A stretch of DNA of 64,000 nt from Pectinatus cerevisiiphilus (GTDB lineage: Bacteria > Bacillota > Negativicutes > Selenomonadales > Selenomonadaceae): NCBI RefSeq assembly GCF_004341685.1, contig NZ_SMAA01000015.1:1-64000 (forward strand), given 5' to 3'. Position numbers and translations under genes: made by a program. Below, one piece after another: positions 1 through 64,000 of this stretch. How positions within the stretch are numbered: position 1 is the first letter of the stretch; every line of letters begins with the position of its first letter. The notes beneath the pieces were generated by a model, which was given only the letters and a program-made list of their open reading frames with translations, had not been told where the DNA came from and did not search any database.

Positions 1-70
1 CGAAAGTCTTAGCAAACATTATTTTTTGTTCAGTGGTTGGATAAAGTCTGTATCGGTATGCCTTATTCAC
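1..70 (-). CDS. tnpB: TnpB (IS200/IS605-type OrfB) N-terminus, partial
   Basis: The minus strand reads a GTG start (70-68) followed by MNKAYRYRLYPTTEQKIM and then FAKTF before the sequence runs off the window. This is the characteristic N-terminal helix of OrfB/TnpB proteins of IS200/IS605 elements, the RNA-guided nucleases ancestral to Cas12. A ribosome site (AGGTG) lies six bases upstream of the GTG. Only 23 codons are present, so the integrity of the nuclease cannot be judged. Just upstream, codons before a TGA at 78-76 read LIRKYVENQGR, which resembles the C-terminus of a TnpA (Y1) transposase. That could be a remnant of the partner gene, but this is weak evidence. Confidence 0.8.
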   Translation of the reverse strand, partial: MNKAYRYRLYPTTEQKIMFAKTF

Positions 71-210
71 AATAATCACCTGCCTTGATTTTCTACGTAT
101 TTCCGAATAAGACAAAAGCAATCGTGTGACTCAATTACTTGCGTAAATTCGCCATACTCGCCTTCATCCCCCACCTAAGAGGTAGCGGACTTCTTGCGGG
201 TTAGGTTAAA
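71..210 (-). mobile_element. Probable IS200/IS605-type element end
   Basis: The stretch upstream of tnpB carries a short open frame ending LIRKYVENQGR and a small hairpin (ACCT-AAG-AGGT, near 172-184). Composition becomes strongly AT-rich beyond about 205, which may be where the element ends. The boundary is inferred; no target-site or complete subterminal repeat could be confirmed. Confidence 0.35.
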
Positions 211-295
211 AAAATTAATATACTCCAATTATTATACCAGATTATATAAAAAAATACATATACTCCATGAAAGAAGTTCAGTATACATTTTAAAC

Positions 296-342
296 AAAAA
301 AAGCTGGGGAAAAACATTAAAATATTTTCCCCAGCTTTTTTG
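296..342. terminator. Bidirectional intrinsic terminator
   Basis: A stem with arms AAAAGCTGGGGAAAA and TTTTCCCCAGCTTTT is flanked by A- and T-runs, so it can work on both strands. It lies about 110 bp past the stop of the chemotaxis receptor gene and separates it from the transposon fragment. Confidence 0.8.
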
Positions 343-449
343 TATTTCACAACTTCACATATTTCCAACCGTAAAAAATTATTTTTGGCAGCAGATATAT
401 GCTTACTGTATTGTTTTCAAGATGTATTAATGCTAAATAAAAATTTTAT

Positions 450-2480
450 TTAAACGCGGAATTTCTGAATGGAAGCTTGTAGTTCAGAAGCAAGCTTAGC
501 CAGTTCTTCACTTGCCGAGGCGATAGATTCAGAAGATGCGGATTGTTCCTGAGTGGCAGCGGAAACAGTTTGTGTTTGTTCCGTAGTGCTTTTACTCAAA
601 GCATCCATTCTTTGTACAGCTTCTGTGATTGCCTTGCTCTTTACATCAGCTTCATCAATAGCTCCTGATATTTCCTTAATCTGTTCTGATACTGCATCTA
701 CAGAAGACATGATTTCAGCAAATGCGCTTCCTGCTTCATTTACTACCTGTGAACCTAATTCGACTTCCTTATAGCCATTTTCCATTGAGGATACAGCTTT
801 ATCTATATCGCCTTGGATGGAGGCAATTAATTGGCTGATTTGGTCAGCGGCATTTTGTGATTGTTCCGCAAGCTTTCTTACTTCTTCCGCAACTACGGCA
901 AATCCTTTGCCTGCTTCGCCGGCTCTTGCCGCTTCAATGGCTGCATTTAAAGCAAGTAAATTTGTTTGGCTGGCTATTTCGGAGATAGTTGTTATTATCT
1001 GGCCAATCTGCAATGAACTGTTGCCGAGTTTTTTAACAACATCGCCTGCATCATTTACAGCTTTTTCGATGTTGGTCATCTGCTTAATGGTTTTATTTAC
1101 GGCTAAGCTGCCTTCGTCTGCTTTTTTAGCTGTGTTGGCTGATTTATCAGCGACCTTGTCACTGCTTTCAGCGACGTGCTGTAAGCCTTCAGACATTTGC
1201 TGAACAGCAGACATTGATTTATTGGCTGCATTCGTTTGTTCTTCGGCGCCTTCTGCCACTTTGGTGATGGAGGTAGCCACCTGGGTTGCTGCCTGGGCGG
1301 ATTGGTCTGCGCTCGCAGTTAATTCTTCGCTTGAAGCGGCCAGCTGTTCAGTCTGTATTTTTATTTGATTGATCAGCATATGGAAATTAGCCTTCATCTT
1401 TTCAAAACCATTACCGAGTTGGCCTAATTCATCTTCACTATTTATGACTACTTGCCTGTCTGTCAGATCGCCTTCTGCCAGAAGCATACATTCATCTCTC
1501 AGTGTTTCTATTGGTTTGGTAATTAATTTGGCGATGAAGAGGACGGTAATAATTGCCAAAATAATACAGAATATGGAACCTGCGAGCATCACTAAGGAAA
1601 GCTGATGGACACTTGCCATTCCTTCTGCCTGCGGTGCCGAGATTAGCATTACCCAGTTTTGTCCGCCAGGCATACTGACTGGTGTAGCTATCCCAAAGCG
1701 TTCAACATTATCCGCATAATATGTACCGGTTTCCTGTGCACCTGATTTTATGCTGTTTTGTAACAGCGCAATTAATTGGGGATCGATTTTTCCTTGACCG
1801 TTATCGGCACCTGAAGATGTATCTGCTCCAAGGAGATTAACTTTGCCGACTCTTTCAGGATTTTTCGGATCACCGATAAGCATTCCTGTAGTATCAATTA
1901 ATTGCCCATAGCCCGTCTGTAAAAATTTAACAGAATCCATAACCGCACTTAATTTTTCCATGGGTACGGTTCCTGTTATTAAACCGACAACTTGATTGTT
2001 GTTTAAAACGGGTATGGCAAGGACAACAGATAATTTACCGCTTAAATTGCCGACTATTGGATCTGAAAGAACTTTTTTCTTTGTATCGATTGCTTTTTTA
2101 TAAAATGGACGCTTACTTATATTCGTTTCTTTGCCGTCGCTGTTAAAGCCACTGCCGTCCGGGTTAATGTAAAATATCCCATCAAAATCACTTGCCCGTT
2201 CCTTCACGGAGGCAAGGATGGCTACGATTGCCTGTTTATCTCCGGGATTTTTGATAGCAGGTAGTCCAGCAATACCTTCGAGTTGGACAAAATCGTATTC
2301 TGTTCTGTCTTTGATACTGTTGCCATAGTCAGTCCCGACTGTCGATGCATTATCTTGAACATCCTTAGTCAAGGCGTGACTAGAAAAATAATAGCTTATT
2401 CCTGTTAATAAAATCAAAATTACTAATATTACCGGCAAAAAAAACAACAGCAATCTTGCCTTCATTCTTTTTATTTTCAT
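450..2480 (-). CDS. Methyl-accepting chemotaxis protein
   Basis: This is a 676-residue transmembrane chemoreceptor. TM1 is at about 8-32, followed by an extracytoplasmic Cache-type sensor (about 33-293), TM2 (about 294-318), a HAMP linker and a long cytoplasmic coiled coil. The conserved signalling tip around residues 505-545 contains [16 protein letters not shown]. The protein should bind a small extracellular ligand and control CheA through CheW. The sensor contains the dCache-like stretch FYINPDGSG. The ligand cannot be read from sequence. It is a monocistronic gene with a GGAGG site 13 bases before the ATG, a slightly long spacing. No flagellar or che genes are in the window, so it belongs to a dispersed receptor set. 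Confidence 0.95.
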
Positions 2481-3142
2481 TAGACTAACTCAACCTCCTG
2501 TTAAGCATACCTCACAATTCCCTTGTCAATAAACTAATTACGTGTTTCAATTACCGCAAAAGGCACAATCAATTTATTTATTCCTTGTGCAGCATACAGC
2601 CAATGTAATCATTAGTGAAAAATTTCCCATCAAAAGCTCTTATTTCCCCTCAACAAAAACAGTATCCCAATATATCTTATTTATTTAATATCGCCTCAAC
2701 AGCCCTCCTTCTCAGCCAATTTTTATAATATGCCATTGATAATTTTGGAACAAACTGTCTGGTTATGCTAAAGCCTGGTTATTTAAACAGCCCGTAGTTT
2801 ATCAAATGTTCAGTATTATTAAAATGCGATATATAATCTATAATAGTCATAAATTTCTTGCTTGTCAACGCAATTTGTATTTTACAGGGAAATATGATAA
2901 CGTTTGCATCGTATTAAATACACTTTATGTACAAAAATCTTATTTTAAATTGCTTCAAGTATACAGTAACCACACTAAAACATAAGTTAATGTTAATTGT
3001 TTGTTAATTTTTAGAAGTACATATGATGGCAGGTATCCATATTTTATTAACTAAAAGGTAAACATGGTTCGCACAATTAAAGGATCACCCTTTTTTAATT
3101 ATCAAGGTGATCCTTTAAATCTAATTTACATTATATATGTTT
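2481..3142. other. Intergenic region, AT-rich
   Basis: About 660 bases separate the receptor gene from the last gene of the sulfur/nif-like array. It should hold the receptor promoter on the minus strand, but I could not single out a convincing box pair. The only clear structure is the hairpin at 3077-3118. No credible open frame was seen. Confidence 0.6.
3077..3118 (-). terminator. Hairpin at the end of the nif-like/sulfur array
   Basis: A perfect 13-bp inverted repeat (TTAAAGGATCACC / GGTGATCCTTTAA) starts 25 bases past the stop of the MetY-like gene. The T-tract on the minus strand is short (TTTAATT), so it may act as a 3' end stabiliser or a weak terminator. Confidence 0.6.
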
Positions 3143-4447
3143 TTACTGAAATGCTTTAGTAAATGCTTGTGTTAAATCATTTATGAGGTCTTCTGGATTT
3201 TCAAGACCGATTGACAAACGAATCAGATTTTCTGGTATATCAGCTATTACCTTTTCATGCGGTTCTAATTCTCCGTGTGTAGTCTGTGGAGAGTTTACCA
3301 GTAATGAACGCACATCACCAATATTTACATGGTAATGGAATAATTTAATGCTGTCTATAAATGTTTCTAATTGTTTATCAGTACCTTTGAAACCAAAAGC
3401 CAACAGTCCGCCTACACCTTTAGGAAAATATTTTTTAGCTAGTTTATTATAAGGACTGTCTGGTAAAGCTGCGTAGCGAACCCATTCGACATGTTCGTTT
3501 TGTGTCAGGAAGGCTGCTATTTTTTCAGCATTTTTCGTCTGCCGGTGTACGCGTTCTGATAATGTTTCAAGGCCTAGCAATACTAAATAAGAATCAAACG
3601 GCGAAAGTGAAGCTCCTAAATATGCCAGATAGTGCCGTCTTATTTGGAAACAAAATGGTGCATCGGGAAAAACTTCCAGAAAACTGCGCGGTTTGTTGTT
3701 TTCATCGCGTAATGTCCAATGTTTTTTGGCAAAGTAGGGAAATTTACCACTGTTCCAGTCAAAGGTACCGCTTTCTAGTATGAGACCTGCAATAACGTTT
3801 CCATGGCCGCTCAATGCTTTAGTTGCAGAATATACTACGATATCAGCACCATGTTTTAGAGGATTAAATAGATACGGTGTGGCTACTGTGTTATCTACTA
3901 CCAACGGTATCTTATTGTCATGCGCTATTTTAGCCAAAGCTTCAATATCCAGCAATACACCATTGGGATTACTGATGCTTTCTACATAGATGGCCTTGGT
4001 ATCAGGCTGTATTTCTTTAGCCAATTCATGCGGTGATTCTATATTTTTGGCCACATTTATTTTGACATGGAATCTTGGGAAAATCTTTTTAAAACTGTCT
4101 GCTGTACCGCCGTAAAGGTAAGGTGTCGTTAGTATACTGCCGCCTTCTTCGGTTAGGCTGAGCAAGGTATAAGTGATCGCTGCCATACCTGACCCGACAG
4201 CGAGAGCGCCAGAAGCACCGTCCAGAACTTTTATCCGTTCTTCGAGTATTGTTCCTGTGTAATTGCCAACACGTGAATAGACGCATTTTGCTTCTTTGAA
4301 TTGAAATAAGTTCCTTGCATCCTGTACGCTGGCAAAATCATATGCTGCCGATTGGTAAATCGGTGGTGAAACGGCATAATTATGTTCTTTAGAATTATAA
4401 CCAGCGTGTATTTGTGCCGTTTCAAAGCCATAATCTGTTTTAGCCAA
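3143..4447 (-). CDS. metY: O-acetylhomoserine sulfhydrylase-like PLP enzyme (MetY type)
   Basis: A 434-residue Cys/Met-metabolism PLP enzyme. The family condenses O-acetylhomoserine with sulfide or methanethiol to give homocysteine or methionine. The N-terminus FETAQIHAGYN is typical of MetY, and the PLP lysine is K210 in SATKALSGHG. The TTG start at 4447 is preferred because AAGGAG lies eight bases upstream and the MetY N-terminus begins there. An earlier in-frame start would overlap the preceding gene. It is the last gene of the array, 34 bases after a NifK-like gene. In Mar-type systems a MetY-like enzyme next to the reductase can capture released methanethiol directly as methionine; that role here is inference. 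Confidence 0.88.
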   Translation of the reverse strand: MAKTDYGFETAQIHAGYNSKEHNYAVSPPIYQSAAYDFASVQDARNLFQFKEAKCVYSRVGNYTGTILEERIKVLDGASGALAVGSGMAAITYTLLSLTEEGGSILTTPYLYGGTADSFKKIFPRFHVKINVAKNIESPHELAKEIQPDTKAIYVESISNPNGVLLDIEALAKIAHDNKIPLVVDNTVATPYLFNPLKHGADIVVYSATKALSGHGNVIAGLILESGTFDWNSGKFPYFAKKHWTLRDENNKPRSFLEVFPDAPFCFQIRRHYLAYLGASLSPFDSYLVLLGLETLSERVHRQTKNAEKIAAFLTQNEHVEWVRYAALPDSPYNKLAKKYFPKGVGGLLAFGFKGTDKQLETFIDSIKLFHYHVNIGDVRSLLVNSPQTTHGELEPHEKVIADIPENLIRLSIGLENPEDLINDLTQAFTKAFQ

Positions 4448-4481
4448 ATTAATTTCTCCTTTAAAAATTATTGTTATCCCA

Positions 4482-5822
4482 TTATCGATAACTTGCCAAT
4501 ACTGTATTAAATATATCCTCCATGACTCTGAGTCCACCATGGAAGCCTGCATAACCGGTGCATAAGACTAACCGGTAAGGTGATGGTACAGAGGCCGATA
4601 AAAAATCGAAATGTTTTTCTTTGGACAATTCTTTGTCCCAGCCGCTGCCGATAAGGAGTCCTCTGCCGTCATAAGTGATATCCCTGATAATATTTTGTAC
4701 CTTACCTGCATCTGGTTCAAAAAGTAAAGGAACATTTTTTTTAGTGGATATGCCTTTTAAATCTGTGCGTATATCCTGTTGGAATTTCTCTGGCGTGTTA
4801 TCAACTATAAATTGTTCTTTGGGGACTATGCCTGTTTCGTGTAAGAGAAATTTTGCCAAACCGACAACGTATCCCGCATCATGGATGATGTGGACATAAT
4901 TGGGTAATCCATAGCGGAATTCCAATAAAAAAGTGGCTAGATTATCCAGTTCTTCATAATAGGCTGCGCTTTCGTGTTTTATAAAAAGCTTTGCTTTTTT
5001 ATAATCTAGCGGTGTGTCATTTTCTTCTGCAAATGACAGCAGTGTATACAAAAATTTCTCTGTTTCATTTGCCCCTATTGGTATATGGGGGAACTTAAAA
5101 AACGGTTGTCCGTATATATTTTTGAGATGTTCGACAATACTTTGCCCATACCAGGGAGATACCAGTACATTGAAATTTGCTCGTGGAATTTGCTGCCATT
5201 CTGTAACTCCGGCAGATTCCGGTCCAAATAAAATATGTACTTTAAACCCAAGTTGTTCTAAAAGGTGCTTGTAAGTTCTCAAATTGCCCTTCCAGAATTG
5301 GTCTTGGTAAGGTATTGATGCAAATAAATTAACTGTTCTTTTTTCGCTGCGTACCGGATTTTCATCAATAAATTTATTTGTGTATTGGTCTATTATCGCG
5401 TTTACCACATCACCGTGCGCCACAAAGTTATTATTTTTAAAACCAGCGGTTTCCACTGTGACTATCGGTCGCCCGATTTCACGAAATTCGTTGGCAAGGC
5501 TGTCTATATCATCGCCTACAATGCCTGCTGTACAGCCTGTAAGGATAACCTGTAAATCACTGTTTAAAATTTTATAAGAATTGGTGATTATTTTTCGTAG
5601 TTTATCGATCCCGCCAAAGACAACTTCACTTTCGCTGAAATTAGTACATGGCGAAGTACTTCCGCCAGCATAACCCGTAGAGCGTTCAAAAAAACCTCTA
5701 ACCATCATGCCGCAGCCTGGTCCTGAATGCAGTATAGGCAGTGCTTTGGGGATGGCAACAACACTCTGTAACGCACCTATTGCACAGGTGTAGCGTTCTT
5801 GTTCAATCATTTTGCCTGCCAT
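4482..5822 (-). CDS. Nitrogenase-like component 1 beta subunit, pair 1 (NifK-like)
   Basis: A 446-residue protein of the oxidoreductase/nitrogenase component 1 family. The three cysteines that hold the bridging P-cluster in NifK are present in equivalent contexts: C13 (YTCAIGALQ), C37 (HSGPGCG) and C97 (LTGCTAGIVGDD). An extra C59 sits in STSPCTNFSE. It would form a heterotetramer with the pair-1 D subunit and receive electrons from the NifH-like protein. The start is the ATG overlapping the partner's stop codon (TAATG), implying translational coupling; an upstream in-frame start would lie inside the partner gene. It is shorter than canonical NifK (about 510-520) and lacks its N-terminal extension, as expected for group IV nitrogenase-like proteins. 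Substrate is not readable. Confidence 0.88.
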   Translation of the reverse strand: MAGKMIEQERYTCAIGALQSVVAIPKALPILHSGPGCGMMVRGFFERSTGYAGGSTSPCTNFSESEVVFGGIDKLRKIITNSYKILNSDLQVILTGCTAGIVGDDIDSLANEFREIGRPIVTVETAGFKNNNFVAHGDVVNAIIDQYTNKFIDENPVRSEKRTVNLFASIPYQDQFWKGNLRTYKHLLEQLGFKVHILFGPESAGVTEWQQIPRANFNVLVSPWYGQSIVEHLKNIYGQPFFKFPHIPIGANETEKFLYTLLSFAEENDTPLDYKKAKLFIKHESAAYYEELDNLATFLLEFRYGLPNYVHIIHDAGYVVGLAKFLLHETGIVPKEQFIVDNTPEKFQQDIRTDLKGISTKKNVPLLFEPDAGKVQNIIRDITYDGRGLLIGSGWDKELSKEKHFDFLSASVPSPYRLVLCTGYAGFHGGLRVMEDIFNTVLASYR

Positions 5823-7294
5823 TATTTTTTTCCTTTCAGAAATGTATATGGTTCCTGCTCCAACCACCAGTTGGTATAAGGGTTGGCTGTATGTTTTGCA
5901 AGATTTTTTACAAATTCATCATTTTCAATGACTTCAATAAGCCTTTTACCATATCTGATAAGTCCTTCATAGCCCATACTGAAATGTTCATCACCGATGA
6001 GCAGTGACGGAATGCCAAACTTCGCTCCCCAGAGCGTCATACCGCCATGCCGCGCCAAAAGCACATCTGGTTGTAAATGATGCAGCATGTTTACAAGTTC
6101 AAACTCCTGTTTATCACAGACATTGTAGTTGGGAATGTCACCGTAGTCACGTACAGTCTGAGCTAAGGCATCTGCCTTCTGGGTGTTGCTGTCATAGATG
6201 GGATCATGGTGAAATATCGCTGCACCTACAGCTTTTAATCCTAATTCGCGCAGCACAGACAATAATGCATGACCATGGGCGGCTCCAGCGGTAACATAGG
6301 CCAGTTTTCCCTCTAAACGTGCCCTTATTTTTTCTAGCTGCGGTAAGTATGTCGCTTTTTTCTCTGCTATGATTTGTTCGGCAATTTCACTTTTGCCCAA
6401 AATCCTTCCCAATTCGCGAAACCATCTGTCAGTCTGGAGGACACCGTAAGGTGGTGGAGTCTTGATCTCTGGGACACCGAACTCTTGCTCCAATGCGGCA
6501 CCAAGGTAAGAGCCTAAAGTGGGGCATGCCTGAATAGTTGCTGCTGCCTCTGAAGAATGGGAAAGGCTTTCTACTGTTGAGTAAGGCGTTATATAATTGG
6601 GTTTTACACCGAAGGCTGCAAACCATTGGGTAAATACATCGCTTCCCCAAAAATTAATAACGTTTATGACATCTTGCTTATGTGTTTTAGCCGGTTTTAT
6701 CAATTTGCGGGCGATACCATGATAGCCAGCATCGAAACCACTGGTCCATACTTTAGAACGAAAGCCTTCGCAAAAAATAGCTATAATAGGGATACCCAAT
6801 TCGCTTTCCAGCTCATTTGTCACACTTTCTATATCGTCACCGATGATAGCTGCAGCGCATGTAGACAATACGAAAATTGCTTTTGCCTGTGTCCTTTTAT
6901 AGACGTCCCTGATTGTTTCTGCCAGTTTATCGCCGCCACCGTATACGGTTTCTTCTTCACCTATATTTGTAGAAAATATTCTTCGCTGGGTGGGATGTGC
7001 TACATTGCGTAAAGGTGCATTGACTCTGTAAGTGAATGCAAATTCGTGCAGGCATGATGCGCACCCTACGGGGCCGTGGCAGATAACTGCGGCATCCTGG
7101 ATAAGTGTTACCATACATGCGGCCTTACTTATGGAGCAATCAATGCACTGGCTGAATGTTCGTTTTTTACCTTGTATTCTGCCGTGGCCAGAGCATTTTA
7201 CCAACTCTCCTGCGCTGCCTTGGAAACTTGTTATAGAACCAAGCCGAGTTTCCCTGACTTCTACTTCCGGCATAGTAAGATCTATTTTCTTCAC
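5822..7294 (-). CDS. Nitrogenase-like component 1 alpha subunit, pair 1 (NifD-like)
   Basis: A 490-residue NifD-like catalytic subunit. P-cluster-type cysteines are C60 or C72 with C78 (GPVGC) and C146 (STCAAAIIGDD). C257 in QACPTLGSYL aligns with the NifD cysteine that ligates the active-site metallocluster. H437 in GDEHFSMGYEG is a candidate second ligand. An N-terminal cysteine group (C34, C50, C53, C60) precedes the core. The GTG start has GGAAGG six bases upstream. The NifK-like partner follows with overlapping stop/start. It lies 25 bases after the pair-2 K gene, so pairs 1 and 2 are consecutive. By context it is likely a C-S bond-cleaving reductase subunit like methylthio-alkane reductase MarD. 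The family call is firm; the reaction is inferred. Confidence 0.88.
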   Translation of the reverse strand: MKKIDLTMPEVEVRETRLGSITSFQGSAGELVKCSGHGRIQGKKRTFSQCIDCSISKAACMVTLIQDAAVICHGPVGCASCLHEFAFTYRVNAPLRNVAHPTQRRIFSTNIGEEETVYGGGDKLAETIRDVYKRTQAKAIFVLSTCAAAIIGDDIESVTNELESELGIPIIAIFCEGFRSKVWTSGFDAGYHGIARKLIKPAKTHKQDVINVINFWGSDVFTQWFAAFGVKPNYITPYSTVESLSHSSEAAATIQACPTLGSYLGAALEQEFGVPEIKTPPPYGVLQTDRWFRELGRILGKSEIAEQIIAEKKATYLPQLEKIRARLEGKLAYVTAGAAHGHALLSVLRELGLKAVGAAIFHHDPIYDSNTQKADALAQTVRDYGDIPNYNVCDKQEFELVNMLHHLQPDVLLARHGGMTLWGAKFGIPSLLIGDEHFSMGYEGLIRYGKRLIEVIENDEFVKNLAKHTANPYTNWWLEQEPYTFLKGKK

Positions 7295-7319
7295 GTCAAT
7301 CCTTCCTTTATTGCTAAAA

Positions 7320-8678
7320 TTATGCCGACTTGCTTATAACGGTAGTAAATATTTTTTCTAAGAGACTTAGTGCACCACGATAGCCAATATAGGTCCGATC
7401 TAAAACAACTTCATAGGAAGCCGGAAAACCAACTTCCACTATACTGCCACCCAATTTTTTGCTGGTATCACGTTCCCAGGTAGTGCCAAAAATTATAGGC
7501 GGGCGATGTCCATAATTTACTTTTTCCAATATGGTATTGATCTCATAACCGTCTTCTAAAAAAGTGACATCAGTCGAAACATCAGTATCTAAGTTTTTGT
7601 ATTCTTCAATAATGGCTTGCCTGTACTTTTCCGGTGGATTATCTGTAATAATCTGTATGGCTGGAATTAAGCCCAGTTGCTTTACTAAGAATTTATTTAT
7701 TGCTAAATTGTAGGCACTGTCTCCCACGACGGCATAAGAAGAAGGCAGCCCCCACCAATATTCTGCATAAAAATCTGTAAAATGCTCTAAATAATAATAG
7801 TATTTTTTTTCTTCAGCAACTATAAATTGATCAACTTTTTGCTTATCTATTCCTGCAAAATCCACTACTTTATGGAGAAAATCAGCTGTCTGGTCAGCAC
7901 CTATAGGTAAAACAGGAATGTGCAAGTATGGCTGATCATATTTTTCTTCCAAATACTGTGCAATGGAAAGTCCCAGCCACGGAGAAACCACTAAGTTAAA
8001 TTGGGCTTTTGGTATGCTTTTCCATTCTTCGACGCCGTTTGCTGTATTGCCGAAGAGAATATTAACGGCAAAGCCTGCGCCTTCGAGTACTCTTTTAAGT
8101 TCTGCAAGGTCACCGCGCCAAAAAGTATTTTGAAAAGGCAGTTCTGACCATACGTTTATAAGTCCTTTTTGCTTTTGTTCATGTGGCTGGGCGTATTTGT
8201 CAACAAATTGTTCGATTATTGCTTTTACTACTATCTCATGGCCGATAAAATTATTTCCCTTAAATCCGCCTGTCTCTGCATTCACGATAGGAATACCCTG
8301 TTTTTGGAAGGAATCGACGACTGCACCGGTGTCATCACCGACCAATTCGCCAATACAACCATTTAAAACGACAAATAAATCTGCTTTAAGTATTTTTAGG
8401 CTGGCTTCGATCAGCTCTTGAAGACGTTTTGCCCCACCGAAAACAACATCGTTTTCTTGGAGATTGGAGCTGGGGATAACAGCTCCGCCAGAATAGCCGC
8501 CGCCCTGGAAACCATTATAAAAACTAAGGCTCATATATTGTTTGTCAACACAGCCCGGGCCGCAATGGGCGATGGGCATAGCCCCCGGAATGGCAGAAAC
8601 AGAATGGAACGCCCCTAAAGCACAACCATAGCGAACTTGGTTAATGGAAGTAAATTTTGTATTTTTACATGTCTCCAT
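7320..8678 (-). CDS. Nitrogenase-like component 1 beta subunit, pair 2 (NifK-like)
   Basis: A 452-residue NifK-like protein with P-cluster-type cysteines C19 (RYGCALGAF), C43 (HCGPGC) and C108 (LNGCIGELVGDD). It shares with the pair-3 K subunit a segment rich in glycine (GFQGGGYSGG) that pair 1 has only in reduced form, so pairs 2 and 3 look closer to each other in this subunit. The start has GAGAGG seven bases upstream. It follows its D partner by 36 bases and precedes the pair-1 D gene by 25 bases. It is expected to form a D2K2 complex with the pair-2 D subunit in the cytoplasm. Confidence 0.87.
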   Translation of the reverse strand: METCKNTKFTSINQVRYGCALGAFHSVSAIPGAMPIAHCGPGCVDKQYMSLSFYNGFQGGGYSGGAVIPSSNLQENDVVFGGAKRLQELIEASLKILKADLFVVLNGCIGELVGDDTGAVVDSFQKQGIPIVNAETGGFKGNNFIGHEIVVKAIIEQFVDKYAQPHEQKQKGLINVWSELPFQNTFWRGDLAELKRVLEGAGFAVNILFGNTANGVEEWKSIPKAQFNLVVSPWLGLSIAQYLEEKYDQPYLHIPVLPIGADQTADFLHKVVDFAGIDKQKVDQFIVAEEKKYYYYLEHFTDFYAEYWWGLPSSYAVVGDSAYNLAINKFLVKQLGLIPAIQIITDNPPEKYRQAIIEEYKNLDTDVSTDVTFLEDGYEINTILEKVNYGHRPPIIFGTTWERDTSKKLGGSIVEVGFPASYEVVLDRTYIGYRGALSLLEKIFTTVISKSA

Positions 8679-8714
8679 ATTTAGACCTCTCTATCTTTCA
8701 AATCATTTTTTTAT

Positions 8715-10217
8715 TTATCGTGCCAGAATATATGCGTCCTTCTGTTTTAGCCACCAATCTGTATAGGGCAATTTCACATGGGTTTTAATACTGTTATGGA
8801 ATTTTTTACGGGCTAGGATATCCAATATGGTTTCTCCCAAATTAATTATTCCCTGATAACCAATGGCTATATGTTCATCACCTAAAGGGGCTGCCGGAAT
8901 ACCGAGCCTTGAAGCGAGTGGAGCCAGACCGTTATGCCTGATGAGCATAAAATCTGGATGTACTTTTTGCGAAAAGGCATACAGTTGGTATTGCTGCCGA
9001 TTGCTGACATGGAAGTTTTCTACATTACCATAGTTTTTTAATAAATGGCCGAGTGAATCTTCTCTATCATCACCGCTGTCGTAGACTGGATCATGATGAA
9101 AGACCAGAGAGCCGTTCACTTCGACATTCAGTTCCCGCAAAACCTGTATCAAACCATGTGAATATGCGGAGCCAGTGGCTACATAGCCTTTTACGCCTCT
9201 TAATTTTTCTTTTAATTTTTTGATGCGTGGACGAACCCTGGAATGCTCGCTGGCAATGTATTTTTCCGCCAATTCTTCCCGATGTGTTACACGGGCCAGT
9301 TCTCGCAGCCATGCATCTGTGCCAGAAAAACCGTACGGCATAGGTGCCTTAACTTCGGGGACACCAAAGTGTTGTTCTAGCGCGGTGGCTAAATAAGATG
9401 ACAAAGTGTAGCAAAAACCAACTGTTGCTGCCGCTTCAGACATTCTCGCCAAATCATCGACGGAAGCCAAATCTATAACATAATTTACTTTGAGATTTAG
9501 ATTTGCAAGCATCGGTGTAAATACATCCGAGCCCCATAAATTGATTACATTGACAAGGTCTTCCTGTTTGTGTGGGTTTTTACGGACTATTTGTCTTAAA
9601 ATGCCATGCTGCGTAGCATCAAAACCTGTACTCCAGTGTTTTGACCTAAAACCTTCGCAGGCCATGGGGATTACCGGTACGCCCAGCTCTTCCTGCTTTT
9701 CCCTGGCAATGCTTTCAATATCTTCGCCAATGATACCTGTTGCGCAGGAGGTGGCAATAAATATAGCTTTGGGCTTATAACGTAGCCAAGCGGCATCAAT
9801 AGCACTGCGCAGTTTATCTGACGCACCAAAAACCATGTCTTCTTCCGTTAGGTTTGTATTGATTATGCGGATATTTTCTACCTTATGTCCCCGCATCGAA
9901 AGTCCATTGCGATAAATAGAATTATATGGAACCTGTCCAGCACCGCAGCCTATTGGCGAGTGCTGTATTAAAACCGCATCCCGTACATTACCGGCTTGGC
10001 ATTCAACCATTTGTTCACTACACACCGACCCTTGTGAAAAAGGCCCTTGCAATTCACATAACCGGCAGCCATCACCGCTGCCGCAGCCTGCTGCCCTGCC
10101 TGAAAAATTGGACTGTCGGTGTAGTTCCTTTATATCACCATCCCAGGCGATAATAGTGCCTAAACGCTGTTCGCGTGGCTGTACCTCCGAAATATCTAAA
10201 TTGATCTTTTTTTGCAT
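8715..10217 (-). CDS. Nitrogenase-like component 1 alpha subunit, pair 2 (NifD-like)
   Basis: A 500-residue NifD-like subunit. C91 (SPIGC) and C158 (TSCATGIIGED) correspond to P-cluster positions, C269 (GFCYTLSSYL) to the active-site cofactor cysteine, and H449 (GDEHIAIGYQG) to the histidine seen in pair 1. It has the richest N-terminal cysteine group of the three paralogues (C45, C51, C54, C66, C73), enough for an additional cluster if these fold together. The ATG has GGAG seven bases upstream. It follows the cysteine synthase-like gene by about 48 bases. Divergence from pairs 1 and 3 around the cofactor pocket suggests a different substrate range; that is inference. Confidence 0.88.
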   Translation of the reverse strand: MQKKINLDISEVQPREQRLGTIIAWDGDIKELHRQSNFSGRAAGCGSGDGCRLCELQGPFSQGSVCSEQMVECQAGNVRDAVLIQHSPIGCGAGQVPYNSIYRNGLSMRGHKVENIRIINTNLTEEDMVFGASDKLRSAIDAAWLRYKPKAIFIATSCATGIIGEDIESIAREKQEELGVPVIPMACEGFRSKHWSTGFDATQHGILRQIVRKNPHKQEDLVNVINLWGSDVFTPMLANLNLKVNYVIDLASVDDLARMSEAAATVGFCYTLSSYLATALEQHFGVPEVKAPMPYGFSGTDAWLRELARVTHREELAEKYIASEHSRVRPRIKKLKEKLRGVKGYVATGSAYSHGLIQVLRELNVEVNGSLVFHHDPVYDSGDDREDSLGHLLKNYGNVENFHVSNRQQYQLYAFSQKVHPDFMLIRHNGLAPLASRLGIPAAPLGDEHIAIGYQGIINLGETILDILARKKFHNSIKTHVKLPYTDWWLKQKDAYILAR

Positions 10218-10265
10218 TTGCTAGCTCCTTTGCACTTAAGCATCCTCAAATATTGAATAATATCT

Positions 10266-11177
10266 TTATCCATATATTTTTTTACTAAAATAACGGTCAC
10301 CGCGGTCAGGGAAAATAACCACTATATTTCCGCTGGTTATCTCTTTAGACAGTTTCACGGCAGCAGATAACGCTGCCCCTGACGATGTTCCCACGAATAA
10401 ACCTTCATGCTTAGCCAGCAACCGCACTGCTTCCAGCGCTTCTTGGTCAGACACTTTTATCACTTTATCAACAAGATCCATATCCATTGTGGCAGGAATA
10501 AAATCATTGCCGATACCTTCAATATCGTAATCCTTATGTTCGCCACCACCTAAAGTTGATCCCAAAGGGTCAGCCAGTACCCCTTTTAGTCCGGGAATCT
10601 TTTCTTTTAGATAACGGGTGGTACCGCTATAGGTGCCACCACTGCCCGCACCAGCGATAAAGAAATCTATTTGGGCATCCAAGTCTTGATAAATCTCCGG
10701 CCCGGTCGTTTGGTAATGGGCTAATACGTTATCGGGATTGTCAAACTGATTAAACGAGACTGCATTGGGGATTCCCGCTTTTATTTCCTGTGCTTTTTTA
10801 GCCGCGCCGAGCATCCCGTCCTCGCGTGCCGTATTTATTATTTGTGCTCCAAGTGCTTTCATCAGGCATTGTTTTTCTAAAGAAAATTTGTCTGGTACAA
10901 CAAATATGACTTTATAGCCTTTATTTATTGCCGCTAAGGCTATGCCAATCCCCGTATTTCCTGCGGTGGCTTCCACAATAGTGGCACCTGGTTTAATATC
11001 CCCTCTTTTTTCCATTGCTTCTAAGATAAATACACCAATACGGTCTTTGACGCTGCCTCCTGGATTCCAGAATTCCAGTTTAGCGAAAATATTTATTTTC
11101 TCCGGTATTCCCAAATTATTTAGTTTAAGGAGTGGAGTTTTGCCAATTAATGAATGTATACCTTTATAGTATTTCAT
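10266..11177 (-). CDS. Cysteine synthase / O-acetylserine-dependent cystathionine beta-synthase (CysK/MccA-like)
   Basis: A 303-residue fold-type II PLP enzyme. K44 in GGSVKDR binds PLP; EATAGNTGIG and GAGSGGT are the substrate and phosphate-binding loops. EGIGNDFIP near the C-terminal third is typical of the cystathionine beta-synthase/MccA branch, and the gene directly follows a cystathionine gamma-lyase-like gene. This reproduces the mccA-mccB reverse transsulfuration pair known from Bacillus subtilis, which turns homocysteine into cysteine. O-acetylserine sulfhydrylase activity is the alternative. The start has GGAGG six bases upstream, inside the end of the previous gene, so the two are translationally coupled. 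Its place between nitrogenase-like genes ties the reductases to cysteine supply. Confidence 0.87.
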   Translation of the reverse strand: MKYYKGIHSLIGKTPLLKLNNLGIPEKINIFAKLEFWNPGGSVKDRIGVFILEAMEKRGDIKPGATIVEATAGNTGIGIALAAINKGYKVIFVVPDKFSLEKQCLMKALGAQIINTAREDGMLGAAKKAQEIKAGIPNAVSFNQFDNPDNVLAHYQTTGPEIYQDLDAQIDFFIAGAGSGGTYSGTTRYLKEKIPGLKGVLADPLGSTLGGGEHKDYDIEGIGNDFIPATMDMDLVDKVIKVSDQEALEAVRLLAKHEGLFVGTSSGAALSAAVKLSKEITSGNIVVIFPDRGDRYFSKKIYG

Positions 11178-11178
11178 A

Positions 11179-12342
11179 TCAGCCCTCCGCCTTTTTAGCT
11201 GCCTGCGTTATATCAACCAGCAAGTCTTCATAGTCCTCGATGCCCACAGACAAGCGAAGTAAACTGTCGGTAATGCCGATACGCTTTCGGACGTCAGGTG
11301 GGATTGAAGCATGTGTCATTGAAGCCGGTTGGCAGATTAATGATTCCACTCCGCCGAGACTTTCAGCCAAGGTAATTATTTTAAGATTATTTATAAAAAG
11401 CTTATAATCATATTTTTTCTGTAATTCAAAGGAAAGCATTCCTCCAGCACCATCTGCCTGTCTGGTTTGTATTTCGTAACCGGGATGGTCAGGCAGCCCC
11501 GGATAATAGACGTGTTTTACCCAATCTTGTGCTTTTAGCCATTCTGCTATCTTGGCAGCATTTTTCTGATGGCGTTCCATTCGCACACCTAAGGTTTTTA
11601 TTCCTCTTATCAGTAAAAAGGAATCGATCGGTGCCAAAACACCACCAGTAGAATTTTGGATAAAATACAGTTTTTGGGCTAATTCGTCATCATTTGCTAT
11701 TACTACTCCGGCAATAAGGTCGCTATGCCCTCCTAGGTATTTTGTAGCACTATGCAGCACTATGTCTGCACCTAAGGTAAGCGGACGCTGTAAATAAGGG
11801 GACATAAAGGTATTGTCCACTATTGTCAATACCTTATGTCTTTTTGCCGTTTCAGCTACGGCTGCTATATCAGTTACTTCCAATAAAGGATTAGTCGGTG
11901 TTTCTACTAGAATAGCTTTAACTTCTTTGGTCAGATTTTTTTCTATTTCTTTAATGTTTCCTGTATCCACGAATTGATACGTAATGCCAAAATTTATAAA
12001 AATTTTATCTAAGATACGAAAGGTTCCACCGTAGACATTTTTGGAAATCAAAATTTTATCGCCAGTGGAAAATAAGGTAAACACAGCTGCTATAGCTGCC
12101 ATACCGGATGCAAAAGCCAAACCATATCGACCATGTTCCAATTCCGCCACAAGTTTTTCCAGTGCTTCACGGGTTGGGTTACCTGTACGGGAATATTCAT
12201 AGCCAGTATTTTTGCCAAGGCGTATTTGTTTATAGGTCGATGTTTGGTAAATAGGTACACTTACTGCGCCTGTGGTTTTATCTCCATCTATGCCACCATG
12301 TATTAAAATAGTATTTAAGTTATGCATTCGTCCTTTTGCCAT
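11179..12342 (-). CDS. Cystathionine gamma-lyase/synthase family PLP enzyme (MccB/MetB-like)
   Basis: A 387-residue transsulfuration enzyme. K201 in HSATKYLGGHSD is the PLP lysine; YSRTGNPTREALE and the SGMAA loop are family signatures. In operon with the MccA-like gene it is most likely a cystathionine/homocysteine gamma-lyase acting in reverse transsulfuration. Cystathionine gamma-synthase cannot be excluded by sequence. The ATG at 12342 is 11 bases from GAAGGGA. A second ATG five codons downstream has AAAGGA only three bases away, so the exact start is not certain. The stop is one base from the next start. Confidence 0.87.
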   Translation of the reverse strand: MAKGRMHNLNTILIHGGIDGDKTTGAVSVPIYQTSTYKQIRLGKNTGYEYSRTGNPTREALEKLVAELEHGRYGLAFASGMAAIAAVFTLFSTGDKILISKNVYGGTFRILDKIFINFGITYQFVDTGNIKEIEKNLTKEVKAILVETPTNPLLEVTDIAAVAETAKRHKVLTIVDNTFMSPYLQRPLTLGADIVLHSATKYLGGHSDLIAGVVIANDDELAQKLYFIQNSTGGVLAPIDSFLLIRGIKTLGVRMERHQKNAAKIAEWLKAQDWVKHVYYPGLPDHPGYEIQTRQADGAGGMLSFELQKKYDYKLFINNLKIITLAESLGGVESLICQPASMTHASIPPDVRKRIGITDSLLRLSVGIEDYEDLLVDITQAAKKAEG

Positions 12343-12397
12343 ATAGGTTCAAGTCCCTTCGTTATTATTTATTATGTTTGTTTATATAAGGCAGTGT

Positions 12398-13414
12398 TTA
12401 TTCATCCTTAACATCATCAAAAAATTTGAAACTATTTTTTTGTAATGCATTTATATCAACACTTTTATCGAGCATGCCGATATCTTGTAATTCTTTCGCC
12501 ACGGTAGTAAATGAATCATAAGCTTTCTGCACTGATGGTATATACTTGAAGGTTTTCAGTATCTTTGCATTCTTTTCAGCATCACCAGCAACGTATTTAT
12601 TATCTACCTGTAGTTTTGCTGTTTCATCAGGATGTGCTTGTATCCAACGGCTGGCCTTCATCATTGCCCGAGTATATTGCGCGGCTGCTTCTGGATGTTC
12701 GGCAAGCAATTTATTGCTCACATAAGCTACGCAGCAGTATTGATCCTTATAAGGAGCATCCATTGCTGAATCAGCCAGTATATTTAAACCATATTTGTCG
12801 GCAGCGATGCTGGCAACAGGATCATTGTCTGCAATTGCATCAATGGCTCCTTTTTCTAAGGCAAGTGGTAATTCGCTGTCACTAAATACGACAAATTCAA
12901 CTTCCATATTTTTTTCAGTTACACCTATGCCATGTGCAGCCAATACGCGTTTAGCAAATATTATCGGGCTGCTGTTAAGGCTAGGTACGCCGATCCTTTT
13001 TCCTTTGAGATCTTCAATGCTTTTAATTTTTCCATTATTTGGAACCAGAACCTTGTCGCAGCCAGTATGCAGGCCTACTGTAAGCTTGACGGGCAGCCCG
13101 TTTGACAATGGTTGGATCAAGTTTGCCATCAAATTGAAACCGGCATCCGTCTGTCCTGAACTTATACTTTCAAAAGCCGTGCCAGGAGCAAGTTTTATAG
13201 GATCTACCTTTAGCCCTTCTTCAGCAAAAAAGCCTTTTTCGATAGCCATATGTAGGGGTGCTTCGCAAAGTGACCCGCTATAACCGACTTTTAGGACAAA
13301 GTTATCATCATTAGTATTATTTTCTGCCGCCGTGTCTTTGCTCTGTTGGCCGCAGCCTGTTATTGTGAGTAGCAGGACAATTAAGGCAGTAGAAAGCAAT
13401 AATATTTTTTTCAT
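12398..13414 (-). CDS. ABC transporter substrate-binding lipoprotein (SsuA/TauA/NMT1 type), module 1
   Basis: A 338-residue lipoprotein. A hydrophobic signal ends in the lipobox LTITGC, followed by a low-complexity linker and a periplasmic-binding fold (VGYSGSLCEAPLHMAIEKGFF and FFAEEGLKV are typical of nitrate/sulfonate/taurine binders). The start MKKILLL at 13414 is chosen because AGGA lies eight bases upstream and it gives a normal signal peptide. It follows its ATPase and permease genes. The binding pocket is unusually cysteine-bearing for this family (C in GSLCEAP, HTGCDK and QYCCVAY). The substrate is unknown; context suggests an organosulfur compound. Confidence 0.87.
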   Translation of the reverse strand: MKKILLLSTALIVLLLTITGCGQQSKDTAAENNTNDDNFVLKVGYSGSLCEAPLHMAIEKGFFAEEGLKVDPIKLAPGTAFESISSGQTDAGFNLMANLIQPLSNGLPVKLTVGLHTGCDKVLVPNNGKIKSIEDLKGKRIGVPSLNSSPIIFAKRVLAAHGIGVTEKNMEVEFVVFSDSELPLALEKGAIDAIADNDPVASIAADKYGLNILADSAMDAPYKDQYCCVAYVSNKLLAEHPEAAAQYTRAMMKASRWIQAHPDETAKLQVDNKYVAGDAEKNAKILKTFKYIPSVQKAYDSFTTVAKELQDIGMLDKSVDINALQKNSFKFFDDVKDE

Positions 13415-13453
13415 TGTCATTTTCCTTTCATTCCCCAATTTATTGTATGGAAA

Positions 13454-14233
13454 TTATATAAAGTAACCAGGGTCTTCAGTTTTTCCGGCATAATCTAGGA
13501 TTTTTAATATTTGGGTGCGTAAATAAAGAAACTCAGAACTACTGCGGACTCGGGGATAAGAAAGATTTACATCAAGTATTTTTTCTACTTTGGCCGGGCG
13601 CGGCGTCATTACCACTATCCTGCTGGAAAGATACACTGCTTCATCTACATCATGGGTGACCAGTATCATTGTCATTTTTTCTTTTTTCCAAAGATGGATA
13701 AGTTCGTCCTGCAAATTCATACGTGTAAAAGCATCAAGCGCACCTAGCGGTTCATCAAGCAGCAATACTTTGGGATCATTTATCAATACCCGGGCCAGAC
13801 CTGCTCTTTGTATCATCCCACCAGATAATTGATGGGGATAAGATTTTTCAAATCCTGCCAAAGATACCATATTAATAAATTTACTTACTCTTTCTTTATG
13901 TTTGCGATAAACATTTCTGGCTTTAAGGCCAAAAGCAATATTGTCGTATATATTGAGCCAGGGAAATAACATCGCGTTTTGGAATACCAAGCCTCGTTCA
14001 TAGGAGGTGCCTTCAATTCCGGCTCCATCCATAGAAAGCGTTCCTTTAGTAGGTGTGCTTAAACCGGCAATGAGGCGCAGCAAAGTTGATTTGCCGCAAC
14101 CGGACGGTCCTATTAAAGAAATAAATTCACCGGCTTTTATATTTAAATCGACACCATCCAAGGCAGTTATTTCATTGCCATCGTCTGTTGTGAATTTTTT
14201 TATTACTGAGTTTATATCTATAGCGCCTACCAT
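13454..14233 (-). CDS. ABC transporter ATPase (SsuB/TauB type), module 1
   Basis: A 259-residue nucleotide-binding subunit with Walker A GPSGCGKST, Walker B VLLLDEPLGALD, and H-loop LVTHDVDEA. The signature motif is LSGGMIQRAG, with isoleucine where most relatives have lysine or arginine before QR. It energises uptake through the permease encoded directly upstream, whose stop codon it overlaps by seven bases. It belongs to module 1 (permease, ATPase, binding protein), sitting between pair-3 nitrogenase-like genes and the transsulfuration genes. Confidence 0.92.
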   Translation of the reverse strand: MVGAIDINSVIKKFTTDDGNEITALDGVDLNIKAGEFISLIGPSGCGKSTLLRLIAGLSTPTKGTLSMDGAGIEGTSYERGLVFQNAMLFPWLNIYDNIAFGLKARNVYRKHKERVSKFINMVSLAGFEKSYPHQLSGGMIQRAGLARVLINDPKVLLLDEPLGALDAFTRMNLQDELIHLWKKEKMTMILVTHDVDEAVYLSSRIVVMTPRPAKVEKILDVNLSYPRVRSSSEFLYLRTQILKILDYAGKTEDPGYFI

Positions 14234-15174
14234 TTTATGACCCCTTTTTGCCAGACCAGAATACGGTCGCGTACTTTGAACAACAGCATTACCAATAGAT
14301 AAAAACTAACCGCTATAATAATGAGGCCTGCGTATACATTGGCATAAGCCATCATGTCCTTTTGCCAATTTATGTACCAGCCGATACCATTTTTTACGCC
14401 CAACAGTTCAGCTGTCATAAGTGTTACAAAAGAAATTCCGGCGCCGTTAAATATTCCTAGAAACATTTGCGGCATAGCCGCAGGAATGCCTACTTTTAAA
14501 ATTTGATAATACCGTCCTGCCCCTAAGGTACTGGCAACTTCAAAATAGGCGTTGGGAATATTTTGGATGCCGCCAGCTGTCATTATAGTTGTAGGAAACC
14601 ACACAGATAATGCGATTAGAAAAACACTGCCTGCAAAAGTTGTTGGAAACACTACGAGCACTATTGGAATCCATGCAGTCGGCGGCATGGGGCCGATCGC
14701 TCGTACCAGCGGGTTGATCCAATAAGAAATTACTTTATTAAAACCGACAGCAATTCCCGTTATTACACCGGCAATAACACCGATAGCAAATCCGGCAAAA
14801 AGCAGCTTTGCTGAAGAGAAGACACAAGTAGCCAGAAAAGCACTGTCTTCCACAATGACGGAAAATACTCTGTCTATCGATGGGAAAAATATGACCGGCA
14901 GTAAAGCATATTTTTTAGAAACTAAATTAAATATATTCAATAAAAGAATTAATACTGCATAAAACGGTGCCTGTTTAGCAAAATTTTTATCTTTAGTTTT
15001 TCTTAGATTATCGCGAATAATATTTATGATAAATATTATTCCTAAAATCAGAAGGAACCATAAAAAATATTTTGTTTTTGTAGGTGTATGCAAAGGTGAA
15101 TCAGGCAGCCAAAGATCTACTCCTACAGCTAAAAGTACAGAGAGCAACGGCAGCCACGATTTTAATCTTTTCAT
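14227..15174 (-). CDS. ABC transporter permease (SsuC/TauC type) with extra N-terminal membrane segments, module 1
   Basis: A 315-residue permease, about 50-60 residues longer than the SsuC/TauC norm. The extra N-terminal part carries two or three hydrophobic segments (near 8-23, 35-54 and 70-85) separated by a basic loop (NLRKTKDKN). The core then follows the family pattern, with the ATPase-coupling loop near EVASTLGAGRYYQILKVGIP. Module 1 permease and ATPase overlap, indicating coupled translation. It follows the pair-3 K gene by 85 bases. The role of the N-terminal extension is unknown. Confidence 0.88.
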   Translation of the reverse strand: MKRLKSWLPLLSVLLAVGVDLWLPDSPLHTPTKTKYFLWFLLILGIIFIINIIRDNLRKTKDKNFAKQAPFYAVLILLLNIFNLVSKKYALLPVIFFPSIDRVFSVIVEDSAFLATCVFSSAKLLFAGFAIGVIAGVITGIAVGFNKVISYWINPLVRAIGPMPPTAWIPIVLVVFPTTFAGSVFLIALSVWFPTTIMTAGGIQNIPNAYFEVASTLGAGRYYQILKVGIPAAMPQMFLGIFNGAGISFVTLMTAELLGVKNGIGWYINWQKDMMAYANVYAGLIIIAVSFYLLVMLLFKVRDRILVWQKGVIKW

Positions 15175-15259
15175 AATAAATTTATTCCCCCAAAACAGTT
15201 TAGTAGCCGAGCAAAAAAATTATATCTGCATTATTTGTATATAAATTAAACATTATTCA

Positions 15260-16609
15260 TTAAAAAATTGATCTTGAGGTAGCAGTTTTGCGTTTAAATA
15301 CCGCAGAATATATTTCACTCATAAGATGTAAACCGCCATTATATCCTGTATAGGTATCATTTAAAATCACTGTTTCATCAAGTGGTAAGCTGAGATATGC
15401 ATAAAGACTGCCAATATCAAGTGCAAGAAATTTTTCCCAGGAGCTGCCGAGAATAATTGAACGTTTTGCTTTATCAGCGCTTTGGCGTATATCAGCTTCG
15501 ATGCGTCCTCCGTCATTTTCGAAAGTTAAAGCAGTTACCAATTTACGGTCACGTGCTGATAATGACTCGGTAATAATCTGCTGCCATTCCGGTTTTAATT
15601 CATCGGTCAAATAAATTTTCTTAGGCGTAAGTCCCAATTCATCGACAAGAAAAGCACTTATTCCCGGAGCATAGATACTGTCCCCCACAGTATAGAAATC
15701 AACCGGTAAATTGTTCCAATACTCACCTATAAAATCTGATACAGATATGAAGTAATCATAAAAACGTTTTTCTTCTTCTTTGATAAATCTTTCAGTTCTT
15801 ATGGGTGAGAGTCCGGCAAATACGGAAACATCGCGTAAGAATTGGCTGGTTTCCTTAGCACCAACTGGCAATAAGGGATATTGTAGATATGGTGTATCGT
15901 ATTTTTCTTGTAAAAGTTTGACAATATCAATTCCAGTCGACGGCGAAATCAATAAGTTAAACTGTGCATTGGGAATGTTTGCCCATTCACTAATTCCTGC
16001 TGAACCGTTGCCAAATAGAATATTTACTTCAAGCCCTATTCCTGTTAAAACACGCTTGATTTCTTCCAAATCACCGCGCCAAAAGGGATCTTGGAACGGT
16101 ACTACTGCGAACACATTTACTAAGCCGCGCTGGACCTTTGGTTCCACACTACCTATAAATTGTTCAATAATGGATTTTATAACTATTTCATGTCCATAGT
16201 AACTACTGCCTTTAAATCCAGCAGTTTCCGTTCCTACTACTGGATATCCTTGGGCGGCAAAGCGTTCAGCTACAGCTATTGAATCATCACCGACGATGTC
16301 GGAGGTGCAGCCGGATAACACGACGAATAAATCGCCGTCGAGAATTTGTAAAGCCCCTTTTATTTCTTTTGCCAGGCTTGTTTCACCGCCGAAAATAACT
16401 TCTGATTCTCCGGTATTGGTGGAGGAAATATGGGAACCACCACCATATCCTTCACCTTGGAAACCGGCGCCGGTAGCGGCAAAAGCAAAGGATTTGGAGG
16501 CGCATCCCGGCCCTGCATGTACGATTGGCAAAGCACGTGGAATTGCCAATACGGTCTGTTGTGCGCTTAAAGCACAGCCATAACGTGGTTGTTCGATTAT
16601 GTCACTCAT
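15260..16609 (-). CDS. Nitrogenase-like component 1 beta subunit, pair 3 (NifK-like)
   Basis: A 449-residue NifK-like protein with P-cluster-type cysteines C12 (RYGCALSAQ), C36 (HAGPGC) and C101 (LSGCTSDIVGDD). The start ATG overlaps the D partner's stop (ATGA), which couples their translation. Unlike pairs 1 and 2, pair 3 is separated from the other pairs by an ABC module and the mcc-like genes, and it follows the four-permease transporter module. It should form a D2K2 component 1 with the pair-3 D subunit. Function as for the other K subunits: electron relay through the P-cluster and shaping the shared interface. Confidence 0.87.
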   Translation of the reverse strand: MSDIIEQPRYGCALSAQQTVLAIPRALPIVHAGPGCASKSFAFAATGAGFQGEGYGGGSHISSTNTGESEVIFGGETSLAKEIKGALQILDGDLFVVLSGCTSDIVGDDSIAVAERFAAQGYPVVGTETAGFKGSSYYGHEIVIKSIIEQFIGSVEPKVQRGLVNVFAVVPFQDPFWRGDLEEIKRVLTGIGLEVNILFGNGSAGISEWANIPNAQFNLLISPSTGIDIVKLLQEKYDTPYLQYPLLPVGAKETSQFLRDVSVFAGLSPIRTERFIKEEEKRFYDYFISVSDFIGEYWNNLPVDFYTVGDSIYAPGISAFLVDELGLTPKKIYLTDELKPEWQQIITESLSARDRKLVTALTFENDGGRIEADIRQSADKAKRSIILGSSWEKFLALDIGSLYAYLSLPLDETVILNDTYTGYNGGLHLMSEIYSAVFKRKTATSRSIF

Positions 16610-18078
16610 AGCCCACCATCCTGTGTATTATTAAAATTAACAATACTATTTTGCTGCCACCATTTGCTGTATGGTAATTTGGCGTGCAAGGCAATATTGT
16701 TGAACAAATTTTTAGCAGCTAATAGTTCTATTAATCGCCGCCCAAATTTTAAAACACCATCATAACCAATACTGTAATTTCCATCGCCTTCACTTAAAGT
16801 GGGAATTCCCAGTTTCATCCCGAAGGGCGCTAAATTGGGATGGCGTACTATTAATACGTCCGGTTTTATGTCTTGCAATAACTTAAGGATACGATATGGC
16901 TGCTTATTGCATACCGTGACATTTTTTATATTTCCATTACTTTTAATTAATGCATCCAGTGTATTTACCTGTTGCGGTGTTTCAAAATGTAAGTCATGGT
17001 GCAGTGTGCTTAAACCAATTACCTTCAAATTTAGGTCTTTAGCAATATTGGCTAGATTATGGGCAAAAGCATCTCCCGACAATACATAAACTGTTTTTCC
17101 CGCCAACTGTGTCCTGAGCTTTTCTAATTCTGGCTGTATTCGTTCATGTTCTTGGGCGATTACTTGTTCTGCCAAATCCAACCGATCGGTGTATTTAGCT
17201 ATTTCCCTTAACCAGCCGTCAGTCCAGTTAATACCAAATGGTGGTGGTACTTTTACTTCGGGGACGCCATATTGTTCTTCCAATGCCGCAGCTACGTATG
17301 TAGCCAGCGTTTCACAAATATGCGCTGTGCAGGCAGCTTCCGTAAGAGAAGCAATTTGCTCCAAGGTGGCCATTGGCACTAAATAATTTACACGTAAACC
17401 AAGCTTATGCAAAAAAGGGATAAATGTGTCTGAACCGGCAAAGTTAAATATGTTTACCAGATCATGTTGTTTTTTCTGCGCTGGTTTTACCAGCCTGCGT
17501 AAAACTGCGTGGAAGGCAGCATCAAAACCTGTGGACCATATGTTTGATTTAAAACCTTCGCAATATACCGGAACAACTGGATAATGCAATTTTTCTTCTG
17601 CCTGCCGAGCAATGCTTTCCATGTCTTCACCAATGATACCTGAGGCACAGGAAGCCTGGAGGAAAATGGTCTTAGGTTTAAAGCGGCGGTCAGCTTCATA
17701 TATTGCTGCAAATAATTTTTTAGAAGCACCATAGACAGTGTCTTCTTCATTTATGTTGCTGCTGATCATCTGTACCTTATGTTCAGGTAGACCACGATTT
17801 TTAGATACTGCCCGGCTTAAAATATGGCGTGGTGACACGCCGATACTGCAACCAATTGGCGCATGGCTAACCACTGCTGCCCCGATGACATGGTAGGTTA
17901 TTGTTTCCGCGCATCCTTCAGCGCATTGGCTGCACTGATTGTAAGAACTGCCAGGGCATTTAACTTTTCTCTTTTTAGATTGGATATTAAGAGTTTCTGC
18001 ATCACCCTGATAGGAAAGAATCGCGTTTAGTCTTCTCTCCCTGATTTCAACTTCAGGCATATCTTTGTAAACTGCCAT
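16606..18078 (-). CDS. Nitrogenase-like component 1 alpha subunit, pair 3 (NifD-like, divergent pocket)
   Basis: A 490-residue NifD-like subunit with an N-terminal cysteine group (C41, C49, C52, C56), P-cluster-type C77 (APIGC) and C144 (ASCASGIIGED), and cofactor-type C255 (HICETLATYV). At the place where pairs 1 and 2 have GDEH, this paralogue reads GDGN, so the histidine is replaced by N434. The flanking GYDG turn is kept. This may mean a different cofactor ligand, a different substrate, or a role as a scaffold in the manner of NifE. It is the first of the three D genes transcribed after the transporter module. The ATG has GGGAG ten bases upstream. Confidence 0.87.
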   Translation of the reverse strand: MAVYKDMPEVEIRERRLNAILSYQGDAETLNIQSKKRKVKCPGSSYNQCSQCAEGCAETITYHVIGAAVVSHAPIGCSIGVSPRHILSRAVSKNRGLPEHKVQMISSNINEEDTVYGASKKLFAAIYEADRRFKPKTIFLQASCASGIIGEDMESIARQAEEKLHYPVVPVYCEGFKSNIWSTGFDAAFHAVLRRLVKPAQKKQHDLVNIFNFAGSDTFIPFLHKLGLRVNYLVPMATLEQIASLTEAACTAHICETLATYVAAALEEQYGVPEVKVPPPFGINWTDGWLREIAKYTDRLDLAEQVIAQEHERIQPELEKLRTQLAGKTVYVLSGDAFAHNLANIAKDLNLKVIGLSTLHHDLHFETPQQVNTLDALIKSNGNIKNVTVCNKQPYRILKLLQDIKPDVLIVRHPNLAPFGMKLGIPTLSEGDGNYSIGYDGVLKFGRRLIELLAAKNLFNNIALHAKLPYSKWWQQNSIVNFNNTQDGGL

Positions 18079-18103
18079 ACACTAATCACTCCCATCAGCA
18101 ACA

Positions 18104-18880
18104 CTAATTAATAATTTCCGGGTATTGATGTGACAATAGCTTCGCTTCAATTGATTTCAAAATAAAATCGATGAAGACGGCTAAAACGGCAATTGTCACT
18201 GCCCCAGCATAAATCCGGTCGATATTATAATTTTCCTGGTTGGATAAAACAAACCAGCCAAGACCTGAGTTAGAACCCATCATTTCTATAACTATCAGTA
18301 AGAAAAACGCATAACCTGCGCTGATACGCAGTCCTGTAAATAGTGACGGCATAACCATCGGTATAGTGATCTTAGAAAACAGCTGCCAACGGCTTAGGCC
18401 AAATGAAGCACCAACTTTAAGTATGTCAGTATTAGCATTTTTGATGCCATCACAAATACTGAAAAGTATAGGCCAAAGGCATACCCAGCTTAAAATGATA
18501 GTTTTTGCAAATTCACCTATCCCTGCAAATAAGATAACCACATGAAATAAAATAAATGGGTTAGCCTGTTCTGCTACTTTGAGCAGCGGCCAGATAGACA
18601 TTTGCAATCCACGCGGCCATACAGATAACCAAAATCCTAATGGTACTGCGATAAGCACACCCACTACAAAACCTAGTACAGCTCTTTGCAGGCTGATTAG
18701 AACACTTGCCGAAAAACTACCATTAATGAGTAGCTGCCATATAGTTTCTAAAACACTTGAAAAGGGTGGCAAGAATAAATTATTAACCAAACCACTTCTA
18801 CTCAATATTTCCCAAACTACTATAAAAAGTAATATAAAAACCTTATTCTCGAAAAATTTTTGCACATGTTCTATTTGCAT
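18104..18880 (-). CDS. ABC transporter permease (SsuC/TauC type), module 2, copy 4
   Basis: A 258-residue permease with about six membrane segments. The start MQIEHV at 18880 has AGGTGA about five bases upstream; earlier in-frame starts lack a site. The N-terminal pattern (LLFIVVWEILSRSGLVNNLFLPP) matches the other three permeases of this module (LFLLLWE...LPP), so the four look like products of local duplication. It is the last permease before the pair-3 nitrogenase-like genes, 25 bases away. It probably shares the module's only ATPase and binding protein. Confidence 0.87.
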   Translation of the reverse strand: MQIEHVQKFFENKVFILLFIVVWEILSRSGLVNNLFLPPFSSVLETIWQLLINGSFSASVLISLQRAVLGFVVGVLIAVPLGFWLSVWPRGLQMSIWPLLKVAEQANPFILFHVVILFAGIGEFAKTIILSWVCLWPILFSICDGIKNANTDILKVGASFGLSRWQLFSKITIPMVMPSLFTGLRISAGYAFFLLIVIEMMGSNSGLGWFVLSNQENYNIDRIYAGAVTIAVLAVFIDFILKSIEAKLLSHQYPEIIN

Positions 18881-18965
18881 GGTGCTCACCTGTAAATTCA
18901 TCAATTTTCATATATTTGTCCATTATTAGCGAAAGTGATATTTTTAGGTGACAGCAGATGCTATT

Positions 18966-20261
18966 TTATGGCCATGTACCACCGCTCGGATGTAACATAA
19001 CACTATACGTATCATCATCGTCATCTTGTCCCATATCCATATGCTGGTTAGTATCACTATTTTGTTCGTTTTGATCTTGATCATGTTTGTCCATATCCAT
19101 ATGTTGGTTCATATTGCTACTTTGTTCGTTTTGATCTTGGTCATGCTTATCCATATCCATATGTTGGTTCATATCGCTATTTTGTTCATCTTGATTTTGA
19201 TCATGTTTATCCATATCCATATGCTGGTTCATATCACTATTTTGTTCATCATGATCTTTATCATGCATATGCATATCCATATTCATATGCTGTTCCATGC
19301 CATTATCTGTACCAGAACTATGTGAGCTCTGTCCCATCTTTGGCATTGGTTGTAAAGTCTGTTGCTGCACTAGCTGACTACCAAAGACAATAACACTACA
19401 TGCACCACCTACTATCAATGGTATCCAATATCTATGCCAGCTTACTCTGCCTGTTGATGTTTCGTGCAGACCCTGTTTTGTCTCTTTGACCGGTTCATAC
19501 CAAAAACGTATTTCCCTTTCAATCTCTGCAAAAATTTGTATCAACACAATACCCAATAAAATAATTAGTACACCGCCGGCATATAAACGCGGAATATCAA
19601 ATTCCATTGCACTGCCGTGCACCATTGCACCAAGTCCTGTGCGGGCATTGAGCATTTCTACGCCGGTCAGCATGAATACTGATAATTGGGTACTTATTCT
19701 CACACCAGTCATAATTGTCGGAAAAGCTGCAGGTATTAATACCTTTATAAACATGGCTGCAAAAGTCACCTTCATTGAACGGGCGGTTTTTATAATCGCC
19801 GGATTAATATAACGTACACCGGTAATTGTATAAAAAAGGACAGGCCAAAAGGCAACAATTGCAATTATGGCCAGTTTCTGTTTTTCTCCTATGCCGAATA
19901 ACAGTAAGAATAAGGGTGACAGTGAAAAAGGATTCACATGGCTTAGTAATCTGAATAATGAGTCCATTTGTCTTACCAAATGAGGGAACCAGCCCTGTAG
20001 TAATACACCAAGCAGTATACCGGCGATTATAGCCAGTGATAAGCTGCATGTTATTCTCCATAAACTGATAAGGAGGTTATTGACTAGTTCACCGCTCATT
20101 AGTAAATGTGCCATTTCATTCAGTATTATTGATATTGGCGGTAAAAATTGCGTGTCAACTAAATTAGCGCGGGTAGACAGTTCCCAGAGAAGTAAAAACA
20201 ATACAATGCCTGAACTTTTGATCAGCAGCTGTTTTAATTTGCTTTCAGTTTGTAACCACAC
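18966..20261 (-). CDS. ABC transporter permease with extra TM and Met/His/Asp-rich repeat tail, module 2, copy 3
   Basis: A 431-residue protein, about 170 longer than its paralogues. Residues 1-255 are an ordinary SsuC/TauC permease. An added membrane segment lies at about 277-297. Residues 322-412 then hold a tail of four 20-residue repeats (each with NQHMDMD and KHDQ) preceded by a Met/His-rich start (HMNMDMHMH) and closed by five aspartates. Such Met/His/Asp-rich tails are typical of copper- or nickel-type metal-binding segments. With one extra TM after a six-TM core the tail should face outside the membrane. The GTG start has GAGGG nearby. Metal capture by a permease fusion is inference; the architecture itself is directly visible. 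Confidence 0.85.
   Translation of the reverse strand: MWLQTESKLKQLLIKSSGIVLFLLLWELSTRANLVDTQFLPPISIILNEMAHLLMSGELVNNLLISLWRITCSLSLAIIAGILLGVLLQGWFPHLVRQMDSLFRLLSHVNPFSLSPLFLLLFGIGEKQKLAIIAIVAFWPVLFYTITGVRYINPAIIKTARSMKVTFAAMFIKVLIPAAFPTIMTGVRISTQLSVFMLTGVEMLNARTGLGAMVHGSAMEFDIPRLYAGGVLIILLGIVLIQIFAEIEREIRFWYEPVKETKQGLHETSTGRVSWHRYWIPLIVGGACSVIVFGSQLVQQQTLQPMPKMGQSSHSSGTDNGMEQHMNMDMHMHDKDHDEQNSDMNQHMDMDKHDQNQDEQNSDMNQHMDMDKHDQDQNEQSSNMNQHMDMDKHDQDQNEQNSDTNQHMDMGQDDDDDTYSVMLHPSGGTWP
19021..19280 (-). repeat. 60-bp in-frame tandem repeat in permease gene
   Basis: The block CCATATCCATATG recurs at 19031, 19091, 19151 and 19211, with a degenerate fifth copy near 19271. The period is exactly 60 bp, so each unit encodes 20 residues. 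The copies differ by a few substitutions, so the array is not a very recent expansion but could still vary in number among strains. Confidence 0.9.
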
Positions 20262-20285
20262 TATTTCCCTCGCAATCTTTGCACA

Positions 20286-21152
20286 CTATACCGCTTCATT
20301 ATGCAAATTTTCATTTGTTTGTAATTCTTCTGTTGAAATATGCTGGCCTTGTAATAACTGCCATATTTCCTGTCGCAGTTTACCAAACTCAGTTGATGCT
20401 CTGATACCGTCGCGCGGGCGGGGAAGTTCAATCTGGATTATATCTTTTATAGTTCCCGGATTGGAGGCCATTACTACTACCCTATCAGCTAAAAAGATGG
20501 CTTCATCTATACTGTGCGTGACAAAAACAATAGTCTTTTTGGTCTTTTCCCAGATTCGCAGCAGCTCTCCCTGTAAAACCTCACGCGTTTGTGCATCAAC
20601 TGCTGCGAAAGGTTCATCCATAAGCAGTACTTCAGGATCATAGGCTAATGCCCTGGCAATTGCCACACGCTGTTTCATGCCACCTGATAATTCGTGGGGA
20701 TAACGATCCTCAAAACCATTTAAATTAACTAGATCTATAAATCGTTGGCTTATTTCAGCGCGTTCCTTTTTAGGAACATTTTTTATTTCCAAGCCAAACT
20801 CTACATTTTTCCTAACGCTGCGCCACGGAAATAAAGCATATCCTTGCAAGACAATGCCACGATCCAATGCAGGGCCTGTAATCAATTTTTTATCCATATA
20901 TATTTCACCGGAGGTTGGCTGTGCCAGTCCGGCAACCATATCCAGAAAAGTTGATTTTCCACAACCGCTCGGTCCTACAATAACGAGAAATTCTTCTTTT
21001 TTTACTGTTAAATTTACATTCTTTAAAACTTGGAATTCCGTTAATTCTTCTGTATCATGTTGCCGTACCTTGTATATCCTATTTATATTGACAGCAATAA
21101 TTTTGTCATATTCACTACTTGCCGGAACGGCATCATTGGTTGAATCAGCCAT
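20286..21152 (-). CDS. ABC transporter ATPase (SsuB/TauB type), module 2
   Basis: A 288-residue nucleotide-binding subunit: Walker A GPSGCGKST, signature LSGGMKQRVAIARAL, Walker B VLLMDEPFAAVD, H-loop FVTHSIDEA. A 28-residue N-terminal extension precedes the core. It is the only ATPase for the four permeases of module 2. It begins 52 bases after the binding-protein gene and ends 24 bases before the repeat-tailed permease. Likely couples ATP hydrolysis to import of sulfonate-like or other organosulfur compounds; the substrate is not known. Confidence 0.92.
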   Translation of the reverse strand: MADSTNDAVPASSEYDKIIAVNINRIYKVRQHDTEELTEFQVLKNVNLTVKKEEFLVIVGPSGCGKSTFLDMVAGLAQPTSGEIYMDKKLITGPALDRGIVLQGYALFPWRSVRKNVEFGLEIKNVPKKERAEISQRFIDLVNLNGFEDRYPHELSGGMKQRVAIARALAYDPEVLLMDEPFAAVDAQTREVLQGELLRIWEKTKKTIVFVTHSIDEAIFLADRVVVMASNPGTIKDIIQIELPRPRDGIRASTEFGKLRQEIWQLLQGQHISTEELQTNENLHNEAV

Positions 21153-21204
21153 ACATTATCATCTCCTTGTACAATCTATCAATTACATATATCTGCAAGC
21201 TAGA

Positions 21205-22239
21205 TTACTGTGCCAGATCAAGGGCCAATAAATCTTCTGATTTGATCTTGCCTTTAGGAATTACGTTGGCATTTTCCAAATCTTTGATCCATGGGTCAAT
21301 CATGCGTGGTTTTAGATCTGTACCACCATAATAATAATGCGTTGCTGAAACCGGAACATGAATCCAATTTTCGGTTAATAATCTGGCTTCTTCTTGGTTT
21401 GCATTAGACCAGCGTTCAGCTTTAGCCATTGCTCTTGAAAATTTTTTGACTGTGTCTGGATGTTGTTTAATATAGTCTTCACTAAAATAGTAATAAGAAA
21501 CTCCAGCTTCCGGACCAAGGCCGGCATCAAAACTGTCTGCAATTTTTACCATACCGGCATCTTCCATCGATTTATAATATGGCGGATGAACGCCGGCTAC
21601 AGTGACCAACCCTTGTTTTACTGCCTGTACAGCTTGAATATCAGGCATTGTCACCCATTCAATTTTATCTCGTGCAACATTATTCCTATCGGCAATGTTG
21701 TTGGCTAGAAAATCAGCACATATATTAGTAGTTATTGTAGAAAATTTGACTTTTCCTTGAATATTATTCAAGTCCTTGAATGATTTTATACCGCTTTCCG
21801 GACTAACATACCATGCCATATGGCGCAATTTTGGGTCAAGGTCTGGAGCGGGATCTATGCCACCGACAACAACAGCTTTTATTTTTGCACCACCGTTAAT
21901 AGCTACAGCAAGGGTATTAGGATGTGTACCACCGCCGACATCGTTATCTCCATTTATTACGGAGGGAATTTGTTGCGCTGGCTGGGTATCACCTGTATAA
22001 ACCACTTTGAGGCCTTCTTCTGCAAAAAACCCTTTTTTATCAGCTACAACCCATGGCGTTGATGAACAATCTGTCTGTGACCAGGTCTTTATCGGTATTA
22101 AACCATCATTATCAGCAGCGGCTGCTTGGCCGCCCCCCTGGACTTGATCGCTGTTATTTGCCCCATAAAATACTGCCCCAACAATTACTACGCCTAGTAT
22201 GCCGGCTAAAAAATTTTTTACCCCTCTTTTCATGCGCAT
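21205..22239 (-). CDS. ABC transporter substrate-binding protein (SsuA/NMT1 type), module 2
   Basis: A 344-residue binding protein. The N-terminus (KNFLAGILGVVIVGAVFYG) is a membrane anchor or signal segment with no lipobox cysteine, unlike the module-1 and 37-kb binding proteins. The fold shows DKKGFFAEEGLKVVYTG and the HPNTLAVAINGGAKIKAV region common to NMT1/SsuA proteins. RBS AAAGGA lies eight bases before the ATG. It sits between two permease genes on either side, serving as the sole binding protein of module 2. Confidence 0.87.
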   Translation of the reverse strand: MRMKRGVKNFLAGILGVVIVGAVFYGANNSDQVQGGGQAAAADNDGLIPIKTWSQTDCSSTPWVVADKKGFFAEEGLKVVYTGDTQPAQQIPSVINGDNDVGGGTHPNTLAVAINGGAKIKAVVVGGIDPAPDLDPKLRHMAWYVSPESGIKSFKDLNNIQGKVKFSTITTNICADFLANNIADRNNVARDKIEWVTMPDIQAVQAVKQGLVTVAGVHPPYYKSMEDAGMVKIADSFDAGLGPEAGVSYYYFSEDYIKQHPDTVKKFSRAMAKAERWSNANQEEARLLTENWIHVPVSATHYYYGGTDLKPRMIDPWIKDLENANVIPKGKIKSEDLLALDLAQ

Positions 22240-22284
22240 AATCGCAATCCTTTCTACTAATTAAGTTTGTGACAGCTTTTCTGT

Positions 22285-23118
22285 CTAATATTCCGACACA
22301 TTTTCCTGCCATGAAAGGATGTGCCTTTCTATTCTGGCAAATAAATAATTCAGGGATAACCCGAGTGCGGAAATAATAAAGGTGACTGCAAATAATTTAG
22401 GTATTTGGTAATTTATCTGTGCATTCCAGACCATCCAGCCCAAACCAGTACTGGCTCCAATCATTTCAGCCGCGATCAGCATAAAGAAAGCTGTCCCGCA
22501 ACTCATTTTAAGTCCGTGAAAAACAGAGGCACTCGCTGCTGGTAAAATAACTTTAAAAAAAAGTGCCCATTTTTGCATACCCATAGAACGTGCTGATTTA
22601 ATCAATAAAGGATCTACAGTACGTATGCCGGTAATGGTATTTAATAAAATTGGCCATAAGCATACCCAAAAGATAATGGCGACCTTTGACAGCTCACCGA
22701 TTCCAAACAATAGGATAAATACAGGTAGAAGTGCAAATGGATTAGCTGCATTAAGCAATCGAACCATCGGTGTTGCTGCCCGTTGAAATATACGAAATGT
22801 GCCGCCAAGGAAAAAACCAAGCGGGACAGCTACTACACTAGCAAGAATAAAGCCGCTGATAGCGCGGAAAAGGCTGATGCCTATATTACCTAAAAGTACA
22901 CCATTGGCAAATAATTGTAAGATAGTCCCTGCCATCACCGAAGGGGCGGCGACAAAAGTATCTTTGACGATTCCCGTATCTACAAGAAATTCCCAAGTAA
23001 GCAAAAATAATACGACAGAAATATTGGGAACAATAAACTTTTTTACTTTCAAACTCCAAAAATGAGTTTTTATTGAGCGGTCTTTTTGGATAGAAATAGC
23101 CTTTACCATCGTTTGCAT
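22285..23118 (-). CDS. ABC transporter permease (SsuC/TauC type), module 2, copy 2
   Basis: A 277-residue permease. The start MQTMVKAIS at 23118 has AAGGAGG nine bases upstream; the longer reading lacks this. It has about six membrane segments and the coupling loop SARSMGMQKWALFFKVILP. It is very similar in layout to the permease encoded just upstream, including the run IAAEMIGA in both (LMLIAAEMIGAKAGLGW in copy 1 and FMLIAAEMIGASTGLGW in copy 2). This supports tandem duplication. Confidence 0.88.
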   Translation of the reverse strand: MQTMVKAISIQKDRSIKTHFWSLKVKKFIVPNISVVLFLLTWEFLVDTGIVKDTFVAAPSVMAGTILQLFANGVLLGNIGISLFRAISGFILASVVAVPLGFFLGGTFRIFQRAATPMVRLLNAANPFALLPVFILLFGIGELSKVAIIFWVCLWPILLNTITGIRTVDPLLIKSARSMGMQKWALFFKVILPAASASVFHGLKMSCGTAFFMLIAAEMIGASTGLGWMVWNAQINYQIPKLFAVTFIISALGLSLNYLFARIERHILSWQENVSEY

Positions 23119-23160
23119 AAAAAATAACCTCCTTATGCCCTTAAACATTCCCCGCTGAAT

Positions 23161-23940
23161 TTAATTAACATTTGCATCTTCCTGCCAAAATAAAATAATT
23201 TTTTCCCACCAATGAATTAGATAACTTAAAAGCATTCCCAGTAAGGCAATGATAATGCCAGCCGCAAATAAGCGCGGCATCAGGCTGTTGGCTGTCGAGT
23301 TCAGAATAATCCAACCCAAACCGGCTTTAGCGCCAATCATTTCGGCAGCAATCAGCATCAGGAACGCCTGTGTAGTTCCATGGTGAATGCCTGTAAAGAT
23401 TAATGGGGCTGTGCCGGGCAGCAATATTTCTTTAAATATCGTAAAGTGGCCGGCACCCATTGATTTTGCACTTTTTATATATAAGGGATCAATTTGGCTG
23501 ACCCCAGCTACTGTTGTAAATAATATCGGCCAAAAGGCAGCACAAAAAATAATACTAATTTTTGCTGTTTCACCAATACCAAATATCAAAATGAAGATTG
23601 GAAATAATGCAAAAGCATTGATCTGGCTGCCTATTCTCAAAAGGGGTCGTAAAAAAACGGCGACTTTTTTAAAAGTTGATAAAGCAAATCCTATTGGTAC
23701 AGCTAAAATTATGGCTAAAGCCACACCAATAAATACTCGCTGAAGGCTTGCCGCAATATGCAGCAGTAAATGTTCGACGAAAAACAATCTAACAATTGCT
23801 TCAATTACTTTTGATAAAGGTGGAATAAATTGACCATCAACAATTCCTGCACGTGGTAAAAATTCCCATAATAATAAGAAAAGAATTACCCCTGATGCAT
23901 CAATAAAGCGCTCATTAATTTTCCTAATAAATCCTTCCAT
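23161..23940 (-). CDS. ABC transporter permease (SsuC/TauC type), module 2, copy 1
   Basis: A 259-residue permease with six predicted membrane segments and coupling loop SAKSMGAGHFTIFKEILLP. The ATG has GGAG seven bases upstream. It is the first full-size gene after the NifH-like gene and the 300-base spacer, so transcription reaching it passes the hairpin at 24143-24161. A 42-codon frame with a strong ribosome site overlaps its start, which may couple or tune its translation. Confidence 0.88.
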   Translation of the reverse strand: MEGFIRKINERFIDASGVILFLLLWEFLPRAGIVDGQFIPPLSKVIEAIVRLFFVEHLLLHIAASLQRVFIGVALAIILAVPIGFALSTFKKVAVFLRPLLRIGSQINAFALFPIFILIFGIGETAKISIIFCAAFWPILFTTVAGVSQIDPLYIKSAKSMGAGHFTIFKEILLPGTAPLIFTGIHHGTTQAFLMLIAAEMIGAKAGLGWIILNSTANSLMPRLFAAGIIIALLGMLLSYLIHWWEKIILFWQEDANVN

Positions 23941-24014
23941 TCTAAATCTCCTTCACCAATCGGCAAGATGTCCATTGCTAAAGCCTGTCCTGCTCTTCTA
24001 ATAAACTCTGCCAT
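23886..24014 (-). CDS. Small ORF overlapping the first module-2 permease start
   Basis: A 42-codon frame begins MAEFIRRAGQALAMD at an ATG with GGAGGA eight bases upstream, a strong ribosome site. It ends 55 bases inside the permease gene in another frame. No family is recognised and the peptide is not hydrophobic. Its first residues (MAEFIRR) resemble the permease's own start (MEGFIRK), and the DNA around both starts is alike, so it may be the relic of a local duplication or a translational coupling leader. Coding status is uncertain. Confidence 0.35.
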   Translation of the reverse strand: MAEFIRRAGQALAMDILPIGEGDLEWKDLLGKLMSALLMHQG

Positions 24015-24142
24015 CGTCAATCTCCTCCATTCGACTGGCACATTACCCGAGTCTTCCTTTACAAGAAACACTTTTAAGTTTTAGCAAAATACGATACCAA
24101 ATTACGCTTTAAAACCTATAAAAGGGTAAAAAAATAAGACAT

Positions 24143-24161
24143 AGTAAATGCATGCATTACT
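24143..24161 (-). terminator. Hairpin downstream of Cys-rich micro-ORF, possible attenuator
   Basis: Minus-strand RNA can form a 7-bp stem AGTAATG / CATTTACT with one bulged U and a CATG loop. It is followed eight bases later by seven U residues (24134-24128). It lies 44 bases past the stop of the cysteine-rich ORF and upstream of the transporter genes. A second AT-rich hairpin with 8-bp arms (24180-24203) sits directly after that stop. The spacing to the U-tract makes it a weak terminator by eye. Confidence 0.45.
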
Positions 24162-24204
24162 TGCCTCTTTCTTTGACCATATATTAAGCAGTTATTTAAT
24201 ATAG

Positions 24205-24300
24205 TTATCCACTTGAAAGAAGTCGCAATGTCCCCATTTTTAATTTACACATATTACACATACAGTTTTTTATACAACAACTTTTTACCATGCTTTTCAT
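24205..24300 (-). CDS. Cysteine-rich 31-residue micro-ORF after nifH
   Basis: The ATG at 24300-24298 is preceded by GAGG with eight bases spacing, 25 bases past the NifH-like stop. The peptide begins MKSMVKSCCIKNCMCNMC and ends LLSSG. It has five cysteines within 11 residues (C8, C9, C13, C15, C18), all TGT codons. No family is recognised. Two readings fit: a cysteine-codon leader peptide that senses charged Cys-tRNA and controls the hairpin ahead of the transporter genes, or a small metal or Fe-S binding peptide made with the nitrogenase-like proteins. The ribosome site and position support translation; conservation is untested. Confidence 0.5.
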   Translation of the reverse strand: MKSMVKSCCIKNCMCNMCKLKMGTLRLLSSG

Positions 24301-24325
24301 TTTTTTTACCTCATATTTCATAAAC

Positions 24326-25198
<873 letters not shown>

Positions 25199-25210
25199 TT
25201 AACTTATTTA

Positions 25211-26074
25211 TTAACCATGTGAAAAAGTTTCCCGTTGCTGCATTTCACCAAGGTAAACTTGTCGGCTGAAATTATTTTTACCCGGGATACCAACTGCATC
25301 TGCCCGGCAGTGCTGGCAATGCCTGAACACATCAATGTATTTGCCGGCTTCATGGCGAACCGATTCTATATCAGCGCAGTTTGGAGCGGAAAAGTCTTTT
25401 AACTTATGCTGTGGAATAAGCGGTATGATATTGTAAATTATCGCGCCGCATTTTGCTACAGCTTTAGCTACATCCTTTATATGAAACCTATTTATTTCGT
25501 TAACCAACACGGTATTTATTTTTATCGTTATTCCTGCTGCTGCTGCGGCTTCGATACCGGCAAGCTGGTTATGGATCAGTATTTCAGCACCTTCTGCACC
25601 CATAATTTTTTTACCGTGATAAATGATTCCGTCATTAAGCTGTGCTTCAATGTATGGATCTATAGCATTCACGGTAACAGTTAGCGTGTCGATACCCACA
25701 GCCAAAAGGTCAGGCAGCTTTTCTTTGAGCAACAAACCGTTGGTACTCATGCATTTTAGTAAGTTCGGGAATTTTTTGCCGACAAGTTTAAAGGTTTCTA
25801 TCGCATTATCGGTAGCCAGTGTATCACCCGGGCCAGCTATGCCTACAACTGTGATGTCAGGGCAAAATACTAAAGCCCGTTCCACGTAGTCACAAGCTGC
25901 CTGTGGTGTGATCACCTTCGCCGCAACTCCTGGTCTATTTTCGTCTTTATTGATACTGCGTTCGCAAAAACGGCAAAAAATATTGCAGCCAGGACATACC
26001 GGCAGATGCATTCTGCCTCGATTATTTCTGGCACCAAAACATGGATGCAGATTATATACAGCTTCTTTTCTCAT
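25211..26074 (-). CDS. nifB: NifB-like radical SAM cofactor maturase (minimal form)
   Basis: A 287-residue radical SAM protein. CNIFCRFC (C30, C34, C37) is the CX3CX2C motif. HPC (C12), C27 and the C-terminal pair C253/C256 in HCQHCRADAVG are hallmarks of NifB, which fuses two [4Fe-4S] clusters into the carbide-centred NifB-co. The NifX-like domain found fused in many NifB proteins is absent and is encoded as the separate gene upstream. Its presence implies that the component 1 proteins carry a NifB-co-derived cluster rather than a plain Fe-S cluster. It lies between the NifX-like and NifH-like genes. Confidence 0.9.
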   Translation of the reverse strand: MRKEAVYNLHPCFGARNNRGRMHLPVCPGCNIFCRFCERSINKDENRPGVAAKVITPQAACDYVERALVFCPDITVVGIAGPGDTLATDNAIETFKLVGKKFPNLLKCMSTNGLLLKEKLPDLLAVGIDTLTVTVNAIDPYIEAQLNDGIIYHGKKIMGAEGAEILIHNQLAGIEAAAAAGITIKINTVLVNEINRFHIKDVAKAVAKCGAIIYNIIPLIPQHKLKDFSAPNCADIESVRHEAGKYIDVFRHCQHCRADAVGIPGKNNFSRQVYLGEMQQRETFSHG

Positions 26075-26108
26075 ATCTTTTCACTTCTTTCATTACCAAT
26101 AATCTGAT

Positions 26109-26477
26109 TCAGGTAGTAGGTGCAGCGCATTGCATTTTTTTGAACCGTTTTCTATACAAAATAATATTTTCGATTGCTTTCGTAATCAATTCATCTGTTT
26201 CCAGTGGAGTAATGCGGCACTGTTCCAACACCGTTGCGGCACCTGCACCAATCGCTTCACAAAGGACATATCGGCAATCGGCTATGACCTCTACTGCTTT
26301 TTGCATTTCCTGCAAGTCATGGATTCCGTGACGGCACGGCGATTTTAAAGTCCTTTTCCCTGTAAGCTGATAAGTTTCATCATCCGCAACTTCTGCGATA
26401 TAAAATAGATCCGCATGACCGAAGTGACGATCCACCCTTTCTCCGTCAGAGGAAGCTGCTGCTATTTTATAACTCAT
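26109..26477 (-). CDS. NifX/NafY-family dinitrogenase cofactor-binding protein
   Basis: A 122-residue protein of the dinitrogenase iron-molybdenum cofactor domain family, with the typical opening KIAAASSDGERVDRHFGHADLFYI. Family members hold or carry NifB-co/FeMo-co during cofactor assembly. The start MSYKIA is chosen for the GGAGG eight bases upstream. It is the first gene of the nif-like array, 34 bases before the NifB-like gene, consistent with handing the cofactor from NifB to the D/K proteins. A general Fe-S biogenesis role is possible, since the family is also widespread in organisms lacking nitrogenase. Confidence 0.87.
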   Translation of the reverse strand: MSYKIAAASSDGERVDRHFGHADLFYIAEVADDETYQLTGKRTLKSPCRHGIHDLQEMQKAVEVIADCRYVLCEAIGAGAATVLEQCRITPLETDELITKAIENIILYRKRFKKMQCAAPTT

Positions 26478-26544
26478 CAATCTTTCCTCCCTTATTTGAC
26501 AATAGTGTTTAATAAAATAAACAATGGCTTTTTGAATATAGCAC

Positions 26545-26616
26545 AAAAACAGGCCATAGATATTTAGAATACACTCAAAATATCCATGGCCTGCAGTTAT
26601 CTGCTCAGCAGTTGTG
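26545..26616 (-). ncRNA. Sulfur-leader hairpin with terminator, copy D (nif-like array leader)
   Basis: The antiterminator-like hairpin (26609-26589) has outer stem GCU/GGC, internal loop GA opposite A, inner stem GCAG/CUGC and loop AUAA. Its 3' strand begins the left arm of a 16-bp terminator stem (26593-26550, one mismatch) followed by UUUUU. The two structures exclude each other. It lies about 35 bases from the likely transcription start and 68 bases before the NifX-like ATG, so it would gate the whole array. An ACAA sequence precedes it, as in several other copies. Confidence 0.75.
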
Positions 26617-26648
26617 CTATATTACAAGGCTGTTTTGTTTATTCATCT

Positions 26649-26676
26649 AATATAGTATATAAATCCGATTATGTAA
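26649..26676 (-). promoter_or_regulatory. Likely promoter of the nif-like/sulfur array
   Basis: Minus-strand TTACAT (26676-26671) and TATATT (26654-26649) are spaced by 16 bases. The ten bases CGACTTACAT covering the -35 occur again at the -35 of the Crp-type gene's promoter (40874-40883), suggesting a shared regulator site. Confidence 0.5.
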
Positions 26677-26880
26677 GTCGTTATTACGACATTATTAGAT
26701 TTTTTTACGTTTTTTTTGTTATATTGTTAATTTGTTTATAAGTAACTATATGGATACTTACCTATCTATGCAGTTACTTACTATGGTAAAATACCCTATT
26801 TTTATTGGATAAGTAATTTGTTATAATGGTATTAAGATTTATTAGTAAATTACATTTATGGATTAATGGAGGAATTACCT

Positions 26881-27291
26881 ATGCAGGATGTTCAAGAAGT
26901 GTATAATTTTGTAAGAAAATGCCCAGCTTATTTTATTGCTACATATGATAAAGAAGCACAGCAGCCACGTGTGCGCCCTTTTACTACTTTTCATATATTT
27001 GAAGGTAAAATTTATATTCAAACAGGTAAGAAAAAAGATGTTTCGAAGCAGATGATTAGTAATCCGAAAATAGAAATAAGTGCATTACATGGAAGAGATA
27101 AATGGATACGTATAGATGCTGTGCCTGTTGAAGATCCCCGCTTAGAAGCACAACAGTCAATGCTGGATGCTTTTCCTACCTTAGCAGACAGATATGCTGT
27201 CAATGATGGTAATATGCAGGTATTCTATTTGAAAGACGTAACCGCAACTATATACTCTTTTTCTGGAGAACCGAAAACATATAAGTTCTAA
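26881..27291 (+). CDS. Pyridoxamine 5'-phosphate oxidase-like flavin-binding family protein
   Basis: A 136-residue protein of the split-barrel FMN-binding (PNPOx-like) fold. RVRPFTTFHIFEGKIYIQTGKKKDVSKQM is split over the region typical of the flavin-binding strands, and the C-terminal EPKTYKF closes the barrel. Members reduce or bind small cofactors, and most in anaerobes are uncharacterised. The ATG at 26881 has GGAGG eight bases upstream; an ATG five codons earlier overlaps that site. It stands alone and divergent from the nif-like array, and shares the upstream region with it. A link to sulfur metabolism is by position only. Confidence 0.75.
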   Translation: MQDVQEVYNFVRKCPAYFIATYDKEAQQPRVRPFTTFHIFEGKIYIQTGKKKDVSKQMISNPKIEISALHGRDKWIRIDAVPVEDPRLEAQQSMLDAFPTLADRYAVNDGNMQVFYLKDVTATIYSFSGEPKTYKF

Positions 27292-27341
27292 AATGGTTAT
27301 GCAGATATGGGATATACAGGTTTGGTGCCATAAATTTGCAA

Positions 27342-27370
27342 TTGACATAAAAAGCTGTGCATGATATCAT
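27342..27370 (+). promoter_or_regulatory. Promoter of transsulfuration/sulfite reductase operon
   Basis: TTGACA (27342-27347), 17-base spacer, TATCAT (27365-27370). The -10 region CATGATATCATC is identical to that of the promoter at 36764-36792, which also drives a sulfur-leader copy. Confidence 0.8.
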
Positions 27371-27391
27371 CATAACAGTGATAATTACGTT

Positions 27392-27454
27392 GACTGATTA
27401 GAAAAACTAAAGGTCGGAGTATATGTATACACAACATATGCTCCGGCCTTTTTC
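27392..27454 (+). ncRNA. Sulfur-leader hairpin with terminator, copy A
   Basis: Outer stem GACU/GGUC, internal loop GA opposite A, inner stem UUAG/CUAA, loop of five A (27392-27415). The 3' strand AAAGGUC is also the left arm of a terminator (27409-27451) that closes with CUCCGGCCUUUUUC. It sits about 15 bases from the expected transcription start and 40 bases before the gene start, so it acts in the leader and not at an operon end. Confidence 0.75.
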
Positions 27455-27491
27455 TTTTTAGGAAAAATTTTAAATAAAGAGGTTGATAAAT

Positions 27492-28694
27492 ATGGCAAAA
27501 AGAACATATGGACGTGAATATGGTTTTCAGACACGGGCTGTCCATACAGGAAATGATGTAGATGCTGAAACAGGCGCGATCAAGCGGCCTATTACGATGG
27601 CGAACAGTTATGAACTGCCATACGATCCATCTGATATGAATTGGAGTAGTGCTGATAAAAGCATTTATACCCGCAATGGTGGAAATAATCAAAAATACCT
27701 TCAGGAAAAATTAGCATCGCTTGAAGGAGGCGAGGATTGCGTTGTTTTAGCTAGTGGTGTTGCTGCACTTTCCGGCCTGTTTTTCTCATTGCTTAAAAGC
27801 GGTGATCACGTAATTTTTTCCAGTGTGACCTATATAGCAGTATACCGATTATTTAATGAGCTTTTAAATAATAAATTTAACATAGAAACTTCTATAGTCG
27901 ATACTACTAATCCAGAAAATATAAAAAAAGTGATTAAACCGAACACAAAGCTCATACACATTGAAACACCGGGAAATCCAACTTTGGGAATTGCCGATAT
28001 TAAAAGAATTGCCGATATCGCACATGAAAATAATGCGTTGCTTTCTGTAGATAATACTTTTGCATCTCCATTTAACCAACGTCCAATTGAATTAGGTGCT
28101 GATTTTACTATAGAAAGCCTTACAAAATATATAAATGGACATGGTGATGCTCTAGGGGGGGCAATCATCGGCCAGAAAAAATATTTGGATACCATACGGG
28201 CACAGGCGCAGATAAATCTGGGCGGTATAATCAGTCCTTTTAATGCCTGGCTGATCATGCGGGGATCGGTCACACTGCCACTGCGAATGAGACAGCACAA
28301 TAAAAATGCGCAGAAGGTTGCTGAATATCTGGAAGGACTCGATTGTGTACGTTTTGTGGCATATCCAGGTCTAAAATCACATAAAGGGTATGCTGTAGCC
28401 AAAAAGCAAATGTCACCAGGTTTTGGCGGGGTATTGTCCTTTGGTTTGGATGCTGACCATGAAACGCATAACCGTTTTGTCAGTTATTTAAAAGTTATTA
28501 CTTCTGCTGTATCATTGGGACATGATGAAAGCCTGATTGTATTTTTGGGCGAAAATGATGAACGGCAGTATCTCTATCCAGAAGAATTCCATAAAGGTTT
28601 TTTCCGGTTTAGTGTTGGCATCGAAGATATTGAAGACATTATCGGTGACCTGCAGCAGGCTTTGGAAAAAACAGGTCTTTTATCTGGAAAATAG
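27492..28694 (+). CDS. Cys/Met-metabolism PLP enzyme (transsulfuration family)
   Basis: A 400-residue enzyme of the cystathionine gamma-synthase/O-acylhomoserine sulfhydrylase/methionine gamma-lyase superfamily. The PLP lysine is K212 in ESLTKYINGHGD; the HTG and TGAIKRPITMANSY opening and the SGVAALSG loop are family features. The usual HSATK is ESLTK here, marking a separate branch from the three other family members in the window. The ATG at 27492 has AGAGG nine bases upstream. It is in operon with a siroheme reductase 33 bases downstream, so assimilation of sulfide from sulfite into homocysteine or cysteine is the likely role. Methionine gamma-lyase activity is an alternative. Confidence 0.83.
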   Translation: MAKRTYGREYGFQTRAVHTGNDVDAETGAIKRPITMANSYELPYDPSDMNWSSADKSIYTRNGGNNQKYLQEKLASLEGGEDCVVLASGVAALSGLFFSLLKSGDHVIFSSVTYIAVYRLFNELLNNKFNIETSIVDTTNPENIKKVIKPNTKLIHIETPGNPTLGIADIKRIADIAHENNALLSVDNTFASPFNQRPIELGADFTIESLTKYINGHGDALGGAIIGQKKYLDTIRAQAQINLGGIISPFNAWLIMRGSVTLPLRMRQHNKNAQKVAEYLEGLDCVRFVAYPGLKSHKGYAVAKKQMSPGFGGVLSFGLDADHETHNRFVSYLKVITSAVSLGHDESLIVFLGENDERQYLYPEEFHKGFFRFSVGIEDIEDIIGDLQQALEKTGLLSGK

Positions 28695-28727
28695 TCTTAG
28701 AAGAAAAATTTGCGAAGGTGTGTGTTT

Positions 28728-30323
28728 ATGTCTTATAAAGCTATCTGGACTGAAAATAAAAAATTAAACGCAGTTGAGAAAGTAAAATTAAAAAAAGATG
28801 GCCTGGATATTATTGATACTATTGTCAATAAATATGCAAAAACAGGATATGATAGTATAGATGCCGATGATATGGGATTGTTTAAATGGGCTGGCGTTTA
28901 TGAACAAAAACCAAAAAACGGATATTTCATGCTTAGGGTGCGTATGACCTCGGGAATTATGCGTGCAGAACAAGCTAAAGTGTTAGCGGAGATTGCAGAA
29001 AAATACGGACGCGGCATAGCAAATATCACTACACGTGGTTCTATCCAATTTCATTGGTTAAAGATAGAAGATATCCCTGATGTTTTTAGGCGACTCGATG
29101 CTTGTGGCTTGAGTTCATTCGAAGCTTGCGGTGATTGTACCCGCTCAATAGTAGGGAATCCCTTGGCCGGAATAGATAAAGAAGAATTAATTGATACGAG
29201 TTCCCTTGTCAGGGAAGTAAATGATTTTTTCCTTTTGAATAGAGATTTTTCTAATTTACCGCGGAAATATAAAATATCAATATCAGGTAGTGTACATAAT
29301 GCTGCACACGCACAAATAAATGACATAGCATTCACGCCTGCAAGTAAAAATATTGATGGGAAAGAAGTACTTGGTTTTCATATTTGGCTTGGTGGAGGTC
29401 TTTCCAGTACACCGCATCTGGCAAAAAAGCTAAATATTTTCGCTAAACCAACCGAAGTTTTGCAAATAACAAAAGCTGTATGCACTATTTTTCGTGATAA
29501 TGGCTATCGTGAAAGAAGAACACATGCAAGGCTAAAATTTCTGCTCGATGATTGGGGTGTAGATAAATTTCGGGATAAAATAACTGAAATTACAGGTCCG
29601 TTATTGGAAAGCGGCATTGATAAAACAGTTTCCTGGAACGCTGCTTATTATTATGGTATACATCCACAAAAACAGCAGGGAAAAACCTTTATCGGGCTAA
29701 ATATTCCCTTGGGCGAAATAAAAGCTGCTGATCTGGCTGAACTGGCTTCCATAGCTGAAACGTACGGGGATAAAAAACTTCGTACAACTTTATCACAAAA
29801 CATAATAATTTCCGGGATAGACGATGAACGCATTCCTTCATTAATAAAAAAAGAAATTTTTAAGAGATTGCCTGTAACACCTAAAAATTTTCTTGGCTAT
29901 ACTATAGCCTGCACAGGTAATGAATTTTGCAATTTAGCCATTGTCAACACTAAAGATACAGCTAGGCAGATTGCCAACTACCTTGATGAAAAAATCCACT
30001 TGCCCGTACCGGTACGCATTCACATTACGGGCTGCCCAAATTCATGTGGGCAGAAACATATTGCCGATATCAGCTTGCAGGGTGGCAGAGTTAAAACGGA
30101 AAATGGAGTAGAAGATGCTTTTACTGTATGGGCGGGCGGTACGTTAGACGGTGACGGCCATTTTGCCGAAAAACTAAAAGACCTTACTGCCAGCAGTGAA
30201 ATAAAATTTGTACTAGAGAAGATTCTTCGTTTTTACCAAAAAAATGCACTGGAAAATGAAAAATTTACGGCTTTTGTTAATAGAATAGGTATTCTGCCGC
30301 TTAAAAATATAGCCGAATCATAA
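28728..30323 (+). CDS. Siroheme/[4Fe-4S] sulfite or nitrite reductase, ferredoxin type
   Basis: A 531-residue enzyme with two ferredoxin-like/SiR repeats. The [4Fe-4S]-siroheme cysteines are C395 and C401 (CTGNEFC) and C436 and C440 (GCPNSC). TTRGSIQFHW and the arginines in RERRTHARLKFLLDDWG match substrate and siroheme binding segments. Six-electron reduction of sulfite to sulfide (or nitrite to ammonia) with ferredoxin is expected. Pairing with a sulfhydrylase-type enzyme and a sulfur-leader upstream favours assimilatory sulfite reduction, for instance of sulfite released from sulfonates. The ATG at 28728 has AAGGTG seven bases upstream. A strong terminator follows. Confidence 0.88.
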   Translation: MSYKAIWTENKKLNAVEKVKLKKDGLDIIDTIVNKYAKTGYDSIDADDMGLFKWAGVYEQKPKNGYFMLRVRMTSGIMRAEQAKVLAEIAEKYGRGIANITTRGSIQFHWLKIEDIPDVFRRLDACGLSSFEACGDCTRSIVGNPLAGIDKEELIDTSSLVREVNDFFLLNRDFSNLPRKYKISISGSVHNAAHAQINDIAFTPASKNIDGKEVLGFHIWLGGGLSSTPHLAKKLNIFAKPTEVLQITKAVCTIFRDNGYRERRTHARLKFLLDDWGVDKFRDKITEITGPLLESGIDKTVSWNAAYYYGIHPQKQQGKTFIGLNIPLGEIKAADLAELASIAETYGDKKLRTTLSQNIIISGIDDERIPSLIKKEIFKRLPVTPKNFLGYTIACTGNEFCNLAIVNTKDTARQIANYLDEKIHLPVPVRIHITGCPNSCGQKHIADISLQGGRVKTENGVEDAFTVWAGGTLDGDGHFAEKLKDLTASSEIKFVLEKILRFYQKNALENEKFTAFVNRIGILPLKNIAES

Positions 30324-30365
30324 ATTTATGCAGGTACTTGATATACACTAAATAGCTATAATTAA

Positions 30366-30427
30366 AAATTAAAACCACAGTCAATAATGTATTCCTTCAA
30401 TAAGGAAAGATTATTGACTGCGGTTTT
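30366..30427. terminator. Bidirectional terminator between convergent operons
   Basis: A long near-perfect stem (ACC-CAGTCAATAAT / ATTATTGACTG-GGT, one mismatch) with a secondary hairpin in the loop is flanked by A4 and T6. It serves the sulfite reductase operon on the plus strand and the C-S lyase operon on the minus strand. Confidence 0.9.
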
Positions 30428-30450
30428 TTATTTTGGTAATGGTTTGTCTG

Positions 30451-31647
30451 TTATTTATTAACAGTTTTTTTAGGCAAAGTAGCAAGTGCTGTTCTAATTT
30501 GTTGCAAAGCTTTTTGTAAAATACTGCGTGGACAGGCAATGTTCATACGCACAAAACCGATCCCGTCATCACCGAAAGCATAACCTTGATTTACCCATAC
30601 CTTGGCGGTATGTAATAAAAATTGTTCCAAGTTTTTACTGCTCATAGCATATGCCCGGAAATCAAGCCAAAGGAAATAAGTTCCCTGTGGTTTATGGACT
30701 TGCAGCATAGGCAGGTGTTGTTTTAAATATGTTAAAGCGAAATCTCTGTTTGCTTCAATATATGACAATGCTTCATCCAGCCAGGCCGCTCCCTGTGTAT
30801 AGGCAGCAATAGTCGCCGGTAAAGAGAATAAATTTATTTTAGGATAACCGAAAAAATCAATTGTATTTTTGAATTTTTTACGGATATCGTTATTGCTGAT
30901 GATTATGCTTGAACTGCGCAACCCGGCCAAATTAAAGGCTTTACTAGGAGAAGTGCACGCAATAATCCGCTCAGAAATTTCAGGAGAAAGTGAAGCCAAT
31001 GGTGTATATTTTTTCCCTTCGAAGACAAGATCACCATGTATTTCATCAGAAAAAATCATTACATTGTAGGTAAAACAAATTTGAGCCATTTTTTCTAATT
31101 CATCTTTAGTAAATACCTTACCAACCGGATTATGCGGATTACAAAGAATAAATATTTTAGGTCGATATTTTTTTATTTTATCTTCGAAGTCAGTAAAATT
31201 GACTGCATAGCCATCATCAGTATGCAAAAGGGGACTTTGTACAAGCGTTCTTTGTGTGTTGTGTATTATTTGAAAAAATTTATGATATACCGGTGTTAAA
31301 ATCAAGACACCATCATTTTTTTGGGAAAAAGTATGCAAGCCTATTACCAGTGCACTTGCTACACCTGCGGTATATACGATATCTGTTGCAGAAAAATGCC
31401 AATTATGACGTTCGGAAAACCATTTGCAAACAGCTTCAAAATATTCTTTAGTTTCAGAGGCATAACCATAAATGGCTGTATCAGCACGTTCTTTTATAGC
31501 TGCTTCAATAGCCGGCGCTGTTTCAAAATCCATATCAGCCACCCACATAGGCAAAATATCCTTTTCGTGTGTTTTTTCTTCACGTAAATTCCATTTGTTA
31601 GAAAATAGTTTATCGTATTTATGGAGCTGGTCAAAATCTCTTATCAT
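30451..31647 (-). CDS. patB: PatB/MalY-type PLP C-S lyase (cystathionine beta-lyase)
   Basis: A 398-residue aminotransferase-fold C-S lyase. K236 in SPSKAFNLAG binds PLP; CNPHNPVGKVF and SDEIHGDLVF are family motifs. PatB-type enzymes cleave cystathionine, cystine or S-alkyl-cysteines to pyruvate, ammonia and a thiol. It is the last gene of an operon with an amino-acid-type ABC transporter, 44 bases after the ATPase. The transporter therefore probably imports a cystine- or S-alkylcysteine-like compound that this enzyme opens. Whether it also represses or modulates transcription, as MalY does in E. coli, is not visible. Confidence 0.88.
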   Translation of the reverse strand: MIRDFDQLHKYDKLFSNKWNLREEKTHEKDILPMWVADMDFETAPAIEAAIKERADTAIYGYASETKEYFEAVCKWFSERHNWHFSATDIVYTAGVASALVIGLHTFSQKNDGVLILTPVYHKFFQIIHNTQRTLVQSPLLHTDDGYAVNFTDFEDKIKKYRPKIFILCNPHNPVGKVFTKDELEKMAQICFTYNVMIFSDEIHGDLVFEGKKYTPLASLSPEISERIIACTSPSKAFNLAGLRSSSIIISNNDIRKKFKNTIDFFGYPKINLFSLPATIAAYTQGAAWLDEALSYIEANRDFALTYLKQHLPMLQVHKPQGTYFLWLDFRAYAMSSKNLEQFLLHTAKVWVNQGYAFGDDGIGFVRMNIACPRSILQKALQQIRTALATLPKKTVNK

Positions 31648-31691
31648 ATTTTATCCCCACTTATGTTTTACCTGTAATTAATCGATAATTG

Positions 31692-32444
31692 TTATATGGA
31701 ATAATTCCATCTTGGAAGAATACGTTCAAGGAATTGTTTAGTGCGTTTTTCCTTGGGATTAGTGAAAATATCTTTAGGAGAGCCTTCCTCCACAATATTT
31801 CCATCAGCCATAAAGATAATATGCTGGGCAATATCCATAGCAAAAGACATCTCATGAGTCACGACGATCATCGTAATTCCCTCTTTGGCAACAGCCTGCA
31901 TTACACTGAGCACTTCACCGACCAACTCAGGATCAAGTGCCGAAGTGGGTTCATCAAATAAAATTACATCGGGATTAAGGGCAATTGCCCGGGCAATCCC
32001 CACCCGCTGCTGTTGTCCTCCTGATAATTGAAGCGGATAAGCCTCATATTTATCCTTTAGGCCTACCTTGTCTAAAGCCTGCTTGGCAATCTCTCGTGCC
32101 CGGCCAATTGGCATTTTTCGGCCGGTTACCAAACCTTCCATAACATTTTCGATAGCATTCATATTGTTAAAAAGATTATAATTTTGAAATACCATGGCTG
32201 TGCGGCGGCGAACAGCTAATATTTCTTTGCTGGTAGCATTTTTAAAATCAACTTTAGTATCGCCAATGATTAATTCACCATCGTCAGCCGATTCTAGAAA
32301 ATTGATGCACCGCAGCAACGTCGTTTTACCCGAACCACTGGGACCGAGAATTACTACAACTTCTCCTTTATTTACTTTTAAATTAATACCTTTTAAAACC
32401 GTATTTTTACCAAAAGCTTTATGGACATTTTTAAGTTCAATCAT
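31692..32444 (-). CDS. Polar amino acid/cystine ABC transporter ATPase
   Basis: A 250-residue ATPase of the GlnQ/TcyC type: Walker [10 protein letters not shown], signature [15 protein letters not shown], Walker [15 protein letters not shown]. It begins one base after the permease stop, with AGAGGT seven bases upstream inside that gene. It energises the two permeases and binding protein encoded upstream. The C-terminus [23 protein letters not shown] is typical of this subfamily. Confidence 0.92.
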
Positions 32445-33179
32445 CTATAACACCTCTTGTCGAAGATTGTTTTTAGCAGATCCCAGTTGATATTTTTTCA
32501 TATGGTTTTCCCAGACAGCAAAAAGGCGTTCTGTCAAAAGGCATATTCCCCAATAAATAAGTGCTGCTGCAATATAAGCTTCTAAAAAGCGGTAATTTAT
32601 TTGGGCAGTCGTAAGGGCACCATTCATGACATCAACGACGGTTATAAGATATACTACCGAAGAACCTTTGATAAGCCCTATTAGATTATTGCCCAGTACA
32701 GGAATTGCTACGGGGAAAACCTGCGGTAAAACCACGCGCCGTAACGCCTGCCAACGAGTTAAGCCAACTGAATAACAAGCTTCATACTGCCCCTCGCTTA
32801 CAGACATAAGTGCACTGCGCATTGTCTCCGATATGATGATGACCGCATAAATAGAGATGGCAATTATAGCAATATAGACTTTATCCATAAATCTTATGAC
32901 ATCAGCCCAAGCGTAATATTGGGCCAATAAATCAAACGGTTTAAGAATAAGAAAATTCATTATGAATAAATGAAGGACTAATGGTATTCCCTTTACTACT
33001 GGAATGATAATATCTGCGAGCGGAGCGATAAATCTTATCCTAAATTTACGGCAAACAGCAATTAAAGTGCCAAATACAATCCCTATAAATAACGGTATCA
33101 ATGATAAAGCCAGTGTCACAGGAATATAATGGACAGCCGTTATAAAAGATGTAATTACGTAGTGAAAATCAAAAACCAT
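32445..33179 (-). CDS. Polar amino acid/cystine ABC transporter permease, second subunit
   Basis: A 244-residue HisM-family permease with four to five membrane segments and the coupling loop EACYSVGLTRWQALRRVVLPQ. The ATG at 33179 has AGGAGGT six bases upstream; an earlier in-frame start would overlap the sister permease. The two permeases share the loop almost exactly, so they form a heterodimer of duplicated subunits, as in TcyLM-type cystine importers. Substrate inferred from the PatB-type lyase and the leader. Confidence 0.88.
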   Translation of the reverse strand: MVFDFHYVITSFITAVHYIPVTLALSLIPLFIGIVFGTLIAVCRKFRIRFIAPLADIIIPVVKGIPLVLHLFIMNFLILKPFDLLAQYYAWADVIRFMDKVYIAIIAISIYAVIIISETMRSALMSVSEGQYEACYSVGLTRWQALRRVVLPQVFPVAIPVLGNNLIGLIKGSSVVYLITVVDVMNGALTTAQINYRFLEAYIAAALIYWGICLLTERLFAVWENHMKKYQLGSAKNNLRQEVL

Positions 33180-33183
33180 GCTG

Positions 33184-33870
33184 CTACCTCCTCTGCTGAA
33201 TAAATCTTTTTTCCGCATGGACAAATAATTTTTCGAGTATCATGCTTATTGCAATGAAAATAATGGCAAGTACCACATAACCTTCCAGCTCGTGATAGGT
33301 ACGGCTGCCGATAGCCTGCGCCTGTCCCACCATATCAAGGATACCCAATGTAAATGCCAGCGAAGTGGATTCAAAAGTATTGACTACTCTTGTGCCGAAG
33401 ACCGGAAAAGCATTTAAAAAAGCTTGTGGCAGTATTACCCGGCGAAGAGCCTGCCAACGGCTAAGTCCAACAGAATAAGCTGCTTCCCGCTGACCGTCAG
33501 GCACACTGGAAATTGCGGAACGAATAATTTCTGACATAAAAGCAGCATTATTTAAACCATAAGTGACTAGAACAAAGTATATTTTTTCCCATTGGGTAAT
33601 ATCAATTCCTACTTGCTCTAATAAAAGAGGAAACCCGTAGTAAATAATAAATAACTGGACAATGATCGGCGTACCGCGGACAAACGATACATAAAGAATA
33701 GCAAATTGGTTCAATAGTAGAACTTTACGCATTCTCACCAAGGCAATAAATAAACCCAGTACCAATCCAGCACCGATTGCGACGACCACGATCAGTAATG
33801 TAATAGGGAAGCGGGAAAAGATCAGGGGAAAATATTCAAAAACTAACCGTATATCAAAAAGACTTCCCAT
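33184..33870 (-). CDS. Polar amino acid/cystine ABC transporter permease, first subunit
   Basis: A 228-residue HisM-family permease with coupling loop EAAYSVGLSRWQALRRVILPQ and the FVRGTPIIVQLF motif common to amino-acid importers. The ATG at 33870 has GGAGG seven bases upstream; a TTG two codons earlier is less likely. It lies 26 bases after the binding-protein gene and 4 bases before the second permease. Confidence 0.88.
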   Translation of the reverse strand: MGSLFDIRLVFEYFPLIFSRFPITLLIVVVAIGAGLVLGLFIALVRMRKVLLLNQFAILYVSFVRGTPIIVQLFIIYYGFPLLLEQVGIDITQWEKIYFVLVTYGLNNAAFMSEIIRSAISSVPDGQREAAYSVGLSRWQALRRVILPQAFLNAFPVFGTRVVNTFESTSLAFTLGILDMVGQAQAIGSRTYHELEGYVVLAIIFIAISMILEKLFVHAEKRFIQQRR

Positions 33871-33896
33871 AGTCAAACCTCCTGCTGATTGTGATA

Positions 33897-34715
33897 TTAT
33901 TCGACATCATAATCAGAATTTGTATATTCATAGGATAATTTACTTAAAGTGCCATCTTCTTTCATTTCCTTCAATACTTTGTCAATATCGTCACGCAGCT
34001 GAGTTTCATTTTTACTGAGAATAAAATATGCTTCAGATTTACTAAAGAGACTGTCATTGACAATATCAAGTCCATCACCAAAGGCTTCTTGATTGCGCTT
34101 AAATGTTTTCCTTGTCATGACACCTGCGTCAAGACGACCGTTTACTATATCATCATAGACAGCACTGCTGGCATTTTGGACATAGACAATATTTATTTTT
34201 TGTTGGTGTGTCTGATTATATTTTTCCAGTATTGCAGCAGTATTACTTCCCTGTGCGCAGCCAACCTTTTTCCCAACCAAATCGTCAATTGTTTTTATAT
34301 CAGTCCGTCCTTTGGCTATAACAAGACGTTTGTCATAATTAGCGAAGCCTTCATTAGTAAATAAATATTTTTCTTCCCTATCGGGATTTTTTTCGAATTG
34401 CTGTGTAGCTATTTGGATCTTTTTTGCATCCAGACTCAACAGCAGATTTTTCAATTCGATTGATTGATATTTAAATTGATATTGTGGTAATCTGCGATTT
34501 ATTTCTTTCAGCACAGCTACGTCATATCCAGCAGGCTGATTATCATTGTCAATATAGGCATATGGTTCAAAATTGGAACCGACGCCTACTGAAATTTCGC
34601 GTACGTTTGCGTCAGAAGACGATGCCTGTTTAGAAGCTTCTTCAGATGAGCATCCCAGTGCTATAACACCCATAATAATCGTTAACAAAAAATAAAATGA
34701 AATGCGTTTTTTCAT
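33897..34715 (-). CDS. Amino-acid-type ABC transporter substrate-binding lipoprotein
   Basis: A 272-residue family 3 solute-binding lipoprotein. The signal peptide MKKRISFYFLLTIIMG ends in the lipobox VIALGC. EPYAYIDNDNQPAGYDVAVLKEI is the family 3 opening, and IKTIDDLVGKKVGCAQGS the hinge region. The start is placed at 34715 because AAGGACGG lies nearby and because the upstream in-frame sequence is the attenuator leader. By context it probably binds cystine or another sulfur amino acid. It is the first gene of the transporter/PatB operon. Confidence 0.88.
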   Translation of the reverse strand: MKKRISFYFLLTIIMGVIALGCSSEEASKQASSSDANVREISVGVGSNFEPYAYIDNDNQPAGYDVAVLKEINRRLPQYQFKYQSIELKNLLLSLDAKKIQIATQQFEKNPDREEKYLFTNEGFANYDKRLVIAKGRTDIKTIDDLVGKKVGCAQGSNTAAILEKYNQTHQQKINIVYVQNASSAVYDDIVNGRLDAGVMTRKTFKRNQEAFGDGLDIVNDSLFSKSEAYFILSKNETQLRDDIDKVLKEMKEDGTLSKLSYEYTNSDYDVE

Positions 34716-34810
34716 AATTAAATCCGTCCTTTCGTAGTAGCTTAAATATGTTTTAAGCAAATGATAGCTGGCAGTACATTCCTTCGCGATATATTTTGGT
34801 ATGTGGTTAT

Positions 34811-34874
34811 AAATAAAACCGGAAGCATAAAACATTATAATTGATGTTTTATGCTTCCGGTTTTCCAGTCAGCA
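34811..34874 (-). ncRNA. Sulfur-leader hairpin with terminator, copy E (amino-acid transporter/PatB operon)
   Basis: Outer stem UGCU/AGCA, internal loop GA opposite A, inner stem CUGG/CCGG, loop AAAA (34874-34852). The loop and 3' strand are also the left arm of a perfect 21-bp terminator stem (34864-34815) followed by UUUUAUUU. The inner stem has changed on both strands relative to other copies, which is direct covariation support. The gene start lies 100 bases downstream. A TATAAT lies only about seven bases upstream of the hairpin, so transcription may begin at it. Confidence 0.75.
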
Positions 34875-34986
34875 AATATTATAATTAACATATAACTATG
34901 AATAATTCTTTCAAACACATTTTTAAAATTGCAGGGATTTTACAAGTTACATCACAGAACTTATATCTGGGAGCAAGAATAATTTA

Positions 34987-35649
34987 TCATTTTTGCAGCA
35001 GCCGTTTGTAATACGAATGTGCTGTATATAAGGCAGCTACAGGATTATGTCCAGTTACGCGGTCTTTAGTCACAAGTGTTGTAACCAGCGCATCTGAATA
35101 TTTTATAAATAAAGAGTCATGTCCTACACATAAGCCCACGATTACATTTAAATCAGTTTTATGGTAATTTAAAATACGGGCTTGCAAGATCGGGTTACAC
35201 ATAGCTTCATAACTACCGGGGTGTATTTTATGTTCTTCTTTTATACCTATTTCAGCTTTGTCTACACCACCGACTTTACAAATGGCACTATAATGGTCAA
35301 TACCTTTGACAGTAAGGATTTCTGCAAAAATTTTAGCTTCTTCAATAAGTCCGGCACAGGTAGCAATACCAATCTTTTTTGCGCCAATACGATTTGCAAA
35401 TTCAATTATTTCTTCTACGCGTGTTAATTTACCATAAAAAAGACCTTCTACTTGCGCTGAAGCTCTGGCGACAATAGCATCTTGGTTATCTCCTTGCAAT
35501 TTATGTTTGATTTCTTCGATATCATCATTAATAGGATGATCGCCATTATCCTTTGTAGTCAAACAAAAACCTGGAAACTTTTTATCTCCGTATCGGCAGT
35601 TGTAAACACCGCAATCAGTGCAGCTTAATTGTTCAAGTTTCTTGTTCAT
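34987..35649 (-). CDS. DUF1847 family putative metal-binding protein
   Basis: A 220-residue protein with an N-terminal cysteine group CTDCGVYNCRYGDKKFPGFC (C10, C13, C18, C29) and further cysteines in ATCAGL, AICKVGG and GLCVGHDS. This matches the DUF1847 family of uncharacterised, probably metal- or Fe-S-binding proteins in anaerobes. RBS AAGGAGG is present. It follows the GntR gene by 37 bases and is presumably co-regulated with it. Function is unknown. It might handle a redox or sulfur-related cofactor given the neighbourhood, but nothing in the sequence proves that. Confidence 0.75.
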   Translation of the reverse strand: MNKKLEQLSCTDCGVYNCRYGDKKFPGFCLTTKDNGDHPINDDIEEIKHKLQGDNQDAIVARASAQVEGLFYGKLTRVEEIIEFANRIGAKKIGIATCAGLIEEAKIFAEILTVKGIDHYSAICKVGGVDKAEIGIKEEHKIHPGSYEAMCNPILQARILNYHKTDLNVIVGLCVGHDSLFIKYSDALVTTLVTKDRVTGHNPVAALYTAHSYYKRLLQK

Positions 35650-35686
35650 AATGACTCCTCCTTAATATTATGAGTGCACCAGCAGA

Positions 35687-36412
35687 CTATTTTGGGGCAT
35701 TGTGCAGCAATGCCCGCTTAGCTTGGAGCAAATGTTCTTTCATAAGTATGCCAGCTGATAATGCATCTTTTTGTCTAATAGCTTCCAGTAATTTAGAATG
35801 GAAGTCCAAGGCGATCGAACCACGTCCGCCTTCTTCAGCAGATTTTTGCCGGGATAACCAGTGCAGGTTAATAAGCGCTTCGTTGATTCGGCATAAGATT
35901 TTATTTTGCGAAGCATTAATTATTCCCGAATGGAAATCCATTGAGGATTGTTTGTGGTTGCGGTGCATTTTTACGTCATTTTCCATGGCAAACACGGCAT
36001 TTTGAAGAATTTGCAGATCTTTTTCAGTTCTGCGTATAGCCGCAAGCTGTGCGGCTTTTACTTCGATTGCTTCACGCACTTCGAACAATTCTTCGAGGGT
36101 CTGCTGTATATCAGCTGTGTTATCCTGTACAGCAAATTCCACATGCTGCAATAAATCATGGATCTGGACAGAACGAATATATACACCATCGCCACGCACA
36201 TGTTGAACGATTCCCATGAATTCTAATGTCTTTAAAGCTTCCCGCACCGGAACACGGCTCACACCAAATTGTTCTGCTAAAACGCGTTCAGACGGTAACT
36301 TCATTCCGGCTTTAAGACTGCCTTGGACAATGAGTTTTTTGATATCTTCCACAATTTTGTGGTAAAATCCATCAAAACCCTGTATTTTTCTTCTATCTAT
36401 TTCTGCAAACAT
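35687..36412 (-). CDS. GntR-family regulator, FadR/FCD subfamily
   Basis: A 241-residue repressor-type regulator. The winged helix is at about 25-80 (KLPSERVLAEQFGVSRVPVREALKTL split across it) and an FCD ligand domain follows (about 85-230) with HxxDFHS-like metal-binding residues (MDFHSGI). FCD domains bind organic acids. A palindrome TGGTATACCA 36 bases upstream of its ATG fits the GTATAC core of FadR-family operators, so autoregulation is likely. It is in operon with the DUF1847 gene. The effector is unknown; it may respond to a carboxylate linked to the enolase-type enzyme operon that lies divergently next door. Confidence 0.88.
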   Translation of the reverse strand: MFAEIDRRKIQGFDGFYHKIVEDIKKLIVQGSLKAGMKLPSERVLAEQFGVSRVPVREALKTLEFMGIVQHVRGDGVYIRSVQIHDLLQHVEFAVQDNTADIQQTLEELFEVREAIEVKAAQLAAIRRTEKDLQILQNAVFAMENDVKMHRNHKQSSMDFHSGIINASQNKILCRINEALINLHWLSRQKSAEEGGRGSIALDFHSKLLEAIRQKDALSAGILMKEHLLQAKRALLHNAPK

Positions 36413-36447
36413 AAAAACTCCTTTTCTTTATAGCGGTTGTTTTATAT

Positions 36448-36470
36448 TGGTATACCAGAATACCAGTATA
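36448..36470. promoter_or_regulatory. Probable GntR (FCD) operator
   Basis: The 10-bp palindrome TGGTATACCA (36448-36457) is followed by a second, degenerate half (TACCAGTATA). It lies 36 bases upstream of the GntR start, a common place for autoregulation. Confidence 0.55.
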
Positions 36471-36549
36471 GAATAACAACTAAAAAAGACCAGGGACCCA
36501 TGCATCTGGAATTAGCCTCTAGTTTTCTAGTTGACTTTAGTTTAGAAAA

Positions 36550-36578
36550 TGATAAAGCACATTAGTGCTATTTGTCAA
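36550..36578 (-). promoter_or_regulatory. GntR-DUF1847 promoter with internal dyad
   Basis: Minus-strand TTGACA (36578-36573), 17-base spacer, TTATCA (36555-36550). The spacer holds a perfect dyad AGCAC-N4-GTGCT, a likely repressor site. Confidence 0.65.
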
Positions 36579-36604
36579 CATAATTTTAGAAATTAATTTA
36601 AATA

Positions 36605-36649
36605 TAAAAAAAGCTACAATATTGTCGTATACACGACAATATTGTAGCT
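36605..36649 (-). terminator. Strong hairpin terminator upstream of the GntR promoter
   Basis: Perfect 17-bp stem (AGCTACAATATTGTCGT and complement, loop of four) followed by seven T on the minus strand. It lies upstream of the GntR promoter and lacks the sulfur-leader hairpin, so it more likely insulates the GntR unit from antisense transcription than acts as an attenuator. Confidence 0.75.
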
Positions 36650-36763
36650 GCGAATGTGGTATAATAAAAAATATTTTCAATTTACTTAACTTTTATTAAG
36701 AAGACTTTTCCATGTATAGCACATCGTTAGAATAGGTTGAGCTAATATTTGAAAAAACTTTTC

Positions 36764-36792
36764 TTGACATGATCAAAAATACATGATATCAT
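36764..36792 (+). promoter_or_regulatory. Promoter of sulfonate-type ABC/enolase-family operon
   Basis: TTGACA (36764-36769), 17-base spacer, TATCAT (36787-36792). The CATGATATCATC -10 region equals that of the promoter at 27342. Confidence 0.8.
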
Positions 36793-36805
36793 CTTCCACA
36801 ATATA

Positions 36806-36867
36806 TTGACTAATTAGAAAACTAAAGGTCAAGGCGTGCATAGGCATGCTTTGGCCTTTTATTTTTT
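36806..36867 (+). ncRNA. Sulfur-leader hairpin with terminator, copy B1
   Basis: Outer stem UUGACU/GGUCAA, internal loop AA opposite A, inner stem UUAG/CUAA, loop AAAA (36806-36832). The 3' strand starts a terminator (36825-36858, loop AUAG) followed by a T-rich tract. It is the first of two tandem units in this leader. Confidence 0.75.
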
Positions 36868-36913
36868 ATTGTTTATTCTAGGCGTATACATCTAAATATA
36901 ACTGAAACAATGC

Positions 36914-36975
36914 GGTCAATCAGAAAACTGAAGGCTGGCTAATAAAGGATGCTAAGTTTATTAGCCAGCTTTTTT
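36914..36975 (+). ncRNA. Sulfur-leader hairpin with terminator, copy B2
   Basis: Outer stem GGUC/GGCU with wobble pairs, internal loop AA opposite A, inner stem UCAG/CUGA, loop AAAA (36914-36936). It overlaps a 13-bp terminator (36934-36969) followed by six T. Second of two tandem units, 71 bases before the first gene. Confidence 0.75.
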
Positions 36976-37039
36976 ATTTATATGTGTTTTTTTTATTTCA
37001 TTTTTATATAAGGATGTAAACGTAAAAAGGAGGATATTT

Positions 37040-38083
37040 ATGAAAAAAGGAGTTTGGCTCATTTTTATTGTCATAATTTCATCAATTTTATTTGCCGGTT
37101 GTAGTGACGAGGATATGGGAACCAGTAGTAAAACCTCGCAAGCATTCACACCTACCAATAAATCTGATATTGATTTATCAGCGGTAACATTAAAAATTGG
37201 TGCGGCTGAGGGGAAGAACGCGCAGTCTATAATCAAAGCTGCTGGATTAGATGATACTCCCTACAAGGTTGAATATAATACTATGCAGGGTGGTAATCTG
37301 GTAATGGAAGCTATGGTTGCTGACCAACTTGATTTGGGAACGGGCAGCCAAATACCACCAATTTTTTCATCTCAAGCTAATAATGGTGGGAATTTTAAAA
37401 TAATTGCTGTAAGAAAAGGCCCTACATTAAATCAGGAATTGTTAATAGGCCCAGATTCTACAACTAGTTCCATAAGTGAATTAAAAGGAAAAAAGGTAGC
37501 CTATGCCAAAAGTACAACTGCCCAATATTTTTTATTTAAAATGCTGCAAAGTGCCGGATTATCATGGGACGATATTGACGCAACGGCGATGACTACTTCT
37601 GACGGCTTATCAGCACTTCTTACAGGAGATATTGATGCCTTGGCCGGTTACGGCAATGCAGTGCGTATTGGTCATCAGAAGGGGGCTAAAACATTGCTTT
37701 CTGCTAAGGATATACTTTCTGGTGATTTTTATTGGTATGCTACACCCGCGGCAATCGCTGATCCCGCCAAACATGCTGCTATAGTAGATTATTTGGAACG
37801 TTTCCACGAAGCGAATGAATGGGCTCGTCAAAATCCGAAAAAATGGGCACAAATATATAGCGCAGAAATAAATCAAAAACCCGAAGACTTTTTGCAGCAA
37901 TTTGAAGAAGAAAATCAGCAAGTCCATGTTACGGTGGCTCCCGTAGATGCAGCAACAATTTCTTCTGAACAGGATATAATAAATACTTTTGGTAGTTTAG
38001 GATTATTGAAAAAGGAGATCAACAGTAATGAGTTATTTGACAAATCCTTCAATGACGCCATCAAAAAATTTAAAAAATACTAA
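37040..38083 (+). CDS. ABC transporter substrate-binding lipoprotein (sulfonate type, SsuA-like)
   Basis: A 347-residue lipoprotein with signal MKKGVWLIFIVIISSIL and lipobox LFAGC. The fold has SELKGKKVAYAKSTTAQYF, the SsuA/TauA hinge region, and no close similarity in its N-terminal binding segment to the two binding proteins of the nif-like array. AGGAGG lies six bases before the ATG. First gene of a four-gene operon behind two tandem leader units. It probably binds an alkanesulfonate or related sulfur compound; the exact ligand is not visible. Confidence 0.87.
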   Translation: MKKGVWLIFIVIISSILFAGCSDEDMGTSSKTSQAFTPTNKSDIDLSAVTLKIGAAEGKNAQSIIKAAGLDDTPYKVEYNTMQGGNLVMEAMVADQLDLGTGSQIPPIFSSQANNGGNFKIIAVRKGPTLNQELLIGPDSTTSSISELKGKKVAYAKSTTAQYFLFKMLQSAGLSWDDIDATAMTTSDGLSALLTGDIDALAGYGNAVRIGHQKGAKTLLSAKDILSGDFYWYATPAAIADPAKHAAIVDYLERFHEANEWARQNPKKWAQIYSAEINQKPEDFLQQFEEENQQVHVTVAPVDAATISSEQDIINTFGSLGLLKKEINSNELFDKSFNDAIKKFKKY

Positions 38084-38873
38084 GAGTAATAAGACCATAA
38101 AGCTTTTGAAAAATAAATTGGCGGATTCGTTAATGGCATGGAGCATACCTATTGTTTTTGTTATACTTTGGTTTTATCTGACAGATGGTAAAATTTCTAC
38201 TCGCCTTTTTCCTACACCTTTTGAATTGGTCCATACAACTATTCGTCTAATACAGGATGGGACACTATTGGTAAATTTGCAAATAAGTTCCATACGCGCT
38301 TTATTGGGACTCTTAGTAGGAGGCAGTATTGGATTTATCTTGGGGATTACTACAGGACAGTTTAAATTAGCTGAAAAAATTCTCAATACACCGATTCAGA
38401 TGATTCGTAATGTACCTCATCTGGCAATGCTGCCTGTAGTTTTGATTTGGTTCGGCATTGGGGAAAGTTCAAAATTAGTGCTTATATCACTTGGTACATT
38501 TTTCCCTATATATTTAAATACCTTTCATGGCATTCGTTCTATAGACAAGTCACTGATAGAAATGGGAAAAATTTACGGTTTTTCGGCATTTGAAATGTTT
38601 AAAAATATTATCCTTCCCGGGGCAACATCTTCGATAATGATAGGGGTGCGCCAATCGCTTGGACGGATGTGGCTAACGCTTATAGTCGCTGAAACAATAG
38701 CTGCCAAATCAGGGATAGGTTATATGGCGACAAATGCCCGTGAACTGATGATGATGGATGTAATAGTACTCAGTCTAATAATATATGCGCTTCTTGGCAG
38801 TATATCAGATTTTATCGCTGTAGCGATAGAAAAATATCTGCTTCGTTGGAATCCAAATTATCAGGAGGAATAA
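38028..38873 (+). CDS. ABC transporter permease (SsuC-like)
   Basis: A 281-residue permease with six membrane segments and coupling loop EMGKIYGFSAFEMFKNIILPG. The start at 38028 has AAAGGAG about ten bases upstream and overlaps the binding-protein gene by 56 bases. A start farther in would avoid the overlap but lacks a clear site. Works with the ATPase encoded downstream. Confidence 0.88.
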   Translation: MSYLTNPSMTPSKNLKNTKSNKTIKLLKNKLADSLMAWSIPIVFVILWFYLTDGKISTRLFPTPFELVHTTIRLIQDGTLLVNLQISSIRALLGLLVGGSIGFILGITTGQFKLAEKILNTPIQMIRNVPHLAMLPVVLIWFGIGESSKLVLISLGTFFPIYLNTFHGIRSIDKSLIEMGKIYGFSAFEMFKNIILPGATSSIMIGVRQSLGRMWLTLIVAETIAAKSGIGYMATNARELMMMDVIVLSLIIYALLGSISDFIAVAIEKYLLRWNPNYQEE

Positions 38874-38876
38874 CAG

Positions 38877-39623
38877 ATGCCTGGATATAAAATAGAGCTT
38901 AAAAATATTACTAAATCATTTGCCCAGACACCTGTTCTCAAAGATATTAATTTGACTGTTGAGCCGGGTGAATTCGTTGCCCTTGTGGGAAAAAGCGGTT
39001 GTGGGAAAAGCACATTGCTGCGTATTATATCAGCATTGGAAAAACCCTCTGGCGGGGAAGTGGTAATAAATAATAAAAAAATTTCTGCCATAAATCCAGA
39101 AGTAAGGTTTCTATTTCAAGAAGCAAGATTGTTACCGTGGAAAAATGTATTCCAAAACGTCATGCTGGGAGCCAAGGATAGAGATAAACAGAAAACCTTG
39201 AATGCATTGAAAGCAGTTGGACTTGATAAAAAGGAACTGGCTTGGCCGTCTGCCCTATCAGGTGGGCAAAAACAACGTGTCGCTTTAGCACGTGCTTTGG
39301 CAGGAACACCTAAGGTGATGTTGCTTGATGAACCGCTTGGTGCATTGGATGCACTTACACGTATTAACATGCAAAAGTTGATAGAAAATCTTTGGGCACG
39401 GCAGGGATTTACAGCAGTGTTTGTCACACATGATGTAAGTGAAGCTGTCTATCTTGCCGATCGTGTTGTCTTGATAGAGGATGGTTTGATAACTTTAAAT
39501 CAAAAAATCACTCTGTCCAGACCGCGTGTAAGCACTGACAGTAATTTTACATATTTTGAAAAACTTATTTTAGAACATATTATTACTGATAATGCGGAAA
39601 ATAGTATTGAATATATAATATAA
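38877..39623 (+). CDS. ABC transporter ATPase (SsuB-like)
   Basis: A 248-residue ATPase: Walker A GKSGCGKST, signature LSGGQKQRVALARAL, Walker B VMLLDEPLGALD, H-loop FVTHDVSEA. The FLFQEARLLPW segment is the SsuB-type Q-loop. AGGAGG precedes the ATG. Third gene of the operon, three bases after the permease stop. Confidence 0.92.
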   Translation: MPGYKIELKNITKSFAQTPVLKDINLTVEPGEFVALVGKSGCGKSTLLRIISALEKPSGGEVVINNKKISAINPEVRFLFQEARLLPWKNVFQNVMLGAKDRDKQKTLNALKAVGLDKKELAWPSALSGGQKQRVALARALAGTPKVMLLDEPLGALDALTRINMQKLIENLWARQGFTAVFVTHDVSEAVYLADRVVLIEDGLITLNQKITLSRPRVSTDSNFTYFEKLILEHIITDNAENSIEYII

Positions 39624-39641
39624 AGTAAAGAGGAAATCATT

Positions 39642-40814
39642 ATGAAGATAACACAAATAGAAATATTCCATGTACATAAACTGCCACAATCCGGTCAACG
39701 TCCTATTCTTGTAAAAATATCAACCGACAGCGGAATCTATGGTGTCGGTGAAGCCGGTATGGCTTATGGTGTAGGTGGAAGTGGAGCTGTTGGTGTCATA
39801 AAAGATTTTGCTGGTCTTTTAATCGGCCAAGATCCGTTTAATACGGAAGCAATTTGGGAAAAAATATTTAAAAAAACCTTTTGGGGGCAAGGCGGTGGAA
39901 CAGTGATTTTTTCTGGGATATCAGCACTTGATATAGCCTTATGGGATATAAAAGGTAAGGCACTAAATGTTCCTGTATACCAATTGCTGGGAGGAAAATG
40001 CCATAAAGATTTGCGGGTATATGCTTCACAGCTTCAGTTTGGCTGGGGAAAAACACGTGGTGCCAGGGGTGCTAAAGAAGAATATGCCGTTGAAGCTGAA
40101 AAAGCTGTTGCCGAAGGTTATGATGCTATAAAAATAGATGTACTTGCCCATGATCGGACAGGTAAGAAAATTTCTCGTTTAGAAGGACCTTTGACAAATG
40201 ATATTATACGTATGGGTGTTGAACGCGTTGCAATAATTAGACAAACTGTTGGTGAAAATGTCGATATAATTATTGAAAATCATGCAAACACTGACTTGGT
40301 TAGCGCTATTCAGTTTGCCAGAGCAATAGAACAGTATAATATTTTATTTTACGAAGAAATAAATACACCATTAAATCCATCTTTACTGAAAAAAGCACGA
40401 GAAAAAATAAATATTCCTATAGCCTCGGGTGAACGAATATATTCTCGCTGGGGGTATCTGCCTTTTTTCCAAGATCGTTCTATCGATGTAATTCAGCCCG
40501 ATCTAGGATCATGCGGTGGTTTTACTGAGTTTAAGAAAATAGCTGATATGGCGCATACCTATGAAGTGACGGTGCAAGCACATGTTGCTGGCACCGGCGT
40601 AGCCGAAGCAGCGGCTTTACATATAGAAACAGCTATTCCTAATTTCTGCATACATGAGCACCATCAAAAGACATTGCTACCAGAATATCAGGAATTATGC
40701 TTGTATAATTATCAGCCGCAGCATGGCCGCTATACTGTACCTGAACTTCCCGGTATAGGTCAGGATATTACAGAAAAAGTGCAACAAAATGCCGATTATA
40801 TTGTCGTAAAATAA
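39642..40814 (+). CDS. Enolase-superfamily dehydratase/racemase (mandelate racemase subgroup)
   Basis: A 390-residue barrel enzyme. Metal ligands by position are E212 (IENHAN), E238 (FYEE) and E264 (SGER). General acid/base candidates are K164 in AIKID and H314 in QAHVAGTG, with E339 in HEHH. This is the mandelate racemase/galactonate dehydratase pattern, in which a proton alpha to a carboxylate is removed. It is the last gene of a sulfonate-type transporter operon with tandem sulfur leaders, 18 bases after the ATPase. A sulfonated or thio-substituted hydroxy acid is a possible substrate. The fold and catalytic type are secure; the substrate is inference. Confidence 0.85.
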   Translation: MKITQIEIFHVHKLPQSGQRPILVKISTDSGIYGVGEAGMAYGVGGSGAVGVIKDFAGLLIGQDPFNTEAIWEKIFKKTFWGQGGGTVIFSGISALDIALWDIKGKALNVPVYQLLGGKCHKDLRVYASQLQFGWGKTRGARGAKEEYAVEAEKAVAEGYDAIKIDVLAHDRTGKKISRLEGPLTNDIIRMGVERVAIIRQTVGENVDIIIENHANTDLVSAIQFARAIEQYNILFYEEINTPLNPSLLKKAREKINIPIASGERIYSRWGYLPFFQDRSIDVIQPDLGSCGGFTEFKKIADMAHTYEVTVQAHVAGTGVAEAAALHIETAIPNFCIHEHHQKTLLPEYQELCLYNYQPQHGRYTVPELPGIGQDITEKVQQNADYIVVK

Positions 40815-40877
40815 GTGCGATTCTTTTTACAAGTCTCTTAATATGGCTATTGTTTAAAGGGGTGTCGCCCAAACGAC

Positions 40878-40905
40878 TTACATTAAAGCTGAATTGTAAT
40901 ATACT
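40878..40905 (+). promoter_or_regulatory. Promoter of Crp-type regulator gene
   Basis: TTACAT (40878-40883), 16-base spacer, TATACT (40900-40905). It shares CGACTTACAT with the nif-like array promoter. Confidence 0.6.
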
Positions 40906-40929
40906 ATATCCTAATATCAATGAATACTA

Positions 40930-40994
40930 CGTTGAGCAGAAGACTGCAGACGGGGATATCCAGGCATTGAACCTGAATATCCCCGTCTTGTTTT
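40930..40994 (+). ncRNA. Sulfur-leader hairpin with terminator, copy C1
   Basis: Outer stem CGUU/GACG, internal loop GA opposite A, inner stem GCAG/CUGC, loop AAGA (40930-40952). The 3' strand begins a terminator (40948-40988) with arms AGACGGGGATAT and complement, followed by TTGTTTT. First of two tandem units. Confidence 0.75.
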
Positions 40995-41068
40995 AAAGCA
41001 GTATTAATTAGATTAAATAAAGTTGATGAAATAAAAGCTGCCATAAAAAATTTTATTATTTAACAAAT

Positions 41069-41127
41069 GCTGAGCAGTAAACTGCAAGCCGCATGATTGC
41101 CATAAAGGCATTCCTGCGGCTTTTTTA
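41069..41127 (+). ncRNA. Sulfur-leader hairpin with terminator, copy C2
   Basis: Outer stem GCU/AGC, internal loop GA opposite A, inner stem GCAG/CUGC, loop UAAA (41069-41089). It overlaps a terminator (41086-41122) with arms AAGCCGCA and TGCGGCTT plus six T. Only about 20 bases separate it from the gene start. Confidence 0.75.
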
Positions 41128-41147
41128 ATATAAGGAGTGTGGAAGTA

Positions 41148-41780
41148 ATGCAGGATTTAAACTGGTTAGACAATAAATTAGAAAAGTTGGAATCAATATC
41201 CTGTATTATTTCATTACCTCCCCATAAGATAGTTTTTGCTGAAAGCAGTACGGCAGATTATATATATTATATCCATGAAGGCTATATTAAATGCTATTAC
41301 AATACTGCCGACGGCAAGGAAATTATAATTTCAATAAATAAAAAAAATGAACTTATAGACCTGCCAGCCATATTATTAAATAAAAAGCATAACGCTTTTG
41401 CTAAAACAATAAGCCATTGCGTTGTATGGAAAATAGCGGGGGAAGACTTTAAGCAGCTTTTATTACAAGATGCTGAAATGGCTTATAATGTAACACGGCT
41501 TTTATGCTTATATATCAATAAGTCCTATTCTCGGCTGGAAACGCTGCTGGCTTCTGATACTGAAAGCAGATTAGCCAAACTGCTTTATTATCTTGCTGAT
41601 GATAAAGATTATAAGCAGAAAACATATCGCCTTAATTATCATTTAACCCATCAGGAATTGGGGGATATGATCGGTGCTTGCCGTCAAACTATAACTAATA
41701 TATTAGGTAAATTCCGCAATAAAGGCTATATCAAAATAAATAAGCATTCGGGAATAGAAATAAAATGTCAAGATGAATAA
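41148..41780 (+). CDS. Crp/Fnr-family transcription regulator
   Basis: A 210-residue regulator with an N-terminal cyclic-nucleotide-binding-type barrel (about 20-120) and a C-terminal HTH (LTHQELGDMIGACRQTITNIL). It lacks the N-terminal cysteine set of FNR and an obvious cAMP arginine motif, so the effector is unknown. The ATG at 41148 has AAGGAG about ten bases upstream; a GTG three codons earlier sits too close to the site. Two sulfur-leader units precede it, so it is itself controlled with the sulfur genes and may be their transcription factor. Confidence 0.88.
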   Translation: MQDLNWLDNKLEKLESISCIISLPPHKIVFAESSTADYIYYIHEGYIKCYYNTADGKEIIISINKKNELIDLPAILLNKKHNAFAKTISHCVVWKIAGEDFKQLLLQDAEMAYNVTRLLCLYINKSYSRLETLLASDTESRLAKLLYYLADDKDYKQKTYRLNYHLTHQELGDMIGACRQTITNILGKFRNKGYIKINKHSGIEIKCQDE

Positions 41781-41821
41781 TAATAAAACAACTCAAGTGA
41801 AATTTGCTTAAGAAATGTAAA

Positions 41822-41880
41822 TTTTGTCGTACTGAAAAATGCTTTTAAGATTTTTTGTTCAGTATGACAAAATTTTTTTG
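41822..41880. terminator. Bidirectional terminator between convergent genes
   Basis: Arms AAATTTTGTC-TACTGAA and TTCAGTA-GACAAAATTT with one mismatch, flanked by T-runs. It ends both the Crp-type gene and the FolT gene, overlapping the end of the latter. Confidence 0.8.
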
Positions 41881-42372
41881 TAAATATTTTTGGATGGCTT
41901 TATATACTACACTAAAGACAATAATATTAATTGGTAAGAAAATAATATTCTTTATAAAACGACTTAGTAAAAATGCCGTTGCTGCTTTGTGGTAAAGAAG
42001 GCTGAGCCAAAATGTATTGAGCAACATGTCCACGGAACAAAATAAAAATATGAAAACAATACATATTCTTTTTAGAGAAACTGGTTTGTCGTGAAAATAG
42101 TACCCATATATATAACCGCTTAAGGAAGTACTGATGGTAAATCCAGGAAAATAAAACCCCGGTGAAAAAATTAAACAGCCTAATATATCGGCAAGGGCGC
42201 CAATAAAAGCTCCGTATAATGGACCACAGATACTGGCATAAACAGCTAAAGGCAAGAAACCAAAACTTATTCGCAAGAATAGTGTCTGTATAGCTAATAC
42301 ATGAGTAAAAATAATAATTAAGGCAATGAATATACCGCTTAATACAATCATTTTAGAATTAAAATTGTACAA
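41845..42372 (-). CDS. folT: Folate ECF transporter S component (FolT)
   Basis: A 175-residue membrane protein with about six hydrophobic segments. RISFGFLPLAVYASICGPLYG and GALADILG are typical of FolT-type S components, which bind folates and dock to a shared energy-coupling module. A TTG start at 42372 is preferred because GGAGGTG lies seven bases upstream; an ATG five codons earlier contains that site. A THF riboswitch directly upstream confirms the folate assignment. The C-terminal codons overlap the terminator. Confidence 0.87.
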   Translation of the reverse strand: MYNFNSKMIVLSGIFIALIIIFTHVLAIQTLFLRISFGFLPLAVYASICGPLYGAFIGALADILGCLIFSPGFYFPGFTISTSLSGYIYGYYFHDKPVSLKRICIVFIFLFCSVDMLLNTFWLSLLYHKAATAFLLSRFIKNIIFLPINIIVFSVVYKAIQKYLQKNFVILNKKS

Positions 42373-42432
42373 AAAAAACACCTCCATATGTTTAGCATGA
42401 CGTCACTGCATATCAAGATGTTTTCTTTGATG

Positions 42433-42533
42433 CAGCAGCGGGATGCAATGAATGTACCGCAAGCCTAAAGCTTTTCGTCCGAATGACAACTCCCCGTTCA
42501 CTCGACACTTGACGCACAATCACTTACTCTGCT
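42433..42533 (-). ncRNA. Tetrahydrofolate (THF) riboswitch
   Basis: Minus-strand RNA shows the conserved THF aptamer segments: AGAGUAAGUGAUUGUGCG at the 5' side, GUGAACGGGG in the middle, and CAUUGCAUCCCGCUGC at the 3' side, with closing stem GCAG/CUGC. It lies 60 bases upstream of FolT and would regulate it by folate level, probably by masking the ribosome site through the following GCAUCAA/UUGAUAUGC hairpin. Confidence 0.85.
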
Positions 42534-42556
42534 AAATATTAAATTTATAATGAAAC

Positions 42557-43048
42557 TTATTGGTCAGTTGAAGATTGTTCCTGCCTGATTTTTTTGATAA
42601 TCAGTTGAAAAGACTTTTCACATAATAAACGAAGTCTTTCTTCAGACGCAGTTAGTTGTAAATAGCCAATAATTGCTTCAATTCCTGTACTGGTATGATA
42701 ATCAACAATACTGGCAACACGTGGGGCATGTGACTTAGCATTATAGGCCTTGCGAAAGATGTCTTTTTCCTCAGCGGTAAGTTCATCTTGCAGGTTTCTA
42801 TAAGCATAAGCCTGATATGTCGCTGATACTATTTTGGCACTGAAATCATTGAGAATATGCACTTTGTTCTTTTCAAAGAATAAGAGCCGGGTACGCACAA
42901 AAAGATGAAAATAAGCATCGCCTATATATGCGAGAACAAGCGGCGGTAGTGATGCAGCTTCGATTTTGTCGTAATGCTGCTTGATATTACCCGACTCATC
43001 TGCTTCAAATATATGTTCACACAAATATTTATATTGAGCAAAACGCAT
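42557..43048 (-). CDS. mrnC: Mini-ribonuclease III (MrnC)
   Basis: A 163-residue RNase III-like protein lacking the double-stranded RNA-binding domain. LAYIGDAYFHLFVR is the catalytic signature. It matures 23S rRNA ends. The ATG at 43048 overlaps the CysS stop (TGATG). The cysE-cysS-mrnC order is the standard Firmicutes arrangement. Confidence 0.92.
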   Translation of the reverse strand: MRFAQYKYLCEHIFEADESGNIKQHYDKIEAASLPPLVLAYIGDAYFHLFVRTRLLFFEKNKVHILNDFSAKIVSATYQAYAYRNLQDELTAEEKDIFRKAYNAKSHAPRVASIVDYHTSTGIEAIIGYLQLTASEERLRLLCEKSFQLIIKKIRQEQSSTDQ

Positions 43049-44478
43049 CAGTTTTTCCACCGCGCCCCTGTAGGCGAATCTTCAATGGTAATGCCAATTT
43101 TTTTCAATTCATCACGCAATTTATCCGCAGTTGCCCAATCTTTATTTTTACGGGCATCCTGACGAATAGAAATCAATATGTTCATTAAAGCATCGACAAG
43201 ATGGCTGTCACCGGTATTATCAGTCTTTGTCTGCAAAATACCAAGGATGTCAGTCATATCAGTATATATCGAAAGTACCTTGCGCAGATTTTCTTTGTCG
43301 GCAGTTATAGTACCGGCAGTTACGGATTGGTAATATACATTTATTTTTTTGGCCAGATCAAACATAGCAGCGAGTGCAAGTGCTGTATTAAAATCATCTT
43401 CCATTGCGCTGTAAAAATTCTGTTTTGCTTTTTCGGCAAATTGCACCAGAGAAGCTGCGCTGGATGAATCAGCGGCATCAGTGGACAACAATTCTAAAAT
43501 GCTGTCTTTGGCATTGCTCAGGCGGGAAAGTCCCGCTTCAGCTTCCTTCAAGCGTTCGTCACTGAAATCAAGCGGACTGCGATAATGAGTCGCTACGAGG
43601 AAGTAGCGTAATACTTCGGCTGGGTATTTCTTTAAAATATCTTTTACAGTGAAGAAATTGTTCAGCGATTTACTCATTTTTTCTTGGTTTATTGTGATGA
43701 AACCATTATGCAGCCAATACCGGGCAAAGGAATGATCATCACAGCAATATGACTGGGACTGGGCTATTTCGTTTTCGTGATGCGGAAATATAAGGTCACT
43801 GCCGCCGCCATGAAAATCGAAAGTTTTGCCCAAATATTTTAAAGACATGGTAGAGCATTCAATATGCCAACCAGGACGTCCTTTTCCCCAAGGGCTGTCC
43901 CAGGATGGTTCACCAGGTTTTGCTGTCTTCCATAGGGCAAAATCCATAGGATGGTGTTTACGGCTATCTACTTCTACACGTGCCCCAGCCTGCATATCAT
44001 CAAGTTTGCGGCCGCTGAGCTTACCATACCCTGCAAATTTTTCGACACTGAAATAAACATCTCCGTCAAGAGGATAAGCGACACCCTTATTGACGAGTCC
44101 TTCAATCATTTTGACAATGTCACTCATATTTTCTGAAACACGCGGATATACATCAGCATGTTCAATATTGAGCTTATCCATCACAGTAAAATAGCCTGCG
44201 ATATACTTATCAGAAATTTCCTTCCAAGTCATATGGTTGGCATTTGCTGCACGTATTATTTTATCGTCGACATCAGTAAAATTTTGTACGTGTTTTACTT
44301 TATAGCCGAGTTTACGGAAATAACGCTTTATGACATCCCAAGTAACAAATGGACGGGCATTGCCGATATGTGAATCATTGTATGGTGTTATGCCGCAGAC
44401 ATATATACTTACCTGCCCTGGAATAACCGGTTTGAATTCTTCTTTTCTTCTGGTTAATGTGTTATATACTTTTAGCAT
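43048..44478 (-). CDS. cysS: Cysteinyl-tRNA synthetase
   Basis: A 476-residue class I synthetase. [17 protein letters not shown] holds the zinc cysteine and [13 protein letters not shown] is [21 protein letters not shown] contains further zinc ligands. It charges tRNA-Cys. The start overlaps the end of cysE by 17 bases. Because cysE lies in the same transcript, cysteine synthesis and charging are set together by the cysE leader. Confidence 0.96.
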
Positions 44479-45214
44479 TTTTCGTATTCACTTCTTTTTC
44501 CAATTTTATTACTTTTTCTTCAAGATTTTTAACTTTTTCTAAAAGTGCTTTGATCATATCAAGTTCAGGATCGGGCAGCTTGTCATGTGCCAGATCTACA
44601 TCAAGCTCTTCGACCATTTCTTTTTTCATTGCGGCAGACATAGTCTTGTTCTTTATGACTTCATTTGATAGCGTAGGATCGTTTACGCGTTTACCTCTCA
44701 TCAATACAACACGCCCTGGAATCCCTACTACTGTGGCATAGGCGGGAACTTCCTTAAGAACCACAGAGCCGGCACCAATTTTGGCGTGGTTGCCAACCGT
44801 AAAAGAACCAAGAATCTTTGCACCAGTGGAAACTACTACGTTATTACCAATGGTGGGATGACGCTTACCCTTCTCTTTCCCTGTACCACCGAGAGTGACG
44901 CCTTGATATAAGGTTACATTGCGGCCAAGTTCAGCTGTTTCACCTATAACAATTCCTGTTCCGTGGTCAATGAAAAGTCCTGGTCCGATAGTAGCTCCGG
45001 GATGAATTTCTATGCCGGTAAGAAATCTGGCAAAATTTGATATAAGTCGGGGAATAAGTATAAAATTACGACAATAAAACCAGTGGGCAATGCGATAAAG
45101 CCAGATGGCATGAAGCCCCTGATAGCATAGAACCACTTCTAAAACACTTTTAGCCGCAGGGTCACGTTCAAAAACTACCCTGATATCTTTTCTTAACATA
45201 TGCAATAATTTCAT
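44462..45214 (-). CDS. cysE: Serine O-acetyltransferase
   Basis: A 250-residue left-handed beta-helix acetyltransferase. [19 protein letters not shown] and [13 protein letters not shown] are the CysE signatures. It makes O-acetylserine, the acceptor for the CysK/MccA-like enzyme at 10.3-11.2 kb. The C-terminus adds a coiled coil ([19 protein letters not shown]) not always seen. AGGAG lies six bases before the ATG. Confidence 0.95.
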
Positions 45215-45227
45215 AGCATTCTCCTAA

Positions 45228-45290
45228 AGAAAAAGGTGCGCAAAAAAACACAGTAAACTGTTTTTAGGCCACACCTTTAGGTTTCCCACT
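45228..45290 (-). promoter_or_regulatory. Attenuator-like hairpin in cysE leader
   Basis: Minus-strand RNA forms outer arms AAAGGUGUG/CGCACCUUU and inner arms AAAAACAG/CUGU-UUUUU, followed by UUUUUC and then the cysE ribosome site. It lies inside the leader, not at a gene end. No T-box core or sulfur-leader hairpin was found before it, though a small stem (UUUA-GG/CC-UAAA with GAAA loop) precedes it. Confidence 0.5.
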
Positions 45291-45405
45291 AAAATAAATC
45301 TCCATCTGTTTTAGGACTTTTCCAGCTGTAACAAAGACCACTAAAGTATAATATGCCTTCAGCTGAATACATAAATATAATAAGGGCAGGTACCATAATA
45401 ATAAA

Positions 45406-46866
45406 TTATAAAGGCATCACTTTATCAATACGTTTAAAGACTCTGTCGCGGCCTAATACTTCAATAATTCCTGCCAAATCAGGACCGTGCATCTGTCCTG
45501 TTATAGTGATACGCAGCGGCATATAAACTTTCTTACCGCCTACTTTTAATTCTTTGGTTACTTGTTTAAAGATAGGCTGAATATGTGCAGCATCAAAATC
45601 TTCTACACTGTCCAATTTTTCTTTAAAAAGCTTAATAACTGCGGGAGCTGTTTCATCAGCAAGCACTTTCTGGGCTTCATCATCTTTAACGACAATATCA
45701 TCATTAAAATAGAGATCAGCAAATTCCAAGAATTGTGCTCCATAACTTAAATGATCACGTATAATTTCTGTAAAACGGACTAATTGTGCCATTTCCGCAG
45801 TAGATAAAGCACCATTTAAATACCCTTTGGCAACAAGATGCGGGATAGCCATCATTGTAATTTTTTCTGTAGACAATTTTTTCATATACTGGGCATTTAG
45901 CCAATTAAGTTTATCTATATCAAATACAGCTGGATTTTTAGCAACGTGGTCCATTGAGAAAGCTTTCACTAGTTCATCAATAGAAAAAATTTCTTGTTCA
46001 TTCTGTGGTGCCCAGCCTAAAAGTGCTAAAAAGTTGACTATGGCTTCGGGCAAATAACCTAAATTTTTATATTGTTCAACGGAAGTAGCACCGTGCCGTT
46101 TACTCATTTTGGAATGATCCTTACCCAATATTAAAGAAATATGGGCAAAGGTCGGAACATTAAAGCCCAACGCATCGTATAAGACAACCTGCCTTGGTGT
46201 ATTGGATAAATGTTCTTCTGCGCGTATAACATGAGAAATCTTCATTAAGGCATCATCAATTACCACTGCAAAATTATATACGGGAATACCATCAGCTTTT
46301 ACAATGACGAAATCGCCAACACCATTTGAATCAAACTGCATATGACCGCGTACCATGTCTTCAAATTCTACTGTTTTATTTTCTGGTGTACGAAATCTTA
46401 TTGTCGGTTTTCTGCCTTCAGCCTTGTATGCTTCTATTTGTTCAGCAGTGAGGTGACGACAGTGTCCCTGATAAATAGGCATTTTATTTTCTGCCATTAA
46501 AGCTTTGCGTTCTGCGGCAATTTCTTCTTCCGTACAATAACAATAGTACGCTTTGCCTTCATCTAAAAGCTGTTGTGCATATTTTTTATAAATATCAAGG
46601 CGTTCCATTTGATGATATGGCCCATAATCACCACCGACATCAACGCCTTCGTCCCAATCAAGACCAAGCCATTTTAATGACTCTTTTATATTTTCTTCTG
46701 ATTCTTTACTTGATCTTACTCTGTCGGTATCCTCAATGCGCAACACAAATTTGCCATTGGGATATTTTCTAGCAAGCAGCCAGTTAAAAAGCGCACTGCG
46801 TGCCCCGCCGATATGAAAGGGTCCGGTCGGGCTCGGAGCAAAGCGAACCCTGATTTGTTCTGACAT
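45406..46866 (-). CDS. gltX: Glutamyl-tRNA synthetase
   Basis: A 486-residue class I synthetase: APSPTGPFHIGGARSALFN (HIGH region) and HSKMSKRHG (KMSKS). It charges tRNA-Glu and perhaps tRNA-Gln. GGAGG lies ten bases upstream of the ATG. It follows ispF by 58 bases and precedes the cysE leader, the usual Firmicutes order. Confidence 0.96.
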   Translation of the reverse strand: MSEQIRVRFAPSPTGPFHIGGARSALFNWLLARKYPNGKFVLRIEDTDRVRSSKESEENIKESLKWLGLDWDEGVDVGGDYGPYHQMERLDIYKKYAQQLLDEGKAYYCYCTEEEIAAERKALMAENKMPIYQGHCRHLTAEQIEAYKAEGRKPTIRFRTPENKTVEFEDMVRGHMQFDSNGVGDFVIVKADGIPVYNFAVVIDDALMKISHVIRAEEHLSNTPRQVVLYDALGFNVPTFAHISLILGKDHSKMSKRHGATSVEQYKNLGYLPEAIVNFLALLGWAPQNEQEIFSIDELVKAFSMDHVAKNPAVFDIDKLNWLNAQYMKKLSTEKITMMAIPHLVAKGYLNGALSTAEMAQLVRFTEIIRDHLSYGAQFLEFADLYFNDDIVVKDDEAQKVLADETAPAVIKLFKEKLDSVEDFDAAHIQPIFKQVTKELKVGGKKVYMPLRITITGQMHGPDLAGIIEVLGRDRVFKRIDKVMPL

Positions 46867-46924
46867 TTAACTATTACCTCCAAATAATACTTGTATAGTA
46901 TATTTTAGCAGAAATACCATTATA

Positions 46925-47413
46925 CTACAATGTATTTCCGTTAGTTTTGATAAGTGCTACGGCATTTGCCGATATTCCTTCACCTTTGCCGGTAACGCCC
47001 AGCTTTTCTTCTGTAGTTGCCTTTACATTTATCTGGTCTATATTGATGTTTAAAGCTGCTGCAATGTTTATGCGCATTTTTTCAATATGGGGCAGCATTT
47101 TAGGAGCTTGGGCAACTATAGTGGAATCTATATTGCAAATAATAAAATTATTTTTGGCGAGCAGTTCAGCAACTCGTTGTAGGAGGATTATGCTGGAAAT
47201 TCCCTCATATTCCTTGTCAGTGTCGGGAAAATGACGACCAATATCGCCAAGTGCGGCCGCGCCTAATAAAGCATCGGCAATTGCATGCAGTAGTACATCT
47301 GCATCAGAATGGCCAAGCAGTCCTTTGGTAAAAGGGATGTCTACCCCGCCGATAATTAACTTACGGTCATTCACTAATCTATGTACATCGTAACCGGACC
47401 CTATCCTTATCAT
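46925..47413 (-). CDS. ispF: 2-C-methyl-D-erythritol 2,4-cyclodiphosphate synthase
   Basis: A 162-residue MEP-pathway enzyme with [11 protein letters not shown], the [20 protein letters not shown] metal site (Asp and His), and the [15 protein letters not shown]-terminal signature. One base separates it from ispD, with which it is co-translated. Confidence 0.96.
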
Positions 47414-47414
47414 G

Positions 47415-48182
47415 TTAAATCCTCGTCTTAAATATTTTTGCCTTCATTTCTTCAAAAGCATTAGAAATAGCTACAGAAACTTCTGCTTTAACTTTTGAAA
47501 CAGCTTTTTTGCCGAGAATGGCCTCTGCGTATATAAGATCATCCGGTGAAGTTATTTTAATATTTTTATAATCGCCCATAACTACTCTGACCGGATGCCC
47601 AATATGTTCGACCAAGCTGGCATCGTCTGTGCCAAGATAGCCGTCCTGCCGTGCCTGTTCGTGCGCGCCAACAAGCAAATCCTTTTTGAACCCTTGGGGT
47701 GTCTGCATCATCCATAACGTATTTCGGTCCGGGGTGTTCACTACCATATTATCATCACCAATGACCTTTATTGTATTTGTTACTGGAACAGCTGCAACAG
47801 CTGCACCAGAACGGACGACTTCACTAATGACATTGTTTATTACATTGGGGCTGATGAGCGGTCTTGCAGCATCATGGACAAGCACGATATCCGTTTTGGG
47901 AGAAACTTGGCGCAGTCCATTATAAACAGAATACTGGCGCTCCGTTCCACCTGCGACTACTTTGCAAGGCTTAATTCCCGGCAGAGAATGCAAAACCTTT
48001 GCTACCGGTTCCACTTCATCCGGTGCCGCCACTACAATAAAATTATCAACAGCGCTGCAGCGTGAAAAACTTAAAAGCGTATGTATAAGGATAGGTTTAT
48101 CAGATAAAGCAGCGAAAACTTTATTGAAAGGAGCCCCCATACGTTTACCCTTTCCAGCGGCTGGAAAAATAGCCGTTATCAC
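47415..48182 (-). CDS. ispD: 2-C-methyl-D-erythritol 4-phosphate cytidylyltransferase
   Basis: A 255-residue nucleotidyltransferase with [10 protein letters not shown] at the N-terminus and VHDAARPLI in the middle. It starts with GTG. About 20 extra residues at the C-terminus (after [11 protein letters not shown]) are not part of the usual fold. It works in sequence with the adjacent ispF. Confidence 0.95.
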
Positions 48183-48213
48183 GTTATATCACCCTTCTTA
48201 TGTTTCATTTCTC

Positions 48214-48243
48214 AAAAAAGCTGCGGCATCACCACCGCAGCTT
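48214..48243 (-). terminator. Intrinsic terminator downstream of the PIN/TRAM gene
   Basis: Stem AAGCTGCGG / CCGCAGCTT with an eight-base loop and six T on the minus strand. It separates the PIN/TRAM gene from ispD. Confidence 0.85.
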
Positions 48244-48340
48244 ATTGACTTTAATATATCAGCAAACAGATTTTTCATCCATATAAAGTTCGTATGTCAT
48301 TATAAGCTAACTTCTATATAATCGCTACTGAAAGCAGTCC

Positions 48341-49456
48341 TTATTTAGGTTTTGCAAAAATCATTCTTCCCGCCGCAGTTTGTAAAACCGATGTCACTGC
48401 AACAGTAAGCGTAGTATTCATATGTTTTTTGCCGCCTTCGACTACGATCATTGTGCCATCATCAAGATATGCCACGCCCTGTCCCTGCTCTTTACCATCT
48501 TTTACTATCGTGACGGTCATCATTTCGCCTGGGATTACTACAGGTTTTAAGGCATTTGCCAATTCATTGATATTCAGTACGGAAACACCCTGCAAATCGG
48601 CTACTTTGTTCAAGTTATAGTCATTGGTTATAATCTTTCCGTTTACAACCTGAGCAAGTTTTATAAGCTTTGAATCTACTTCACTTATATCGTCAAAATC
48701 ACGTTCATCAATTTTGACAAACATATTAAATTCAGTTTGGATTCTTTTTAAAACATCAAGACCGCGGCGCCCTCTTGTTCTTTTTAAAAGATCAGAAGAA
48801 TCAGCGATATGCTGTAATTCTTCCAGTACAAATACAGGAATTAGCAATGTTCCCTCAATAAAACCACTTTGGCAGATGTCAGCTATACGCCCATCTATTA
48901 TAACACTCGTATCAAGTAATTTATAATTTTCAACTAAGACTGGTTTTTCTACAATAGCTTTCTTTTCCTTTGTCTGCTCTCTAAACAAACGCGGAAATAG
49001 TGCTACGATTTCGTTGCGTTTCTTTATTGTTATATGTATTCCCAGATAACCAAGAACAATACTAAAGACAATTGGCAGGTAACTACCCACTATGGGCACT
49101 CCCGAAAAAGCTACACCCAGAAGATTGGCAATTACGAGACCGATAGCAAGCCCGCATACACCGGCAATAACATCATGGATTTTCATTTTGTTAAGTTGAT
49201 TTTCTACCCATACTGAAAAACGTTTTAATAAAATTATCAAATAGGGAGAAATTATATAGCCGATAACTCCGCCAATAATAATACCGCACAAGCCTATTAT
49301 CAAATGTGCCAGAGTAATACCAAAAACGTCGAGATTGATATTGAGATATTCGGTGCTTATCACAAGGGCTATTAGTGGACTGATCAACTGCATAAGCGCT
49401 AAACCGAATATAGCAGCAAGTAGTACTATTAAAACGCGTAATATTTTTTCTAACAC
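48341..49456 (-). CDS. PIN/TRAM domain membrane protein (YacL-like)
   Basis: A 371-residue protein with four N-terminal membrane segments, a PIN nuclease domain ([20 protein letters not shown]; acidic residues in [11 protein letters not shown]) and a C-terminal TRAM domain ([15 protein letters not shown]). The GTG at 49456 has GGAG eight bases upstream, whereas an in-frame ATG 11 codons earlier would include that site. YacL homologues regularly sit after radA in Firmicutes; its RNA target is unknown. Confidence 0.9.
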
Positions 49457-49497
49457 AGACTCATCTCCAAAATAATAAACTATAATCATAAAAATTT

Positions 49498-49527
49498 AGA
49501 TCCGTTCTCAAACTAAAGTACGGATCT
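49498..49527 (-). terminator. Hairpin upstream of the PIN/TRAM gene
   Basis: Stem AGATCCGT / ACGGATCT with a 14-base loop and a short T-rich stretch on the minus strand, about 200 bases past the RadA stop. It may be a second, weak terminator of the clpC operon. Confidence 0.45.
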
Positions 49528-49711
49528 GGAACATTATCGAAAAATAATCATATTATAATATAAGACCAAATTTACGGATAAAAGCATTCCTAAATATGTG
49601 AATTAATAGACTTATAATACTAAATGAAAAAGCTTTTGTCAAAAATAAATATATAATTCCTAAATTCTATCTACAAAATACGGAAATAAACAGCATATTG
49701 TAAATGGTAAA

Positions 49712-49747
49712 TAAAAAAGAGGAAGGCAGTATTTAAAATACTGCCTT
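49712..49747 (-). terminator. Terminator of the ctsR-clpC-radA operon
   Basis: Stem AAGGCAGTATT / AATACTGCCTT (49723-49747) overlaps the RadA stop codon and is followed on the minus strand by CCTCTTTTTT. Confidence 0.8.
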
Positions 49748-51097
49748 TAAAGCTTCCCGTACAGTGGTTACACCGGTAACGGATACGTCTTTTACAGTTC
49801 CCAATGAATTTATATTCTTTTGCGGCATAATAATGTGCTTGAAGCCGAGCTTGCAGGCTTCTTTGACTCGTAGATCGGCACCGTTTACTGCCCTTACTTC
49901 ACCAGCAAGACCCACTTCGCCAAAAACAATAGTCTTTTCCTTCACGATTTTATTAGTAAAACTTGAGGCAAGTGCTATACATAGAGCCAAATCACACGCT
50001 GGTTCGTCTATCTTTATGCCGCCTGCTACTTTAACGTAAACGTCACAGGCACCTATACTTAAATTTATTCGTTTTTCTAATACAGCCAACAATAATTGGA
50101 TACGCTTGATATCTACTGAATCGGAAGTGCGGCGCGGTGGTATATAGGGAGTGGGGGCAACTAAAGCCTGTATTTCTACCAAGAGAGGTCGTGTGCCCTC
50201 AATAGTAGGAGCTATAACGATGCCTGACCCCAGCACTGTTTCTGATAAAAAGAGTTTAGATGCATCAGGAACATCAACTAATCCCGTATCGCACATTTCA
50301 AATAACCCTAATTCGTTTGTACTGCCAAAACGATTTTTAATAGCCCGCAGAATACGGAACTGGGCATTGCGTTCCCCTTCGAAATAAAGTACCGTGTCAA
50401 CAATATGCTCTAAAACACGTGGCCCGGCCAGTGTCCCGTCTTTAGTGACATGACCTATTATAAAGACAGCAGTACCGCTGCTTTTGGCTATGCGTAGAAG
50501 TTCAACTGCACACTCACGTACCTGACTGACGCTGCCAGGAGCACTCTGTACATCGGGATGAAAAATAGTCTGGATAGAATCAACGACAACCAGTTCTGGT
50601 TTTTCAGCATTTACATGCACGTTAATCCGTTCCATATCCGTTTCGCTGAGCACCTTTAGCGTATTAGATAATGCATTTATTCTTTCTGCCCGCATGCGTA
50701 TCTGTTGAAGGCTTTCTTCCCCTGTAATATAGAGGACGCTCTTTTTCTTTGAAACGTGGGCGCAGACCTGTAAATTAAGACTCGATTTACCTACGCCGGG
50801 ATCACCGACCACCAGCACTAAACTGCCGGGTATGATACCACCGCCGAGGACGCGGTCAAGTTCAGATGAACCGGCAGAAAAGCGGGGCATTTTGGCCAAG
50901 GAAATATCTGAAAGTAGTTGTGCAGGTTGGGGTTGCTCATTCAAGCCCAGTGCTAAACCGTGCTTTGTATCTGTTTTTACAATCTCCTCAACCATCGTAT
51001 TCCATGAACCGCATCCTGGACATTTTCCCATCCATTTAGGTGAATCATACCCGCAGCTTTGGCAAATAAAAACACTTTTCTTTTTCGGCAACGACAT
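49733..51097 (-). CDS. radA: DNA repair protein RadA (Sms)
   Basis: A 454-residue protein with an N-terminal zinc finger CQSCGY...CPGCGSW, Walker A GDPGVGKSSL, the KNRFGSTNELGLFEM signature (KNRFG), and a C-terminal Lon-protease-like domain. It promotes branch migration in recombination. The ATG overlaps the stop of the small membrane protein gene (TGATG). In many Firmicutes disA follows radA; here the PIN/TRAM gene follows instead. Confidence 0.95.
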   Translation of the reverse strand: MSLPKKKSVFICQSCGYDSPKWMGKCPGCGSWNTMVEEIVKTDTKHGLALGLNEQPQPAQLLSDISLAKMPRFSAGSSELDRVLGGGIIPGSLVLVVGDPGVGKSSLNLQVCAHVSKKKSVLYITGEESLQQIRMRAERINALSNTLKVLSETDMERINVHVNAEKPELVVVDSIQTIFHPDVQSAPGSVSQVRECAVELLRIAKSSGTAVFIIGHVTKDGTLAGPRVLEHIVDTVLYFEGERNAQFRILRAIKNRFGSTNELGLFEMCDTGLVDVPDASKLFLSETVLGSGIVIAPTIEGTRPLLVEIQALVAPTPYIPPRRTSDSVDIKRIQLLLAVLEKRINLSIGACDVYVKVAGGIKIDEPACDLALCIALASSFTNKIVKEKTIVFGEVGLAGEVRAVNGADLRVKEACKLGFKHIIMPQKNINSLGTVKDVSVTGVTTVREALKAVF

Positions 51098-51252
51098 CAC
51101 CGTTTCCCGTTTTTTTTGCGAACACTTGAAACAATAAGCTTATAAAGAGAGCGCGCCAACCATAATAAGGCGATAAGAAAATTTAATAAAAAATTTACTG
51201 CTCTCTTTATACCAGACTCATTTTTTTGCAAAAGATTCTTTTGTTCATTCAT
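51097..51252 (-). CDS. Small single-TM membrane protein between clpC and radA
   Basis: A 51-residue frame starting [14 protein letters not shown] with one hydrophobic helix (FLLNFLIALLWLARSLYKLIV) and a basic C-terminus (RKKNGKR). Its ATG lies inside the end of clpC and its stop overlaps the RadA start, so it is tightly packed in the operon. No family recognised. The stop/start overlaps on both sides favour a real gene. Confidence 0.6.
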   Translation of the reverse strand: MNEQKNLLQKNESGIKRAVNFLLNFLIALLWLARSLYKLIVSSVRKKNGKR

Positions 51253-53791
51253 CTTGCAGGTTTGGAGCAGCTTCATTAGACGCAACATCAGCAGTTACCT
51301 GTGCAGATTCATCAGCTACTTTTACAGGGGGAATTTCCTGGCGGGAAAAAGAAAGTTTATCTTCTTTTTCATCATAAGAAACCTTAATGGTATCTCCCGC
51401 GGTAAAGCGTTTTTGTAAAAGGCTTTCAGCTAATTCATCTTCAAGATGTTTTTGGATAGCTCTTTTTAAAGGCCGGGCCCCAAATTTCACATCTGTTCCT
51501 TTATCAAGCAGGAACTGTTTTGCACGGTCGTCGACAGTTATGTTTAATTCCACATTTTTAAGCCGTTTTGTCACGCCTTTAAGAAGAATATCCACAATTT
51601 TCATGAGGCTGTCTTTATCCAGTGGTTTAAAGACGATCAATTCATCAATACGATTTAAAAATTCTGGTTTGAAAATATTTTTTACTTCATCCATTATTTT
51701 TTTTGAACGAGCGGCAAAGTCTTCCTTTGCGGTGTCTCCCGTGTTGAATCCCATAGCAGAAGCATGTTTTCTCAATAATTGTGCTCCTACATTTGAGGTC
51801 ATGATGATGACAGTATTTTTGAAATCAACTGTCCGGCCTTGTCCATCAGTCAATCGTCCGTCTTCAAGGATTTGCAGCAGCAGATTAAAGACATCGGGAT
51901 GGGCTTTTTCAATTTCATCAAGCAAAATAACCGAATAAGGTTTTCTTCTAATGGTATCAGTAAGCTGGCCACCTTCTTCGTAGCCAACGTAGCCGGGAGG
52001 CGCTCCCACCATGCGTGATACGGTATGCTTTTCCATGTACTCTGACATATCAAACCGAACCATGGCGTTTTCATCGCCAAACAATACTTCAGCCAATGAT
52101 CTGGCCAGTTCAGTTTTGCCTACCCCGGTTGGGCCGAGGAACATAAACGAACCGATTGGTCTTTTGACGTCCTTCAGGCCGGCACGGGCTCTGCGGATTG
52201 CTTTTGCTACAGCTGTGACAGCAGGTTCCTGCCCAACTATGCGTTTATGGAGAGTGTCTTCCATATGCAGAAGGCGTTTGGCTTCTTTGTCGGCCATGCG
52301 TCTTGCAGGAATTCCTGTCCATGATGATAAAACATCTGCTATATCATCATCGGTGACGAGAATTTGCTTTTCTTCTTTAGCTTTGAGTTCTTCTTCAGCA
52401 TTTTTGAGTTTATCTTTTATCTTGCTTTCTTCATCCCGGATATGGGCAGCCCTTTCGAAATCCTGTGCATCTATAGCCGTTTTTTTAGCAAGGTCAAGTT
52501 TATCAAGCTGTTCCTTAAACTGTTTTAATTCTACAGGATAGGAAATAGTTGCCAAACGAACTTTGGAGGCAGCTTCATCCATTAAATCAATAGCCTTATC
52601 AGGTAGGTAACGATCATTGATATACCGAGCAGAAAGCTTAACAGCAGCCTTGATTGCTTCATCCGTTATTTTGGCTTGGTGGAATTCTTCGTATTTGCTG
52701 CGCAAGCCCATTAAGATACTGATCGCATCTTCTTCTGTTGGTTCATCAAGTAAAATAGGTTGGAAACGTCTTTCAAGGGCAGAATCCTTTTCAATGTATT
52801 TTTTGTATTCATTGAGGGTTGTTGCACCTATCACCTGTATTTCACCACGGGATAGAGCTGGTTTTAAAATATTTGCAGCATCTATTGACCCTTCGGCAGC
52901 GCCTGCACCAATCAATGTATGCAATTCATCTATAAACAAAATAACATTACCGGTTTGTGTGATTTCATCAATAATGTTTTTCAAGCGTTCTTCAAATTCA
53001 CCGCGATATTTGGCACCGGCTACCAACGAAGTCATGCTGAGACTCATTATCCGCTTGTTGGCAAGTATTTTAGGCATTATACCTTCTGTCATACGCCGTG
53101 CCAGACCTTCAGCAACAGCTGTCTTACCAACACCAGGTTCACCTATAAGTACAGGATTATTTTTAGTGCGGCGCAGCAAAATCTGAATAACTCTTTCAAT
53201 TTCCTTAGTACGGCCAATTACAGGATCTATTTTGTCTTTCAGGACGAGTGCTTTTAGATCTCGGCAATAACGATTTAAGAAAGGGGTCTTTTTAGAAACG
53301 AGATCACTGTCATTTTCTGTTTGGTCACCAACATTACCTTCCGTATCATGCTGACCATTATTGATCATATCCATAATTGTTGAATGGACGATATCGAGGT
53401 CTACACCCAGTGATACAAGGATTTTAGAGGCTATAGCATCATCTTGGCGAATGAGGCCGAGCAGAATATGTTCAGTGCCAATATAGTCGTGACCGAGTTC
53501 TATTGCTTCGTCTTCCGCAAAGTTCATTACCATTTTTGCCAATGGTGTATAGGCCAGAGGATCACCTGCCATTATTGGCGGAATGATAATAATATTATTT
53601 AAGCGGCTCTTAACCATATCCCTTGTTATACCAAGTGAAGATAGAACCTTTGCCGCCAATCCTTTCTTTTCTCGAGCAAGGCCAAGTAAAATGTGCTCTG
53701 TACCGATATAACCGCAACGTTGTTTATTTGCTTCATAATTAGCGAGCTCTAATACCTTTTCCGCACTAAAAGTCAATTTATTGTTATTCAT
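51245..53791 (-). CDS. clpC: ATP-dependent Clp protease ATP-binding subunit ClpC
   Basis: An 848-residue AAA+ unfoldase. Two N-terminal repeats, two Walker A motifs (GEPGVGKT and GPTGVGKT), a middle coiled coil with a UVR segment ([19 protein letters not shown]) and the C-terminal D2 domain are all present. It delivers arginine-phosphorylated proteins to ClpP. It overlaps mcsB by eight bases. The C-terminus has an acidic, low-complexity extension. Confidence 0.96.
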
Positions 53792-54872
53792 GAGAAATCA
53801 CTTCCTTATCAGATGAGCTGTCAGCAATTATTTCACGGGTGATATCAGCTCTTTTTTTATCAATTTCCCGCTGAGACATATTTTCTTTTTCTTGTAAATT
53901 TGTTAGATAATTAGTATGTCCGGCAACAATAAGCCTATTGAAGACTTCGGCATTAATTCCGGTGATTACTTTTTCATCTATGCCGATGCGGACATTACTG
54001 GCCAGTGACAAAAGTTCCCTGTCCGAAAGACTGCGTGCGTATTTTAATATTCCTAAGGCACGCCATGCCTGGTCACAAACTTTGTCTTCAGCATATGCCA
54101 TAAGAGCTCTTCGCGCTTCATGTTCATGCGAAACGATTTCCTGGACAGCACGCGATAAATTTTCAATTAATTCTTTTTCACTAAAACCAAGTGAAAGCTG
54201 ATTAGATATTTGAAAAAGATTACCAAGAGCATTATTGCCATATAGTCCCCTTACAGCAAGCCCTAATTGGGGGGAGATGTTTACTATCTTAGAAATCTGG
54301 TTAGTGGCAGCCAGTCCTGGTAAATGTAGCAAGACTGAAGCCCGTAGGCCTGTTCCTAAGTTAGTGGGGCAGGCGGTGAGATAACCCATGTTGTCGTCAA
54401 AGGCAATATCATATGTTTTTTCAATGCAATCATCGGCTTGGAAAGCTATTTCAAGCGGTTCAGATAGATCAAGGCCGCTTTTCATGCATTGGATACGCAA
54501 ATGGTCATCTTCATTAGCCATTATGGAAATATTACTGTCAGCACTTATAATCAAAGCTCTTGATTCCACGTGTTTAATGAAATTTCTACTTATAAAATGC
54601 TTTTCAACGAGCACTCTCTTTTGTAAATCAGTAAGTTTATCCATATCAAGGCACATATAATTATTTTTAGTAAATGCTGATATGTCATCAAGAACGCTTA
54701 AAAGTCTGTTTTTGGCATCAGCCAGCTGGACTGATGAAGCTCTGTTAGGGAAAGGAAGATCCTTGAAATTTCTAGCAAGGCGAATACGGCTCGATAGGAC
54801 AATGTCGCTTTCTGTTCCTTTACCGTCCAGCCATGCAATGTTATTGTCTGTAAAGATATTATTCAACATCAT
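53784..54872 (-). CDS. mcsB: Protein arginine kinase McsB
   Basis: A 362-residue phosphagen-kinase-fold enzyme with LSSRIRLARNFKDLPFP and the TACPTNLGTGLRASV signature containing the catalytic cysteine (TACPT). It phosphorylates arginine residues of damaged proteins and CtsR, marking them for ClpCP. The ATG at 54872 has GGGAGG seven bases upstream; an in-frame GTG six codons earlier would include that site. Confidence 0.95.
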   Translation of the reverse strand: MMLNNIFTDNNIAWLDGKGTESDIVLSSRIRLARNFKDLPFPNRASSVQLADAKNRLLSVLDDISAFTKNNYMCLDMDKLTDLQKRVLVEKHFISRNFIKHVESRALIISADSNISIMANEDDHLRIQCMKSGLDLSEPLEIAFQADDCIEKTYDIAFDDNMGYLTACPTNLGTGLRASVLLHLPGLAATNQISKIVNISPQLGLAVRGLYGNNALGNLFQISNQLSLGFSEKELIENLSRAVQEIVSHEHEARRALMAYAEDKVCDQAWRALGILKYARSLSDRELLSLASNVRIGIDEKVITGINAEVFNRLIVAGHTNYLTNLQEKENMSQREIDKKRADITREIIADSSSDKEVISHE

Positions 54873-54886
54873 CTTAAAACCTCCCT

Positions 54887-55438
54887 TCACTCAGGCTTGA
54901 TTTCTTTTTCAAGCCGCCGGATACAATCGCGTACCTGCGCAGCTTTTTCATATTCTTCATTGTTTACATATGTTTCTATCTGTTTGCGGAGCAAGGACAG
55001 TTCCTGCTGTATATTTAATGTTTTTCCTGCACGATGGGGGATTTTTCCGGTATGTTTGCTGGAACCATGGATACGTCGCAATAATGGTTCCAATCTAGTC
55101 TTAAATGTGCTGTAGCATGTACTGCAGCCTATTTTACCAGAACGTGTAAAATCCATATATGTCATACCACAGGAAGGACATGTATATTCTTCTTCTCCTG
55201 CGGAAGGTTCATTAGCATTTGTCTTTTTGGTATCATGTTGTGAGGAATTATGGAAAATACCGGAAAGAAAATCATTGACGGAAAAAAATTCCGATTGGTT
55301 TTCAGACTGTTCCTGCATTATAAAATCGCCATATTTAGCAGCGCATTCCTCGCAGAGATAACGATCAATTTTATTGTTACCATTTATCTGAGTGATATGG
55401 ATACAAGCATCATTTTTTTTGCAGTTATCACATAACAT
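54887..55438 (-). CDS. mcsA: McsA, activator of McsB
   Basis: A 183-residue protein with zinc-binding CXXC motifs (CDNC, CEEC, CPSC, CSTC) and a C-terminal UVR motif (YEKAAQVRDCIRRLEKEI). It activates McsB and stabilises CtsR. It follows ctsR by two bases, with a GAGGAGG site inside ctsR. Confidence 0.93.
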   Translation of the reverse strand: MLCDNCKKNDACIHITQINGNNKIDRYLCEECAAKYGDFIMQEQSENQSEFFSVNDFLSGIFHNSSQHDTKKTNANEPSAGEEEYTCPSCGMTYMDFTRSGKIGCSTCYSTFKTRLEPLLRRIHGSSKHTGKIPHRAGKTLNIQQELSLLRKQIETYVNNEEYEKAAQVRDCIRRLEKEIKPE

Positions 55439-55440
55439 TA

Positions 55441-55896
55441 TTATTCCTCCTCTGTAAAATCAGCCAGAGTTATGAACAAAGAACGAAGAAAATTCGCCCT
55501 GTCTGATGCTGAAATCTTATTGTAAATATTGTTGAATGACTGATAGATTAGAGCAGCTTCCCTGTTTTTAATCAGATTGTGCTTTAACATATAATCTATC
55601 ATATTATGAAGGTCTTTTACAGTGGTCTCGTTATTTATTTTATTGATTAAATCACCATAAACCAAATCTTGTAATGGAACACGTGTTATCCTTATAAACC
55701 CGCCGAGACCTCTGCGCGATTCTACTATGAATCCCTTATCAGAAGTAAACCGTGTGTTTAAAACATAACTGATTTGCGAAGGAGCACATTCTATGACATC
55801 AGCTATATCTGCGCGTTTCAATATTACATTACAATTTTGCTGTGCAGCGAGACGCTGCAATATATAGTGTTCAATAAGATCAGCTATATTACTCAT
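55441..55896 (-). CDS. ctsR: Class III stress gene repressor CtsR
   Basis: A 151-residue repressor with winged HTH and the glycine-rich wing ESRRGLGGFIRI. The start MSNIADLIEHYIL at 55896 fits the family N-terminus and has GAAGGTGG nearby. First gene of the operon; it controls the operon's own promoter just upstream. Confidence 0.94.
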   Translation of the reverse strand: MSNIADLIEHYILQRLAAQQNCNVILKRADIADVIECAPSQISYVLNTRFTSDKGFIVESRRGLGGFIRITRVPLQDLVYGDLINKINNETTVKDLHNMIDYMLKHNLIKNREAALIYQSFNNIYNKISASDRANFLRSLFITLADFTEEE

Positions 55897-55932
55897 AAAA
55901 ACCACCTTCAAATCTTACTTATATTATAGTAT

Positions 55933-55961
55933 ATTATATTTGACTTTTTGACTTTTTGCAA
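55933..55961 (-). promoter_or_regulatory. ctsR promoter with CtsR-box-like repeats in the spacer
   Basis: Minus-strand TTGCAA (55961-55956), a 17-base spacer, TATAAT (55938-55933). The spacer contains GTCAAA twice with an 8-base period. The CtsR consensus has the same heptads at a 10-base period, so this is a shortened variant. Confidence 0.75.
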
Positions 55962-56067
55962 GTATTTATTTATTTTTCTAAAATAATTATTTTTAATTTT
56001 ATATATGCCTTATATTGCAAGGTAAAACCACACTATAAATAAGCGTATTGAAGGTTTTTTAAGCTCA

Positions 56068-56123
56068 ATGGCAAAAAAGAAAACCGTACTGCCCATCTTG
56101 TAACGGGCGGTACGGCTCTTTTT
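56068..56123 (-). terminator. Terminator of ileS
   Basis: Stem CCGTAC-GCCC / GGGC-GTACGG (56084-56115) with a 10-base loop, followed on the minus strand by TTTTCTTTTTT. Confidence 0.88.
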
Positions 56124-59100
56124 TTATTTTATGGCTAAAATAACTTTTTCTCCATTTATATTCCACTCTTTGGAGAATCCGTCTGTCTTGCCCGTTTCTA
56201 TCGAAGTGGCAAGAACAATTTTTTGTATCTCAGCACAATTATCTTTTACAATAGAAGCAATCTTTTCATTGCCGTTCACATAAACTTTTATCCTGTCAGT
56301 AACCTCAAAACCATTTTCTTTGCGCATGGTCTGTATTTTACTGATAACTTCACGGACAAAACCTTCTTCTATCAGTTTGGGCGAAAGTGTTGTGGCAATA
56401 GCAACGGTAACCTTATTGTAGGATTCAGTAGCAAAGCCGGCGGTCTGGGTCACTGAGACTTCTACATCTTCACGGGTAAGTGTGAAATCTCCGGAGGCTA
56501 ATGTTACTTTTAAAGTACCGGTCTTATCCAGCTCATCTTTGGCAGCATGACCGTTAAGCGTAGCCAATACTTTCTTGATTTCATTGATCTGTCTGCCCGC
56601 TTTAGGGCCGAGCACCTTAAATTGCGGTTTAAAGCTGTAGGATAAATATTTTTCCATATCATCTGTGAAATCGACGCATTTTATGTTGAGTTCGTCAGCA
56701 ACAATTGCTTTATAGAAATCATTTAAAATGAACGGTGCTTTCACAAACATTTGTCCTATAGGCTGCCGATTTTTTATATTTGCAGTATTACGTGCAGCAC
56801 GTCCCAATGAAACTATTTCTAATACAAGCTGCATATTCTTTTCCAGATCTTTATCTATATAAGTTTCATTAACTTTAGGAAAATCGCACAAATGAACGCT
56901 TTCCTTGGCATCAGCATAAGAATTTCTTACGAGATTTTGATAAATGGTGTCTGTTATAAAAGGAATCATAGGGGCAGCCAGCTTGATAAAGGTGGATAAT
57001 GCTGTATAAAGAGTCATATAAGCATTAACTTTGTCCTGGGTCATGTCTTTTCCCCAGAAACGTTCACGGCTGCGGCGTACATACCAGTTTGACAGTTCAT
57101 CCACAAAGTCTTGTAATGCTTTGGCTGTTTCTGTAACGCGATAAGCTGACAGATTTTCATCGACAAATTTTATCAGGGTGTTTAAACGTGAGAGCAGCCA
57201 TTTATCCATTACTGACAGAGTAGCATAATCAAGCTTATGTTCGGAAGGAACGAATTTATCAATATTAGCGTAAAGCACATAAAATGCGTAGGTGTTCCAT
57301 AATGTGCCTAAAAACTTGCGCTGTCCTTCCTGCACTGCGTCATCGTGGAAACGGTTAGGCAGCCAAGGGGCACTGTTTTCGTAAAAATACCAGCGGATTG
57401 CATCGGCACCATGTTTTTTTAACGCGGCCATTGGTTCCACTGCATTTCCCTTGGATTTACTCATCTTCTGGCCATTTTTATCTTGTACATGGCCTAGGAC
57501 TATTACATTTTTATATGCCGGTTTATTAAATAGGAGTGTTGAAATGGCGATCAGTGAATAGAACCAGCCACGCGTTTGGTCTACTGCTTCGGAAATGAAA
57601 TCAGCAGGAAAAGTTTTTTCAAATAAATCCTTATTTTCAAAAGGATAATGCCATTGGGCAAAAGGCATTGCCCCAGAATCAAACCAGCAGTCTATTACTT
57701 CTGGAACACGATGCATCTGTTCACCGCACTTAGGACATTTTATGGTGACATTATCAAGGAAGGGACGATGCAGTTCTATATCGTCTGGACAGTTATCTGA
57801 CATAGCTTTTAATTCGCTTATTGAGCCTATTGAATGCTGGTGTCCGCATTTACATTCCCAGATATTGAGCGGTGTACCCCAATAGCGATTGCGGCTTATA
57901 CCCCAATCCTGAACATGTTCTATCCAATCGCCAAAACGTCCTTTACCGATTGTAGGTGGTATCCAGTTTACCATATTGTTATTTTTTATTAAATTTTCAC
58001 GGACAGCTGTCATTTTTATAAACCAGGATTCACGCGCATAATAAATGAGCGGTGTATCACAACGCCAGCAATGCGGGTAACTATGTTCAAAACTGGGAGC
58101 GTCAAAGAGCAGTCCTTTTTCTTTTAAATCTTTTAAAATGAGTGGATCGGCTTTTTTTACAAAGATGCCTTCCCAATCAGTTTCTTTTGTCAGACAGCCT
58201 TTTGCATCTACAAATTGTACAAAGCCAATATCATATTTGTGGCAGACGCGGGCATCGTCTTCCCCAAATGCCGGGGCCATATGGACGATACCGGTACCAT
58301 CAGCCGTAGTTACATAATCATCACAAGTTACGTAGAATGATTTTTTCTTTATTTTACCAACAGCGAAAGGATATAACGGTTCGTATTCTTTATATTCTAA
58401 ATCCTTGCCTGTGAATTTTGCCAGAACGGAAAAATCTTCACCAAGAACTTTTTCTGCAAGTGCTTCAGCCAAATAATAAGTATAATCGTCCTTTTTTACT
58501 TTTACGTATGTGACTTTGGGGTTTACGCACAAAGCTAAATTTGAAGGCAGGGTCCAAGGCGTTGTTGTCCATGCTAGAAAATAAGCATCTTCTCCTTTGA
58601 CTTTAAAACGAACAATGGCAGAGCGTTCCTTTACATCCTTATATCCTTGTGCAACTTCATGAGAGGAAAGAGGAGTGCCACAACGTGGGCAATATGGAAC
58701 GATCTTATGTCCTTCATATAGTAGCCCTTTTTCCCAGATGGTTTTCAGTGCCCACCATACAGATTCAATATATTTATTATCATAAGTGACATAGGGATTA
58801 TCCATATCTGCCCAATAACCGACAGTACGTGAAAATTCTTCCCACATGCCTTTATATTTCCATACGCTTTCTTTACATTTTTTTACGAAGGGTTCTATGC
58901 CGTATTTTTCGATTTGGTCTTTACCATTGAGTCCCAAAGATTTTTCTACTTCTAATTCTACTGGCAGTCCGTGTGTATCCCAACCAGCTTTGCGGACAGT
59001 TTTATGTCCCTTCATAGCTTGGAAACGGGGAATCATGTCTTTTATGACACGGGTCAGTACATGACCAATATGGGGTTTCCCGTTGGCAGTAGGCGGTCCA

Positions 59101-59234
59101 TCATAAAATGTGAACATGTCTTTGCCTTCGCGTTGATCTATGCTTTTTTTGAAAATATTATTTTCCTGCCAAAATTCTTCAATCTCTTTTTCTCGCTGTG
59201 TGAAGTTTAGACTCGTTTCTACTTTTTTGTACAT
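56124..59234 (-). CDS. ileS: Isoleucyl-tRNA synthetase
   Basis: A 1036-residue class I synthetase: GPPTANGKPHIGHVL (HIGH), KMSKSKGN (KMSKS), the editing domain TTTPWTLPSNLAL, and zinc cysteines in CKCGHQH and CPKCGEQM. The length is that of the eukaryote-like, mupirocin-tolerant ileS2 type (about 1030-1050) more than the usual 920-930 bacterial form, and the C-terminal extension supports this. GGAGG lies nine bases before the ATG. Controlled by the T-box leader upstream. Confidence 0.95.
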   Translation of the reverse strand: MYKKVETSLNFTQREKEIEEFWQENNIFKKSIDQREGKDMFTFYDGPPTANGKPHIGHVLTRVIKDMIPRFQAMKGHKTVRKAGWDTHGLPVELEVEKSLGLNGKDQIEKYGIEPFVKKCKESVWKYKGMWEEFSRTVGYWADMDNPYVTYDNKYIESVWWALKTIWEKGLLYEGHKIVPYCPRCGTPLSSHEVAQGYKDVKERSAIVRFKVKGEDAYFLAWTTTPWTLPSNLALCVNPKVTYVKVKKDDYTYYLAEALAEKVLGEDFSVLAKFTGKDLEYKEYEPLYPFAVGKIKKKSFYVTCDDYVTTADGTGIVHMAPAFGEDDARVCHKYDIGFVQFVDAKGCLTKETDWEGIFVKKADPLILKDLKEKGLLFDAPSFEHSYPHCWRCDTPLIYYARESWFIKMTAVRENLIKNNNMVNWIPPTIGKGRFGDWIEHVQDWGISRNRYWGTPLNIWECKCGHQHSIGSISELKAMSDNCPDDIELHRPFLDNVTIKCPKCGEQMHRVPEVIDCWFDSGAMPFAQWHYPFENKDLFEKTFPADFISEAVDQTRGWFYSLIAISTLLFNKPAYKNVIVLGHVQDKNGQKMSKSKGNAVEPMAALKKHGADAIRWYFYENSAPWLPNRFHDDAVQEGQRKFLGTLWNTYAFYVLYANIDKFVPSEHKLDYATLSVMDKWLLSRLNTLIKFVDENLSAYRVTETAKALQDFVDELSNWYVRRSRERFWGKDMTQDKVNAYMTLYTALSTFIKLAAPMIPFITDTIYQNLVRNSYADAKESVHLCDFPKVNETYIDKDLEKNMQLVLEIVSLGRAARNTANIKNRQPIGQMFVKAPFILNDFYKAIVADELNIKCVDFTDDMEKYLSYSFKPQFKVLGPKAGRQINEIKKVLATLNGHAAKDELDKTGTLKVTLASGDFTLTREDVEVSVTQTAGFATESYNKVTVAIATTLSPKLIEEGFVREVISKIQTMRKENGFEVTDRIKVYVNGNEKIASIVKDNCAEIQKIVLATSIETGKTDGFSKEWNINGEKVILAIK

Positions 59235-59289
59235 AAAATAACTCCTCCAAGTAAAAGCAATATTTACTGATATTTGATTAGTGCAATAA

Positions 59290-59613
59290 AAAATAAAAAG
59301 CCTTCATCCTTAAAACAGGATGAAAGCTAAGCCAATCATTATACCACCTATTTCACATACCAACATATGCAACCCAATTTAACGGTGGGAACCGGTATAA
59401 GCTTAATAATTACTTCAATAAAGAGCTGTTTATACTAACATAAACAACACTGCAAAACTTTTTACCTTTATTGGAAGAAATATTCAGCCAACAGCTCAGG
59501 AGTGATTCGCTAAAACATATATCGGCACCGATCTCACACTATCATCGGCTCGCTGCAGCGTTTAAGTTTTCGCCTGTCTCCCTCAATGCCTTTATCATTC
59601 TATTATGGTTGCT
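59290..59613 (-). ncRNA. Isoleucine T-box leader of ileS
   Basis: The minus-strand RNA starts near 59606 and carries T-box stem I features (GGGAGACAGG, then AGUGUGAGAUCGG). The specifier region GCGAAUCACUCCUGAG puts AUC (59516-59514, Ile) in the codon position. A T-box core AGGUGGUAUAAUG follows (59349-59337), then a terminator (59327-59300) with UUUUUAUUUUUU. Uncharged tRNA-Ile would favour antitermination and ileS expression. Confidence 0.82.
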
Positions 59614-59642
59614 ATGATATCACAAAATTGTTTTAAATTCAA
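59614..59642 (-). promoter_or_regulatory. ileS promoter
   Basis: Minus-strand TTGAAT (59642-59637), 17-base spacer, TATCAT (59619-59614). Transcription would begin at the first T-box helix. Confidence 0.7.
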
Positions 59643-59743
59643 ACAGCATAATTAATAAAATTTCAGATGCTTTTTCTATACCTGCTATTAAGATAAAGAC
59701 ATAAATGAAAATACAATTATCAGATAAATGTATAAATTAAGAC

Positions 59744-59772
59744 TTGCTTTTTTTTGCGAATGCTAGTAAAAT
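59744..59772 (+). promoter_or_regulatory. Promoter of NlpC/P60 gene
   Basis: TTGCTT (59744-59749), 17-base spacer, TAAAAT (59767-59772), placing the start at the beginning of the c-di-AMP aptamer. Confidence 0.55.
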
Positions 59773-59779
59773 ATAACAC

Positions 59780-59905
59780 ATGAGTAAATAAAAGCCGAAT
59801 CCAACTCAGGAGCGGGGGAACCAATTTTGGGGTGAATGTTGTTTTTGACAAGGGCCGGTTTCTTCTTCTGTCCCTAATCCGACAGCTAACCTCGCAGGTA
59901 ACAAA
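59780..59905 (+). ncRNA. Cyclic di-AMP (ydaO/yuaA-type) riboswitch
   Basis: Conserved aptamer segments appear in order: CAGGAGCGGGGGAACCA, then GGGGUGAAU, AAGGGCCGG, and CCUAAUCCGACAGCUAACCU followed by CGCAGG. This class often precedes cell-wall hydrolase genes and turns them off at high c-di-AMP. The gene start lies about 25 bases past the aptamer. Confidence 0.88.
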
Positions 59906-59927
59906 AAGCAAAGAGAGGAGTGGCCGT

Positions 59928-60590
59928 TTGAGTAAGGTATTGCGTTTAATTATCTTGTCGGCGCTATTTATGTGTTGGTTTTCGATCGCTAGTGCTGATG
60001 CATTTCGTTCAGGTGATCAGGGAACCGAGGTAGCAGAAATACAAGGAGCGCTTGCGAATTTGGGTTATGATGTTGCTGCTGATGGAGATTTTGGTCCGGC
60101 AACACAGGAAGCGGTTAAAGAATTCCAAGCTTCTATGGGAATCGATGCGGATGGTTTAGTAGGTTCGCAGACTTATCAGGCACTTATGGGCAGAGATATG
60201 CCACAAGTGAGTCGTGGTTCGAATTATTATACGCGTAGAATAATTCAAACTTCATTACAATACATAGGCGTTCCGTATGTATTCGGCGGTACAACACCGA
60301 GTGGTTTTGATTGTTCAGGATTTACTCGTTATGTGTTTGCCAATGCGGGCATTTCGTTGCCGCGCACAGCCGATGCACAATATGAGGTAGGTACACCTGT
60401 TGCATACGATGATTTAATACCAGGAGATTTGGTATTCTTTTCTACGTATACGTATGGTGCTTCTCATGTAGGCGTTTATATGGGAGACAGTAAATTCATT
60501 GATGCTTCAACTAGCCGTGGTGTAACCATTGACTCGTTGGATAGCGGATATTGGAGTTCCGCATATATTGGAGCTCGCAGAATTATATAA
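59928..60590 (+). CDS. NlpC/P60 peptidoglycan endopeptidase with PG-binding domain
   Basis: A 220-residue secreted hydrolase. A signal peptide (about 1-24, ending ASADA) is followed by a PG_binding_1 domain (about 28-88) and an NlpC/P60 catalytic domain (about 100-220) with C129 in FDCSGF and H180 in ASHVGVYMG. It cleaves peptide stems of peptidoglycan. A TTG start at 59928 is chosen because GAGAGGAG lies seven bases upstream and the signal peptide begins there. Governed by the c-di-AMP riboswitch. Confidence 0.92.
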   Translation: MSKVLRLIILSALFMCWFSIASADAFRSGDQGTEVAEIQGALANLGYDVAADGDFGPATQEAVKEFQASMGIDADGLVGSQTYQALMGRDMPQVSRGSNYYTRRIIQTSLQYIGVPYVFGGTTPSGFDCSGFTRYVFANAGISLPRTADAQYEVGTPVAYDDLIPGDLVFFSTYTYGASHVGVYMGDSKFIDASTSRGVTIDSLDSGYWSSAYIGARRII

Positions 60591-60605
60591 TGTATTTTGC
60601 TTTGG

Positions 60606-60637
60606 AGAGGAAACCGCGGGTTTCCTCTTTTTTTTAT
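60606..60637 (+). terminator. Intrinsic terminator after NlpC/P60 gene
   Basis: Stem AGAGGAAACC / GGTTTCCTCT with a three-base loop, followed by eight or more T. Confidence 0.92.
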
Positions 60638-60766
60638 TTGCCATGCAGATAATTTATTTGCTATAATGTTAAGAATAATAAGCCGCTTACTTTTTTCATG
60701 GATATCATAAATATACTGTGAAGAAATATTTTACTTGAAGCTAAATTGGAGCTGAATTAAATAATT

Positions 60767-62188
60767 ATGACAGATAACAATCTGCTTGAACTTTGCCGCA
60801 CTAATACTAATTTGACCGCTATGCAGATAAATTTACTGCAACGTATAAAAATAACATTACCATTTATCGCTGATCTGGTTATGGCTAATATAGGGGTATA
60901 TGTTCCTACAAAACAGCAAAATGAGTTTTTAATAATTGATTATATCAAGCCACATACAGCTTATACTCCTTTTCAACATAGTGAGATGGGACGGTTGAGA
61001 AAAATACAGGAAGAACCCCTTATAAAGTATACCATGGAAACTGGTAAAAGCATGAGCGGTAAAAGAGAATGGAGCTGGGGTAAATTCGTTGAAATGCACA
61101 CAGAAGCTATCTTGGATTCTCTCGGCATCGTTGCTGTAGCCAGTTTTGAAATGCAGCCGGATGTAGCTAAAACAGAAGGCTATTCTTGTCTTTACCGGAC
61201 GGCGTGTTCTTTATTGACATATTCCCATAAAAACCTTGATGCTTACATGTTTAGGCCGCTGACATCTAGTGATGGTATAATAATCTCTGATAAAAACAAT
61301 CGTATTGTATTTGCCAATACAGCAGCCGTGCGTATTTACAATATTTTAGGCGTTATAAATTTAATTGGCTGCCATTTATTCGACCAGCAATTATCAAGGC
61401 GAATAACAAAAGAAACAATCACTAGTGATAAACCTTATGAAAGAGAGCTTACATCCGATAGTATAACTATAGTCAGAAGAGATATTCCGATAAAAATAGG
61501 CGGAAATCTTCTCTATAGAATAATTATAGTATCAGATGTCACTGAAGTCAGGAAAAAAGATAAGGAAATCTTGATAAAATCAGCTGTTATTCAAGAAATC
61601 CACCATAGAGTCAAAAATAATTTGCAAACTATAGCCAGCTTGCTGCGTTTGCAGGCACGGCGCAGTCAGTCGCCTGAGGTAAAGGCAGCCTTAAAAGAAA
61701 GTGTTAACAGGATTCTCAGTATATCTGTAGTACATGAATTTTTGTCGCAGCAACAGGATGAAATAATTGATGTGACTAAAGTAACAAAAAATATTTTAAA
61801 CCTCATCTCGCAAAATATGCTGCCTCCGGAATTTAAACTGACAACAAAATTTTCTGGTGGTACTGTGATTTTACCGTCACAACAGGCCAGTAATCTGGCA
61901 CTAATTGTAAATGAACTTATCTTAAATTCGCTTGAACACGCCTTTGAAAATGCCCATGAAGGAACTATCGGCCTTGCCATAACCAAAACTCAAGATAAAT
62001 ATGTACTTGATTTGTATGATGATGGCCCTGGGTTACCGGAAGGGTTTGAAAAGCGCCGTTCCCATTCACTTGGACTGCAAATAGTGAGGACTTTGATAGA
62101 AGACGATATGAATGGTAAATTTGAGTTATATAACAATAATGGTACACATGCCAGGATAACTATTCCGCAAAATATTAGGGGTGAATAA
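60767..62188 (+). CDS. Sensor histidine kinase, PdtaS/EutW-like
   Basis: A 473-residue soluble kinase with an N-terminal GAF-like sensor (about 30-160), a PAS domain (about 165-260), a HisKA_2 phosphoacceptor (EIHHRVKNNLQTIASLL, H279/H280) and an HATPase domain (NELILNSLEHAFEN, DDGPGLPEG). No membrane segment. With the ANTAR response regulator five bases downstream it forms the PdtaS-PdtaR type pair known to act on RNA hairpins near terminators. The signal is unknown. Confidence 0.9.
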   Translation: MTDNNLLELCRTNTNLTAMQINLLQRIKITLPFIADLVMANIGVYVPTKQQNEFLIIDYIKPHTAYTPFQHSEMGRLRKIQEEPLIKYTMETGKSMSGKREWSWGKFVEMHTEAILDSLGIVAVASFEMQPDVAKTEGYSCLYRTACSLLTYSHKNLDAYMFRPLTSSDGIIISDKNNRIVFANTAAVRIYNILGVINLIGCHLFDQQLSRRITKETITSDKPYERELTSDSITIVRRDIPIKIGGNLLYRIIIVSDVTEVRKKDKEILIKSAVIQEIHHRVKNNLQTIASLLRLQARRSQSPEVKAALKESVNRILSISVVHEFLSQQQDEIIDVTKVTKNILNLISQNMLPPEFKLTTKFSGGTVILPSQQASNLALIVNELILNSLEHAFENAHEGTIGLAITKTQDKYVLDLYDDGPGLPEGFEKRRSHSLGLQIVRTLIEDDMNGKFELYNNNGTHARITIPQNIRGE

Positions 62189-62193
62189 TAAAA

Positions 62194-62778
62194 ATGGATA
62201 AGTTAAAAATAGTCATCGCCGATAATGAATCGATTATAAGGATGGACCTTAAAGAAATACTGGAAGAAGCAGGCCATAACGTAGTCGGTGAAGCTGTAAA
62301 TGGGAAAAAAGCAGTGGAGTTAGCCAGAAAATATCATCCAGACCTTGTCATTATGGATATAAAAATGCCTGAAATGGATGGGATCGCTGCTGCTAAAATA
62401 ATCGATGATGAAAGAATAGCTCCTGTCCTTTTGCTCACAGCATTCAGCCAGGCTGATGTAGTGGAAAAAGCAAAGCATTCTGGTGTATTAGCTTATCTTG
62501 TAAAACCGGTGCGTGAGGATAATCTTTTTCCTGCTATGCAGATAGCTTTGACAAGGTTTAAAGAGATCCAACAACTTGAACTTGAATTGGATAATGCGAA
62601 AAACTCATTAGAAATGCGTAAAATACTGGACAGGGCCAAAGGTATACTGATGGATGCTTATAATCTCAGCGAATCAGAAGCATATCGTCGCATTCAACAA
62701 TACAGTATGACGAAACGCAGAACCATAAAAGATGTTGCGGAAGCAATAATTAGGTCAGCTTTGAAGGATAAGTCCTAA
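62194..62778 (+). CDS. ANTAR-domain response regulator (PdtaR/EutV-like)
   Basis: A 194-residue regulator. The receiver domain has D55 (VIMDIKMPEMDG) and K in YLVKPV. The ANTAR domain at about 130-190 includes KILDRAKGILMDAYNLSESEAYRRI. ANTAR proteins bind paired hairpins in nascent RNA and prevent terminators from forming. No target hairpin was found near this operon. Its possible relation to the sulfur leaders elsewhere is discussed as a finding. Confidence 0.92.
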   Translation: MDKLKIVIADNESIIRMDLKEILEEAGHNVVGEAVNGKKAVELARKYHPDLVIMDIKMPEMDGIAAAKIIDDERIAPVLLLTAFSQADVVEKAKHSGVLAYLVKPVREDNLFPAMQIALTRFKEIQQLELELDNAKNSLEMRKILDRAKGILMDAYNLSESEAYRRIQQYSMTKRRTIKDVAEAIIRSALKDKS

Positions 62779-63136
62779 GACTATTGTTTTCAGTTATCAC
62801 ACAGATCAATACAATAAACAATATTTATCGAAACAATAAATATTGTTAAAAAAATCACATTAATCAATTGACAAGCGAAATAATAAAATCTATACTGTAT
62901 TTAGATTAGTTCGTAAAAATTATTTTATCCGATGTTCTTCTTGGTTCTAATGTTTTTTTATAAAAGGGCGACAAATATTACAGCTATTATGGCTGGTATT
63001 TTTATGTTCTGCCTTAATCGGATTACTAAATTAAACAGAAGCTTTCGTTTATAACGATAGCGACATTTTTGCGAATAAATAACAATGCCTATTACACTTT
63101 AATTGCATATCATAAAAGGAGTTGTTTTTATTAATT
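62779..63136 (+). other. Intergenic region with promoter of the carboxyltransferase gene
   Basis: Contains a perfect 12-bp inverted repeat (62817-62828 / 62836-62847) just past the response-regulator gene, without a T-tract on the plus strand. A promoter with TTGACA (62868-62873), 17-base spacer and TATACT (62891-62896) follows. The 240-base leader to the gene start showed no structure I could name. Confidence 0.65.
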
Positions 63137-64000
63137 ATGGCAAAAGTTAAGATTACTGAAACAGTATTACGTGATGGACATCAGTCCCTTTTAGCTACTC
63201 GTATGCGTATTTCCCAAATGCTTCCCGAGTTAGAAGCGCTCGATGCAATCGGTTATAAATCTCTTGAAGCATGGGGCGGTGCAACTTATGACAGCTGTCT
63301 TCGTTTCCTTGATGAAGATCCGTGGGAACGTCTTGACACGTTGAAAGCACATTTGCATACTCCTATTCAAATGTTGTTACGTGGTCAGAATCTTTTAGGT
63401 TATAACCATTATCCTGATGATGTTGTTCGCGCTTTTATCAAAAAAGCTGCACAACATGGTGTAGGTGTGTTCCGTATTTTTGATGCACTCAATGATACAC
63501 GTAATTTGAAAACAGCTATTGATGCTGCTAAGGAATCGAAAAAAGAAGTAAAGCATTCTGTAGAAGTACAAGGCTGCTTGGTATACACAATCGGTGGTCC
63601 GCATACTACTAAAGAATTTGCTGTTCTTGCTAAAGAACTTGACAAAATGGGTGTAGATTCTATCTGCATAAAAGATATGTCCGGTCTTTTGAAACCTTAT
63701 ACAGCTACAGAACTTGTTAAAGAACTTAAAGCAGCTACAAAATTGCCTATTCAGCTTCATACACATTGCACAAGCGGATTTGGCTGCATGACATATTTGA
63801 AAGCTATCGAAGCAGGCGTCGATGTTGTTGACTGCGCATTGTCACCTTTCTCAATGGATACTTCCCAGCCTTGTACAGAAACTATGGTTGCTGCACTTGA
63901 AGGCACTGAATATGATACAAAGCTCGATCGTAAGGCAATGACACCTATTGCTAAACATTTCCTCGGTGTTAAGAAAGAAATTATTAAAGAATTTGGTCTT
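63137..64000 (+). CDS. oadA: Carboxyltransferase subunit (oxaloacetate decarboxylase alpha / pyruvate carboxylase B), partial
   Basis: The first 288 codons of a biotin-dependent carboxyltransferase, open to the window edge. KITETVLRDGHQSLLATRMR and the metal site LHTHCTSG are signatures; K in CIKDMSGLL is the carbamylated lysine position. It either decarboxylates oxaloacetate as part of a sodium pump (OadA) or works with a biotin carboxylase as PycB. The biotinyl domain and partner genes lie beyond the window, so these cannot be separated here. The ribosome site AAAGGAG is 15 bases before the ATG, an unusually long distance. Confidence 0.9.
   Translation, partial: MAKVKITETVLRDGHQSLLATRMRISQMLPELEALDAIGYKSLEAWGGATYDSCLRFLDEDPWERLDTLKAHLHTPIQMLLRGQNLLGYNHYPDDVVRAFIKKAAQHGVGVFRIFDALNDTRNLKTAIDAAKESKKEVKHSVEVQGCLVYTIGGPHTTKEFAVLAKELDKMGVDSICIKDMSGLLKPYTATELVKELKAATKLPIQLHTHCTSGFGCMTYLKAIEAGVDVVDCALSPFSMDTSQPCTETMVAALEGTEYDTKLDRKAMTPIAKHFLGVKKEIIKEFGL

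Follow-up and report, generated by a model that had tools for sequence, protein, structure and literature searches.

The nitrogenase-like array of Pectinatus cerevisiiphilus is probably governed by a cysteine-responsive, ribosome-mediated transcription attenuator, a leader ORF with a terminator hairpin placed inside the operon. Both elements lie on the minus strand of the window (the whole 64,000-nucleotide stretch of DNA that was analyzed). A cysteine attenuation leader was the reading favored by the original prediction for this site, and three independent lines of evidence speak for it: the conservation of the ORF, its cysteine codons, and the terminator; an antiterminator, not noticed in that prediction, whose formation excludes the terminator; and unrelated cysteine leaders in other lineages.

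The minus-strand operon begins with a nifX-like gene (at 26546), a nifB-like radical SAM gene, and a nifH-like gene, followed by the leader and the terminator. Next come two permeases, an NMT1/SsuA-like binding protein, an ATPase, two further permeases, and a nifDK-like pair, and then a permease, an ATPase, a binding protein, a Cys/Met-metabolism PLP-enzyme gene, and cysK. Two further nifDK-like pairs and a similar PLP-enzyme gene close the operon. The stretch under putative control comprises two ABC transporters with an NMT1/SsuA-like binding protein, the three nifDK-like pairs, cysK, and the PLP enzymes, and its genes serve sulfur uptake and cysteine/homocysteine synthesis (Table 1). The nifD/K-like proteins score far under the cut-offs of the models for true NifD, NifE, Vnf, Anf, Bch, and Cfb, indicating that they are members of an uncharacterized nitrogenase-like group. 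Nitrogenase-like enzymes that cleave C–S bonds (methylthio-alkane reductases and their relatives) are a recent discovery.

Table 1. Positions and sequences of the leader, its RNA elements, and the surrounding genes; positions are those of the window.
Feature	Position	Strand	Sequence	Remark
nifX-like gene	26109-26546	-		operon part before the switch
nifB-like radical SAM gene	25211-26074	-		operon part before the switch
nifH-like gene	24326..25183	-		directly upstream of the leader, before the switch
Shine-Dalgarno	24309..24312	-	GAGG	spacing to ATG 8 nt, from sequence
Leader ORF	24205..24300	-	MKSMVKSCCIKNCMCNMCKLKMGTLRLLSSG, then stop	31 codons; five TGT within 11 codons as control codons
Region 2	24215..24231	-	ACATTGCGACTTCTTTC	within 3′ part of leader ORF; antiterminator 5′ arm
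Region 3	24155..24171	-	GAAAGAGGCAAGTAATG	shared: antiterminator 3′ arm and terminator 5′ arm
Region 4	24137..24148	-	TTTACTATGTCT	terminator 3′ arm
Terminator U-tract	24128..24136	-	TATTTTTTT	
ABC permease, sulfonate/taurine/nitrate type	23161..23940	-		first gene past the switch
Genes that the switch would control	3143..23940	-		~21 kb
Cys/Met-metabolism PLP-enzyme gene	11179-12342	-		within the controlled stretch
cysK	10266-11177	-		within the controlled stretch
Cys/Met-metabolism PLP-enzyme gene	3143-4552	-		by similarity only
P. haikarae leader (L047/L003)			MSGKCCFMENCICKLKTSTLRLLADRQL, then stop	orthologue of window ORF
P. frisingensis leader (L049/L004)			MLINERSCIMNCKCMYKNKYITALI, then stop	orthologue of window ORF
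P. haikarae terminator			AGGCGGGTAA..TTACCATGCCT	then U-tract
P. frisingensis terminator			AGGCAGGTA..TACCATGCCT	then U-tract

The product of one ABC permease gene of the array (18966-20261, minus strand) ends in a long C-terminal series of tandem His/Met/Asp-rich repeats (NQHMDMDKHDQ...), which looks like a metal-binding tail fused to the transporter. In P. haikarae (L047/L048), the nifD-like gene D1 is tandemly duplicated (G003:C1:343376-344839 and 344963-346420), and two copies of the gene for the binding protein follow one another.

The leader ORF starts 25 nt past the stop of the nifH-like gene. It bears out the description of a cysteine-rich, 31-codon micro-ORF with a good ribosome site (GAGG) after nifH, and all five cysteines, which fall within 11 residues, are encoded by TGT as predicted. 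This short ORF with its ribosome-binding site carries a cluster of control codons that matches the regulated genes, namely those for sulfur uptake, cysK, and the Cys/Met PLP enzymes. When the 385-nt gap was shuffled with dinucleotides preserved, an ORF with at least five cysteines in 11 residues arose in 3 of 2000 sequences (∼0.15%). A longer in-frame variant uses upstream starts, reaches at most 50 amino acids from 24357, and overlaps nifH. Between the terminator and the permease lies another small ORF (23886-24014, minus strand; MAEFIRRAGQALAMD...) with a good ribosome site, which overlaps the permease start and whose beginning resembles the permease N terminus (MEGFIRKI).

The hairpin core (AGTAATGCATGCATTTACT, 24143-24161) lies ∼44 nt beyond the stop of the leader ORF, and a U-tract is found nearby, both as originally described. 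The full terminator stem (AGGCAAGTAA/TTACTATGTCT, 24137-24166) is longer than this core, has one bulged base, and starts 38 nt past the stop; it runs from AGGCAAGTAA to the region 4 arm and directly into the U-tract. This AU-rich terminator is weak alone (-8.5 kcal/mol) and was not listed by a pattern scan. A dedicated terminator search of the array returned the leader site as the sole minus-strand intergenic terminator-like site in the stretch that starts with the nifX-like gene and ends with the final PLP-enzyme gene.

The 5′ arm of the terminator finds its complement in the final leader codons ACA UUG CGR CUU CUU (TLRLL), so that an antiterminator lying 3′ of the control codons shares this arm, and the two structures are mutually exclusive. 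The duplex of regions 2 and 3 has an energy of -16.0 kcal/mol in the window, -16.7 in P. haikarae, and -15.2 in P. frisingensis, compared with shuffle means of -7.5, -10.8, and -8.3 kcal/mol, respectively. These energies were matched by 6, 60, and 16 of 5000 shuffles, respectively (p 0.001-0.012). Shuffles folded over the whole region performed as well in 175, 38, and 27 of 1000 cases for cross pairs and in 35, 82, and 494 of 1000 for energy gain; this test is weaker than the duplex test because the spacers of P. haikarae and P. frisingensis self-fold.

In minimum-free-energy (not kinetic) folding calculations, the structure follows the position of the ribosome as attenuation requires. Masking by a ribosome at the last cysteine codon lets the antiterminator fold and abolishes the terminator in all three species, and masking at the stop codon lets the terminator fold, again in all three. 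For P. haikarae this holds for the later cysteine codons only, since a stall at the first two is predicted to form a region 1:2 hairpin and to leave the terminator in place.

The original prediction had proposed conservation as a check, and P. haikarae and P. frisingensis, both of which carry the array, indeed keep the ORF, the cysteine codons, and the terminator in the same position. The intrinsic terminator lies between the leader ORF and the regulated genes in each of the three species. The ORFs of the window and P. haikarae differ by a 9-nt indel, which is in frame. Each helix shows one double change, C-G/U-A in that of the antiterminator and G-C/A-U in that of the terminator, besides several single changes that G-U pairing tolerates; this covariation is thin, as only three Pectinatus sequences are available. 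The nifD-like protein D1 had no match in the remaining two Pectinatus genomes, so that the comparison is one of three species. Among the nearest relatives outside the genus that bear nifD-like genes (Propionispira L052/L053, a Massilibacillus MAG L068, and a Veillonellaceae L051), no cysteine leader follows nifH. A loose cysteine-codon pattern gave ∼110-160 matches in each of the five Pectinatus genomes, mostly in TG-rich sequence.

The 5′ leader of the operon holds a second, strong terminator hairpin before nifX (26550-26593, minus strand), which is kept in the three Pectinatus species (L047 8728-8771, L049 8100-8139). It is preceded by a small conserved hairpin (GCAG-AUAA-CUGC; ACAG-AUAA-CUGU in P. 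frisingensis), and no cysteine leader was found in this pre-nifX leader. It looks like a separate attenuator, the signal of which is perhaps a protein. Farther upstream (26640-26720, minus strand), the conserved palindrome-like box TGTCGTAATAACGACTTACATAAT may mark a regulator site or the promoter region.

Cysteine leaders were also found in other lineages. We surveyed 77 loci with nifD-like genes (some from the same species), together with 20 regions of the family. Of 470 gaps, 8 contained an ORF that is led by a Shine-Dalgarno sequence and has four or more cysteines within 12 residues; of these 8, two are one Selenomonas locus counted twice and two resemble ordinary small proteins; Markov shuffles gave an expectation of 0.7 and a maximum of 2 in 20 runs. 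ORFs of the type ..CIADCDxCGLCxVFHGKD.. (L109, L119, L130-L132, L135, L136, and L140) were set aside as a small-protein family, and cysteine-rich small ORFs at L064, L133, and L134 as antisense or in-gene chance occurrences.

In Clostridia (Lachnospiraceae and rumen “Ruminococcaceae”/“Clostridiales” bins), the leader has the core ATG-TGT-TGT-CGA-ATG (MCCRM), followed by CCCGGGCA and the terminator GCCCGGG...CCCGGGC-U, a layout in which regions 2, 3, and 4 form a classical triple. Downstream of this leader lie LysR-nifDKH-like operons or genes for Cys/Met PLP enzymes, NlpA-type binding proteins, or an ABC permease, and in one case an Fe-alcohol dehydrogenase gene (loci L107, L117, L119, L126, L129-L136, L138-L140, and L144-L159). 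At 20 distinct Clostridia sites, chosen by CCGGGC in region 2 and not by the terminator, the duplex between region 2 and the terminator arm reached a shuffle p of ≤0.05. The MCCRM pattern is present in 10 of 14 genomes picked for nifD-like loci versus 1 of 398 from the phylum of the window, a contrast that is indicative only, because the samples differ in taxonomy; the reversed pattern had no match. The MCCRM core and the CCCGGGC triple apparently constitute an undescribed family of cysteine attenuators that occurs once or twice in a genome.

The Selenomonas leader (MTTTAIARIYSAY..EAMCCM(C)...) is followed by a terminator and precedes an operon made up of an LCM-type methyltransferase gene, the PLP-enzyme gene, cysK, and nif-like genes. 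At L056, L058, and L062, this LCM-OAHS-cysK-nif operon has on its upstream side a second short ORF (MKCVC...ERMCR, MKCDC...ERMRT), located past the terminator and ahead of the first gene. A Clostridia bin (L124) has a leader with six cysteines (MRNIISGLNNALCRVCRAYACCCALCKSEGKLRH) and a strong terminator before a PLP enzyme-cysK-nif-like operon; a clear antiterminator was not worked out at this locus. In Treponema bins (L072, L074, and L075), the surroundings of nif-like sulfur clusters contain leaders of the pattern M(M)xNRxYCCC(CC), with the sequences MMSNRNYCCCCCR, MLNRAYCCCQGQP, and MMLNRTCCC, the best placed of which (L075) lies upstream of an NMT1-type binding protein. These three showed no clear terminator, and the Treponema leaders may act on translation. 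The leaders of the other lineages share no sequence with that of Pectinatus, which suggests independent inventions.

An attenuator built like the one proposed for Pectinatus could sense methionine, or a general slowing of translation, instead of cysteine: besides its start, the window ORF has methionines at positions 4, 14, 17, and 22, interspersed with the cysteine codons, the Clostridia leaders read (M)MCCRM, and sulfur genes would suit methionine as well as cysteine. However, the methionine positions are not conserved across the three Pectinatus ORFs, whereas the cysteine positions largely are, and tandem or clustered cysteines are the feature common to all lineages. We regard this variant as improbable.

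Five cysteines in 11 residues beside nifH and a nifB-like gene, in an ORF present in three species, would also fit a tiny Fe-S or metal carrier for the nitrogenase-like proteins, with the hairpin as a plain terminator or processing site. This alternative of the original prediction is very unlikely to hold. Its would-be ligands are not conserved, as the cysteines number five in the window (CC-x3-C-x-C-x2-C), four in P. haikarae (CC-x4-C-x-C), and three in P. frisingensis (C-x3-C-x-C). The C-terminal residues are conserved only where the RNA is: in P. frisingensis the region 2 RNA (ACAUUACCGCUUUG) is kept but translated in a different frame, indicating that selection held the RNA and not the peptide and explaining the conserved TLRLL. 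The leader peptide had no match in Pfam or NCBIfam searches, nor did seven leader peptides searched against NCBIfam, and a carrier would leave the antiterminator unexplained. An equally low probability attaches to a constitutive partial terminator that sets the ratio of NifH to the downstream products behind a chance ORF: the hairpin is internal and kept in three species, but the ORF, the cysteine codons, and the competing antiterminator are also conserved, each improbable by chance, and the same combination is found again elsewhere.

For the cysteine attenuator, we infer that the leader is translated, that ribosomes stall within it, that transcription terminates in vivo, and that the signal is cysteine. 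RNA polymerase would transcribe the nifX-like gene, the nifB-like gene, and nifH, and then the leader ORF. With plentiful Cys-tRNA, the ribosome would reach the stop codon and cover region 2, which the final ORF codons contain; region 3 would then pair with region 4, and transcription would end at the U-tract. With scarce Cys-tRNA, the ribosome would stall at the UGU codons, leaving region 2 free to capture region 3; the terminator would not form, and transcription would continue into the transporters, the nifDK-like pairs, cysK, and the Cys/Met PLP-enzyme genes. The three genes that precede the switch would be independent of it.

The chances appear evenly balanced for a wider proposal, according to which anaerobes (Pectinatus, Selenomonas, Clostridia, and perhaps Treponema) commonly control their nitrogenase-like sulfur-salvage operons by leader-peptide attenuation through cysteine, a device that would have been invented repeatedly. 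Under this proposal, its placement inside the operon in Pectinatus would leave nifH and the nifB-like gene on and restrict the production of the catalytic subunits and transporters to times of cysteine shortage. A cysteine-sensing switch on the array supports a role of these genes in sulfur scavenging, not nitrogen fixation. It also offers a simple handle, the cysteine supply, for turning the nitrogenase-like array on, and provides testable elements across several lineages.

The switch would add leader-peptide attenuation by cysteine to the Firmicutes, which are usually T-box territory. The T-box (RF00230) likewise senses tRNA charging and controls the transcription of amino-acid genes in Firmicutes, but it binds the tRNA directly and does so without an ORF. 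With 13 T-box matches per genome, Pectinatus uses this device widely, and a leader-peptide switch is therefore not the usual one there. A T-box at the switch was rejected, as no RF00230 match was obtained in 23900-26900, even at E values up to 1. Rfam searches at gathering and relaxed thresholds gave only unrelated or sub-threshold matches at the window site, and only a tRNA at six related loci. Elsewhere in the window, a weak T-box match (59313-59595, minus strand; 56 bits, under the gathering score) lies close to a c-di-AMP riboswitch (59783-59915, plus strand). Leader peptides for hisS have been reported as an exception to T-boxes in Firmicutes (PMC2965389). A literature search, with most subscription papers outside its reach, returned no cysteine attenuator in Firmicutes or on nitrogenase-like genes.

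Outside the Firmicutes, ribosome-mediated attenuation has been proposed for the uORFC-8-2 motif upstream of cysS in Rhodobacterales (PMC8632094). This motif shares with the Pectinatus switch a uORF with clustered cysteine codons, tandem ones included, and an intrinsic terminator after it; it differs in its host group (Alphaproteobacteria), its gene (cysS), its location in a 5′ leader, and its sequence. Candidate cysteine leaders were described before cys operons of mycobacteria, Propionibacterium acnes, and Bifidobacterium, and no terminator hairpins were found with them (PMC1262725). The mycobacterial leaders likewise place cysteine codons in short ORFs ahead of sulfur operons. Going by the title of Canestrari et al. 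2020 (cited in PMC13236596), the mycobacterial poly-cysteine ORFs are cysteine-responsive attenuators, similar to the Pectinatus leader in the response that is predicted for it and different from it in being leaderless.

Similar to the trp, his, and leu attenuators, the Pectinatus switch combines a short ORF with control codons, a region 2 in or near this ORF, exclusive 2:3 and 3:4 helices, and an intrinsic terminator with a U-tract. In contrast to these attenuators, its control amino acid is cysteine, its region 2 is contained in the final codons of the leader, and it is located inside the operon after three genes and not in the 5′ leader. Either reading of the leader had originally been claimed as new in this setting. 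Cysteine attenuators are known elsewhere; what appears to be new about this one, which also points to a wider set of such elements, is its setting among nitrogenase-like genes and its position within the operon.
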